A stretch of 64,000 nucleotides of DNA from Clavelina lepadiformis (taxonomy: Eukaryota; Chordata; Ascidiacea; Aplousobranchia; Clavelinidae), in contig NC_135245.1 of NCBI RefSeq assembly GCF_947623445.1, forward strand, positions 5,587,501 through 5,651,500, written 5' to 3'. Made by a program: the position numbers and the translations under genes. The notes under the pieces are model-generated. The model was not told where the DNA came from. It made no database searches and was given only the letters and a program-made list of their open reading frames with translations. Below are positions 1-64,000 of this stretch, one piece after another (positions within the stretch are counted from its first letter, which is position 1; the number at the start of each line of letters is the position of its first letter).

Positions 1-766
1 CACCAGATCAACTAATTTAGCCTACGAAGAAGTAATGTCATTCATTGCAATGCTAGTATGGCCCTATGTGCAATTCCCGATAAGTGAGAAATTATGGAAC
101 ATTTCTATACCAATTTCAGCATTTACACAATGTTAATGAGTTTCAGAATATCATGTAGGCTATTAGCCTCAGAGCCTGATTTTCAGTTAATACACTTTCA
201 TACAACAATTATTACATCATCATTATTTACTGTTTATTACTGGTACCACATGATTCCTTTTTATTCAGTCTTTCATGTAGCAGTATGTGGGTGCAAAAGT
301 ATAACAGACTCTTGCGGTTTTTATGGCGATTGATATAATTTAATGAACATAATTATTTCAGTGTGTAGGCCAATATCATGTATAGGCTTCAAGCCTATTA
401 GTAGCCTACCTCTAACAAAGCAATAAATGCATTGCACTGGCAAAAAAACATTTGAAGTTACACCAATTCTGATTGTTTTCTTAAACAAAAGCAATTTTGT
501 AAAATTCAGGCATATGTGTAATTTACCAATTCTGCAACCTATGCTGAATAATCACTGGGAACATGTAACGATATAAGCGATCAGTCCCTACACAAAGGAT
601 GAAATAAATGTTTTATAATTCTTCAGTTTTTTTAGTTTCCATATATAGTTTGATATAGCTTTCCTTACTGTATAAATTAGTGTTGTCTCCGTTTTACGTT
701 TGAATGAGTTATAAGCTATAGAAATTGAGTCAAGTAAACTAAACAACTAGACATGCGCATATGAAG

Positions 767-1490
767 CCAGGGTGCATTCCACGTGAGTAACGTTGAAGAT
801 CTTCAGCATGACCTAAAGTCAAGCAGCGTAAACTCGGTTTGATCTCTGTGTGACACCTTAGCGCAGTGGTTCCCAAACTATGGTACTCGTACCACTAGTG
901 GTACACGAAGGTCTTCCAGGTGGTACGCGAGCAACTTATCAAGTTCACACCAAACGATCACAAAAGATCTTTTATTGTCGTCGGCATTATTTTAATTCAC
1001 ATAAATTAGGTAGAGCGTGAAATTTCATGCTTTATTCCCTACTGAATACTAATTCCTTAGGGTATTGACATATTGGATTGTAAAACAGGGTTTCTTTGTA
1101 ACGAAACAGAACGTCATTAATTACTAGTAACAAATCTTTGAAGTCATTTTTTGTAATACCTTAGTTATGCTGTAGCACTGTAACGAGGGCGGTAAAATTT
1201 TTGTTTAATATTCACGAGCCTTTAGTAAACATTTTGCCTATCATTTTTTATTTTTGAATTCTGGAGTTTTGTCAGACCACCTACAATGTAGGTGGTACGA
1301 GAACGCTGCATGAACCAAAAAAAATGGTACGCGAGTAGATAAAGTTTGGGAACCACTGCATTAGCGCAACCATGATAAGTTGTCTTATTTGTCTCGTTTA
1401 GACGAAAAAGAGCACAATAATGTCTTTGGTGTACTTATGATGCACACCAAAGTGACCTTTGGCATATGCACTGCATGGAATGCACCCTGG
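767..1490. mobile_element. hAT-like MITE (outer, host of a nested element)
   Basis: The ends are inverted repeats: CCAGGGTGCATTCCA at 767-781 and its complement at 1476-1490. Flanking 8-bp near-duplicates, ATATGAAG (759-766) and ATATGAAA (1491-1498), match the 8-bp target duplications of hAT transposons. No transposase is visible, so it is a non-autonomous copy. A second MITE (864-1358) sits inside it. Confidence 0.75.
864..1358. mobile_element. hAT-like MITE nested in the 767-1490 element
   Basis: The terminal inverted repeats begin CAGTGGTTCCCAAACT and end AGTTTGGGAACCACTG. They are bounded by 8-bp duplications CCTTAGCG (856-863) and CATTAGCG (1359-1366) with one mismatch. There is no coding capacity. 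It is younger than the element it interrupts. Confidence 0.85.
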
Positions 1491-1716
1491 ATATGAAAGA
1501 TGTTATGACACGGTAATTTCTCTATATTCGATCCTGAGAGTCATCCTAATTTTTGCTTGACCCTATAATTTTAATTCAGAAATTTCTTTCACTGTGACAT
1601 TTTCAGGTGAATTTACTGTTAGATTTCACTCATATTCTGACTGTAAGCCTAGTTTCTACTGTATTCATATTCCTTTGTTTGGGATATGAAGATTGTTGTT
1701 AAATTGAAATATAGGA

Positions 1717-4700
1717 ATGAACGTATTTGATGAGTCAATGATATTTCCACTTCCACCATGCAATAGCAAACAACCTGGGATTATCACAACGCTTCTCTAC
1801 AATGGATCTTGCTTCAAAGGTCACCAGAAAAGCAAGGGCAATTGCTATGACGTAGAGGTTTGACAATATGTTAAAGATAGTAAGAGAGATATATATACCT
1901 TTATTGAAATGAAAGAATTGTAAATTTTTTACAATGTTAATATGTTGCTATATTATACTACACTGTAAGTATATGTCAAATAATTGTAGAGGAAAATTTG
2001 GCATACATGCATGCCACTTGCCAACATTCGTTACACATTATATTTTTTTCAAAGCAAATTTGCTGTATGTACATAACATAAACAAAAGACATGAATAGAC
2101 TCCATTATATGTGAAGATCAAACAAAACACCTTTATACATAACGTAGTAACTATGTTGATGGAAAGTTTTATAGCATTAATTGATTTGTCTTTTGCATTT
2201 TAGGTAACATTACAAAACGTGGATCTTGAAAATTCTTATTTATGTGGTTATTTGCGAATCAGTGGTTTAACAGAAGAATTGCCGACCATGGTAACATTTT
2301 TTGATGGTGAAATAATCAGTGAAAGGTATCCATTTTTAACACGCAAATGGGAAGCTGATGAAGAAGTTGACATTAAACACTGGAAAAAATTTGCATCGTT
2401 TTCTCAGTTTTCCAAAACTTTTAACAGTGATTCATTTGATTATGCTGAATTGCATAACAGTGATTTTGTCTTTATGAGATGGAAGGTAAGTTGAAGTTTT
2501 TAAAATTACTAATGCTAGTAATAATTGAAATAAAGCATTGTTAGGGCAAGTTCTTTTCAATAAATTTAATTTCTCGACAAAATAAAATGGTTTGAAAACC
2601 CTAGATACAAAGTCTTATGCTGGTAGGGCCAATATAAATTTAGTTCTAAAATCAATAAAAAAAATCACTTTTTGGAGTTAGTTAATAAAGTCATATTTTT
2701 AATGTAAAACACATTTGGTCAAAATATCGGTCAAGGAAATTTTTTTGCTTCACAATCTTTGTCAAGTACAGATTGCTACCTCATATCACTATTGAATGAT
2801 TGTGGCCCAGTGATCATAACAAAATACCGCAAAATTATGTGCCATTGTATTGGAATCAAGTAGTTGCAGCAAGGAGGCTAGACACATTATCTTAGAGGCA
2901 AGCTTTGTCAGGTGAAAATGTTTCAAGTACAGCGCAGTATCATCTCAGATGCTAAATTTGACTTACTTTTATTAATTCATTGCGTTTTTATAAAGGCATC
3001 CAAGAAATATTAAATTATGTAGTCAAATGTTTTTTTAAGCGAGTAGAGTCATTGTTTTTGAATTTTGAAGTCTATTTTTGAAAGTTTTTAAGACAATAAA
3101 AATTTGTCATAGAGTGTTTACTCATCGTTGTCATTATGAAACTGATGTATTCAGTCACGCAAGTTAGATGTTGGGTCACTTCGTCTTGCTATCATCCACA
3201 GTTCCACACCCACAGACCACACATTTTGTGGGGATGTGGTAGATAGAACAATCGGATATGACACGGTTTGCTGTTTGCTAATCTGCACTACACTCGCAAG
3301 TAGACAAAGTTACTACTCCCCATTTGTACATTGTTGAGTGGAAGCGCTCCACACCACGGCGGTGCACAAAGAGAAGCATTCCACCAGTAATAGCCTGAAG
3401 TATAAGTTTTTGCGTAGTGACTATATGTCGGCAAAGCGTACATGGTCTTTCCAGGATTACCCAATGTATTTGAGGGCAGGACAGCAGGCATGCCATTGTT
3501 GTTACAATTGAGCTGATGTTTTGTTTCCTTGTTATTAAGGTGGAAGCTGCTGACACCGTTTTGGTTTTGCTAAGCTTCAATCTCTAATTCTTGACGTCAG
3601 TTGATAAGGTAGTCTTGTCTTGATAAAGGGCCCTATTTTATGATTCCTGGTATCTAAGTCATTCGCACAAGTGTACTTATACGATACCGTGTTCGGTAAG
3701 TCATGAACATAGATATTAAAAATGAAAAGTGTCAAGACTGATCCTTGTAGAATGACGTTCTTGAGGTCTCATAGCCTGCTTAGCTGACTGTTACCGGTGG
3801 TTAGCTCCAGTTCCAGACAAGCTTCATGAGTATACAGACCAGGTGACTATCTTGAAGCAGCTTGTAGTCAACACTGCGGTGCCATAGCCGACTGTAAGAT
3901 CTAAGTACAGCTCCAGCCTTTTCTTTATTGTTATCCATTGGCTTTTTAAAATGATAACTGTTTCTGCTAGTAACTTTATTATTATAGCATTGCCAGTTTT
4001 TCTTTTTTTTTGCTTACTTTGCTTCATTGTTTATTGGGTCACAGCAGTTCAACATTGTAAGCATTTCCAGCATTATTGTTTTATTTAAGTGACATTTCAA
4101 TTTTTGATTTTGCAAACTTAAGACTCAGCGTGATTATGTAATAAAAATGAAAACACCTTTTTACCTTCTGCGTTCGCAAACTAGTAATTGTGTGTAACTA
4201 TTTCATCAAATGCCACTATCTTGCTAACAACTTTTGTAGCAGTTGTTGAAATTTACCATGTTATATTTTCATTTAGTATACATATTTTAGTTAAGAATTT
4301 GAGTTAAAGCTTGTAGTAACTTGGCATTTTTATTCAAGTTTTGGAAAAATTAATTACTATAATAAAATTTCGTAACGTTTACTAAGAAAGGGTTACATTA
4401 CGCTGCTTTTATTTGAGAGATAATAGCAAAGAAGTTAGTTGCAATGCTTGCAAATGCAAATCAATAAATGCTGCAATTATTTGCAAGTTGCATTGAAAAC
4501 TAGCACAACAGAAAACTGAATCCACAAGTTGCCAATAAGAGAAATTGCTTACTTTTAAGTTGAATTGATACTGATACCCAAAAAAGTTTTTCAACAAGAT
4601 TCTCTCACAGCTTTTGTAAAATACAGTATTTCAATTAATACCTCTATTGCATTTTATCAGATTGGTTTGCATCATGTTAATAAATGTTGGTAAATCAACA

Positions 4701-4981
4701 AATTTTGTGACAAAGACATATTATTATATGACATGTTCTATGGAAAAAGCTTCCAGTTTTTGTAAACTGATGCTGTTACTTTTTAGGAACATTTCTTGGT
4801 ACCTAATCATAAAATTGAGAATATACATGGTGCATCTTTTGCTGGATTTTATTACATCTGTTTCCAAAAGTCAACTGCTACCATAGAAGGTTTTTACTAC
4901 TACAAGACGTCAGAAATGTTTCAATCACTTAACCTGCAACATTGTCCGGAAACAACTACGTCCATATATCAATTCAGATGA
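1717..4981 (+). CDS. GID4: GID4-type substrate receptor of the GID/CTLH E3 ligase
   Basis: GID4 is the substrate receptor of the CTLH/GID ubiquitin ligase and binds N-terminal degrons such as Pro/N-degrons in its beta-barrel. Three exons, 1717-1857, 2204-2485 and 4787-4981, join in phase 0 to give 205 residues. Recognised blocks are [20 protein letters not shown] in exon 1, [15 protein letters not shown] and [13 protein letters not shown] in exon 2, and [15 protein letters not shown] with the C-terminal YQFR in exon 3. These match vertebrate GID4 almost residue for residue. The ATG at 1717 follows an in-frame TGA at 1705. The protein lacks the long low-complexity N-terminus of human GID4 (about 300 residues), so it is a core-only form unless a 5' exon was missed. 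The 2.3-kb second intron holds an old LINE. The gene faces TMIE tail to tail. Confidence 0.95.
3130..3970 (-). mobile_element. Decayed non-LTR retrotransposon (LINE) fragment in GID4 intron 2
   Basis: Read on the minus strand, pieces of a reverse transcriptase appear: [12 protein letters not shown] near 3900-3850, then [17 protein letters not shown] and a degenerate AND in place of the ADD active site near 3755-3660. Further downstream comes the C-terminal Cys-rich tail with MYKWG and CEC (about 3340-3290). The order fits a Jockey/CR1/RTE-like LINE inserted antisense to GID4. Stops and frame changes occur throughout, so it is inactive. The outer limits are approximate. Confidence 0.7.
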
Positions 4982-5407
4982 TATGTATGATATTTGATGA
5001 TGAAATACAGTCAGAAGCTCTACAATCAGGAGATATTGTTGACAGTAATAACATTTGTTTATTAAGTAGTCATGAAGAACATTAAATGGAAAGATCTAAA
5101 TTTAACGATCAAATCTGACAACTGAGCAAACATGAAAACAAGTCAATTGCAGGCTCTTAAGTCAATGCTGTATCAGTACAAATCTTGCAAAATATGTGGA
5201 TGGACGTTTTAAACTTCATTTTTCATGCTCGGGATGGTTATATGCATGCAAGTATATAGCTAAATGACAAATGTAAAATCTAGAAAATGCACGATATTTT
5301 TCTTCCCACAACATGCCTAATTATATAAATCGAAAGTTTTCGCTGTATTTGTGTATCTCAAAATGTTCTGTTTAATCTGAATAGTTATAATTGTAGCATT
5401 GCTGTAT

Positions 5408-7379
5408 TTAAACGCTACGCAGTGAGGAAGAAGGCAGGAAGGTGTTCCTGACACCGTCATCTGTTGTGGGAGCGTCAAGAGGCTCAGCAACAGGTTTCAT
5501 GCGTTGTGATCGTCCACCCCTTCCCGTTTGCTCGTTATTTTGACCAAGCGATTGTTCTACGAAGAAGAGATTTATCAATTTAATTATAATTGACTATTTC
5601 AGAGTGTAACGCCAAAAATTTCATGAAGTTTGGAGTTATTAAATGTCAGCACATCTTTGTTTGCCAATTTTACCTTCTTTCTCTCGATTTAGTAGTGAAC
5701 AAAGCCGTGATTTACCCTCCAGTTGTCGTTGTTTCATTTCTTTCCTAGTTCTTGGTATCCGAAATTTGCAAATGCAGCAACACGCCACCACTTCGTAAGA
5801 ATAAAACCATTGCTGATTTTTCCGTGCAACGAAAGTGTATGAGTAGTCGAGTACGACCGTGTATTTTTGTGGAAGTTGGTTTATAAACCAGGGTGCGATA
5901 CTCAGCAGCGCTTCCGTTATAATGCACTTAAGCGAGGTATGAACGGCGCTTGCTTTTGTTGGGTCGGAAGCTGAGGTATTACGCGCTGTTCTTCCAATAA
6001 AGCGGTTCGTTACCATTGTAATGCCCTTGGAAAAGACATTCGACCCTTGCTCATGTTCAATTGATCTTGTGAACAGTTTTAATTTAAATCTATAATATAT
6101 TATATACATCTAAAAATTCGAAATTAAATTTTGGTGCGCAGTTTACGTTATCAGCCAAATTTTTACATTGGTTTAAGGTTTTATTTATTCGATTTCTTTG
6201 AGTGGAATATAACAAACAACTTCATTAATGTTTAACTCTAACTTACTTCTACAACCTGCTTTAACCAAAAAGCGACAACGAGCGTAACTCTTTTAGTTAT
6301 AATCAAGCACTTTTAGAAATTTTGCTTGTGAGACTCATTATTAGCTAATTTAGAAGACGAAATAAATATTTAAAGAAAAGAAGATACTTTGTTCAAAAAA
6401 CAAGAAAATGTTCTTTTAATAGTAGGCCTACTAGTACTCACGGAAAACTGATAAAACACTAAAACTATAACCAACCATGTTGCAAGATTTTAAATACGAG
6501 CACCCTTTTGTGAAGTAAAAGTTTTCCATGACGGTTACAGGGAACGTTTTAAATTAACCCTGTTACTTTAAGCAACGGTCTCTCCATATTATGACACTTA
6601 GATAGACTACCTAAACACCTGATTATGACACCAAAATTGACATCTCACCTAGCGTCAAAACGCCACCCGCACACAGACCGATTAAATGCCAAAGCCTCAT
6701 ATTCCCATAAATTCGAGTTTCGCTATCCCATTCTTTGTCATCGCTGCTGAGAAATTGAATTAAGTCCTTCGAGTTATTCTGCAAATCACTCTGGAGTATA
6801 GGTCCCTGTCACAAAAAGCTTCACTATTTCTGTAAAGGTGAAAATGTCACTAACATGCTGCATTCACGCCATGCAGATAAAAATATCTCACCATTTTCTT
6901 CTATTAGATGTTAGCCTCTTTCTTGAAGTGGAAGGTCTCACAATGAACTTGCACCATATGACGAAACCTCTCGGTACAGAATTACGTTCAACATAATTAA
7001 ATCGATCGTTTGAAGGCCGCAGGAACAGCCAAGTTTGGTAATATACGTAACATGCAATTTAACGCCGTGCTTTGAGTTTATGTGTAGCCTACAACATCAA
7101 TACAGACAATACAGTAGCCTACAAAATATTTTGGTGAAACAATAGGCTACAGTACGTTTTGAACAATACAAATACGTTTGGTTCATAAGTAGCCTATTAG
7201 CTGCCAATGGGACATGACATCTGTCGATAATAATTTACCTGCAAAAATATCAAAAATTTGTGCAGTTGCTTTGTACTTAAATCTTCATTTTTTAAACATT
7301 TTTGATGTTGAAAACGCAAAGAAACAACACAGGAAAACAGACAAGAGGTAAAAAACGCCCATTTACGAAGTAGGAAGTT
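5408..7379 (-). CDS. TMIE: TMIE-like membrane protein (mechanotransduction channel subunit family)
   Basis: Vertebrate TMIE is a small membrane subunit of the TMC hair-cell mechanotransduction complex. Core exons on the minus strand are 6649-6805, 5674-5790 and 5408-5556. They join in phases 1 and 1 and end in TAA. They encode NMRLWHLIGLCAGG, the transmembrane segment, then VVACCCICKFRIPRTRKE, which closely follows the family signature CC..C.(V/I)PRTRKE with its basic juxtamembrane stretch, and a polar tail ending SSSLRSV. A phase-0 exon at 7239-7379, with a strong donor CAG/GTAAAT and a hydrophobic stretch, fits upstream but contains no start codon. Alternatively, an overlapping ATG frame at about 7360 reads like a signal peptide but stops after 25 codons. 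The true N-terminus is therefore unresolved. The exon 6649-6805 could instead start at 6778. The vertebrate Lys-rich tail is replaced by a Ser/Gln/Arg tail. Confidence 0.82.
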
Positions 7380-8859
7380 CTGTAAGGATGACCATCTACA
7401 GTAATATAGTGTTCACTGTTCAGAAAGTCGATTGCTTTGTTTTGCAGTTTTGACTTCCGTTATTCGAAGGTCATTTATTTGTTCAAGAAAGACTTGCACA
7501 TGTGGTTTAGTATATTGTCTACTTTACACAGGGTTACGGTTGCCATTATGTGCTTATTTCTAATATTTGTGCAGATTTTCACGTAGAATGTCTTTCAATT
7601 TTACCAAAGAAATACCAAAATAAAAAACACGCAAATAGTGTCTCGTCATTTTTTAAACTTTTTGTGGAACATTGATTGCCTTCTCCTGTTGTGCACAGTT
7701 TAAGGTGGTATTCTTCTTTCGTTTTGTGGTCGTCCTTATTTGTGAGTACAGAGCCAATGGCAACCCTGACTTTACACCGGTATATACAGTAAGCTGGGGT
7801 TGTAGCCAAGTCATTTTTTCCGACTCGAGTTAAGTCAAGTCGATGCATTTAACCTATAAACTATTTTGAGGTCAAGTTGTGCGTTTCATTAAACTGATTA
7901 GTATAACGTTATGGCTGTCTACAAATTATTATTGATTGATACTCAAATTGAATTAAGTATCAAATTATATTGATACTTATTACTGAGAGTAGTAACTGTA
8001 AAGAAAAATATCGGATTTTGTTACCTAAAGTTGTCTTTCTTGTCCTTACAATTGTCATAACGTGACTAGAGTCATCGAAAATTATAAAACACAATTCAGC
8101 AACTTTTCGGCTTGCATTATACCGAACGAAACCGAGCAGAAAAAAGTTTAACAAACAACTCAGTGGTGTTTTAGTACTGTACTAGCACAAAATCACCCAT
8201 TACTAACAACGACAACCGTGTCATTTTGACAGTCGCAGAAAACGTCTAACGAGATAAATAAGTCGGCGTTTGGCTCATTTACCTTATGTCCTGTACCGAT
8301 TTCAACAAATCGTTATTGTAAATGTTAACTGACGTATTTACGCGAGAGTTGCTGTGTGTGTGGTATAAATGTTTGAATATCAAATGTTTAATACAGTTTT
8401 TGATCAGAAAAAATGTGTTTTTCACTGCAATATAAATAAATTACAACAAAATCTTAATTTTTATAAGACACACACATTACGAACGTTTAGCAAACTTGTG
8501 TACTCGGTCGATCATTTCATAACTATAAGTTATGAATTATAGTTACAAATTGGATAGAAAAAAGAGGCAACAAGCAGCATACTAATGATGCATAATATCA
8601 ATTTAGCCTTAAAAGTTTTTGATACATGTAGGCAGTATACAAACATCCAAAGTAAGAGTTGTTATAAGACTGAAATTGAAATATCTGTATACCAACTAGG
8701 AATATAATGCATGTATCTATATATATTTAAGTAAAGACACTATTCTAAATTCTTCATTAAAAAGTAATGGATTAATAATGGAACAATAGCAATCCACAGT
8801 GATATGGTAATTGTTAAAGTTTGTGACTTTTGTGTGACTTGAGCAGTTCTATATTCAAA
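7380..8859. other. Intergenic region without a recognised gene
   Basis: AT-rich DNA between the TMIE-like and TMEM179-like genes. Short open frames on the minus strand (7579-7848, 7960-8154) show no family resemblance or splice context. The 5' exon of the TMIE-like gene may lie here. I see no transposon ends. Confidence 0.5.
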
Positions 8860-10081
8860 CTAAGACAAATCATTTGTTGAATCAACTTGTTGGTATCGAA
8901 ATCGTCTGTTCAGCAAAGTTGCTTTTTCAAAGGCAAGGGATTGCAATAAGTCATCATGTTTGTGGTAGTAGTACACCTTGAAAAATGCAAAAATAGTCCC
9001 CAAAAGCCAAGTGCAGAAGCATCCCCACAATCCAAACTGAAAAATCATGATCATTAAGAGTAGAAACAAAACAATGTAGTTAGGTTAGTGGTACTACTTG
9101 TAGCAAATATACTACATAGAAGTAATAAACTTGTGCAGTCAAAGAAAGCTTTACCTGGGTTGCACTGAAGTTGTCTTGAAATCGTTCAGTATGTATATTA
9201 AAACGTTCATCAAGATTTGTCAAGTCGGATTTATCACAACTGAAATATTTGTAACCAAGCATGACTTATGGCTAATCTAAAATGCCTTTGTGATAAAACA
9301 TTAATACAATAACAGTTATATATGTATACAATTACATTGTATTAATACATTAATACAATGTTTTATAACTACAGCTACAAACACCCACGTAACATTGCTT
9401 GCTACTTGATTCAAGGCGCCACACCAGTTATCATATCCAACTAAATTCATCACTGCTGCAACAAATGTCATAAACATTATGACACCATTTGATACGAAAA
9501 TAACAAATGAAGTAAAAGGAGACCTGAAACATTTAAATGGCATGTAAATTAATTTTTTAATTGACCATCTTTATACAACATGCACAACTCTGTTGAATCT
9601 TGAAAACTGATGCTTTACAATGTACCATGATACCTGTCATGGCCTTTCCATACAAGAAGTCCTGTTCTCCAAATCAAAACTGTTGAAAATACTAAGATAG
9701 TGATACCCATGTAAAGTATGAAATTGCAAACACCACTTGGTCCCCAATCAATTAAGTGAAATGTGCTTGAAAATTGACTGGAGTCGCTATTTAGGGTGAA
9801 ATTGCCTGTAAAAAAATATAGTATATGCTACAGTGTTAAGAAATAAAACATTTTTCTAGTATTTAAAGCAATTAACTGTGCACACACTTTTATGGAAAAC
9901 TCTTTTATGCTATCTCAACAAAGATGGCATTCACAAACATAGTACTATTGATACCTTTGGCATAAAGCAAACAGTAGCCATTGAAGTCTGCAACACTAAT
10001 TCCAACAGGTACCACAACAAAAAATGAAAGGAAAAAGGAAATTCCATACACAATTAAAAATATCTTTGGATTGGGATTCAT
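8860..10081 (-). CDS. TMEM179: TMEM179 family four-pass membrane protein
   Basis: Five minus-strand exons, 9955-10081, 9634-9805, 9389-9523, 9155-9239 and 8860-9036, join with consistent phases to give 231 residues. Human TMEM179 has 233. TM1 is in exon 1 (FLSFFVVVPVG) and is followed by the family signature DFNGYCLLYAKG. Exon 2 ends in TM2 and VWKGHD. Exon 3 holds TM3 and a conserved WC. Exon 5 starts FGLWGCF and carries TM4, then the family tail YYYHKHDDLLQSLAFEKATLL. ATG 10081 is the first Met of the frame and precedes the first membrane helix. Molecular function is unknown in the family; vertebrate relatives are neural membrane proteins. Nothing in the neighbourhood suggests a partner. 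Confidence 0.93.
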
Positions 10082-11286
10082 TGTAGCCGGTTAGCTTGGT
10101 TCAAACACCACGTAGACAGATTCCAAACACAGTATATCACAATTAACTATTCAAGTAACCTATGCACATATGTCTGTTTGCACCTTAGCACATGTGCATT
10201 ACCCCTAGCGTTAGGCAATGCATTGAACTGCTGGAATACACGACAAGTCCAGGCTGTTAACATTGTCTGTTTAACAGCAAAATCAAGTATTGTTTAAACT
10301 CATACACAATTGTAGAATCGGTGTTTCCACAAATAGGAAAGAGAATTAAGTGCAAACACTGACCGAGCCATTATACGAACAAAGTGTGAAATGTTTTAAA
10401 AAAAATTTTGGTACCCTACTGTAACATAATGTACAAATTGTGTGGTAATGTCAACAATGGATAAAATATGTGAGAAACGCTTTAGCAACACTCAGTGGCA
10501 AAGTTTGTGTTTTTTGCTGAGATGCATAGTTTGGAGATGTATTATGATACCCCATACAGCCACACACATACATTTTGTACATCAACCATCTCCATAAGTT
10601 ATCTATGCTTATTACATTGACATTAATTTATTTCTAAAATTTGCAGTACGGAAATGTATAGGGTTAAACACTTGCTACAAATATTTTAACTCTTTTATTT
10701 CTGCTTGAAATTTTATTTTAGACGTTGAGTTTAATATTCCAAAAATTGCAATTTTTGATCAATATATTGCTAACTGGAAACTTTAAAAACAGTTAACTTT
10801 GATGTCGATAATTACGAGCTGAATACCACTGATCCCGCCATGCTTTTACGAAGTCAATTTCCACACTTTGGCTAACAATTACTCTTTCTTTTCTGCTTTC
10901 GCAAGATAGACTCTTTTAAAAAGAGCTATGTCTGTAGTCATCTCTTCGTCATACAGTAGCCAAATGCCCTACTGCTAAGTATGGCAATTTTCGACAAGAA
11001 ATCAAGAATGCAAAGACATAAATTTTAGCGTGATGGTGTTCACTGAAGCCTCACATCTTCGTTTATTTATTAGAAATTGGCATTCAAATAATCCGTATCA
11101 GTTTACCACTTATTATAAAATGGCGCGAAAAAATTTGACGTGCACATTGATAAATCTCATCCGTGCAGCTGGTTCAATTTCTACTAGTCTACCATACAGC
11201 AGTATCCCATTTGTGGACAAGTTAGCACAGCTGTTCTATGATATACGCCTATAATACTGACATAATGTATTGAAATCATAAGGTAT
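10082..11286. other. Intergenic region, nothing recognised
   Basis: Upstream DNA of the TMEM179-like gene. A 74-codon plus-strand open frame at 11030-11254 has no recognisable family and no convincing splice sites. No inverted-repeat ends were found. Confidence 0.4.
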
Positions 11287-11604
11287 GATAATCTTTATCC
11301 TTGGACTGAGGAAAGTCTTTGCACGACTTAAACATGGTAATGATTTTTCATCACTTGAGCCCCTGCTACCGAGCTATCCATTGTTGAACTTCCGATTGTC
11401 ACACATGTTTTATTTTAGTTAATTAATTTTTTATATAATGTTGCTATAACTTGAAACTGTCCACCAGGTCCAATGAACCAAAAAAGTGTCGTTAATTCCT
11501 TACTCAAGGGCATTACATCGGTTTGGCGCCACTAGGTATCGATCTTGGAACGCAAGTCATATTTGTTGCCAGGCCAGTGTTTTAACCACTCGGCTACCAA
11601 GCCG
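11287..11604 (-). repeat. tRNA-derived SINE, copy 1
   Basis: On the minus strand the element opens with a tRNA-like head, GGTAGCCGAGTGGTTAAAAC (A-box-like), and then carries GATCGATACC (B-box-like) about 45 bases on. A roughly 200-bp unrelated body follows. The same order recurs at 43008-43324, and partial copies lie at 12980-13243 and 30469-30690, so this is an interspersed family rather than a tRNA gene. Confidence 0.7.
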
Positions 11605-11899
11605 ACAAGGAAATGTATTGTACCATTTATTTTTGCAATTGATTGCTGAGGGCGAAGAGAACATTGCAGCATGATTCAAACCTTGTTATAGGCTAGCAAA
11701 ACATAAGAATTAAACTTGCAAACAATAAATAGGCAGCAAAATGATTTTAATAGCGGCAGACACTAATTTACAAAATGGTCGTAAACACTACTTGGCATTT
11801 TAGTTTTTGGTAGTATTCCAAAGGTAATGTCGATGCTGGACGATATGATACAGAATGAGGAAACTGAGCAATGTGAGAAGTATACATAGGCTGTCGCTC

Positions 11900-12135
11900 T
11901 TTTATCGGAAAAAAAACATACGTTCAAAGCTATTTTTTGTGATTTCTTGTTAACCTAACTTAAATGCTATTACACAGTAACGCAAACCTAACCAAAATCC
12001 TCCTTCTAATCTAGCTTAAAGTCAACTTAAGTTAAACCCTAATAGCTTAAATCAACTTTTTGCATACCCATTATCCTAACCTAACCGTCTATCTTTAACT
12101 ATGCGCAACGTGACTTACTTATGGTGAAATAGTCA
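11900..12135. repeat. Dispersed repeat with CCTAACCTAACC motif, copy 1
   Basis: Shares a colinear segment, ending ATCAACTTTTTGCATACYCA then TCCTAACCTAACC and CTATCTTTAAC, with 63830-64000 and less closely with 46600-46810. No terminal repeats or coding capacity are seen, and the class is unknown. Confidence 0.6.
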
Positions 12136-12424
12136 CTTAGTTTAAAATGCTATCGTACCTGCTTAAACGAGCAAGGATGCGTAGAATATAGGCTATACAC
12201 TTTACGAGTTACTGTCTGTATGGGAAGATTTTTTCAATCGCCTATATTTAACAATAGAAGTTGTCGACCCTCTTTGATTCTTTTTAAATCTACAAGCGTT
12301 CTGGGCAACAAATTGTAACAATTTCGCTCAGGTAACTAGCATAAGAATGTCTTTACGCGATAAAAAGAAATTTGGAAAATATGTTGCCTATTTCTTATTT
12401 TATAAAGCTTTGAATCCTTGAATT

Positions 12425-12494
12425 AAAATTAGCACACATCTGCACATAGCTGCTATGTGCATCGTGTGCAGCTTTGTGCAGCATGTGCTAATTT
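12425..12494. repeat. Imperfect hairpin-forming palindrome
   Basis: AAAATTAGCACA at the left end is complementary to TGTGCTAATTTT at the right end. An inner palindrome GCACATAG..CTATGTGC lies inside. It may be a solo tiny MITE. AT-rich simple sequence follows to about 12600. Confidence 0.5.
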
Positions 12495-12649
12495 TTGCTA
12501 ACGCCAGTTTTCAATTTTAAATTTGCGTTAAATTAGTCCCAATATATTTATATACAATAAATTAATAAATTTATAAATTAAGATATATATAAATTAAAAA
12601 TATTACATAAAAGATAAACTAAATAACCGTGCTAACCATTATTCATCTT

Positions 12650-12760
12650 TATCATTTTGTGTACATTTAGACATAATTCTTGCACGTTTTAAGCCTTTGG
12701 GCTTTGCTGCTTTTTCTCGCTTATTGCTTGCTGGTGGAATTGTTAATTGTTATTTTATCA
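12650..12760. repeat. Short dispersed family with AAGCC..GGGCTTTGC core, copy 1
   Basis: Core TTTTAAGCCTTTGGGCTTTG followed by a T-rich CTGCTTTTTCTCG stretch. Related copies occur at about 21160-21235 (same strand) and, inverted, at 20735-20800 and 46255-46330. The core is itself a small palindrome. The class is unknown. Confidence 0.5.
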
Positions 12761-12979
12761 CACTGATGTAATGGCAATGACGAAAAATAAAAAATACAAT
12801 ACGACCATGTCTCTTTAATTCATTAATTAGCAACTATGTGACATCAACATAGTAGGGCGTTACACTGATCATCAACCACGTGACATCACAAATTGCAGGG
12901 TGCTATTCAAAAACAGCAGGCTGCAATTGGTAATGTCAAGAGAAGATTTTAACAAGTACTCAGTTAAAACTGCTATTGA

Positions 12980-13243
12980 AGCCGAGCCACGGTTACTGAG
13001 CTTGTTTTGGTGCAAGTTTCAATTGATATACGTTTTTTGGATTTCTTGTAATATTGCCCAAATTTCGAACAGTTGACCACTCAATATCTCCAGGCAGCCA
13101 CCAGCCTGAACCACTGAAGAGAAGCAAGCGTCGTTCATACCTTGCTCGAAGGTATTACAATAGCAGCATAATTGGGAAATGAATTGAGTTCATATATTTA
13201 CAAGCCAGGCAGTGGCATGTTAACCGTTCCACCACCGAGCCGA
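12980..13243 (-). repeat. tRNA-derived SINE, copy 2 (diverged, truncated)
   Basis: The body motif CGGTTACTGAGCTTG..GTGCAAGTTYCAATTG and a degenerate tRNA-like head near 13200-13243 match the SINE family at 11287-11604 and 43008-43324. Confidence 0.55.
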
Positions 13244-13504
13244 TGAATAATTTAGGCTTCCGAGCACATAAGTTATATGCTGTGCAATTTCTTCCATGAT
13301 TAAAGATCATTTTCATAGCATAGATCAGTATCTAATGATGATGTGCTCCATCCATGCACCTCGGCATTGAATCATTGTGGCTACACGCACAGTAATGTTT
13401 GTAAATCTGTCCAACATATCATGACTCATGAGGAATTCTCCAGATATCTTGAAACAGTTGATTGATTATTTTATTTTTTTCTTGCAATAGTTTCTCAGGA
13501 CATT

Positions 13505-16500
13505 ATGTCTCATATTTTAAGGCACATGTTATTGGTAAGAAGTCTAAGCCGTGTTCATGTGGTTCAAAAACTGATTCCAAGTCAACCAAACTCTAAAAGC
13601 ATATTTCAGTCACAGGTGCTTTGCCAGAATGTATGCTACAAATGTAGATTGCTGTCATTGCAGTCGCGTTCACCTTATCAAAAAGAGAATTCTTTAGAGT
13701 TTGACAAGCCTGGTTCTGGAAGACTGTTAAAAACACAAGAAACTGTGCGTAAAGGCTTACATAAGCTTGGTATTATCTTACCTCAGAATTACACAAAACA
13801 ACAGTTGAATAACTCTGCATACGTTTTATTGAATGGAATTTATATGAAGGTGAGTGAGCAGACTAGGAAACTAGGCTAAGATAATTTTTCCTCATTAAGT
13901 TGTAAAATATCGGGTAAGCATTGTTGAATATCTAAATGATGTCTACTGGTTATTTATTTGTATGTAAGGTAGGTTGTCTAAGTTTTGGATTCGATCAATT
14001 TGCTTGTTGTCAATTTTGTTAGTTTAAGATAGGTGTAAAATTTAAATATTTAGTTTTATAAATATATATATAATTGCATAGTCAGTATGCATATTCAGAT
14101 GTTAAAATTAAAAAGGTATGTCATGTTCATCACAAATATGCTTAGGAGTGTCAATCATTCCACATTTTTTTAGTGTAAAATAGTCCTTATTATGAAATAC
14201 CTAAATGCGTTCAATCAATTTATTTGATGCGTAGTTTAAGCAGCTATTGGGGACAGAGAAGAGTTCTTGAACTCTGTTTGTTATTACTCTACCATTAAAT
14301 AAGCATAATCACTTATAAATAGCACTTCATTTTTAAATTGATAGTTTTTCTTCCAATTCCCACCTATACAATGAATGTTATATGATGACGGAATGAGTGC
14401 CCTTAGGAGTATTGACTTGAAAATAAACTTATTAAGAAGGGTGTCTGGCATAACATCAAGTGTGTAAAACTGCATTCCTAAGTGTTGAGACCCTAGTTCG
14501 ACATATTGAGAGGTCCCATATACGATACTGTAGTGCCTTAGCAAATACTTGCAAACAAGTCAGGCATGCCACACTAACCAGTAAAATACCAATGAATTGA
14601 ACAATAACCAACTGAAACAATTTCTTCACTGAGTGACAGTCAAAGCCTTAGATGAACTGGCAAACCAAGAAAAAGAAGAATTGTTTAGAGGGGGTCACAG
14701 TAGGCTCTGACAGGGAGGGAGTTGTCTGTCAACTCAGTCCCATCAGCTCTACCCTGATTAGGATAAAGTCAGAAAATTAAAAACAAGATGACATGGTTGA
14801 CGACTTGAGTTGACTTGCAATCATTTTATTTGTAAAATTATATTATTGTAATTATGGTAAATTTATTTGACTTCATGAATAGGTTTGTCTTTGTCCCAAT
14901 TGTATAGTCAGTTGTTGAAATATTTGCATAGTAATAAGGATATGGAATTTTTATATCCCTCTAGTTGCCATCGTTTCTGTAATTCTTTCTGATAATTGCA
15001 GGTAAAGCATGCAGAATTACGTGAACATGCTGGACTGGAAGATTCGTTTAGATGCTGGTTGAATGTAGTTTATATACATCTCTGGTTTCTATGCTCTCGT
15101 TTTAAACAGGAAGGACGGGATGGAGAGGTATAATGGACAAAAAGAATATAAGACAAAATCATACTTGCCTAAACGTTGCATGGATACTGGATAGATGCAT
15201 CTTATCTTGTTTTGGAGCCTCAGTTGTTGGTTCCCATGTGTAACCTGCATTTAAGTAGCAGTCGGTATATACAAACACAAACCTTCACACATCATTTTTA
15301 CTAATAAAGGGTTATTAGCACGACTGCATTCTTGGTGTCATTAAAAAGTGATGAAAAATAAAGGATTAAAATGCCTGTAAAAATTAATCATTTAAACCAG
15401 AAAACTTACTTTTATCATTTAAGTCATTTTGAAATAAATTGGGGTGAAGACATTATTAGATCTTTTCATTTTCCAGAAAAAATTCAAAATTTAATTGGCA
15501 GTTTCAATTCGTAACTTGTTATTTTGGTGTCATCTGTGACATTTAGAATACTGCATTGTTTAAACCTAGTTAACAAATTCTACTAAATTGTTGTCTAGTG
15601 GTGTGAATGAAATCAGTTGAAGCTAAACATGCCTCTATTGACATGTGACAATTTTTTTTGCTTCTTGTTAAACCGAGTTGGTTAATGGAATTTTATAGTT
15701 GTATGTATAAATAATTAAATATGATACACAGTTAACACACACTTGGTACACACACTTGATGCTTTTTGAGGTTTTTAACCTTAGTTTCCTATCATACATT
15801 TCTATATGGAAAGTATTCAGCAAAGCAAAAGTATTGCGATAGTTACCTTGAGTCAGAAATTGTTTAGAAATTTATTTCATTTTAATATTAGTAGCTTTCC
15901 AATGAAGTTTGAAATCTGGAAGTTGTCAATATCTTACTTTGGGTAGTTTTCGTACATGCAATACTGCTTCTGTCTTTTAGCAAGTAAACTTACTGTTAGC
16001 GATAGCAATTACTTTGTAGTTACATGCGAAAAAAAGTAAAACTTGTATATTTGTTTGCTTCCTGCCCTTGTAAAATTTGAATCATGTATACTAACTCTAT
16101 TTAAGATCATAATTACATTGATGATGAAAATGCTATGGCAAGATGTAGAAGACAGACTTGAAAAGTTTGAAGAAGAGCTAAAAGAAAATCTGAGTAAGAG
16201 GAAGAAGATGAAAGAGTGTTACACTATGCTTCATCTTTTCTTCATTTTCCTTGATGAAGGAATACTTGGCAGTGATGCAATGCTAGCTTCCTCCCTATGG
16301 AACAGAGTATATATGGACAATTACTGTAAGAAATATAAATAAATGTTTGTTTAGCAATGTATTCGTTTTATTCCTTGCTCTGATTCTAACTAAGCCAACT
16401 GCATGTTGTATTATGTCAAGAAAAATATCATCACAATAAGTGGACATAAAGTTTTTTCGGGTAGTGGTGTGGCTGAAAGCCTACAATGACTAAAGAGGCC

Positions 16501-16745
16501 GTCAATCTCCTGAAAATTTTATAAAATCTATATCTGTAATGAAATTTCTTGAAAATTCGATGTAGGGCTTTCTGAAATTTTGCACATTTCTTGTAGTTTC
16601 CATTCTTTTTTCAGATCAGCCAGAGATTTGGCATCTTGAGTTCTTGGTGCACTATGTCAGGTTTACAGCAACATGGTTGCAAGATACACCCATGGACACT
16701 TTAGTTTTACAACCTGAAGCAGTGGAGTGGACGCTGCCAACATAA
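13505..16745 (+). CDS. UQCC1: Ubiquinol-cytochrome c reductase complex assembly factor 1 (CBP3 family)
   Basis: UQCC1/Cbp3 is a mitochondrial matrix chaperone that, with UQCC2, helps synthesis and assembly of cytochrome b into respiratory complex III. Four exons, 13505-13849, 15002-15127, 16106-16325 and 16615-16745, join in phases 0, 0 and 1 to give 273 residues (human 299). Residues 1-60 are rich in Arg, Ser and Leu, as expected of a mitochondrial presequence. The ubiquinol-cytochrome c chaperone domain starts near residue 115. Family blocks seen are FRCWLNVVYIHLWFLCSRFK, KQEGRDGE, MLWQDVEDRLEKF, FLDEGILGSDAMLASSLW and HLEFLVHYVR. The exon 2/3 junction aligns with human UQCC1 without a gap. 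ATG 13505 is the first start in an exon preceded by a pyrimidine-rich stretch, so an untranslated 5' exon is possible. Confidence 0.92.
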
Positions 16746-18128
16746 ACTAACCAGCTTTAACTTACTAACTGAAAGTTCATGTTGATTTGATTGAAATGGA
16801 TTTAAGCACTGTTTAAATAGTTCACAACATGTCATTTGGTGCCTTGTTGTTCATATGTGCATGTGTTTATTAAAAAACTGAAATATGATGAGTTTACTGT
16901 CTGGAAGAATTTTGTTTTTGTTACAACCTGAAAGGAGGAAGACCAACATAATCTAACCTGCTTTGGTAGGATTGTCCTTTTCAGTCCTGAGATGTGCCCA
17001 AGTGTGAATGGCAATTTAACTCTTTACAGTGGTGAAAATATAATCAGTGTTTCCCAAGAAAAAAAATTTTCTGTCTTAGTCACGATGACATGGCTTAAGA
17101 CTGCTGTCTTAACTAGATTTTATCAAGGGAATATGTGAGATGAAGAAACCATCAGTTTGTATTTACACAACAATTATTGCTGCAATGTTAAACAAAATCT
17201 AACAAGGCAGCACCACAGTAAAACGAAAAGTATTCAATCTATGTATATATATTCAATCTTTATCATTAAATGTTATAAACATGGGAATGATGGTACAACA
17301 TTACTACCTGTACATATATGAATTCATTAACAGCGTTGAAATAAGCTGAATTTGTCAAGACACTTCGGTCAATGTAGGTAGCAGTACAAACTCAAAAGCA
17401 ATGAAATATCTATTTAAAAATGTAATTAACTATTTACTTAAATTACTGCAACAAATTATATAATGATTGTTTTTACAAGTTGTACATCAATACATGTCCA
17501 ACATGAAGGGAATTAAAAACTGAATTACAAACATGAAAAATGTATCAATAGATACTTTGCACTTGACTGTTTTGTGTTTACCAAAACAAACTAATAATAT
17601 GTACAGTTCTGAAGCATATTGTATTTAACACAAGCAAGCATTTTAAACTTCAGATATCTGACTGGGTATCGGGTTTAGTGGCCGTGCTAGTTGTTATATC
17701 AGCAAGTTATCACCATTATTATTTTCCAATACGTTTAAGGGGTCACTTTCCAATAGGAAGACAATTTTCCTGGCACCACGGTGATTGTGACGATGTCGCG
17801 CTCAAAGCGGCATATTAAAAAAAGTAAGAAATTTTCCGGTCCAATGCGAATGTGGACTAGTTTGTTGTTATAGCTATAGCTAGCTATAGCTTGTTGCAGG
17901 TCTAGGCTAAGTTGTAAATTTGGTGTGGGTTTGAATTTTTGGTATTTTGAACTCTATACAGAAAATACCTTAAGAAATGTAACTTATTATTTCGGGAAAG
18001 AAACAAAACTAATTTAAAGTTTTGTCAAAAACAACACAAATGGGACTAATAAAAATATTCTGAACGTAGATAGTAGAATCACATTCTATACATTAAAAAG
18101 TACATAAAAAGGCACTGCTTTCTACTAA
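16746..18128. other. Convergent 3' flank of UQCC1 and the BTB-KptA gene
   Basis: No gene is recognised. AT-rich sequence with a short inverted motif TATAGCTATAGCTAGCTATA near 17870. The 60-codon minus frame at 16832-17014 has no support. Confidence 0.4.
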
Positions 18129-21100
18129 TTAAGAAACTGGTACAGAATGTCCACGAGTTGCTTTGATTTTCCATCGAGAACCAACACATTTCATCAGAAA
18201 TCTTTGTTTATCACTGGACTCCACAATATCTTCTATGTCCTCCATAGTCAATTCACCACAATGATTTAGAAACCTTGGGCAATCAAGTATGTCTTGTACA
18301 AATATGAACCTCTCTGAGTGTAAGAAAACACTCTGTTAGTGATACTATATATTATAGATGCTGCAACTACTGTACAAGAATTTATAAATATCTGTATTGA
18401 TTTTCCACTTTTGCAAGTCACAGGTTTTCGGTACTTTTATATGATATTCACCTGAATCCATTTGCAATTCTTTATATTTTCCATGTCTCAGTATTCTCAC
18501 AAGTTCTTTTGAGACCTCAACATTACCGGGATATGGAATGTGTGAATAATCGTGACGATTTTGGCTTGACTGGCCTTTTTGAACCTTCTGATGCGATTTT
18601 AAAACATAAAAAATTATACACTCTTGTATTTCCTTTGCATTTTAAAATGAGATTCATATACAATTACAAAAATTATGCAAGCTTGCACCACAGCGTATGC
18701 CTCGCCCTCTTGAGGATGCAAATCCATTGCTCTCCTCAAGTGGGGAAAGTGGAAATTGAACAAAAGGGAAAGTGGTGTCATATATTTTAGTCTCTATTTG
18801 CATCCAACGATTGCACATGGGTCACAATCCACAACATTCCCAGACCAAAAAACAATTTAAACAGCATACATCTAACTTCAAGTAATATTTTGTGTGCTAC
18901 ACAGCATGAAAGAGACACTGTATGTGGTATGTTTTATTGCCATAGTTGGTATAATTCAGGATTTATTTAACAATTCTTGTAGCCTATTATCAAAATCAGT
19001 CATCGGACGCTAACCAGACGAGCAATTTATTACAAATTTGTTTAACTATTTAGGGCCAGGCCGGCCAGGTATTCAATATAGTAGAAGCATAACGTATAAT
19101 AAAATAACTAATTCTTACTTGAACACTGTGGCCATATGTAGCTTTTATTTTCCACACCAAGTTTATGCATTTGAGATCAAAACGATTCCTCTCATCATTA
19201 TCCACCAGCTGTTTCACATCATCCAGTGTCCTCATACCACATGTCTTCATAAAATTGCTATTTTGAAGAATATCAGGAACATTTGCGTAGCCGCCTGGCA
19301 AAATATCATAAATAAGATAATTCGTTCAACTAACTATATAACATAGTATTTATTTGTTAAGAAAACATTAAAACAACTCAACTGGAATCAATGTTTATTT
19401 GTTTGTTTCTCCCGTGCCGAAGAATACGCACCAACTCCTTGGAAAATTCAACATCATCAGGATAAGATACAACGGTGCGATGGAAGCGACCTGCACTACT
19501 TTGGCGGCCCCCATTTGTAGAAGGGTTCTGAGCAGAGGTTCGTTTGGGCAATATCTTCTTCGTCAAAGGACTGACAGTGCTTAAGCCATTAACTTTAACA
19601 GCTTTGCTCTCAGATACAGATTCTGGTACCTTTTCTTGTATTTTGTTGGGCATTTTAAGGCTGCGTAGCAATTCACTTTGGAAATACTCTTTGCACTCAT
19701 TTGAACTTTTTACCAAGACTTCCTCAGCGACAACTTCTTCCAAATAACTTGGTTGCAACAGATGAAGTTTAACAATTTTTAGAAAATCTGGAAAATGCTC
19801 CTTCCTATTTTCAGTATCATATTTCACCCAGTCAATGCTAGCTTCATAAACTGTTTTAGCTCCAAATGCCTGATAAAAACAAATATTTAATTACATGCGT
19901 TTGGGATTTTTTATCCATAAAAGTAAACTATGCCAACCTTTTGATCTCTTGTTTGCAAAAATGAAAGAACGGTCTTGAAATCAAGTTCTTTGAACTCATC
20001 TTCCTTTACTATCTCTTCAAAATGTTGTGCGCCAATTGTATCAGCACATTCCAGCAAGCTTTTGCAGTTATAAATTTGTCCACACAAACCACTTGTCAAA
20101 CAATTGCCGCTATTCATTGAGCCGCTTAAGAAATTGGCACACAAGTTCTTGAGCTCTATAAAAATGTCGAATACATGCCTGTAATAATAGTTTGGCATAT
20201 GTACCGTTCCTTTCAGAAACCTTATGCAGTTAAAAATATCAGAAGTTATGCTTTACCAACATGTTGCGCAACTTACTGTTCAGTCATGTTTATATATGTA
20301 TACAATTTATTACCATTACCACAGATCAATATGTTGTTGGTGCAAAAGCATACACAATGCTTAAAAGTAAAAGTTTTTATCATATGCAGAGTACATTACT
20401 TACACGTGCGTACAGGAAATATAAAATCTGTATGGCGTTAGATGCAGACAGATAGCTTCTGATGCTAATGGCTAATGTATATCAAACATGTTGCTAAGCA
20501 TTATACAGTCCAAACCTTTTAACCTAACTTTGCCTATTTCAAGATTTTTAATCACTCAAATTAATTTCATTGATCCTACAGATCGCCTATTAAAATGCAA
20601 GTAAACAAGAAGCGTCCACTTTGAGATGATCAGCCTACATTGTATATCCTGGCAATGCGTTGCATCATTTATTTTACTCATCGCTTATTTATAATTACTA
20701 CAATTGACTACAAGAGTAAGAAAATACAAGCTCATACGCATTTAACAAACAAGAAAAAGCAGCAAAACACCAAGGGCTTAACATGTGCAAATTAGCAACA
20801 ACAGTGACTCTATATGCTAAAAATGGTAATAGGTAAACAAAAGCTAACATGGGCACCAAACTGAAAAAACATACCATCCATTTGCAGGTAATCTGCAGCA
20901 GCAAGAATGTCCATGGCATTGTTCTCATTGAGTTCAATAGAAGCCGTGTATACAAATGCAAGTATCTCATGCATGATGTCCGCTGTTATTAGTTCAACAT
21001 GTACCACTGAATCATATTTCTCTCTCATCTGCAAAATGTCAAGAATTTAGCATCGGATTTTCAGATTCATGTGTAACAAATGTTTACTATTACCAGTTTA

Positions 21101-23195
21101 TCTCTGTCTAATATGTGTTTAAGTTTTGGATCCAAAGTTTTGCAGAATACCAATGTAATTCACACATTGCATAAGCCCTCAGGGCTTTGCAGCTTTTTCA
21201 CATTCATTAATTGTTTGTGAGCATACTGTTTGTTTGACTATTCTCCAATGATGTTAGGATCATACTTTTTGCTCTCCAAAGTCAATGGTGAATTGAACAA
21301 TACAATACAAATATACAATATATATTATTTTTCTAAATTGTGTTCATTTTTTATACAAAATCAAGAACTTAATCAGAAAAAAAACTTTTATCGCCTTTAA
21401 GAAATGAAATTTAAACAAGAATTGCAATGCAAAAAATAAAACAGTTCACATAGTTATGAGCCATAAATATTTTGCCAATTATGATATAATAACTGAGACA
21501 GAGCTTAATAACAAATATACGTGTTAAATGATGACAAAACCGAAAACAAGCTTCTCTATTTCCACATAGTGCCGCTTATATTAAAATCGAAAACTGGGCA
21601 AGAGTGTCACCCAACTATGTCTAACCAAAACATTTTACTGGGCCAAAAATAATGCTAGTTTTTTTAAATGCTCATTGAATAATTCATTATACTTGATACT
21701 AAGGTTTAGCAAAAATTATTAATGTCCTTGCTCTTAAGTAACACTAGAACGACCTTTTAAACTACCTAGAAGGACCAAGTGTGTCAATTGACACATAACA
21801 CTCATAAAAATACAATTCAATCATTTCATTTAGTGAGAAAAAGATCCTTGAAGGAGAAATGGCATTAAATGTCATTCGTTTCATTTTGTTCGTCATTCGT
21901 TTCATGCTTAAATTTTCCGTTTTAATCGTAAAAACCCCAAAAGTCAGACAAACTGAGCGTTGTAAGAAATAAATAACTGTCAAGCAGTTTCAGCAGAAAA
22001 AGGTTATGCCTGGCGGAAATATAAGAATACTTGAAATGTAAGAATATAAGAATACTTGAATACTTAAAATGCTTCAATTGACGCGCTTGGTCGTTCTAGT
22101 GTTAAAGCAATTTTAAATAAAATGTGCAGCATTTAAGCTAATTGTTGTAGCAGCCACAAATGCAAAATCTACACCATTGATCAAATATATAACATTTGAC
22201 AGCTCTTATTATCTGTAGATGTGTGAGTTCGCCAAATCTTTTTAGGAGTTATTAATCAGCGGCAAGCGAACCCAATTGCTACAATATCTAGATGGAAAAG
22301 GTTTGTTATGGTGAGTTTCCACAAGCCAGGGTGTTTTTGACAATTGTTTGTTGCTTGTTAATTTATTGAGCAGTTGTCTTCACTGGGTATACATAACAAC
22401 AAAAATCACTCACTGGGCTGTATATTTTTTTGGACTGTTTACTTTTTGCCATTAACTGTGGGGAGTGAAAGTGACAATGCTAATCTTTGTAGTTATAGCA
22501 CAATTAATTACATGCTCACGAACAATTATCGAACTGGAAAAAGTGGCAAAGTTCTTTTTTCTTACATATCCTTCAACTACATTGCATGCGGCAAGTGAGC
22601 TGCAAGTTGGTCATAGCTTTGATGTAGCCTATATTAAGGCATCGCCAAACGCTTTTTACAATTGGCCAGATAAGCATTAGAAGTGAAAAAATTGTGAGCA
22701 GGATTCCCGCTTTGTTTAACAGGTTACAATACAAAAAACTGGCTGGGTGGCCAAGCAAACTGATCTCGCGAGTTGGATCCGCCCATCCTATATGTTAGGA
22801 ATAGTTGTAATTGGGCTAAGATTAACTGCTTTAAACAACAATAAACAACATTAAACATTACTTCTGATTTAAACATTCTGTGAAAAAAGTTGGAAAGTTT
22901 TCCAAGTATACATCTATGTGCAGCAAATAGTTTGTTCTCCACTATTAGCGTGACATCACAGTAAGAGTCTCTATCAAAACGATCACTGCAATACATAAAA
23001 TATATTTTCAAAACTCTAACACTGTGCTGCAAAGTTAAATACTCATTAAAACAGCTATGTGCAAGTTAAATAATTAAGGACTGGTAACACAATAAAAATC
23101 AAAATTACTGGCACTTACTTGTTTAAATCAGCTAAAATAGACGTTTTATGGCTTCCATAACATTTTGCTCTGCGTTTTGGATTATTTTTGCTCAT
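18129..23195 (-). CDS. BTB-BACK protein carrying two KptA/Tpt1 N-terminal lobes
   Basis: Eight minus-strand exons, 23119-23195, 22862-22985, 20875-21028, 19938-20155, 19383-19869, 19119-19294, 18452-18587 and 18129-18313, keep phase at every junction (2,0,1,0,1,0,1) and give 518 residues ending in TAA. Residues about 25-118 are a BTB/POZ domain (DSYCDVTLIVENKLFAAHR, then DILAAADYLQMD). Residues about 118-240 are a BACK domain of KLHL type (LKNLCANFL, ADTIGAQHFEEI, DWVKYDTENRKEHFPDFLKI, LLQPSYLEEVV). After a Lys/Ser-rich linker come two tandem copies of the N-terminal lobe of RNA 2'-phosphotransferase: VEFSKELVRILRHG to KIKATYGHSVQ, and VEVSKELVRILRHG to KIKATRGHSV. No NAD+-binding C-lobe (HGT, HIHF, EGD motifs) follows; the frame ends five residues after the second lobe. 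KLHL-type BTB-BACK proteins usually carry Kelch repeats and recruit CUL3. By inference this could be an adaptor whose reader recognises RNA ends. Its introns match those of the two KptA genes downstream. Confidence 0.88.
20735..20800 (-). repeat. AAGCC..GGGCTT family, copy 2 (inverted)
   Basis: Lies in an intron of the BTB-KptA gene. On the minus strand it reads CACATGTTAAGCCCTTGGTG, followed by a T-rich CTGCTTTTTCTTG, like the copy at 12650-12760. Confidence 0.45.
21160..21235 (+). repeat. AAGCC..GGGCTT family, copy 3
   Basis: CATAAGCCCTCAGGGCTTTG, then CAGCTTTTTCACATTC, in intron 2 of the BTB-KptA gene. The core and T-rich flank match the copies at 12650, 20735 and 46255. Confidence 0.45.
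21742..22101. mobile_element. piggyBac-like MITE in BTB-KptA intron 2
   Basis: The inverted ends are CACTAGAACGACC and GGTCGTTCTAGTG. The right end abuts TTAA (22102-22105), the piggyBac target. The left flank is GTAA (21738-21741), consistent with one decayed base. 360 bp, no transposase. Confidence 0.65.
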
Positions 23196-23307
23196 GATTG
23201 AATTGCACATGCAGCAAGATCCAAGAAAAAAATAATTATTACACCAATCCCAGCCTGTTGTGTTTGTAACAATAATTATTTGCTAGACTCAGTTTATTAA
23301 AAAAAAG

Positions 23308-23387
23308 GGTCTAGTGCAGAAGTGCACAACCGCGTCATGCATTATTACACTAGAACCTCACTTCAAAATTATAACATCATTTGGTTG
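23308..23387. repeat. Diverged relative of the 23677-23776 palindromic element
   Basis: GGTCTAGTGCAGAAGTGCACAA, an ACTAGAACC end and a following TAACATCATTTGGTTG parallel the order of the element 370 bp downstream. Confidence 0.45.
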
Positions 23388-23676
23388 CAAAAATGCCAAC
23401 CAATATTACTACATATTGGTAATACAACAAAAACAGCCAAAAATGAAATAAAGTTTGGTCAGTAAGTTAGAAAAAGTTTTAAACTATAAATTTTCATAGT
23501 GGCTAAGCATTTATTCAGTTATACTGTGAAAGATGCTTATAGTGAAATGCTGTCTGCTCACAGATTCGTCTTTCTAGCCAACAACACTCCATCATAGGTA
23601 CCAACTTCCGAGTTATCACTCACGTAAGTATTGAAGCCAGATAGCGTATTTTTCAATAACCAATATTTTCAAAACA

Positions 23677-23776
23677 GGTCTAGTATACAAGTGCACAAAC
23701 ACAGGATGCCTTTGCATACTAGACCCTAACTACTCAAATTGCAACGTCATCTGGTTGTGTACTTGTATACTAGACC
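23677..23776. mobile_element. 100-bp palindromic mini-element
   Basis: GGTCTAGTATACAAGT at the left end and its exact complement ACTTGTATACTAGACC at the right end form a 16-bp perfect inverted repeat. No target duplication is convincing. Confidence 0.55.
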
Positions 23777-25082
23777 CCTCAAAACTTCATTTCAACGCCA
23801 ACTTCCAGATGGCACATGGTTACCCAAAATCCACCTGTAACCTGACCCTAAGGTAAATAGGATATACATCACATTTTTCTTCATTTAAATAAAGCATAAT
23901 TAATGTCAAGATATTTAAGATTATCTCTGCATGTTAGTTTTATATCAAGTATGACAGCATAGCCTATATGCTAGGCTGATATGGCCTAAGCCCTTACATA
24001 GCGAGCCACATTTAAGTTGTTTTTCTTTGTTTAGGAATGAGTTTTATTACGCTAAAATTTTTATGACATAACATGGAAGTTTGATAAACCAGGACCCGCG
24101 ACAACTACTTTGAAACGTATGGTCTTTCAGTAAAAATAAGCCTAGGGGCTAGGGTCCTGGTCACATTAATTTGTCAAAAACAACCTGCAAAGGTAAACAA
24201 CGTAATCGGTTATTCCCCGAGTGCGTAACTTTCCTCTCGTTCTTGCCGTCCCCTTTTGCTCTTTGTTTTAGTTGAATTGGATGAGAGGAAAAGTCGGTAA
24301 CAAGCCGAATGCGCAAGTTTATATCACAATCGTGTTGTTTTCGTCTGATATGATATCATTCTTTGTAAAAAAATAAATAAAAACGCAGAGTATGCAAATC
24401 ACGTTAAATTGAATATATTGGGAATATTATTGTCCTTCGAAAGAACAAACAAACACGACGAACTGATCAGAATGGCACAGGACTATGGAACGCCAACGCC
24501 GCAAAAATAGCAAAATGTTAAATTGAATGGGAACTCTACAAATTATGTTTTGTTTTCATAATTTGATTGGAAGATTTTCAAACGTAACTTTATAGATTCA
24601 AATCACGAAACAACAAGCCAAACGCCAAAGCCGGCAATCAAACGGTCTTTTCTGTGATTGCTGTTGCACGATTCATATGGCAATTTTCAAAATGGTTTCG
24701 CAACATTTACAATTACACCACAGTTTTATAAACTTGATTTTTTAAATCAAACCACGACATTTTAAGTCAGATATAACAACTGCAAAGCAAACTGGCTGTT
24801 GGCAAGTTACAATGCCTAATGGCAAATGGTATTTTCTTCAATCGGATTGCAGTTTTGTTAATCACATGTCGGTTTTTTGAATCATGTAACTTATACCATG
24901 AATTATAAAATGGCCAAATGATTGGAAATTAGTCTTCGTGAATTAAAAACGGGCGAACCAATTTGCAAAATACATACGTGATTAAACAAACATGCATTCC
25001 TAAAAGCACTAAATGATTCTATAAAAGTACGTATGAATCGCATAACGTCTTCATGAATTGCCAAGTATAGATGGATCGGCAA

Positions 25083-25345
25083 ATGTATAGATGATTTGCC
25101 AAAAGTGCATGAATCGCTAAATGTACATGATTCGGTAAATGCATGCATGAATCGCCAAATGTACATGATTCGGTAAATGCATGCATGAATCGCCAAATGT
25201 ACATGATTCGGTAAATGCATGCATGAATCGCCAAATGTACATGATTCGACAAATGTATGCGTGAATCGCCAAATGTACGTGATTCGATGAATGTATGCGT
25301 GAATCGACAAATGTACGTGAATCGACAAATGTATGGATGGTTCGT
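25083..25345. repeat. 38-bp tandem repeat array, left foldback arm
   Basis: The period is 38 bp, built of two related 19-bp halves: AAATGTACATGATTCGG and AAATGCATGCATGAATCG. The best-kept units lie at 25110-25250; outer units are more diverged. Because 38 is not a multiple of three, overlapping open frames in all phases spell similar His/Ile/Phe-rich peptides, which I do not regard as proteins. Confidence 0.85.
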
Positions 25346-25619
25346 TGTTAAAGTGCGCCGCGCCAAGTGTGCAAAAATGTCTCTATTGGGGAAAAAATGT
25401 CTCTCTTGGGGATACCAAGAAGAAAAAGGGATTTTGAGAGAAGACAAAGTTTTCCGAATAGCCTATGTTTCGGGCAGGCCGAAAGTTACCGTGTACCGTC
25501 AGTGCAAAATAGCCTACTTTGCGATCAGCAATAAGCGTAAGCTTAGTTTTGTTCGCAATGAAGAATGGGATGTTTCTTTAGAAGTTATTTCGACACTACA
25601 CGCGTTAGATTATGTTCTA

Positions 25620-26421
25620 CAGTCGACTCCGCTTAATTCGGACACTTTGGTTCCGCTCACTTTTGGCCGAATTAAGCGGAAAATCGATTGTTCGTTTCAT
25701 GGTCATGCGTAAAGGCAAACAACGCATTTAAAATACTGTAGTGTTGCATAATAAATGAATTGCACGTGTGCTATACTGCAGTAATTGGCACTGATCGCAT
25801 AAAACGCACAAGAGTACGAGTAAATGAGTACGCATAAAACGCACATTCTGAGCCGCTTCCTCTCTGTCTTTAAACCTCGTCCACGAAGCATAGTCTCTTC
25901 ACGTTGTTCACGCAGATTTGCATCATTTTTCTGCCAATCTTGCAAAGTACGTTTTGATATCCCCGCCAACGCAGCTAACTATCGAACTGTCAAGGAAGCG
26001 TCGTCATTTTTTTCTTCGTTTACTTTAGTGAGCAATTTCACTTTTTCTTCTAAACTTTTCTGTACCATTCTGTTCTACAAGATGGTCGCAATGGTACCGA
26101 AGTAAAAGCGACTATGAAGCTGGCACGGCGTTATATGAGTTCATTGTCGATTGTTATCGCATCAATCGTCATTGTTTCACCATAATCACTCATAATGCAA
26201 CTGCATCTTGTGTTAGAACCAACAAAGTACTGTTTATTGTTTCATAACCTAACGATGTAACGATAGGAATTGCGAACCTGTGTCCGAATTAAGCGGAGAA
26301 TTGTCCGAATTAACGGGAGTTTTTTACGTTCAATTTTTACTTTTGTTCCGTTCCCGAGCATTTTGGCCGAATAAAGCGCTTGTCCGGGTTATCCGGTGTC
26401 CGAATTAAGCGGATTCGACTG
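25620..26421 (-). mobile_element. pogo/Tigger-like DNA transposon copy in the left foldback arm
   Basis: Inverted ends begin CAGTCGACTCCGCTTAATTC and CAGTCGAATCCGCTTAATTC. The flanking TA dinucleotides (25618-25619 and 26422-26423) are the expected target duplication, and the intact right arm supplies the empty site (one TA). On the minus strand, about 26069-25850, a remnant of the N-terminal helix-turn-helix of a pogo/CENP-B-type transposase is readable (VQKSLEEKVKLLTKVN, then LAALAGISKRTLQDWQKN), with an in-frame TAG between the two parts. 802 bp, non-autonomous. Confidence 0.85.
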
Positions 26422-26439
26422 TATTTGAAATGTGGTTAT

Positions 26440-26991
26440 TAGGGCAACCAAAAGTCAATATGGTCAATTTTTTTTTACCTGCTCAGAATGCTATGAAACA
26501 AGCACAAAACAAATTTCAGCTTTGTACGACGTGTGGTATAGAAGTTATTAGGTCAGATAAAGTCAAAATGTTACGTTAGGTCAAAATACGGTCAAATTGT
26601 TTCGTTAGGTCTTTTTTTTTAGGTCAAAATCTATTAAACTTGTAATTTTGTAACCATTTTGTAATATTATTCTTCCGTTTTTCTCTTTTCTTGTACCGCA
26701 AACAATTCCAGTCCCGCAAATTTTACTTAGAACCAAAGCCACAAAGAGAGGGAAGGCTTTTCAGCGCGTTTGGTGACGTCACGATGTGACGTCATTGCAT
26801 TTGAAACTGCAAGTTGTCAATCTCAATACGCAGAAACGAAAAAAAAGTCAACACTAGAAAAGCATTTTGTCATTTTTAAATGCAGCTTTAGATTAGAAAG
26901 TTGCTGTAGACAGTGTAGAGACTATCAGTATAGCGTTTTTCAAAATGAGGTCAAAATTTAAAATTTTTAGGTCAAAAAACTGGTTGCCCTA
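26440..26991. mobile_element. hAT-like MITE in the left foldback arm
   Basis: Ends TAGGGCAACCA and TGGTTGCCCTA. 8-bp target duplications GTGGTTAT (26432-26439) and GTGATTAT (26992-26999) differ at one base. The complementary position in the right foldback arm has a single GTGATTAT, i.e. the unoccupied site. The interior repeats a TTAGGTCAAAAT-type motif and encodes nothing recognisable. Confidence 0.8.
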
Positions 26992-27489
26992 GTGATTATT
27001 AAGCCGGACCAGTACTGCAGTGCTGTGGAAGGCTGGTATATCCTATTCAGGCTAGTCTTTCAAGAGCGCCTTTTAGCGTTTTATTAAGCAGCACATGAGG
27101 TTGGTTGGGTTTATTTCATTTTGCAGTCAGAATTGCAGACCTGAATGGAAAGGAATACCACAGCACTGCAGTACTGGCCCGGCTTAATAATCACATTTCA
27201 AATAGAACATAACCTAACGCGTGTAGTGTTGAAATAACTTCTAAAGAAACATCCCATCCTTCATTGCGAACAAAACTAAGCTTACGCTTATTGCTGATCG
27301 CAAAGTATTTTGCACTGACGGTACACGGTAACTTTCGGCCTGCCCGAAACATAGGCTATTGCCCTCTGGGCTATTCAGAAAACTTTGTCTTCTCTCAAAA
27401 TCCCTTTTTCTTCTTGGTATCCCCAAGAGAGACATTTTTTCCCCAATAGAGACATTTTTGCACACTTGGCGCGGCGCACTTTAACAACG

Positions 27490-27775
27490 AACCATCCATA
27501 CATTTGTCGATTCACGTACATTTGTCGATTCACGCATACATTCATCGAATCACGTACATTTGGCGATTCACGCATACATTTGTCGAATCATGTACATTTG
27601 GCGATTCACGCATACATTTGTCGAATCATGTACATTTGGCGATTCATGCATGCATTTACCGAATCATGTACATTTGGCGATTCATGCATGCATTTACCGA
27701 ATCATGTACATTTGGCGATTCATGCATGCATTTACCGAATCATGTACATTTAGCGATTCATGCACTTTTGGCAAA
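27490..27775. repeat. 38-bp tandem repeat array, right foldback arm
   Basis: Reverse-complement counterpart of the 25083-25345 array, with the same 19+19 bp substructure. The two arrays differ slightly in unit number, as expected of tandem repeats changing independently after the arms formed. Confidence 0.85.
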
Positions 27776-28392
27776 TCATCTATACATTTGCCGATCCATC
27801 TATACTTGGCAATTCATGAAGACGTTATGCGATTCATACGTACTTTTATAGAATCATTTAGTGCTTTTAGGAATGCATGTTTGTTTAATCACGTATGTAT
27901 TTTGCAAATTGGTTCGCCCATTTTTAATTCACGAAGACTAATTTCCAATCATTTGGCCATTTTATAATTCATGGTATAAGTTACATGATTCAAAAAACCG
28001 ACATGTGATTAACAAAACTGCAATCCGATTGAAGAAAATACCATTTGCCATTAGGCATTGTAACTTGCCAACAGCCAGTTTGCTTTGCAGTTGTTATATC
28101 TGACTTAAAATGTCGTGGTTTGATTTAAAAAATCAAGTTTATAAAACTGTGGTGTAATTGTAAATGTTGCGAAACCATTTTGATAATTGGCATATGAATC
28201 GTGCAACAGCAATCACAGAAAAGCCCGTTTGAATGCCGATTTTGACGTTTGGCTTGTTGTTTCGTGATTTGAATCTATAAAGTTACGTTTGAAAACCTTC
28301 CAATCAAATTATGAAAACAATACATAAATTGCATACTTGCGATTCAATTTAACACTTTGCTATTTTTGCGGCGTTGGCGTTCCATACAGGAC

Positions 28393-30468
28393 CCAGAATG
28401 ATAGCCAACTTTCCATGTGCAGACGGAACTTAATAATAATGAACAATAAACTAAGACTAATTACAAATAAGCTAACTTCAGTCTTATCCAATTGCAAAGC
28501 CTATCAGCTTTATTTTGTACTGATTGGCAGTTTTTACAAAACATTTTAATCAAATTTTCCTTTAATATTTTATTTGCAAAAATTAGCACAAAAACAGCAA
28601 TAATTGTTATAAAAGTAGGCGTTATTAAACTACACCCTTTATAGTCAGTACACTTTTCTTTCTCACTTACCTTTAGTTAAACTTACAGAAACAAATAATT
28701 TAAAATAAAATTAGGTCACATATTTTGTCATTCCTCATTATCTTATTTATCTGTCATATATGGCCTAGCTTACTTGCTAGTTTATTAAACCTAATGCTTT
28801 GTGTTATATAGCCTACATATATATATACATCCGCGTTGTAGCCTAATGATTCGAATCACATTTAATTGTAATCACTTAAATTGAGCCAGCTGTCCAAAAA
28901 ACTCGACTTTACAAACTTGGTACATACAATATATAAACTTGAAAGCGTACATGATTCATAAACGTATATTTTAAAACTACGCTTTTGGTTATTGAAAACT
29001 ATAGTTGCACAGTAGTGGTGGAGGCGGTCAACCCCGGTCGACAAGATTTAAGGGGCGGCGAAAAAGTAAAATACTTAATTAAAATTACTTTCGACACATC
29101 GCAAATCAGGTAACTCAGTGCAAGGAGGAAAGCAACAAAAACGTTTTAGGTTGTTGTTTTATCCGACAAATGTGGAGCTGCAAGCAAGCAACCATTATAG
29201 CCTAACGTTATTTAAATATTCAGCTACAAGAAACTAATTTTTTATTTGTAGCCTACGAGTTGTTATGCAATGGATCAGGTTTCGCATAATAATAACGTAT
29301 TTTATCATAACCCATCTTACTGTAGGCCTATTGTCATATTTTTACAAACAAGAATTTTTTGTGAAGTAGTTTTTTCAGGTTATAAGCTTAATACACTTTA
29401 CAAAATAGCCTAAAGGACGGATTTATTTGGACCCAAAATCGTTCGCTATGTATGAGTTGGTGCAAATTAACACATTACTGTTTAATTATTTGTAGAATCT
29501 GATTTTAAACATTATCTTTATGTTGGCAAGAGCTTAACCACTTAAAAAGTGTTTTCTGAAATACATATCAAAGTGTAACTTCTTAAGCTATCGCTATAGT
29601 ATATGCTAGCAAAAGGAGTTTCATTGTGGAGAAAATGCAACAAACGCTAAATTCTGTCAAAGCAAGTGGAGTTTGATTATTATGATAACCTTACCAATTA
29701 GTTCAATTGGGACAATGCAAGTTCATTGCGTCAAAGCCAAAAACATATTTAATTGACAAGATAAGTAAGTCACAAAACATATACGACATTTATTAAATTT
29801 TAACGGGAACAAACAATCATTTTTTATTAGTTATTAGTTAAACGTTTGCTTGAGTAAGCTAAACTTTAAATTTAAGAAGTAAATTGATTACTTTAGTAAT
29901 ACAAACACACATATGGTAGGCCTATTTACCCTGGATTCTTGCACCTTTTTAATTCATACAAAATATCTTTAAGCACCAAACTCTCATTTTATCTGAGCTC
30001 ACAATTGAACAAACAATATTTCCAAACGCGGCATAAGGTAATTGTTGTTTGGGACGTTAACGCCAGATTTAAAGATCGCTCTGGGTAGAAAATAACTTTG
30101 CTACGTCACTGCCGTTAATATGTAATAATATCACAATGCCAACATATACGGATACACTGATACAGTATTGGTACCTTACAAACAATATCATAGTCTAAAA
30201 TTACTGTGAAGTATTTCAGTGCGACTGAGAAATATTGTATAAGTACGCGAAGAATTAAAATGGTTTCAGCTGGCATTGACCGTTAGCTCTTTATCTGAAA
30301 TAGAAAAACATTTCATAACACTTTTGAAATGAAAGAAATGAAATATGTTTCCCGGAAACAAAAAACGAAATTTAAGTAGGCAATACATTCGTTGTTGTAT
30401 GGTTGTATATACTAAAATGATTGGTGCTATTACTAGTAAGTGTATGATTGAGACATATGAATATTTAT
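28393..30468. other. Intergenic region, nothing recognised
   Basis: Between the foldback element and the SINE fragment. Short frames at 28337-28549 and 28862-29044 have no recognisable motifs. No transposon ends identified. Confidence 0.4.
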
Positions 30469-30690
30469 GCTTGAACTGAGGAGTCTTTTGCACTCGGTGA
30501 TGATTCCTCATCGCTCGAGCCTCGGTTACCGAGCTTGTCTTTATGCAAGTTTTAATAAACACAATTTTTTTATTTAGTATTCTGATTTTTTTACATTGCG
30601 TTATATCACAAAATTTAGAACTTGGAGCAAGCGTTGTTCATGCCTTGCCCAAAAGTTTTACAACGTTCTGCTGCCCAATCAATTATTTAA
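30469..30690 (-). repeat. SINE family fragment, copy 3
   Basis: Shares GATGATTCCTCATYGYTYGAGC, the GTTACCGAGC motif and ATGCAAGTTTYAAT with the SINE at 43008-43324, followed by a diverged CCTTGCCCAAA block. The tRNA-like head is not recognisable. Confidence 0.5.
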
Positions 30691-30937
30691 TTAATATGGC
30701 TAATACTTCATGTTGCTTATCTGTTAATGTCATTGACTTACAGAATACTAATACATGATGTGGTTGCACATTGTACAGTATTGTACAATTGTTTACTTTT
30801 CGTCATGCCATACAATACAATGCATAACCACATCACATATTCCGTGACTCAATGACATTACCATTACATGACATCACATAGTATAAATTAACCAAACTAT
30901 AAGATAGACATAGATTATCAATAATCAAAAGACTGTA

Positions 30938-32898
30938 TCAGCTGCACGTACAGAAGGGTCGAAGTTGTACCACTTTCTTGAAATACTTTGGATAAATTAA
31001 GCCATCACTGTCACCTTCGCTCAAAATAACTTTATTGCTTGATTCATAAAATTTTATTCCACCTGCGGACGAACAAACAATTTCATTGGCAACCATGCTA
31101 CAGTTACTTAATGTTGTTTAGTGTTTTATGTAGCACTAAGCTATATATTAAAAACTCCAACTACGATCAGTTACTTAAAGGTACCCTGAAGAGCAAGTGG
31201 TAGGTCAATGTAAATAACAACGTCACAAGAGTGTGGCATCCCACTGATTACGCCTTGATCGCCATGCAAGCCAATGGCAAAGTGAATATGAGTTCTCTAC
31301 AAATACACGTTTTATTTCTTTGGTGCATTCCTTTTTCACAAGCATCGCTCATGCTTAGGACAAAAACATTAACTACAACAAAGCAACACACAGTTGAGCT
31401 GAGAACTTGAATCACTTAATTGTAAGGCTGCTGTCACACAACCAGATGGCATATATTGATTTTAACATATAAGTAATTTTACCAACATACCCTCATTCGA
31501 CTGAGCCCATACTTTTGGATATTTGACCAATTTCGGCTGTAGGTCCCATGAGCAACTACTTTATACTTGTTAGGATCAGTAATTTCTGTTAAGCCCAAAC
31601 CTGTTACCTTAGGAAAAAATTGCTCAATCCAAATCCAAACGCTAACTAAAAGTTTATAAAAAGAATAACTCCATAAAATCATAGTTTATATTGCCAATCA
31701 GTATATTTAAATCTACTTTTTGCTTATTTGGAACAATGGAAAGCTACAAAAATTTTGTAGTGTTGCCAACTCAAAAATGTTTCAAGGTTAAAGTACAGAT
31801 GCTTTGAACTTGGTCAATAACAAGGAGCTTTAAAAACTTACTCAAAAATTATTTATTTTTGCATTATCTAGTTATGTTCAATACACCTTATCTGAGGTTG
31901 TGTAGAACGTTGTGGGACGTTTAACACATCGTTCTTAACTCTATTAAATTTGTAAAATGAGAAAAAAGTCTAGTGCAAGACGTAATAACTATTAGTTGTT
32001 TTAATGAACAGAGATTATTGGCCTAATCACAAACATAGATTGGATATTTATGATGTAACTTACTATTTCATCAGACATTCTTTCTTTTTAATTATCGATA
32101 CATCACAAACTATGCACAATGTGTGAAACGTTTGTTAAGTTCTATGCAAGCTCAAGTTGAAGGCATATTAAGCACTTGCTTCAACATGGTGGACAAGAAC
32201 AAAAAAGGCCATTATGAATGTTTTCATTATGTACCACAACAGAGATTATCAGTTGAAGTCTTCTTGTATAAACTTGTATTCTTTCTACATTGGTTTATGT
32301 ACTAATGATATTAAGTACAACAATCTTGAACTTGAATGGTTATCAAATTAAACGAAACAGTTATTCTTATTGTTGACATGACAACACCAACTGAAATTTG
32401 CCTGAGTTGGTACAGAAATTACAGCTAAAAAGTTTATATCAACCAAGTAAAACTCGCTGATTAATTATTTGGATATCCTTTACAATGAGATGGGGAGGGC
32501 AAATGAAACAAAACTAAAGAATCAGTAAGAGCGCAACCTTTACAGTATGGCCTTGTGTAGCTTTGATCATCCACTTTGAATCAACATGTTTTAATTCATA
32601 TCGTTTTTTGTTATCACTGTTGACTATTCGTTGAATGTCCTGAAGTGAAGTATTTTGAAAAGTCCTACCTAAAAGGTGAAGCACTTCATCCACTGACAAG
32701 AAACCTTCTGTACGAAATAGAAAATAACAAAGTCAGCTTTTCCTTTTAACTCATTGTGGTCGAAACCCATGATTTAATCAACCAATACTGCATATTTAAA
32801 AACAACTTACCAGTATCCAATTTCACACCATATTTTCCATGCCTTAGTATACGAACAAGTTCCTTTGATATTGCAACATCACCGTAAAATGATGCCAT
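30938..32898 (-). CDS. Compact KptA/Tpt1 (TRPT1)-like RNA 2'-phosphotransferase family protein
   Basis: KptA/Tpt1 enzymes remove an internal RNA 2'-phosphate by transferring it to NAD+. Five minus-strand exons, 32811-32898, 32538-32707, 31491-31607, 31185-31296 and 30938-31062, join in phases 1,0,0,1 to give 203 residues, a normal single-domain length. N-lobe: VAISKELVRILRHGKYG, GFLSVDEVLHLL, NSDNKKRYEL, IKATQGHTVK. C-lobe: VVAHGTYSRNW, RTHIHFAIGLHGDQGVISGM, SSNKVILSEGD, IYPKYFKKV. The Arg-His pair (RHG), the HGT and the Arg before HIHF are kept. The motif usually written IRAxQGHS has Lys instead of Arg, and a second usual Arg (GMR) is Pro. Activity is therefore uncertain. The start at 32898 is the first ATG before the domain; an LTR element begins 82 bp upstream. 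Confidence 0.9.
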
Positions 32899-32980
32899 TT
32901 GGGCTAACAAAGGGTAAATAGGTCCTACCAATAGTATATACTGTATTAAGAGATCTGGTACTGAGATACTTTAAAAAGCT

Positions 32981-34372
32981 TGTGAGGAATTTATAAAATT
33001 GTTTGCAAATCGAATGCTGCATAGACTACGGAAATCGGCAAAGCAAAGCATTGCGTTACGTGTCGCCTATGCATGACTTCCGGTGTATCGTTATAATTCG
33101 TGACGTGAGTTATTCTTTCATTTACAGCTATTCATTGCGTCACAGTCTACGAAGTTAACCCTAGAAAGTGGTCGACTTTATTATGTAGCTGTCCCAATGT
33201 CTTATTTAATGTAATCGTTTAAACAAGAAACAATATAACCAGTTTATACAGTTGTCATGGTGTACAATTGATTCTAAGATTAAGAGAAGCGAAACAACGA
33301 CCTGAGACTCATTTATCATCGAGGACAGACAACAATTCTACAGACAAACTTTGTAATTGAAGTGGTCGTCCTTACAGGCTAAGGAACGATAAACAATCAT
33401 TTCATTACAACGTTTATGGTGCCAACGAGCTCGGTGAGAACTACGCTTTTCTTTTATCGAGGAATCTATGAACAGTTAAATTTGAGGTTGAGAGAATTCT
33501 AGTGATCTCAGACTACAAGTTTCGAAGACATGTCTTATCTACATCATATGCAAATGCTCAACGAAGACTCGTTGAATTCAGTCAACTATGAATGCAACAA
33601 TGATCGACGAACAAAGCACGCTGATCCCTCCACTGGGCGTGGAAGGCCAGTAAAGAAACCTTGTCGGTATTTGGACATTCAGTAATGATTTTTTGTTTGT
33701 TTATTCTCTATATATCCTAGCGCGTTGTTTTGTATTTTACTGTATGTTTTGGTCAAGCCTATAAAGCATAACTTGAGTCTTATGCCTAGGATATTGTCCA
33801 TTTGTATCGCTGTCAAGTTTTCGTACCTCGCAAGGGTTTAAAAGGACCTGTGTTAGGAATCTCTGACAATATGATGTTACATTTATGTTGATCATAAATT
33901 GCTTTAAACTTGCATTATTAAAGCAATTTCTGGGGGGAGGTTATGTGAGGATTTTATAAAATTGTTTGCAAATCGAATGCCGCATAGACTACGGAAATCG
34001 GCAAAGCAAAGCATTGCGTTACGTGTCGCCTATGCATGACTTCCGGTGTATCGTTATAATTCGTGACGTGAGTTATTCTTTCATTTACAGCTATTCATTG
34101 CGTCACAGTCTACGAAGTTAACCCTAGAAAGTGGTCGACTTTATTATGTAGCTGTCCCAATGTCTTATTTAATGTAATCGTTTAAACAAGAAACAATATA
34201 ACCAGTTTATACAGTTGTCATGGTGTACAATTGATTCTAAGATTAAGAGAAGCGAAACAACGACCTGAGACTCATTTATCATCGAGGACAGACAACAATT
34301 CTACAGACAAACTTTGTAATTGAAGTGGTCGTCCTTACAGGCTAAGGAACGATAAACAATCATTTCATTACA
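32981..34372. mobile_element. Short LTR element (non-autonomous, TRIM-like)
   Basis: Two 429-bp long terminal repeats, 32981-33409 and 33944-34372, begin TGTGAGG and end TTACA. They are nearly identical, so the insertion is young. A 4-bp target duplication AGCT flanks it (32977-32980 and 34373-34376). The 534-bp interior has a primer-binding-site-like TGGTGCCAACGAGCTC shortly after the left repeat and a purine tract GGGGGGAGG just before the right one. The interior is too short for gag or pol, and none is seen. Family not determined; a 4-bp duplication suits Gypsy-type integrases. Confidence 0.85.
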
Positions 34373-34376
34373 AGCT

Positions 34377-35021
34377 AAATACAGTAGCCTAAAACAAACC
34401 TAAAACCTAGCCTAGTAGGCTAAATCCTAGTTGAAGCAAAAAGAAAAAAAATACAACTTTGCCGTTACTGAATTAAAAAACATTATAGCTACATAACCCG
34501 ACAAGGCAAGGCAAGGAAACGCTGACGTTGGTCGCTTGTACTTTCTTTATTCTAATAATGTTGCAAATCACCATCACAAACACAATTCACCATGCAGATT
34601 CCAGACATCTTGCATCATAGCTCCATGAGAAACCCGACTTTTGATGTAAGGACTTCCCCTCTTTCAAAACCACTGTCTTTCCATATTCAACGTTCTGTTT
34701 TTTTTTTACTCATAGCAGTGGTGAAACACTGACGAAATTTCCGAAAGTCGGCGACATTTCTCAGCACACCAAAAATGTGAGGAATACTAAAAATCTTTAT
34801 GACTTATTTCAACGAGATATTTGCGCTTGCTATACTTAAAACGAACATAATCGCAGTTTGCCCGTGTCAGTGTTGATACAGAAAAGTATCACATACTCTC
34901 CAACATTATTTTTACATCAAGAGATATTCATACACAATTTTTGCTCTATTAACGTAGGCGAATGATCTTTAAAGTTTGTCCTAATTGGTATTGTATTTTA
35001 CCCTATTTTTGTATACTTGTT
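34377..35021. other. Intergenic region, nothing recognised
   Basis: Between the LTR element and a hAT-type MITE. It contains GGCAAGGCAAGG-like simple sequence and no supported coding frame. Confidence 0.4.
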
Positions 35022-35029
35022 GTGTAGAT

Positions 35030-35497
35030 CAGGGCTTCCCAAACTTTTTTGCTCGCGACCCCTTTCAAACTTCTGAAGTTTTCCGCGACCCTTCACGTTT
35101 AAATTGATTAGCAGTGCGAAATATACATTAGTCATTAGTTCATTACTCATTAGTGACATTTATTGAGATGCAAAGACTGAATTCAAGCAACCAGTACTCA
35201 AAGCCTACCGGTACTTACTACTTTACACATAGCCTATGTAGGCTACTGGAAACAAAAAAGCACACACATTTATTCAGTGTGATTGGTGCGACTGCTTTCT
35301 GCTACAAAGCAAGTCCAGCCGTGGCTCAATATATGTTAATGCTGGTCTCAAGGCGGTTTCAATGTTGATTAGGCTGGAACGATATTTTGTTTTGATTGTA
35401 TTTTGTACTTCGTGTAAAATTGGTATACGCGGTGTGACCCCTGAAGTTCGTTACGCGACCCTTTGCGGGGTCGCGACCCCCAGTTTGGGAAGCCCTG
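35030..35497. mobile_element. hAT-like MITE
   Basis: Inverted ends CAGGGCTTCCCAAACT and AGTTTGGGAAGCCCTG, flanked by a perfect 8-bp duplication GTGTAGAT (35022-35029 and 35498-35505). A subterminal GCGCGACCCC-type repeat is inverted as well. No transposase. Confidence 0.9.
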
Positions 35498-35505
35498 GTG
35501 TAGAT

Positions 35506-36877
35506 GACTTTGGTGTTAGATATAACCAAATAAGGGCATTACAGCGACTGTGGAAACGCCTGTTGTCAGCTTAACTCACGTTACGGGCGTTGATTCGTTG
35601 AAACTACATGATAATAACTTTTAAAAACATACATCTCAATCATATATCCTATATTTCAGTGATACAACTTGCATGTCGAAATTAGCTAAACTCTAGTAAT
35701 TGGAACTATATCGTCGCTCTAGATGGAATTTTGTTTTACGGAAACTAGACCGATCAAAATGTTTCACGCCGAGGCACAAACAAGAGATTAAAAAAGAAAG
35801 GATTGATCGATGATAGCCTACTCCTTGTTTCATGACGATGTAGTCAGTTATCACATTCTATAATCGGCTGTGATAGCATTTTCTTATAGCCGGTATACTT
35901 TTTGGATAAACTTAAGTTTATTCGGTGTTTAGTTTGTGTTCCTCATCTTAACAGTTGTTTAAATGTAACGTGAGGAATGTAACCGCAGCTTAAACTGCAG
36001 TAATTTGAGCTACAGAATTATCAAGGTTTCAAAGAATATAATGTTTAAGCGTCTAAAGTTTAGATGCTCACTCCGACTTTTTATAAAGAACATGAAGGCA
36101 CACGTCCAATCGCTATGCTTGTTTATTAAAGTCTAAATTACAAGACTATTTATAAAATGTTTTCAATGATCAAAATACGATTGCTAACTGAAGAACATGT
36201 TCACAGAGAAAAATTGAAAAGCAGTTATCTACATACACACAAACCCCGTCACCAGAAACAGCGTTGAGAAGAACATTAAACTCACAAATTTTGTTCACTT
36301 GATTAATGGTGAAAATAAAAATTTTAGTAACTCGTTTTCTGAAACTTTCTTGAAGTGAAAACGAACACCAAACAATAAACCTCGGTTACAAGTACAATTT
36401 TTGTAACCGGTTCACGGGAATCGGCTAAGTTCTACCACTGCGCTTATATTTTGATATAAACTAACCAGTTCAAAATGCGATAGCAAAAATTCACCAACAC
36501 ACATTCAAGTTTTTGATGCTGTGCAGTGCACCGACAAAAATAAACATTCATGCATACGTAATGGATGTAAAGTAGTCCTGGTTAGTGGGGTTTAGAGTGG
36601 ATCTATCTCTCAAGGTGAGCATTCAACTGATGAGCAGACCGACTGCTTTATAATTAAAACTGGCTGTAATAGTTTCCAAAATAAGATATTAAAATGTAAA
36701 GTGATAAAATCCATGTTTTAGTAATAACCATAAATGTTACAATATATAAAAAATCCGTCAAAAATTCATCTTAAACAAAAAGATATGAAAGTAATATGAA
36801 CTTCGACATTAATTGTGAAGAGATGATTCTAACCACCAATTGCTTTCTGGTTCAAAAAAATGATTGAACTTGCCCAG
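35506..36877. other. 3' flank of the long KptA-like gene, nothing recognised
   Basis: AT-rich DNA without a supported frame. It probably includes the 3' untranslated region of the minus-strand gene ending at 36878. Confidence 0.4.
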
Positions 36878-39800
36878 TTAGTTCGGCTTTCTTTTATCAG
36901 AATGTTTGCCATATCGGGAATGACCGTCCATTTTAAACTGATTTCCTTTCTGCTGACCATATCTTCTGCTTTCTCTGGATTCCTGCCCCTTGCCTTCCTG
37001 CTTTCTTGGCACTGATTCGGACAATTTAGTTCGACTGGTTTGGTCATCATCATCTTTGAAGTCGGCTGGGACTTCAAAAGGCAACTTTTGCCCTATAAAA
37101 ATGTGTATTTTCATGAAAACTACCGGTATATGAACTTTTAACGCATTAAGTAGAAAAACGCTACTGAATGTGAAGTAAAGTTAAATTTCAGTTTTACTGT
37201 CAACTTATACAACCAAACGTTGAATTCTCTGAGTGCAAAATACTCACATGGAAAAACGTTCATAACCATATCAAAAAATTTTGGATGAATTCTTCCTTTT
37301 TTATCACCTTCACATAAAATGACCTTGTTGCTGGATATGAAGAATTTTAAACCGGCTGTAAAACAGTGTTTAATTTAAATAATAATAAATTTATTAAAAA
37401 GCAGTTTTCTATGAAATGGAAACACCGCTTCTTTGTTGGAACAATGACAAGCATTTTTTTAAAAACAAACCTTTCATGGCTTTTTCCATGTCCAGTTTAA
37501 TCACGATTTCACAACTGTTGCGCATTCCACTGATCACTTCATTTTGTCCAGGCAAACCAATTGAAAAATGAATATGGTTTCTCTAAAATAAATGAACCAA
37601 TTGAAATTATCAATTTTATTTCGTGTGGTATGAGGAAGTGGTGCTCAGCGTGGGCAGAAATTATATAGCCTACTTCATCAGCTGGCTCAAAAGGTTGTGC
37701 ATTTGAGATAAATATTAATCCCGTTTTCTAATTGTTATGAAATGTTCATTCTAAGCAGTAAGCATGAGTGGCTGTGTCGGCACTACAATGTTGTGCACAA
37801 TGCACATCTCTAGATGTTGCTACTTTGTTGAACTAACGTAATAAAGTCAAACTGCATTATCATCAATATTTTTTTTATTGCATTATTGTTTGAAAACTAT
37901 GTTCCATATATTTTGTTCAGCTGTTTTCAGTCTAACTCATAAGATTAAACTAAACATTTTTGATGGTTTTAAACATAGATGAAAAAGGACATTTAACCCT
38001 CAATAATATGATAAGACAAGAAAAGTTACACATGGCCAAAATAAAATCCATAAGCATAAAATTGAGCACTGGCTATGACATACACACCACTTTGAATAAA
38101 ACAAACCTTCATTCGATTTAAGCCTGTTGTTTTTATTTTCTCCCAGGCTTCAAAATACGTTCCATGGTAAACATCTGTATATTGCTTGGGATTGGTGATT
38201 GGTTGTAAATCAAGATTTTGTACCTGTACATCAAAATTTTATTTTTACAAAGTAACAATCAAGCAAAGGCTTGTCTACTAAACTTTGCGACAAACTTCTA
38301 AGTTAACGTGTGTATGATAAGTATAACGTGCTATAATGAATCTTAAAATTTAACACTTTACAAAAAAATCATTCATTAATACAGCTAAATTGTTACAACT
38401 TTCATCAATATATATCAAAAACGTAGCAATGGAATTTATATCATAATTATTTTTTCTCACCTTCACAGTATGTCCTTGAGTGGCTTTAATTTTCCATTCT
38501 CCATTGATTTCTTTTAACTCAAACCGTTTTTTATCATTTGAATCTACAATATTCCTGACTTCTTCAAATGACCTTTTACCACATTGCTCAATAAATTTCC
38601 TATCTTCCAAAATTTGTCTTACACTGATATACCCCTCTAAAATTTAAAAGTATTATTTTTCCAATCACTGTTTGCAACTTTTCATTGGTTTTAGGTTTCT
38701 TTTAGGTTTTCAAGATATCAAGTGTAAAATTACCTTCATCAAGTCGAAGAAACTTGTACTTTCCATGTCGCAAGACTCTAACCAACTCCTTGGAAAACTC
38801 CATATCACCTGGGTACCAGTCATCATAAGGTTCAAGATCGTCACGGTAATCATGTGAACGGTTATACCCATCATGAGATCCTTCCAAGTTTCTGTTATAC
38901 TCGTAGTTTCCTTTATTCATATGGGGATGTTGTTGGCCTTGGTTTTGGTGATAATGCCCACCATGGTGCTGAAAATCTCTTCCACGATTTCTGTTTTGCT
39001 GATCATGCTGACCTCTCCAAGACCCCTGCACCCGATTGTGTTGCTGCTGTGATGAATAGAACTGATGAGACGTTCCTGCATACCCGTCATGATTAGCTCC
39101 AACATGCTGCTTGGATGGTGGGCCCTTAAAACAACATCAGTTTTTCTAGGACCATATCACATTACGAAAAGCTAAAAATGTTTAATTGCAATAAGGCATT
39201 AGTAGCCTATATAATACATCTCTGATAATAATTAATAGACACTGTCATGTATAAGTACTTAAGTCAATATGATTACTCTGGGGTTATTTTCCAAGCACCA
39301 ATAAGACTTTATTAAATACTTGGAATGGGCAATTTTAATTGACCTTGATCCTTTACCTACTAGAGTACTTGTTAAAAAAACTTTCTATGAATGATTTGTT
39401 CAGTATGATTTTTGTTTCTAAAAGTGAAAAATTCTATGGTGTCATACGTATGACATTATTGATTTCATAATCACAAAATTTTCATGTTTTTGACAGTTTT
39501 TAGCTCAATAAATATTGAAAAATAGGCAGTTTATCACAACTACAGCAGTAAACAGGGATGCAATAAAAATTCATAATAATTTAAAATAAATAAGAATTTT
39601 TAATTTAATTTTGGCAATTGCTGGGGATGAGCTGATTCCACCACTGATACAAACCCAAATATATTTGCCGAATATCGCTTGAGTGAAAGATTCGGGCAAA
39701 AACAAATACAACGTTACCTTTATTTTCTCATAATTAGTGACAACAATAATCTATTTCAATGGTTTAGTTAAGTTGGTAAAATCTCTTTACAATGATGATA

Positions 39801-42800
39801 TTTACCAAATTACATTAGATTTTAATTGCCACTTCTTCAAATCTTTTGTAAAAAGATTTTTCGTATTAATGCATCATATTAATTCATAATTGCATCATAT
39901 TATAAGCTTAATTGGACAACATTTTTGTAAACTTTTATCATCAGGTACTGATATGAAAAGATTCAGGATTCATAGTGTTTTAAGGTGTTTTGGAGACTAA
40001 AACAGTCACTTAAATTTTTCCGACGATCTCTCAAATCTTATTCTTCCGCATTTACAGCAGAAATTTAGCAGTTAGTCTTTAAAAATAGCGGTGTCTTAAA
40101 ATTTCTCAGCCGTCACCAAAATTACACCTTGAATTGACCAAAATTAACCTAACAGATTTTTGTTTTCACAAAAACCTAAATAATTTTTCTGAAGGCACAT
40201 CCCTGGGAATTGTGGAAACATGGATGTATAAACAGTGCTGTACTGCATAGGCCATGGCAAGTTTTGTGTTGTTGGTAATAAATAGGATCTATGTAGGATA
40301 ATGAGGAATGTGAAAATAAAGAAAAGTGTGATCTTTTGCTGGTAATCCAGTAGTTAGTGACAACAGACTACACAACCCCAGGCAGCCGGCACCAAAACTT
40401 ACAGGATTACCATATTCATAAGTGATCAAATGGGCTAGCCTAGAAAAAATATTTGTTAGTCAGCCAGTGAAACAGTAAAATCTGGACTAAGAAGATCTCC
40501 GTGATCATCATTCAAAGCTTCAATCAACCAAGATCATTCATTTTCACTATTATCCTCATCTGAACTTGAGATACCTTAGTTTTGGTAAGCAGCTGCTAAA
40601 GTTCTTCTTGCAGTTTTAAGGCGGAATTAACCAAAGTAACCTATTCCTTTTGCAACCATATTTCTTGGCAAGTTCATGTTACCAAAAGTAGAAGTTATCC
40701 TTAAACATAGTTAGACAAAATAACAATAACCTGTATTCTTCACTTTTTCAATTTTCATCCTGTCTCTGCTTCGTTAATAATAATCCACTAGACCATACGT
40801 GTCAAACTCCCGGCCCGCCGGCCACATCCGGCCCACTTTACAATAAAACTTGGTCCACAATGTTATTTTATACATTGAACTATTTTGGGCCCGCGAGATC
40901 ATTGTACAGTATAACTTACTTTTTCCAAGCAAGGAACAAGATTATAACAAATCGCACAATACAGCAGCACAGCAGTTGCCCCACCATACGACAGAATAAA
41001 TAGATTTATTCTAACACTTGTAATCTGGGCTGCTTTTTTCTTTATTGTTTGTTAATTGTTTAAATGCTTTTGCAAGGAGATGAATGAAACATAATGATGT
41101 AAGAGAAGAATATAATCAAAAATAGACCAGTCAAAAATCGTTAAAAACATCAAAAATTTGGTGTTGTTTCGCTGCCTGTTCCAAGTCATGTTTTGTGTCA
41201 CGAAACGTTCAATCAAGTATTATCCTTTCGGCCCGCGGCGTTAAATTAGTTTTGAGTTTTGGCTCCTGGTGCGATTGAGTTTGACACCCCTGCACTAGAC
41301 CCTAATCAACATCACTAAGTGTGCAACATGATAAAACACAAATTTGTATAACAATCGTTTTCTGGTTTGAAACAAAACAGCTAAACCAAAGCTGGCAAAC
41401 AAATATAATTAAGTTAATTTTCAAGGAAAAAGAAGTTGGGGATAAACCTTGAATTAGTTTCACAAAAACTACAAAACTACATATGTTCAGAATAAAGACT
41501 GAATGTAGATACTTTACATGAAAACAAGACAACTCATTATTTGCATAATAGCAGAAAATCACTTTTCTGTCAGACGCAGTCTACTGAGCCCACGTCATCT
41601 CAAAATATCTCATCGTATGCACCGTTATCCTTTGTACTCATTGAATCACTGTTATCATATCTCATCCGTAATCACTACGTACAACTGTTAAGAAAGATCA
41701 CAACTTAAAACTGCATCATAAGTAAAATTGCACACCTAGGTTAGCATGACACACAAACCTAAAACTAAAAAAAGTTTGAAATATAGGCCTAGTAACCACC
41801 AACCCACCAGCGCATAGCACCCGATACAACAGCACCCGCCCAATGCTTTAAAGAATAAAAATACTAGAGATATCTGGCAAAATAAAATTATTCAGATTCC
41901 ATACAGGTGCGAACATAAAGTATTTTGCCATAAATAAATTACTTTAATTTGTTTGCAAAATAAAATATTCTTAATATGTTGATTCATTTGAGTTGCTGCA
42001 TAACAAGTTGTGTTCTTTATGAAAGCAAAGTTGATCAACTCTTGAAAACATGAGCTTGTTGGGTAAATGACTTTCAATAGAGGATGTTTTGACCCTCCTA
42101 ATTCTTCTACCCCTTACTTAAACTGGACACCACTCTCACCAAACTTGACATTACAGGTAAATCTGCACTCAAGTTTACAAATTCATAATTTATGTTTGCC
42201 CGAATCTTTCAATAAGTTTGTTATCTGGCGAAGCTATTCAACTTTGAGTTCGGCTTCCATAAGCAAGATGCTAGTACTTTGAGATAGAAACTGTAGTAGG
42301 CTATTGCATAGTGCATAATGCCAAAATATGTTTAAAATATTGACACATAGTATAATTTACATATCTGATAATGCTTTCCTTACTGAATGAGTTGCATCTT
42401 TATCACTAGCAGCATCCATAGCTTCAGGGGCGTTACCAGCAACTTCAGTGCTTTCCTTAGCAAGATCACTCTCCAAATTTCTTTTATTTTCAGATGATAC
42501 AACTTCAATTTTTGCCACATTATTGTCAATTTTGGCATCATCCACAGCCTTATTTGTTGGAACTTGTGGTTCAACCGGACGACTTTCCGGCTTTCGATCG
42601 CTTATTTTAAGGTCTTGCAGAGGTGGGGGCCCATTTATATTTTCTGCTGCTGGAGATAGCTCTTTTTGATCGGAACTTGCCGATACTTTTTCAGCTGGTG
42701 GGTTGGCAATTACATCATTTGCCTGAGCTTTAGCCTTGACACAAAGTAAAGGAATCAGAATAACTTTAAAAACTGGTTAGATTATTTAAAATCAAGTTTG

Positions 42801-45492
42801 GTTGGATATCAAACTTGATACCTAGTAGTGCAAAGTGAATTAATATTGGGCCAACAGATACAAACAAAATTTTGATATGAGATAGGCAGCAAAATCATCA
42901 ACCTCGACGAGTACCGGTATGTACAACTAGGGCAAAAACTCACCAGTGATATATGCAATATTAAAAAAGGTAAAATAAAACACATCTATATAGTATGATA
43001 TGATAATTATAATCTTTATCCTCGAACAGAGCAGAGTCTTTGCATGACTTAAACCTGATGATGATTCCTCATTGTTTGAGCCCCAGTTACTGAGCAAGCT
43101 AGCTTTTGTGCAAGTTCCAATTGTCACACATTTTTCATTTTTTTGGAGTTTTTGTATGGTACTGCCCAAATTTATAACTGTCCACTAGGTCCACTGCACT
43201 GGAGAAAGTGTTGTTAACGCCTTGCTTAAAGGCATAACAACAGTATAGCAACACTGGGTATCGAACACGGAGCACGCAACACATTTATTGTGAGGCCAAC
43301 GCTTTAACTACTCGGCTACCAAGGTGAAAAATATAAATTTTAACAGATAATTTCAATGATATTTTTGAAAAAAGGCATCGTTTGTGTTGTTGTTATGATA
43401 ACAATAACTTGTCCATTCTTCCCACAAAAGTAGTTGTTATGAAATCCAAAAGAATTTAACAGTGCAACTTGGATATATGCCTTTGTTTTAGGCTTGTGAG
43501 AAATGTACTGATTCATGCAGATAGTAACATGTAAAGAATGACAGTGAGTAGTGTCTACTTGCAAAAACATAATAATAGATCAAATTTTTCAAATTTATTT
43601 AGTGTGACATCCGTTAAAAAATATGATGAAAGTTTTAGTAAAAACACACTTAGTGACATACACATGATTCACGTCCAATGTTGGGCTTCTTTGTGCATTG
43701 TTTTATCAATTTATGCAATAATACAGCATTGTTTAAGCAAAACATTGCCTACAGTAATTTCTAACTTCATTTTTACTAGTATTACTTGCTTATATTACAA
43801 GGTGGAGAGAGATGAGCTTGCTTGATATTAAATACCACGATTGGCTCAGACCACTGCAGTTAAGAACAAATTCTATTTTCATTGCTTAAACTGTAGTTTC
43901 AAATCATCAACAAACCACCTTTATCAATGTATGCTTCAAGGTAAATGAGAACAATATTGCAAACAAAGAGCTGCCTTTTTTGAAAAGTACAGTTTAAAAC
44001 GCCAGGAAAATGTATGCATAATGGAAAATTGCAACTGTTGTATGAAGATAAAGATATAACCTAATGAAAGAAAAATATCAAAAGCAATCAACAAAGTGCA
44101 ATGGGAAATTACAACTCACTGTATGAAGTTTAGAGATCAAAAGAGCATAAGTAATGCAGACATGCCCTGAAAATATGTTAATTGAAAATCTTTAAAAGGC
44201 AAAAGACAAACCGATCTCAAACGTCTGTTTTTTAAGGGATGAGGTAGTTTGAAATTTTGGCCTTGTGATCTGTTGCCAATTTTTTGTCATAGTATGAATA
44301 GTTATGGGACAATAAAAATTACTATCGATTCTGATACTAATAAAATTACAATATAATTCTGATGCAAATTCAGACTCTTGAAATTTAAGATTCATACAAC
44401 ATTCTGTTTAAGCATAAGTATGACGCATTCATCTTGCATTTCATTTTTATCCAAAAATATTTCCAGTCTGTGACTAAGAAACTTGTGTTCAACTGCAAAG
44501 TTGTGTATGTATGAATTTGCATTTGACTGAGGCAATAAAACAAGATCGTTGCCTAATATTTGTGCATTTTAGTACGAATAAATGATATCAAAATTTTTCA
44601 GACACAAAAAGTAATTTCAGTATTTTATCATAGGAACAGAGTTGTTCATTGGTTTATTGAAATTCTTTGACTTTATACTAGTTACGAAATATATAATATG
44701 TGCATCTATAAACCGCAGATGAGCTATAAACTGTTCCAAATGAGTGCTGTTTAGGAATGTTAGAAAGTGTGGTTAACGAGTCTAGTACCTTGAACAAACA
44801 GACTTTGAAGAAAGTGCAGATCTGTTTTTTGTTATGTCCTAAAATTAATATATAAAAATATGTCTTAGGCAAAAGCTATGTTAATACTTTGGTGCTGAAA
44901 TTGTTGATATTTTAATCGGCACTTAAGTTAATATGATAACTTTTGTAACAAATGTTAATGTTTTTCCACAAACAAAATCTGATTGCTGAGAGATTATTTA
45001 GCACCACAAGTGTGTGTCGGCTCTTTATAGTGGAAAAGTTTAGTTGAATTTAGAATGGCACTTATTTCATTATTTTCATATAAATATAGTTAATGCTGAG
45101 GACTTGTCATCTAAAATCATTCTTACAGTATTATTTTTAACAGCTGCAAAATGAACAATAAAAATGGTTTTTGTCTCAGACAAGCTGCTGAACATAGATT
45201 CTAAATGCAATATTGTGTATGCCAATTATTTTTACAAAATTTGCATATCTTTCAAGAATTGTGTATATATATATCGCAAAATTATAATTACTGGTATAGA
45301 AAGATTTATCACATTAGTAATTATTTCAATTACAGTACAATGAATAAAGTCTATGTTAACCTTGCTAATCACAATAACTATATTATAATGTACCTCTTCC
45401 TCTCTTTTTCGCCTTTTTCTATCCCGCTTCTTTTGATTTTTGCTACTTTTGCCTACTGTTATATCCGTTAAACCAGGTATGTGTGACATCAT
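36878..45492 (-). CDS. Long KptA/Tpt1 (TRPT1)-like protein with disordered N- and C-terminal regions
   Basis: Secure minus-strand exons are 38734-39124, 38461-38636, 38107-38223, 37471-37582, 37248-37355 and 36878-37092. Two upstream exons, 42384-42734 and 45394-45492, keep phase 0 and have GTAAGG and GTACAT donors; with them the product is 522 residues. The N-terminal 250 residues are low-complexity: a basic KKRDRKRRKREEE stretch, an acidic/Ala-rich part and a Gln/His/Asn/Gly/Arg-rich part (QNRNRGRDFQHHGG). The KptA domain follows: MEFSKELVRVLRHGKYKF, GYISVRQIL, NSNDKKRFELK-like block, IKATQGHTVK, YHGTYFEAW, RNHIHFSIGLPGQNEVISGM, SSNKVILCEGDKKG. A charged 70-residue tail (DDDD, KRKPN end) closes it. 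As in the neighbours, Lys replaces the usual Arg of IRAxQGHS. RG-rich and charged flanks suggest RNA binding (inference). Exon 42384-42734 could alternatively run on to a TAA at 42357 and end a separate gene. Confidence 0.8.
40794..41292. mobile_element. hAT-like MITE in an intron of the long KptA-like gene
   Basis: Right end GAGTTTGACACCCCTG; the left end is a mutated partner, CATACGTGTCAAACTC. A perfect 8-bp duplication CACTAGAC flanks it (40786-40793 and 41293-41300). The terminal sequence resembles a widespread hAT family with CAGGGGTGTCAAACTC ends. Confidence 0.85.
43008..43324 (-). repeat. tRNA-derived SINE, copy 4 (best preserved)
   Basis: On the minus strand: GGTAGCCGAGTAGTTAAAGC (A-box region), then GTTCGATACC (B box) about 60 bases in, then a body shared with 11287-11604. 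It lies in the putative intron between 45394 and 42734. Confidence 0.75.
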
Positions 45493-46254
45493 AAAGATAT
45501 AAACAGTTATGAACACAGATTTATGATGTACGATAACACCTTTTAACTCTTTACTCTGTAACGATAAGCACAGTATACTAAATGAGCTACAATACATAAA
45601 TTAAAGCAAAGCTTGAAATAAAAGAGTTAGTCAAATACCGTAGTGGATAGTGTGGCACCTACACGTGCGAGATTCATCAACGTGCATGCCAAAAATTTTT
45701 TCTTTAAATGGAGTTATATTAAACAAACAAATAAAAGCTGGTTGTTTAAACACTCATTTATAATAAATAAACAACAAAGTAAGGCTTCAGTGCACGCCAG
45801 ACTGCTAGGCTTGGCGTTTTTTCAACGAGATCTCAGAGGCGCAGGACAAGCAAAATCGAGGTGACAGGATGCAGGACAACCATATGAGAAAGTTCGCTGT
45901 TTTTGGATGAGCAATCCCCAGTGCAACAAGATGAAACAATAGCTTTTATAGACGAAATTAATTTTTATAACCACGGACTTAACAAACTTTATAATCTGGC
46001 AGGATGGTTAAAATCTGTGAAATAAGTGTACTGGGTACATTTTGCAGTCTGATAGGAAAAATGCAGAGCTTCTGGGCATCGTTTTCTGCAATTGCATCTT
46101 TACACCCACAATTTCTCATCAAAAAGGGGCGTACGTTCCACTGCTATAACATGTACGCTCTGCCATGCTACAGTATTGTTTGATTTTCTCAATTAACTGC
46201 GCAGATCGGAAGTTACGATGTTAACCGTTGTTATTATAACATAATAAAACACTT

Positions 46255-46330
46255 GCTCATGAACACTTAACAAGCAGGAGAAAAGTGGCAAAGCCCATTG
46301 GCTTAAAACATGCAAGATAGCAAAAAATAA
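46255..46330 (-). repeat. AAGCC..GGGCTT family, copy 4 (inverted)
   Basis: On the minus strand: GCATGTTTTAAGCCAATGGG, CTTTGCCACTTTTCTCCTGC and TTGTTAAGTG, colinear with the copies at 12650 and 20735. Confidence 0.5.
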
Positions 46331-46599
46331 AATCGAGCTCTAAAATGGTAGGTTAGCAGGGCGACCAAACCCACAAAATAGTTTTTAAGCTTAACAAATT
46401 TATACCAAATACTAAAAACAAATAGACAAGTAGAGTATTGGGAAATGTAGAAGATATGTTTTTATTAAAAACACCGATATGATAAGAGTTGAAATAAAAT
46501 GAAGTAACTTGGTTTGATTGCAGTGATAATCAACAATTTAAGTGCACATGATTATAGGCTAGGCCTACTGTTTCACAAAAAATGCGCTAAGGCTATTAC

Positions 46600-46810
46600 C
46601 ATGGTTTTTTTTAACTTAAGATATATGTTATAAGATAATGACTTAAACCTAAACTAAATATAACTTCTATTCTTATCAAATCGACTTTGAAATAAATCTT
46701 AACTAGTTTTAATCCACTTTTTGCAAAGTGATACCCATATTTACCATTCTCGTAATCTAATCGCCTATCTTTAACAACGGGCTGCGAGACCTATTCACAG
46801 TGAAATAGAC
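46600..46810. repeat. CCTAACC-associated dispersed repeat, copy 2 (diverged)
   Basis: Colinear with 11930-12135: runs of CCTAAAC, then TTTGCAAAGTGATACCCAT, TCTAATC and CGCCTATCTTTAACA, followed by GTGAAATAG as in copy 1. Confidence 0.45.
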
Positions 46811-49095
46811 AATTTGAAACATTTATCGTTTAAAATATGCTTCCGGAAGTCAGGTTTCAAATTACAGTACTATAGTGTGCTGACTCCCAAACTTAAGTCA
46901 TCATTTATCAGAAAGGTCCAAATTTCTACCTTAAGCTTTTTTCCAGATCTAAGCTAGTTAGAAACCTTTCTTGCGCTGTTGGGGAATACCCTATATCGGT
47001 TCAGCGATTTCACACGTCAGGCGTGGGAAGAGTTATTGAAAAAACCAAAGAAATTGAAAGAAAAATATTTTTGAATTTGAGGCTAGTTTGTTTTCGAGAA
47101 CGCAAATTTTCGAACACATTATCTAAATGATCATCATTAAAAGTTAAAATACTGCATCAATTAAATATATCATTTAAAGGTTGTTTGAAGCACAGAATAT
47201 AAAAACTTCTTCTGTTGTTTTTTAGCTTATTTAGCCTAACCTACTATTGTTTAATTTTCGCCATTGGGCATCAACTGTAGAGCAAAAAGTGCGGTCCTAA
47301 CTTTGTTATAACGTAATATGTGAGAAATATGCTCGAAAACAATACAAAATCATAAAAATGCGGCAATTGTTTTGGGATTTAAAACATGCATGGTGTTAAC
47401 CAACGATGTAAAAAGTACGATTATCGTTCTTAAAATCGTTGATGTTAACTATACCCAGATTCCAGAGATGTCAATACCAAAGATTACCAAGAATCTAAGA
47501 GTACCGTTAGCAACATACTGTAGTTACTTTATTGTAATATAAAAACTACAAAACAATTTTCTAATTCCCTCTAATTTTAAAACATAATAGGCAAATATAA
47601 CTTTCAATAAATCAATCGCTCTCTTAACAACTTGCTCTCTTAAGACAGGCATTTTTAATTTTTTATTGGAAACACCTTTTGCCTTACGGGCGCTATGATT
47701 CTGCCAGAATTATGGTTGTGTTTACAGGCCTAGATTTATAAACTTATAATAAACCCTATTCGAGTTACGGATGCCATATTTCTTGGGTGACAAGATTTTT
47801 ATGATCGCCTATAGAATCAAAAGAAAAAGAATCAAAGTGAGTCAACATTTTCCATTCTTAAATATAAGCGAACAAAAAAGATAGTAACTCGGAAAAAGGG
47901 TCTATTAAAAAAGATTAGTAGAGAGACTGTGCAGTAATAAATAAAATAGAGACTGTGCAGTAATAAATTAACTATAAAAGTTGATAAACAAATACTAATT
48001 AAAGTATTTCAAAAACAGTCAAGTAAATCCCAGTACTGGAAAATTAGTACACCATTAGCGTACTTCGAGGTATCACAAAAATGGTACTTACCAAGTATGT
48101 TAGTGATTACAAACTTAAGCTACAAATTACAAACTTCAAGTCCAACTCCACTGACACTTTTTGTAGCTAACCCATATTGGAAAGTGTGACACCTTACGCT
48201 TGCATGCACGAGATTCTTTAACGTGCACAACAAACTTGGACATTTTACATACAAGACATCGCTGCGATCTATCGGTCATGCGGAAAATCAGCCAGTAGGA
48301 TGTTTAAACAGAAATATAACTTATATTTCGACTAAAGTGGCATCATTAGTTTCCGGGTAAAATCAATATCTTGGTTTAATAGTTAAAGGTGAAATGGGCA
48401 AACCAAATAAAAATGAATATTAAACAGGGGTAAAAAATAAACTAATTTTATGGAATAGTCACAAAGTAATCACTGAAATTAAAAATATTCTATAAAGTCA
48501 CCGTGAACTCGACTGTCACTGAGAAGAGTTAGTGGGAAAGTAAAAAGTGTGATATAAACAGAGCATCTGTAAAGGAAAAGCTGTAACCAAACAAATAATC
48601 GTTATTTTATCATAGGTAGTGTGATGGCCTGTATATATTTATGTCTGCTTCCATGTGATAGACCGAGGTAGATTATGCAATGAAAGAATTACGTCTCTGT
48701 CGTTTCTGTAAAAGTATTACCGGTACCTGGTAACATTGAGCTATATCCGTTTTTCTGGGAATAAAGCTGGTGTGGTTTTTCATGCAGTGCATTTATAGGG
48801 CAGCTTTCAAATTTAAATGTATGCACAACTTTTGTATTCTTTACCCCTTGTATTAAAAATTATGCTGACTAAGATTTTAACCCTTGAACTGAAGTACAGT
48901 GCACATTGGAAATGTGTAGAAGTTTATCTTGAACAGGGTTAACTCAACATGAGCACCAGACTGGGTTGAGAAGAATGCAATCTTACAAATACTGTTGATA
49001 AAGACTTTGTAAATTTTTTTATTTGTGCTGAGTAGGAAGTAAGCTATTACCACTGTTTGTAAGCTCTGCTGTACGCGACACTCAAAAGTGAGGAG

Positions 49096-49656
49096 ATGAG
49101 CACCAACAGAAATATCATTGCTCAAGCTAATGATGATCGAACCACAACTACTAGTCAAATGGATCAAACGCCACATCGTGTATTATGTTCCCCAGATGGT
49201 GATATGAGCTATACCACGTCTACCCAGTCAAACGATCACACACGTGAAGTACATCAATCTTATGAACAATTTGGTGAACCAATTCCAAACAGAGCTGGTG
49301 CTTTTTATGGCTCACAGGATTTTGTTGACACTTCACGACCTAGTGGTCCATACGTTGAAGATTTGAGTGAAGGTAGACCTCTTGATGACTTGCATATTAG
49401 CAAAATAAGTTCACAGGCCACAAAGGCACTTAACAGAGATCTGATGGCTGCAATTGGTCTAACGGAAGAACATAGACGGCATGTTGCACGTTATGTAGAA
49501 AGAAGGCGTGCGTGTGTTGAAATATTAAACATTTGGCGCCTCCAGGGTGGCAATTCAACTGTTCGTGATGTAAAAAATCTTTTAATTCGAGCTGGAGATA
49601 ACCAACCAAATAAATACAGTGAAATGATAAACGATATTGTTAATTCTCCTCCTTAA
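49096..49656 (+). CDS. Single-exon ORF, possible death-domain-like C-terminus
   Basis: An uninterrupted 186-codon frame from ATG 49096 to TAA, with an in-frame stop upstream near 49060, so no obvious 5' extension within this exon. Residues 1-100 are polar and rich in Ser, Thr, Asp and Gln, probably disordered. Residues about 110-175 are predicted helical: LNRDLMAAIGLTEEHRRHV, RRRACVEILNIWRLQGGNST and VRDVKNLLIRAG. The pattern ACxxIxxxW..GGNSTVxxLxxxLI resembles the last helices of a death domain. The match is partial, from memory, and the first helices are weak. I cannot assign a function. It lies 0.9 kb upstream of, and on the same strand as, the acyl-CoA dehydrogenase gene. Confidence 0.55.
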   Translation: MSTNRNIIAQANDDRTTTTSQMDQTPHRVLCSPDGDMSYTTSTQSNDHTREVHQSYEQFGEPIPNRAGAFYGSQDFVDTSRPSGPYVEDLSEGRPLDDLHISKISSQATKALNRDLMAAIGLTEEHRRHVARYVERRRACVEILNIWRLQGGNSTVRDVKNLLIRAGDNQPNKYSEMINDIVNSPP

Positions 49657-50534
49657 AAAATACTCTAGTAATTCTAGTTTACTTTCTTTCATTGAACTCT
49701 ATTTCTTGCAAATTTGTGCAGTTGGTCCAAGTTTGATTTTAAAGCAGGATTGAGAGAAGAACATATCAGCATATTAAACATATTAAACATATTCTATTGA
49801 TGCATGTATGCTGTTTGTTTTAACATTAGTTGTCCAGTTTTTATCAGTGCTTAATTTGAAATCAGTCAGTTATAAATTTTTGTCATGATAAAATTTGCTT
49901 ACCGGTGCATTAAATTATGTTTAAATATTGATGATTACTTTGTAATTCTGTAATTTCATCATTTTATACATACTTCATAAATTAGGAAACCCTAAACACA
50001 CACGTGGAACCCATAGTATTTAAAGGATTGTGAATTGTAAAAACAAAAAGTGTATATTGAGCATTTTGGAAGGAAATTTAAATATTGAAAAATTTTCATT
50101 AAATTTTGTTTTTAAAAGTTTTCTTTTGTTTTATTAATATCTTAGTTGTTTTAACTGTTACGCTTGCTTGCAATCCCTATCATGACCAATAACTGACCAC
50201 TTTTAAGTAAAGAAAGTAAAACATAAGGTGAAACAGACTAAGAAATTTAATTGCGGTATAAGATAAACAACTCAGAAATGCTTTAAGATAGTATATCTGC
50301 ATGTGAAATAATTTTTTTTGTGTTTATATTTTACAGTTAAATTGTGAACCATATACATTTGAATATGATGTACTGAACAATATTTCTGTGCAGTTACATA
50401 CCTTGTTATATGTAGTGCACTGATAGTGAGTTCCAGCAGTATCTGCAAGTGTTGAACTGTGTAAATATATTTTTCACTCTTTTAAGGTAGCAATAAATTG
50501 TTTTGTGGAAATTATCATGTGATATTGTCAAATC

Positions 50535-53500
50535 ATGTATAGGCTGTTTCTTAAAAAACCTCAAGTGTCATCGCAGTTACAACGTCTAAGATTTTCTGCA
50601 ACAGTTCAAGACCAAGCTTCCGAGGCTTATTCAGGTTTTCCTTCTGTTTTGAAATCATATTTCACTTGAAATGTCAAAATAATTCTGATTTCTGTATTTG
50701 CAAGCATTTGATGTCTTGCTCTTTAAAAAAAAAAGGGAGATTATTCTTTTTCCACTGATAATCGTGCATCTATCAATCAACTTTGCAGAGAACAGTAACA
50801 GTCATTATCAGCATGCACATACTGGTGATTTTGCCCAAGAAAAGCCTATTCTTTTTAATCCGTATACAAATGATGGAATGCTAAAAAGCTATCTACAACG
50901 CAATATACCCCAAGAGGTGAATATTTTTCTTTGAACAAACTTACACAAACGCCATTGAATCTCTTAACATTTATGACATCTTTTAGTATTTTCAAGCCAT
51001 AGATGAGGATTTACATCGGTTTGGGGATGCAATTGTTTCTGAAATTGATGCACTTGGCGATCAGTGTGAATTGCTTCCGCCAACATTAACACATTATGAT
51101 GCATGGGGCAAACGCATTGATAAGGTGAACACATGTGCAGCCTGGAATACTATGAAAAGAATTGCTGCAAAAGAAGGTTTAATAGCTCATGGATATAAAA
51201 GAAAATATGGACAATGGAGGTAAGCCTTAACACAAAGAAGCTTTAAGATAATTCTGAAGTTCCAGTAATGATTTTCACAGCTTATACGCCCTGATACACT
51301 TACCCGAAGTTCATATCATTTTTATCTTACAGCCGAATGTATCAGATGGCGAAATTATATCTCTTTGGTCCATCTTCTGGTTTATATTCTTGCCCTCTTG
51401 CAATGGCTGATGGTGCAGCTAAAGTTTTGGAAAGTGCTCTTAAAGATACCAGTTTTGAAAACCAGTTTTTACGAAATCCTTTTGAGTTAGTAAAATAAAT
51501 CTAATAGTAAGAAATATATATAGCAATATATATATCTATTATCTAATCTATATGTAGTTTTAAAAAACAGTTTTTACGAAATTCCTTTTATTTGGTAAAA
51601 TAAATTTAATTGTAAAATATATATATATATATATGTATATAAATATCTAATAGATATTTTTTAATATGAACAAATCGAAATTTAGTTTCTAAATACAAAA
51701 TATAGAATAGCTTGGTTGATGTCAGGCCGACTTATCCTCTGGCATCATTTAGGAATTCTAGTCGGTCTGTATGAAAACCTACATTATTACAATATTGTAA
51801 AAATGTGTGTAAGTAAGTGTTAAACTTAATGTGAAAAACAGATTTAGAAAACTCATAAAAAAAGCATTTAAATTTACAACAACGAATGCAAGCTGACCAT
51901 TTTTTTCACCAACTTTTATTTATCAGTATTGATTTGAGGCAAATATTAGGCTATCTGGCATTTGTTAGTACATGTTTAGAAGTTTTAATTGACAACAAAG
52001 ATATAAAAATCCACATGACTTTTTAAACTTGAATGTGTGCATTCAAAAACTTCTTACAACTTTAAAGGCTTTCCTGGCGCCACTTAGTGACTGAAAATTG
52101 TCAAACTTTCATGCTATCTTAAGAGAAGTTGTTGGACTATCAGAGAAACAACTTTTAACAATCTTCAAGTCATCGTAATAGGCAATATGAGGCCTTAAAT
52201 ATGACAAAAACATCCCAAAATTGATATTTATGAATAATTTTAACGATCCATAAAAATCTTATAAGTCACAATTACGAATTTAAAGTTTAATATTTTGAAA
52301 CTGCAAAAACTTCTGAGATATAGCTGGTCAAACATGAAGCAGATATATGGTATACCCCTCCCTAATAGCCACTATGTCTTGTTCAGAGACAGATGTCTCA
52401 AAAACCACAAAATGACCTCAGAATATTGCAAAAATGACCTCTTTTTCACATTTTTAAGAATTTGCTAAAATATTGTCAAAATATGGCGTGTGACCAAATT
52501 TTCTTGGTTTAAATGGCATGAAACCTTACATAAATTTTCATTTTTGTAGGAGGTTAGTAAGCATGGATCCAGATGTATTCTGGACTTCTGGTCAGTGGAT
52601 GACTGAAAAGGGAGGTGGTTCTGATGTAGGTGTGTAGGTGAATGTTTTAGTTGTTCTAAATTTTAGCTTTGAACTGATTCAACACTGATGCTTTCAAGTT
52701 CTACTGGCCTGCTTCCAGTGTGGATATAGTTATTTGAATTGTTGTTTTTGCTTGTTGGTATCATTGATACATTTGTTATGTTTTGTACCAATCAATAACA
52801 GTAGCTATCTTATATATGTAATAATTTTTTTAACTATGTCATATTTTTATTATAGCAAGTGCAACAGACACTTTAGCTTATGAACAGACTGATGGTACAT
52901 ACAAACTATACGGATACAAATGGTTCACATCCGCAACTGATGCAGACATGACTTTAACTTTGGCAAGAATCACTGACCAAAGGTATTGGAATTTTTTTTT
53001 GTTGGTATTGTTAATAATTTTGGGGTAACTGTGTTAAATGTAATTGCTTATGTTCATGTTATTTGTAGGTTGCATTCAAAATGTGTTCAATTTTTGGAGT
53101 AGTATTAACTTTCCTCTCATAAGTTTTTGATTTTATTTCCTTGTTGACCTTTTTCTTTTGATAAAATTAATGTGGGTGCTTATTTCCTGTCTATTTTAAA
53201 TGAATCATACAATGAACTTGAACTTCAACTGCCATGTTTTTGTTATGGCTGAATTACCTTTAATCTGCCATATTTATTGTATAATTTTTTACAGTGGAAA
53301 CTTTATCCCAGGGTCCAAAGGCTTGTCATTGTTTTATCTGGAAACCCACAGTTTGGATCCAGAGGGAAAGTCAAGTCTCAACCAAATTCAAATAACCAGA
53401 CTTAAAGATAAGCTGGGCACAAGGCAGTTGCCAACCGGGGAGTTAATACTGGATGGCACTGTTGCAAGGCTGGTAAGTTTTTACAGGTAGAGTAGATAAT

Positions 53501-56500
53501 TGTTGTGAGTAGTAGAAACAGATCAGGTCCAAATGAGCATCTCTTCATTACTCTGAATGTGTGTCGTCAGCGTAATTTTTTTTAGTCATTTCTAAACAAT
53601 TGTCAGAAAGTTATGCAAGCAGAACCATTTTTAAATAAACTTTTGACGTCATCATTTAGTTTTGCTTGAAGGTCAAACATGGTACATTGAAACAAATCAA
53701 ATTTTACGTGCAGTGGTGGATGCTAATTAACCAAATTTTGATTATATTAAAATTTGGAATAACTCAAAATAATTTCCGGTCTCTGCAAAATGCCTTTACA
53801 GTTATATGAATTTCAACGTTTTAAATTAATCAGTGTGATTCAATGAGACCTTAAGGCTTCAGATTAACGACATACCAATGTGTTTTGATTGCTGTGCAGG
53901 TAGGGGCTCCATCATCTGGGGTGCGGTCCATCTCTGGGATGCTGACATTGACTAGAATTCACAACTCACTCATGTCTGTTGGAGGAATGAGACACTTGCT
54001 TTTACTATCAAAGGATTATTTGAATAAAAGGAAAGTCTTTGGTTCCTTACTTCAAGACAACTCTTTACATATGCAAACTATGGCGCGGTAAGCCACATAT
54101 TGAATGCAAAATAGTTTACTGGTACAAATTGATTGGACAAATAATAAACTAGCAACATCTATGAAACATAAAACTATATCCTATAGACTTAAGTCTGGTC
54201 TGTTAAGAAATTTATTTATCTATGACGTTCTTGCAAATTTTTCATGCAGTATGGAACTGGAGTGTAGGGCCGGATTTTTATTCGCATTTGAGGTCATAAG
54301 GTTACTAGGGTTGGATGAATCGAAGGAAGGCGGACCAACTGAAGATGAAAAGAACCTTTTAAGACTATTAACACCTGTGTGCAAGCTCTACACTGCTAAA
54401 CAGGTTAAGTTGTTTATCTTGTATAGGAAAATTTCATGCCATTTATTCACAGAAGTCAACTGATGCTTCTTTCTAATATCGTAAATTTTCTACTTATGAC
54501 AATCAGCCACAATTGATATTCCGCTAGTTTATTTTTTTGGTTCATTACTGTATTTGTACACTGTTTGTTCTAAAATTTGTTCAGGCCGTCAGTGTGTCAT
54601 CTGAAGGCTTAGAAAGCTTTGGCGGTGCTGGTTATCTAGAAGACACAGGTTTACCACGTCATTTACGGGATGCGCAGGTCCTTAGTATATGGGAAGGAAC
54701 TACCAATGTTTTATCGATGGATACATTACGTGCAATTGCAAAATCAAGGGGACAGGTATAATTTATTGATTATTATCATTTCAGAAATGGCCCATGAGTG
54801 TTAGTAAAAGGAAACTGCAAATATTTTTAGGTTCTCAATTCCTACTTCATAAGTATAAATGACAGACTTTCAAAAGTTAGTGATAAAGGTAAGAAAGGTT
54901 TAAGAAGCTCAGTAGCAAAGGTTCATATTGCAGCAGGAGATCTTCGTGCATTTATAAGTCAGGTAATTTTTATGATGTGCATTTGGTATATACTAGGGAT
55001 TTGCCGCGAGGAATATTCGTGCGAATCCGAATGTCATAAAGGTTGACACGAACGAATCCCGAATCTATTCGTATTAGAACCAAACAATAAAATTTCCTCC
55101 AAAAGTTGTGTCAAGTCTTGCTTCTAAAATGACGTAACCGATAAACGAAATAGTGTTTAAAAAACGATTGAAAAAGCAAAATCGTTAGGAAAACGACCTT
55201 CATTGTAAGTACTGCCGACTCTAGTTTAGCATTGTCGGGAAACTAGATCATCATGTTTTACAAAAGTCAGTAAATTTATAAGTAATATTGTATTCGGGTT
55301 CGCCATTGTTGGTATTCGTGTTTGCCCGAATCTTCCATAAAGGCGATATTCGGCGAATCTATTCGGGTTTGGGTTCGTATCGGCTCATCCCTAGTATATA
55401 CTGTATTATTGAGCTTGACTATGTAGTTAATCAATCTTCCATAAGCTGCACTTAAACTTCCATGTGATTTCTTTCCTACACAGTCTTCCACAATGGGATC
55501 TGATACGATGTTTTTGGCTGCACGTGACTTTTCATATAGCCTGGCAAGAATATACATGGCAATGTTGTTGTTGGAACATGCTGCTTGGCATGGTGCTACT
55601 GAAGCAGACGTTCACGCTGCTACACTGTAAGTTTTAAGGCTTTGGTATAAAATAAAATGGTACAATAGATTAGAAAGCTCGAATAAAGGCATCTACTTTT
55701 TAATGTTGCTATTGGAGCTGGATAATGAGTACTATATAAGTATAGGGTTCAGAATTTCATACAAACAAAACGAAATTGTAGAAAAAATTTCCAAAATATA
55801 TTCTTGTACTACATTTGCAGCAAAATCATACATTGGGAAGACTATACACCAGGGGTGGGCAACCTTTTTGAACCCGAGAGCCACTTTGGTTGTTAAATTT
55901 TTACTGACGAGCCAAGTCATAAGAAATTATGACGTCATAAATAGTTTATGTCGTTTAATTGTTCCATATCTGCATTCCTCAATCGAAAAATATCATTAAA
56001 TTTGGATAATTAACAACTTGTCATCAATGCTGGCCTAAATAAGGAAAAGAAAAAGAGAGAAACGTTCATAAACGGTACTCTTGGTAGCCTTTACAATTTT
56101 TTTGAAATTTTACGATTCGACTAGAAGAGCCACAAAAAACATGCCGGCGAGCCGCAGTTTGCCCACGTCTGCTATACACCATAACGCAGAACTATGCAAC
56201 ATAATGACATGTGGAAATATTATATGTCATCTGCATATACTTCAATATTTAGGCAATATTTTGCAAAAAAAATCTTCGAGCTAAATTTTTTATGAACTGT
56301 GAAAAATGCGTATATGCACTCCCAAAATTTTGTGATATTTGCTAAACACTTTTGACACTTACATATAAATTTTGTTTCTGCAATTGTTTTAAGTCACTCG
56401 TGGCATTGTTGATAACATTCCCTACAAGATAGCGCAAGGGATGAAGATGTCAAACATCATATTTATTTAACGGGAATATGAAATTCTGAAAACTTATGGG

Positions 56501-56998
56501 TTGTAAAATTCTTCTTAGGAATTTTACAATATGTGTAATTGGGTATGCTGTATATACATAATTGTTTGTTTACCCCTCGAAAATTTTATAACCCATCAAT
56601 TTGGCCTTTTTGCATTGAACTTTTCACCACTCCAGTAAACCATGGGTTCTTAAACATTTTGAAGATACTGATTCCCGTAAGTTTTATGCATGCATTGTAA
56701 TTGCGGAACCCTTTGTTAAAATTCATAATCATACACATATTAATCACACAATTATTCTAATCTCTGCTACATCTCTATACCTAGGTTATAGGTCCTGTGT
56801 GGATGTGACATAGGGAGTATTTAAATACGCGACAAACCAATACCTGCTTACCTATCTCGATATTTATCAGTTCTGGTTTATTTCAGATGGTGTGCTCAAG
56901 ACTTGTGTCCAGTTACAAGTGGCCTTCGATCTGGTTTCTATTCAGAAAATTCTAGTCTATTAGACAGAGCTCTGGTTTTTGATTCTTTCAAGAAGTGA
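50535..56998 (+). CDS. AidB/ACDH-11-type acyl-CoA dehydrogenase family protein
   Basis: Flavoenzyme of the AidB-like branch of acyl-CoA dehydrogenases (C. elegans ACDH-11 is an animal example). Thirteen exons: 50535-50634, 50789-50916, 50987-51219, 51333-51485, 52550-52629, 52856-52982, 53295-53472, 53900-54087, 54250-54403, 54585-54755, 54831-54962, 55484-55626 and 56887-56998. All phases agree and the product is 632 residues. The first 25 residues ([17 protein letters not shown]) look like a mitochondrial presequence. Family motifs: [36 protein letters not shown] (FAD/substrate loop), [60 protein letters not shown] and [12 protein letters not shown], whose Glu (about residue 484) is the usual catalytic base. 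The extra C-terminal helical part is typical of AidB-like members. Substrate unknown. Exon 5 could start at 52550 or 52553. Introns carry two MITEs (54994, 55850). Confidence 0.93.
51566..51650 (+). repeat. Partial duplication of the exon 4 / intron 4 border of the dehydrogenase gene
   Basis: CAGTTTTTACGAAAT followed by a GTAAAATAAAT-like and an AT-repeat tail repeats the sequence at 51465-51540, which spans the 3' end of exon 4, its donor and the start of the intron. The second copy has lost the exact GA/GTTAGT donor. Both are followed by TA-rich microsatellite. Confidence 0.65.
54994..55393. mobile_element. hAT-like MITE in a dehydrogenase intron
   Basis: Ends TAGGGATTTGCCG and CGGCTCATCCCTA, with an inverted GAATATTCG..CGAATA-rich interior. 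Perfect 8-bp target duplication GTATATAC (54986-54993 and 55394-55401). 400 bp. Confidence 0.85.
55850..56171. mobile_element. hAT-like MITE in the last dehydrogenase intron
   Basis: Ends CAGGGGTGGGCAACCT and AGTTTGCCCACGTCTG (imperfect complement), with a perfect 8-bp duplication CTATACAC (55842-55849 and 56172-56179). Interior GAGCCAC/GAGCCGC motifs are typical of this widespread hAT type. 322 bp. Confidence 0.85.
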
Positions 56999-57117
56999 CA
57001 TGTTGTTTTAATGTAATTTGTCATGTTGAAATGGCAATGCTATGTTTTCAGTACTTGGTTATTTATTTTTTGTTATTGCGATTGACTTGATTAGCGAATT
57101 GAATTTTCAGCTTTCGA

Positions 57118-58338
57118 TCAAATGTATTTTTGTACACTACATACAGTATGTTCCCAGTTGCCTAAAAATTTAAATGGCACATTTTTCCTCCACCAATTCT
57201 TAATAACGTACAACACTGCACTGAAAAACAAAGATCCAGTGATAAACAGTTCTCTGTGCATTCTGACCATCATAGGATGGTTTGCATAGTGATCAACAAA
57301 CAAATTTCCTTTGATATTTTCGTGGGGAAATGCAGTTTCTGGAATATCTTTATTTAAGAACTGACAGAGGGGATCCCAGCCATCGTTTATGTTGCAGATC
57401 AGGAGCTGCTCCCTTGGTGCATTCTAAAATTTTACAAAATGGGAAGAACTTTGTTACCTGTGGATTTTCTCTGTATGGTTATGACAGGCAAGTCAGGTAA
57501 TAAAGTTTTACCATTATGACATCAGAATTGTGCTGCCTATACTTGGTCCGTGTGATGGTTTCAATAAGACGTAAATTTCCCCAAGTGGAAGATACATATG
57601 CTCCATGTATAACTTCAGCTAATCAGTAAATAGGATACTAATGGGCCAAACTTCACACTTAGGTGCATTAAAAGGAAAAAAGTAGGACCACAAACTACTT
57701 ACTAAATCTTCTGAGAAAGTAAAAATATGACCTCCCAGTTGGGGTAAATGTCTGCATGCATTTTAGAAAAATGTTTCCATTAACCATAGCAGTCTGATTG
57801 ATCCAACTTTTATACCAGGAGTCTTCATCTCTCACTGTTAAAATTACCTATCAATAACTGAACTTATCAGTGTATGAATGTGCAAGGCAAATCAGTGAAC
57901 GCATTTCCGCAAAATTTATTCACGATTGTCTTGGTTTTTACTGCTTGGGCATATCAGTTTTCTTTTATCATGCAAGTCTACAAGACAATCGTAAAGCTTT
58001 GCGTATGGATCATGTCAAGTAGGCCTATATGTAGTATTATGGTTAACATATTTATACAGTTATCATTTTCTAAGATTTACCTTTGCATCTGGAAATTCAT
58101 CCATTATGTTTTTCCAAAAAACATAGCATGGAGCATCGACGACTGCATCAATATTTTTATACACTCTTTCAAAATCAACAGAGCTTCCACCTGCTGTTAG
58201 TAGCCTTTTCCATTCCTCTCCGTGGTACTAGAAATTTCAAAGTAATCATAGACATTGTACCCAAGGCATCTCAAAGCTACAGCAATAGATTTTGTCCCTG
58301 TCCTAGGGTATCCTCATTCCTGCTACTATCACCTGCAT
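57118..58338 (-). pseudogene. Sulfotransferase-like (Sulfotransfer_4 type) gene with disturbed first exon
   Basis: Four minus-strand exons, 58081-58338, 57703-57847, 57512-57618 and 57118-57423, join in phases 0,1,0 for about 271 codons. Exon 1 begins MQVIVAGM, then continues in the +1 frame as RTGTKSIAVALRCLGYNVYD, the PAPS-binding P-loop region, and returns to the first frame at HGEEWKRLLTAGGSSVDFER and NIDAVVDAPCYVFWKNIMDE. Two compensating single-base indels about 28 codons apart therefore put the P-loop out of frame and create a TAG. Exon 2 carries VILTVRDEDSWYKSW, exon 3 STWGNLRLIE, exon 4 NAPREQLLICNINDGWDPLC, FPHENIKG and a C-terminal hydrophobic helix (FITGSLFFSAVLYVI). Splice sites and the later exons are intact, so this is either a recent pseudogene or a sequence error in exon 1. 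It is convergent with the dehydrogenase gene. Confidence 0.75.
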
Positions 58339-60662
58339 GATCGCTTTCCAATATTTAGCTTTCTTGGGCAAACAAAGCGCTTCAATTTGGATCGTAAATA
58401 ACTTTCAAGCCAGGTTAGGCTATAACTTTACGTGCATGAATTTTTCAGCGATAACTCTGCGCTGTTACATTGCAGATTTTTTGTTGTGTTTGGATTGTTT
58501 TGAATGGTACGTCTCTCACCGCTTCGTTTCGCACAAGCGAAAGCTACACTTAATCTGCGCGAAGGTTAATTATTATTACATTAATTACAACAATTTCTGT
58601 GGAAGTTAGCGCCGTGTCGCACATGAAATGCGGCACAGCATCTAATATTTTCATTTTAATGTGCGCCTTTGTGCTGTTTGGCGTCGCACAATTGTTGAAA
58701 TCTTGGTTGGAGGTTGGTGAGGGCGCATCTCATGTCGTATTCCATCTTCAGTTATACATATAAGCAGCCATATTGATGTGCGATACGACTGCGTGGAACG
58801 CACCTCAGAGAATTTCGGGCGCACGTGTGGTCTCAGCGTTATTACACACTTTGAATTTTGAGTATGTTATACTTACTTAGGAGGCCTTTCACGTATCGTA
58901 TAGATATAGAAATATCCACTTTCAGTGTCCTAGCCAGTACCCAGTTGCGACCCAGGGGTTAAGAACCACTGCTCTAGGCCCTAGGGTGTAACCTAATTGG
59001 AAAAATAGAAAAAATGGCTCGCGTATGGATTTGCATATGATTGTAGGCTACGGCAGGCCTCAATATTTCGGTTCATCCTGATATATAAAATATTTGGCCT
59101 TACAGCCACTAAATGACTTACGTGGTGGTATAGCAAGAATTTTCCCATATGCAATATTGATGTGTTCGGTTTTAATTCTGTTTACATCTTGACAAATGAC
59201 GTAACGTTTTCACTGTAAGCCTATTCGTAAGAAGGCCAGGTATTACGTAAATTGTAACAAATTTTAGGCATACTGCCACTCGCGTTATGAAGAAGGAAAT
59301 GGGTTTGATTATCCAGTAAGTTACACAATTAAAGGTAATAGAGTATTTTCAAAAAAATCGACATCGTTTATTGATTGGACGAACGTCGGTAAATGCAAGG
59401 CAAGTGTGCGAACATAGGCTATAAGCCAAACTCACATAAAGTGCAAATAAAGGATTATTATTATTAGCTCAAAACTATAGCCTATAGCCCTATACCTTCA
59501 ACAAGAATATATCGAGTAAATCACATAATACTGCTAATACTAATGTGGCACATTCTGTTCATGGTTACGTAAACGCTAGAATAATCAGAATCTAAAAGTT
59601 AAATGTGATAAAATAAATGACGTACACAATAAGTGAAAATTATAATAGAAAATTGAATCCGTACAAACAATGAACGAAAAAGCACTTTCAACGTGCATGT
59701 AAGTTGGCGATACAAAAGTTAAACCGCACGATTCCTTGAAAAAATGCAGCAATATATATCATTCACAAGTTTCCACGACTGGCTATGGCTGTGTTTATAA
59801 CTCGTTGAAAATACACATTCCGATTAAAGCTGCAAACTCAAAGCACAGGAATAATAACAAACTCCAACTTAATTTCGAAACCTAGTAAAGTGAGACCGTA
59901 AAGAAAGCTGACGAAGACAATTCATAACTATCACAAAGACTACCTTATAACGGCACAAAACCTCTTTGACTGATACCATATTCAAATAATCTACATATGC
60001 AGCCTGAATGTGTAGTGTACACGGTGGGATCCATAAAAATGCGTAATTTGCAGAATTTGGATGTTTACTGCGCAAAGAACCATAAAATTGGCAAATGAAA
60101 GTACGGTAATGCAAGACTTCACAAAACTGAAGTTCTGGAAGAACTGGCGTGTCCCTCATGAGATACGGATCTACCGTATGTCGGTCGTTGTGAATAGGAA
60201 CGTCCTACAACGGTGCTGGAATTCGTAAAACGACGTGTATTGCTGGCACTGCTATACGACCGTTGACAAGTTCTGCATAAAGATACGAGGAAACAGTTGT
60301 TATACTAAAACTGGAATTTTACAAAAATGTGAAACAAATGCTATGTTTCTGAGTGTGTTTTTCATTGCTTTTTTGTGTCAGGCTAAATCGATATTCACCG
60401 TTCAGGCTGTGCAACTTCCGCAACGGAATTACTTCTGCTGAACAGCAAAGGTACTCGACTGCGTTTTCTCTGGCTAAAAGACGAACCCTGGAAACACAAC
60501 CAGTTCAGAAAGTCTGTAGCAAATGCTTAGATGTAAGCATTCCATGGAACAACGCTAAGAAATTGATGATTAGAGCCATGTAATAAGAGTAGCCTATGTA
60601 TTAGAAAGTTCAAAAGTCTATAAACAAGCTTACTCGAATAAGTATAATAACACGACGCATAC
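58339..60662. other. Intergenic region with a decayed hAT end, no recognised gene
   Basis: Around 58945-58980 GACCCAGGGGTTAAGAACCA followed by CTG is typical of one terminus of a widespread hAT MITE; no partner end was found. Frames at 59869-60159 and 60235-60441 have no recognisable motif. The last exon (cytoplasmic tail) of the adhesion GPCR may lie in 60440-60660, but I could not fix it. Confidence 0.4.
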
Positions 60663-63632
60663 CAAGCTTCCCGCTGAGCGTCTTCTCCTGGCTGCCAACT
60701 CGTATGCACCTCGAACTTCTGCGTTCCAGACGCAATAAAACAAGAATATGCAGATGCCTTGAATCCCAACAAATATCACCTGCAGGTAGGCGCCCATGGT
60801 TCCAACAGCAATACCAACATTTGGTAAGACCTCGCCAGTTTGATTTTCATTGTAGAAGCTATATAATATTCCTACCACTGCAGGAACTCCCAGTATTGGC
60901 AAGAGTATAAGAGCCCCTCGAGAAGCTCGCCTGGTTTAAAAAGTTTGTTTAAGAATTTTACTTGAAGGTATGGAAATGATGAATTTTATATTTACAGTAG
61001 AAGAATTAGTTGTAACGGTAACAGTCAGATCAAGTAAGTTAATGTAATGGTATAATAAATTGAGTATAATTATATAATTGAATAATTTTATTTAGTATAG
61101 CATATTTTTACATCAAGTAGCAACATTTACTGTTTTAACAACACCATATATTTTGGGTTAATTTTTCCCCCTGGGAAAGAACAATATCCAACAAAAATTT
61201 CTACTTACTTGAGTGATTCGTTAACACGGGTCGACTTGTCCGCTGATGCAAGTCTTGATGACGTACATGATGACTTAAAAATGACGTACATGACTTTGAT
61301 CAAGATCAGCAAATTAATCTAAACAAAGTTGAAATTACATTATAATGATAACGAATTTCATGCGAGAGTTTGGCTTTAAAACGTAATTCTGCACCTACCC
61401 CAATAATACCAAGAACTGGGCCAACGTAAGTCCATATAACGCTACTGTCATATCGCAGAAAGCAAGATGAAGGGCTGGCGTATGCGTCCTTCATAAAGAT
61501 AAGGGTTATAGTAACATGCACAAATACTTTTGCAGTGCTTTATATTAAAAGCGAATTCTGTATATAAACGACTTTATTTTTTACCTCAGTGGCATTTTCT
61601 GGTCCAAATGGAAAAGAATATCTGGTCAGTACGAAAGTTGTCGTTACGATAGAAAAAGGCACAAACCATCCAACAATCGGAGCGTAAGTTGGAAGAAATT
61701 CGGCCCATTTTCTTTCAAACACCATCACTATCTTGTAGAATAAATACAAGCCTTCAACCAGAGCCCAGAAAAATACACTCAGAAAGAAAAAATGCGTCAC
61801 AACGGCGAATGCGATGCATGAAACTGAAGCGACCTGAAAGTATTGAAATGTATTGTAATTCCATAAAACACAAATGCAAATAAAAAGCACAATGTCTAGT
61901 GAACTAAGCTATACAAGCATTAAGCGTCATGAGAATTTGTAACACAGTCACAATAACGAACCTCAGCGTCAGGTGAAGTGAAAATGGAACTAGTCAAAAG
62001 CGAAATATAACCTCCCAAAAGAGCGATTATCAAGTGAAAATGAAGCAGCATGCGATCCTTCAGCAAAGTTCTTCGGTAATGTATAAACACCAAGACAGTG
62101 ACACAGAGACAAGCGATTGATACAGAGCCAAGGATCATGGATATTATTTCAAGGGCTTTGTCGTGTTCTGGTGGTAACTGCCATATAAATATTCATTCTT
62201 GTTTTATCTGGCATTCTCGCTACACTTTTAAAGTTAACTGCAAGCATTAAAAGAAAACCGGCTTCCATTGTGTTATTAAAGCAAAAAAGATGCGTTTTGG
62301 TTAAGTTAGAGCACATAGAAGGAAATGTGCTATATGTGCTGGTAGTACTGTAAAGCTACTGAATATTTCCAACCTCAGTTCCTGAAGTTTTCATTAGCAC
62401 AGCAAAATGGGTGGTGTGGTTGCAGCTGCAAGATGTTCCATTATCAGAGTTAAACGTTTGGCATCCAAATTCATCCCACAATTCTCTACATTCATTAAAG
62501 GTAATTCATGAAATAATTGTTAGGGAAGCGTGAAATAGTATTTGGAGTAATTTTGCTAACATAATTGCAGCAAACGTTTCGTTTTTCTTTTGAAACTCTC
62601 TTGAAGACAGAAACGTAACACAAAGGGTACAAATATTGCGTATTACTAAAACCATATTAATCCAAATAATATATTGATGAATATCAATACAGCACTAATA
62701 TAGGCTACTCTTAGTATTACATTAATTACATACTTATTAATAAGTTATGTTAATCTTAATATTACTAATACAAGTGGCTTCAGAGTTATATACTGTACTT
62801 ATGTTCCCCGACAACTTGAAAAAATTCAAATCAAAAATTTTAACACTTACTCGCTTATATTGGATACAAGGTAAGCGCAGTATTTGGTGACGTCATTACT
62901 GACGTTACTGGCTGTGGAGTGCAGAGTGAAGTTTACTGGAACAGAGAGAGACACAGGACGACCTTCAATGAACTTCCTCGCATTCACTGACACGTAATTA
63001 CTTATCCTGTCAGTGGAATATTACGTCAGTTCACTGTGATTGTTATTTCACACATTAGTTGTTTTTTCCGTATTACAACGCCAAACAAAATGCCTTAAAC
63101 AAAATGTTTTAATCACATTTAAAAAGCTGAATAATTTTATTCACGTTCATGTTCACTGTGCGTTTAAATGAAGCTAACCAAACGTAAAATATATTTATTT
63201 CGGAAATCGGCCATTAAATAGTCTTTTAAAAGCTGTAAAAATTTGCAGCGATAATTATTAATAACAATATTGCATAGGCTACCTTCGTGGTAAAACACCA
63301 TATTCCGGGGTTGGGTATTTATAAAACACAGACAATACTGCGACGCTGTCGGCGTTCGAATCTGAAAGAAATATTTTCTTTGTTAAATGAATCAATCAAA
63401 ATTATATAGTTAATGCCACGGTTTTTTTTAGCAGAAATCATTTAATGTAAAAATTCCTGCCAACATCACCAACTTGTTTTTTGATGTGGAAAGCCAATGA
63501 CAGAAACTTGATCATTATTGAAGAAGGCTGATGAAGTTATATGAGTTTTATCAAAGACGCTTTCTATGTTTTTGGAGTTGGTGACCACTAACTGCAAGTC
63601 GACGTTGCTATTCACTTCTTCAATAAGTACGT
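60663..63632 (-). CDS. Adhesion-type G protein-coupled receptor, GAIN/GPS and seven-helix part (incomplete)
   Basis: Eight minus-strand exons with agreeing phases: 63470-63632, 62851-63006, 62374-62485, 61962-62177, 61585-61833, 61399-61488, 61209-61318 and 60663-60930. The first two encode GAIN-domain beta strands (VLIEEVNSNVDLQLVVTNSK; EGRPVSLSVPVNFTLHSTAS). Exon 3 is the GPS motif (CAYLVSNISEELWDEFGC, then CSCNHTTHFAVLM). Helices follow: TM1-2 (LEIISMILGSVSIACLCVTV), TM3-4 (HFFFLSVFFWALVEGLYLFY; GWFVPFSIVTTTFVL), the ECL2 Cys and TM5 (CFLRYDSSVIWTYVGPVLGI; INLLILIKVMYVIFK), then TM6-7 (LILLPILGVPAVVGILYSFY; IQGICIFLFYCVWNAEVR). The GPS has His-Thr-Thr where His-Leu-Thr/Ser is usual at the self-cleavage site. 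The N-terminus with any adhesion domains is probably beyond the window; the tail exon is unresolved. Confidence 0.9.
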
Positions 63633-63829
63633 CTGCAAATAATTTCAGTATGCATTTTAATACGGATATTTTGAACTTCTAATACCGATAACACTTCCAA
63701 TATTAGCAAAAAGAATTGCTCGAAATCAGTGTTATGAGTGAGAAATAATATATGTTAAAATTAGACTACACAAAAATTTGAGGTGTTATCTACATTAAAT
63801 GAATGGTTGCCACTATTTCACTGGAGAAA

Positions 63830-64000
63830 ATCGTGTGTTCGAAGTTGTTTTTCACAGTTTCTTGCTAACCTACCTTAAATGTTATAACATAGTAACCTAA
63901 ATCTACCTTCTAGTCTAAATCTAATTCCAATAAAACCTTGTATAGCTAAAATCAACTTTTTGCATACTCATTCTCCTAACCTAACCACCTATCTTTAACA
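63830..64000. repeat. CCTAACC-associated dispersed repeat, copy 3 (cut by window end)
   Basis: Closely matches 11930-12135: TTCTTG.TAACCTA, TTAAATG, ATAGTAACCTAA, TCAACTTTTTGCATACTCAT, TCCTAACCTAACC and CTATCTTTAACA. Confidence 0.65.

Follow-up and report, generated by a model that had tools for sequence, protein, structure and literature searches.

A BTB-BACK protein carrying two Tpt1-type RNA lobes in Clavelina lepadiformis, a possible reader of RNA 2'-phosphates

BTB-BACK-Kelch proteins such as KLHL3 act as CUL3 adaptors, and disease mutations at Ala77, Met78, and Cys164 of KLHL3 cut CUL3 binding, with A77E disrupting it severely. Tpt1 (KptA, TRPT1; PF01885) combines an N-terminal RNA lobe with a C-terminal NAD+ lobe. 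Excerpts of PMC6333775 assign roles to its RNA-contact residues and describe Arg121 as contacting both the 3'-PO4 group and the phosphates of NAD+, the NAD+ lobe completing the RNA site. We describe here a gene from a 64,000-nucleotide stretch of the C. lepadiformis genome (the window) whose predicted product resembles parts of both systems. Its BTB and BACK domains match those of the KLHL3 group in order and length, it has a phi-x-E motif, and the 229 residues that align with KLHL3 are 31% identical; it lacks the Kelch propeller, however, and has two Tpt1 RNA lobes instead. It shares with Tpt1 the N-terminal RNA lobe, here present twice with its Arg-His...Arg and Ser-Lys residues, but without the C-terminal NAD+ lobe and joined to BTB-BACK.

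Gene model and domain architecture

The sequence-only reading had proposed eight phase-consistent exons encoding 518 residues, and its coordinates, strand, exon count, and length were all reproduced. The minus-strand model (18129-23195) comprises 1,557 nt including the stop codon, and all seven introns of the spliced gene model are GT...AG and phase-consistent. The donors following exons 4 and 5 (the latter GTTGAG) look weak.

In the spliced protein, Pfam matched BTB at residues 27-129 (E 7.4e-28), then BACK at residues 142-238 (E 1.5e-20), and PTS_2-RNA in two stretches (E 3.5e-37), the better of which covers positions 3-83 of the 177-position profile. This agrees with the earlier claim of BTB, BACK, and two tandem KptA N-lobes without Kelch or C-lobe. 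Searched singly against the PDB, both lobes matched Tpt1 chains, with best E values of 3.3e-8 and 1.9e-8. When the open frames of exons 2-8 were scanned one by one, BTB, BACK, and PTS_2-RNA were each found in two exons; a local lobe profile, built from ten sequences with the fused lobes among them, matched the last part of exon 5 as well as exon 7.

No Kelch family was found by Pfam in the spliced protein at E<=1, and a Kelch-half profile built from 20 KLHLs of the same genome had no match at E<=0.01 in open frames of at least 25 aa across the 64-kb window. The NAD+ lobe is likewise absent from the protein: the PTS_2-RNA match runs on to residue 515 of the 518, and exon 8 coding stops two codons plus the stop codon beyond the Tpt1 splice-donor position. 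A hidden downstream NAD+ lobe was rejected: in positions 1-18128 of the window, no match to the NAD+-lobe sequences of TptA, TptB, or the C3 gene scored better than E 3.5, while the C3 query, the only one from outside the window, recovered the three NAD+-lobe exons of each of TptA and TptB at E 1.8e-5 or better. A duplicate of the fusion elsewhere was also rejected: the best candidates listed for the 518-residue protein, 74 matches in all, include its own eight exons, and no other locus among them combined BTB-BACK with a lobe. The suggestion that this domain order had not been described held in open-licence full texts, in which we found no published protein with BTB-BACK and Tpt1 RNA lobes.

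Table 1. Exons of the fusion gene and the neighbouring Tpt1 paralogues (positions in the window).
Feature	Coordinates	Strand	Remarks
Exon 1	23119..23195	-	Start ATG, residues 1-26; donor GTAAGT
Exon 2	22862..22985	-	BTB first half, residues 26-67; alone BTB E 1e-9
Exon 3	20875..21028	-	Alone BTB E 8.8e-10
Exon 4	19938..20155	-	BTB end / 3-box and BACK first half; BACK E 1.9e-7; weak-looking donor GTTGGC
Exon 5 (fusion exon)	19383..19869	-	BACK second half, ~63-residue linker, RNA lobe 1 first helix; single open frame
Exon 6	19119..19294	-	Remainder of RNA lobe 1, residues 354-412; PTS_2-RNA E 4.6e-10
Exon 7	18452..18587	-	Linker and RNA lobe 2 first helix; local lobe profile E 6.6e-9; open frame alone, no Pfam match at E<=1
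Exon 8	18129..18313	-	Remainder of RNA lobe 2; PTS_2-RNA E 3.7e-11
TptB, two-lobed Tpt1 paralogue	30968..32899	-	Pieces ~32811-32899, 32538-32707, 31491-31607, 31174-31296, 30968-31063; ends not all fixed
TptA, two-lobed Tpt1 paralogue	37261..39136	-	Q/N/H/G-rich N-terminal stretch; outer ends not fixed
TptA exon pieces	38734 to ~39136, 38461-38636, 38107-38223, 37471-37582, 37261-37355	-	

Residues of the RNA lobes and of the BTB-BACK half

Both lobes carry the identical residue at the positions of CthTpt1 Ser10, Lys11, Arg18, His19, and Arg68, so that three of the four residues of the catalytic tetrad (Arg18, His19, and Arg68) are present in each, as Arg342, His343, and Arg391 in lobe 1 and as Arg446, His447, and Arg495 in lobe 2. 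The fourth, Arg121, is part of the NAD+ lobe that is missing here; because this lobe is absent, catalysis, and with it 2'-phosphate transfer to NAD+ by the fusion protein, would not be expected. With three tetrad residues kept and the Arg121 lobe missing, the fused lobes are predicted to be a reader without an eraser. Between the lobes, pN was 0.361 and pS 0.801 (saturated), the lower pN implying that the amino acids have been held.

The lobes diverge at the position of CthTpt1 Lys66 (Arg in lobe 1, Lys in lobe 2) and at that of Tyr80 (Tyr in lobe 1, Arg in lobe 2). Moreover, the NAD+ lobe completes the RNA site of Tpt1, so RNA binding by a lobe on its own may be weak or absent, and the RNA lobe itself has a La-like winged-helix fold (excerpts of PMC6333775). 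These features would suit lobes that have lost 2'-PO4 reading and now serve as winged-helix modules for unmodified RNA, DNA, or protein, whether on a CUL3 adaptor or on a plain BTB scaffold. We consider this alternative unlikely, in view of the identity of Arg18, His19, Arg68, Ser10, and Lys11 in two lobes whose mutual identity is only 49%.

Compared with the KLHL3 chain in the KLHL3-CUL3 complex (4hxi), the BTB-BACK half aligned throughout (E 7.6e-39). Its phi-x-E CUL3 motif is Met68-Arg69-Glu70, aligned to KLHL3 Met83-Ser84-Glu85, and the equivalents of KLHL3 Met78 and Cys164 are present. The KLHL3 Ala77 position is occupied by Arg62; Lys or Arg is found there in 8 of 20 KLHLs of the same genome, themselves only putative CUL3 binders. 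Arg at this position, the retention of RNA-contact residues with loss of the catalytic lobe, and the two Tpt1 paralogues nearby could also point to a BTB-dimerised binder of 2'-phosphate RNA that is no ubiquitin adaptor, and that protects the RNA, competes with Tpt1, or recruits the Tpt1 paralogues; BTB proteins that do not serve as CUL3 adaptors are numerous. The retention of phi-x-E, of the Met78 and Cys164 equivalents, and of a full-length BACK argues against such a shield or scaffold, which we judge improbable.

The exon breaks of the BTB-BACK half resemble those of nine KLHL-type genes of the same genome, and Kelch matches lie downstream at six of the eight loci that these genes occupy. 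Among those compared, the nearest BTB-BACK relative is the chromosome 3 locus L015 (36% identity over BTB-BACK; grouping 0.928). L015 differs in being a single long open frame, with a C-terminal half that, judged by eye, resembles a degenerate Kelch propeller, and with no PF01885 match at the locus.

Kinship of the lobes and the fusion exon

TptA and TptB lie 8-16 kb from the fusion gene on the same strand, and the fused lobes cluster with them in the lobe tree (support 0.988). The inner nodes, which bear on which Tpt1 copy gave which lobe, have supports of only 0.199 and 0.209. Both fused lobes share the inner phase-1 intron of three Tpt1 genes, whose phase-0 donor also occurs in lobe 1. TptA and TptB have the inner lobe intron of the fused lobes in position and phase, with lobe identities of 41-52%; by contrast, both contain NAD+-lobe exons, and among the best candidates there was no BTB or BACK match in their surroundings. 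The genome has 10 PF01885 matches: two are the fused lobes, three two-lobed Tpt1 genes account for seven, and the last lies in a retroelement-like frame. Lone RNA lobes elsewhere in the genome were rejected, all 10 matches being otherwise accounted for. The Tpt1-like domain of the retroelement-like open frame, the KptA domains reported from the polyproteins of two viruses, a Botrylloides leachii nidovirus and a picorna-like virus (excerpts of PMC9503650), and the local duplication of Tpt1 are contextual hints that would fit a host fusion directed at proteins on RNA ends cut by viral or element endonucleases, or on RNA handled by element-borne Tpt1 domains; we regard this as quite improbable.

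Exon 5 is 487 nt long, open, and uninterrupted, and has in the same frame the BACK end (E 4.4e-9, Pfam) and the lobe 1 start (E 1.2e-6, local profile). Because this single exon spans both, the two halves form one gene model, and mis-joining of two adjacent genes is unlikely. As a yardstick, 2 of 7,626 sampled 161-codon frames in the window were fully open, both at 49.1-49.6 kb. At 63 codons, about the length of the linker, 221 of 7,662 sampled window frames were open in a count made in three frames, and six of these 221 touch exon 5. That the BTB-BACK exons and the lobe exons lie on separate transcripts, as the two weak-looking donors, an in-frame Met264 between BACK and lobe 1, and a gene known here only from genomic DNA might allow, is very improbable given this shared open exon, the fit of phase at 7 of 7 junctions, and lobe introns that equal Tpt1 introns in position and phase. 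We regard the BTB-BACK-lobe gene as most probably a genuine chimera.

Proposed function and significance

We propose that a KLHL-type BTB-BACK gene with introns lost its Kelch portion and may have acquired, behind BACK and in the same exon, the N-terminal RNA lobe of a Tpt1 copy duplicated locally; this lobe is now present twice. The protein, if expressed, would dimerise via BTB and bind CUL3 via BTB and the 3-box. The dimer, with as many as four RNA lobes at its disposal, would then grip RNA carrying a 2'-phosphate at an end or at a splice junction. With the NAD+ lobe absent, phosphate removal would not be expected; the mark would be read instead of erased, and ubiquitin transfer would be brought to proteins on such RNA. 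The fusion protein may thereby mark proteins on damaged or spliced RNA. Indirect support for the proposed role comes from the tetrad residues retained in both lobes and from the retained phi-x-E motif. We assign this whole explanation, a KLHL/Tpt1 chimera serving as a CUL3 adaptor that grips 2'-phosphate RNA, a probability of about 0.4. Whether a CUL3 adaptor with paired catalysis-free lobes would let the RNA 2'-phosphate decide which bound proteins become ubiquitylated is more doubtful.

RLIG1, part of a conceivable animal ligation route that leaves a 2'-PO4, is present in the genome, and an excerpt of a 2026 review states that there is so far no evidence for a full yeast-like ligation route in animals (PMC13247085). 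CNPase gave no match in the genome, and control genomes gave none in that search either. Searches for GH6, a tunicate marker, and for mitochondrial COX1 were likewise negative, the control genomes again giving no match to GH6. Animals have Tpt1 plus enzymes able to leave 2'-phosphates on RNA. To our knowledge, this mark is associated only with enzymes that make or remove it, and we know of no reader. The doubled catalysis-free lobe is a suggested probe reagent for 2'-phosphorylated RNA. If the proposed function is true, the fusion protein would be a reader of the 2'-phosphate mark and an RNA-end-directed ubiquitin ligase. A natural protein with 2'-phosphate-gripping residues on a ubiquitin-adaptor scaffold, and without the catalytic lobe, would suggest that reading 2'-phosphate RNA is of use to at least one chordate.

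Gene model and domain content

Joining the eight minus-strand exons proposed in the sequence-only reading gave an open frame of 518 codons plus a stop, which reproduced the length and outer coordinates (18129..23195) of that model, and all seven introns are GT...AG with matching phases, confirming that the exons are phase-consistent. Pfam searches of the spliced protein matched BTB (residues 27-129, E 7.4e-28), BACK (residues 142-238, E 1.5e-20) and two stretches of PTS_2-RNA (whole-protein E 3.5e-37), the better of which spans residues 434-515 and profile positions 3-83 of 177. These are the BTB, BACK and two KptA N-lobes claimed earlier, and the claimed lack of Kelch repeats also held, in that no Kelch family matched at E<=1. 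Single-exon open frames of exons 2-8 matched BTB in two cases, BACK in two and PTS_2-RNA in two; the exon 7 frame alone had no Pfam match and matched a locally built lobe profile, whose ten sequences include the fused lobes, at E 6.6e-9.

Exon 5 reads in one frame from the second half of BACK through a KLHL-like stretch and a linker of some 63 residues into the first helix of lobe 1, the first PTS_2-RNA lobe. Frames open throughout were found in 2 of 7,626 samples of 161 codons and 221 of 7,662 samples of 63 codons in the window. From the sequence, we conclude that BTB-BACK and the RNA lobes are most likely one gene. Speaking against this, the donors after exons 4 and 5 look weak and the linker region that follows BACK contains an in-frame Met264 ahead of lobe 1, so an additional, shorter transcript may be made from this locus.

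The interval that separates the fusion gene from TptB, a two-lobed Tpt1 paralogue, contains long inverted repeats, whose 861-nt arms are 97% complementary, together with arrays of a 38-bp unit; these look like a transposon at the fusion locus. Just upstream of TptB is a 300-nt direct repeat (99% identical, starts 963 nt apart).

Coordinates of fusion-gene exons and of other features (window positions unless a contig or locus is named)
Feature	Position	Strand	Remark
Exon 1	23119-23195	-	
Exon 2	22862-22985	-	
Exon 3	20875-21028	-	
Exon 4	19938-20155	-	then donor GTTGGC
Exon 5	19383-19869	-	487 nt, then donor GTTGAG
Exon 6	19119-19294	-	
Exon 7	18452-18587	-	
Exon 8	18129-18313	-	
Inverted repeats	24484-28386		
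TptB	about 30968..32899	-	
TptB, stretch with the Arg139-position residue	31174-31296	-	
Direct repeat	32981-33280 and 33944-34243		
TptA	about 37261..39136	-	
TptA, N-terminal stretch	38702-39136	-	
C3 Tpt1 gene with 2H phosphoesterase matches	C3 about 20196150-20199190 (L009 about 2650-5690)	-	closest to solved TRPT1 chains
C3 Tpt1, stretch with the Arg139-position residue	L009 about 2840-3012	-	
C1 Tpt1/KptA domain	C1 about 6214762-6215499 (L010 3263-4000)	+	PF01885 positions 42-177, E 7.9e-10

Origins of the BTB-BACK region and the lobes

The best PDB match of the BTB-BACK region was KLHL3 in the KLHL3-CUL3 structure 4hxi (E 7.6e-39, residues 26-254). In all nine intron-bearing BTB-BACK genes of eight loci, hand-picked from genome match lists, and likewise in the fusion gene, profile matches break at about 69/70, 120/121 and 193/194, these being breaks of profile matches and not mapped splice sites. 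Kelch-profile matches follow downstream at six loci and are lacking from the examined stretches of the other two, L035 and L039; the L038 stretch ends within its second gene. Seven of these nine genes have their last BACK match end at 241-243 and the other two at 248 and 259, but in the fusion gene it extends to 269. The nearest of 30 compared sequences (36% identity over BTB-BACK, support 0.928) is that of locus L015; it is a single long open frame, and by eye its C-terminal half resembles a degenerate Kelch propeller. No second locus with both BTB-BACK and lobes occurred among the 74 matches listed for the 518-residue protein. Among the matches listed, BTB-BACK and Kelch matches cluster on contigs C5 (about 22.5-24.3 Mb), C7 (about 2.28-2.45 Mb) and C6 (about 1.96-2.1 Mb), some scoring equally as if near-identical, which we read as a probable KLHL expansion in C. 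lepadiformis.

Ten PF01885 matches were found in the genome (209,060,895 bases, 95 contigs): the two fused lobes, seven in three two-lobed Tpt1 genes (TptA, TptB and one on contig C3), and one on contig C1. TptA and TptB share the window and strand of the fusion gene. An intra-lobe phase-1 intron has the same position in all five lobes compared (lobe 1, lobe 2, TptA, TptB and C3), and a phase-0 donor right behind GH[ST]V[QKE] is common to lobe 1 and the three Tpt1 genes. At this ancestral-donor position lobe 2, the second lobe, reads GHSVP and then GTTTCTTAA; therefore, coding passes the ancestral donor and ends two codons later, and such read-through would be a simple route to loss of the NAD+ lobe. 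In a ten-lobe tree, whose inner nodes lack resolution, the fused lobes group with TptA and TptB (support 0.988), and neither the C3 gene nor the solved chains fall in that group. The motif YP-[DG]-[DN]-[VM]-E directly before the lobe is common to the fusion gene and TptA.

The TptA lobes matched TRPT1 7yw2 at E 1.1e-32 and follow a long, low-complexity, Q/N/H/G/R-rich N-terminal stretch. Counted on the alignment, the equivalent of Arg139 in CthTpt1 (the reference Tpt1 of structure 6e3a) is Arg in TptA, but TptB has Pro and the C3 gene Lys there; TptB may therefore be a weak enzyme. The C1 domain shares one open frame with an RNase H domain, the preceding frame is reverse transcriptase-like by eye (YVDD), and the C1 frame looks retroelement-like with a Tpt1-like domain.

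CUL3- and RNA-contact residues

In KLHL3, phi-x-E is Met83-Ser84-Glu85, and CUL3 binding is severely impaired in the A77E, M78V and E85A mutants and 37-fold weaker with C164F (PMC3616122). The fusion protein matches KLHL3 along BTB-BACK, with Met63, Glu70 and Cys149 at the Met78, Glu85 and Cys164 positions and Met68 as phi of phi-x-E, but has Arg62 in place of Ala77, which suggests caution about CUL3 binding. This caution is lessened by the residues at that position in 20 single-frame KLHLs of the genome (Lys 7, Thr 6, Ser 2, Ala 2, Gly 1, Arg 1, Ile 1).

In CthTpt1, the N-lobe (1-85), a winged helix near that of La, binds RNA and the C-lobe (86-182) binds NAD+; the essential tetrad consists of Arg18, His19, Arg68 and Arg121, and Ser10, Lys11 and Lys66 are further ligand contacts (PMC6333775, which prints Arg66 in one place, apparently for Arg68). 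With numbering set on the 6e3a sequence (HMMER) and consistent with the paper's Cys46, Met60 and Tyr80, Ser10, Lys11, Arg18, His19 and Arg68 are identical in lobe 1 (334, 335, 342, 343, 391) and lobe 2 (438, 439, 446, 447, 495). At the Lys66 position lobe 1 has Arg and lobe 2 has Lys, and at the Tyr80 position they have Tyr and Arg, respectively. The lobes are 49% identical, and their pN of 0.361 below a saturated pS of 0.801 is consistent with protein-level selection, the duplicates being too old for an exact ratio. The fusion lobes keep RNA-gripping residues of Tpt1, whereas Arg121 is missing together with the entire NAD+ lobe. The absence of this C-lobe, already claimed in the sequence-only reading, was borne out: in window 1-18128 no NAD+-lobe query scored better than E 3.5, while the query from the C3 gene recovered three NAD+-lobe exons in TptA and in TptB.

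Proposed mode of action and candidate RNA ligand

With the gene model, domains and kept residues of the fusion protein established, its most likely mode of action would be that of a dimeric CUL3 adaptor on 2'-phosphorylated RNA. Dimerised through BTB, the protein would bring together four RNA lobes and two CUL3 arms, its lobes would grip 2'-phosphorylated RNA ends or junctions without removing the phosphate, and ubiquitin would be transferred to proteins bound on such RNA. The main alternatives are that the protein serves as a shield or scaffold and has no ubiquitin activity, or that its lobes are re-purposed winged helices.

As to the ligand of the proposed adaptor, the genome encodes RLIG1 (five matches on contig C9, best E 2.9e-19). 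CNP, CLP1, RLIG1 and Trpt1 make a yeast-like animal route conceivable, with no evidence so far of its full operation according to a 2026 review (PMC13247085). CNPase was not found in a genome search that had no working control, so its absence is not established. GH6, a tunicate marker, likewise gave no match in a search with no working control, and neither did mitochondrial COX1 match anywhere. The C3 Tpt1 gene has AKAP7-type 2H phosphoesterase matches immediately upstream, and 2H enzymes are reported to open cyclic phosphates to 2'-phosphates (PMC9503650). These PF10469 matches (E 4.2e-10 and 8.8e-5) share the strand of the Tpt1 gene and stand head to tail with it at a distance of a few hundred bases, which may represent an operon or a fusion joining two RNA-end enzymes that act in succession.

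Full-text literature searches, judged by title, gave no description of the BTB-BACK-PTS_2-RNA order, in agreement with the earlier statement that no protein with BTB, BACK and two KptA lobes in this order is known to have been described; an unremarked animal protein-database entry may exist. As far as searched, the fusion protein is a KLHL-type scaffold with a previously undescribed receptor.
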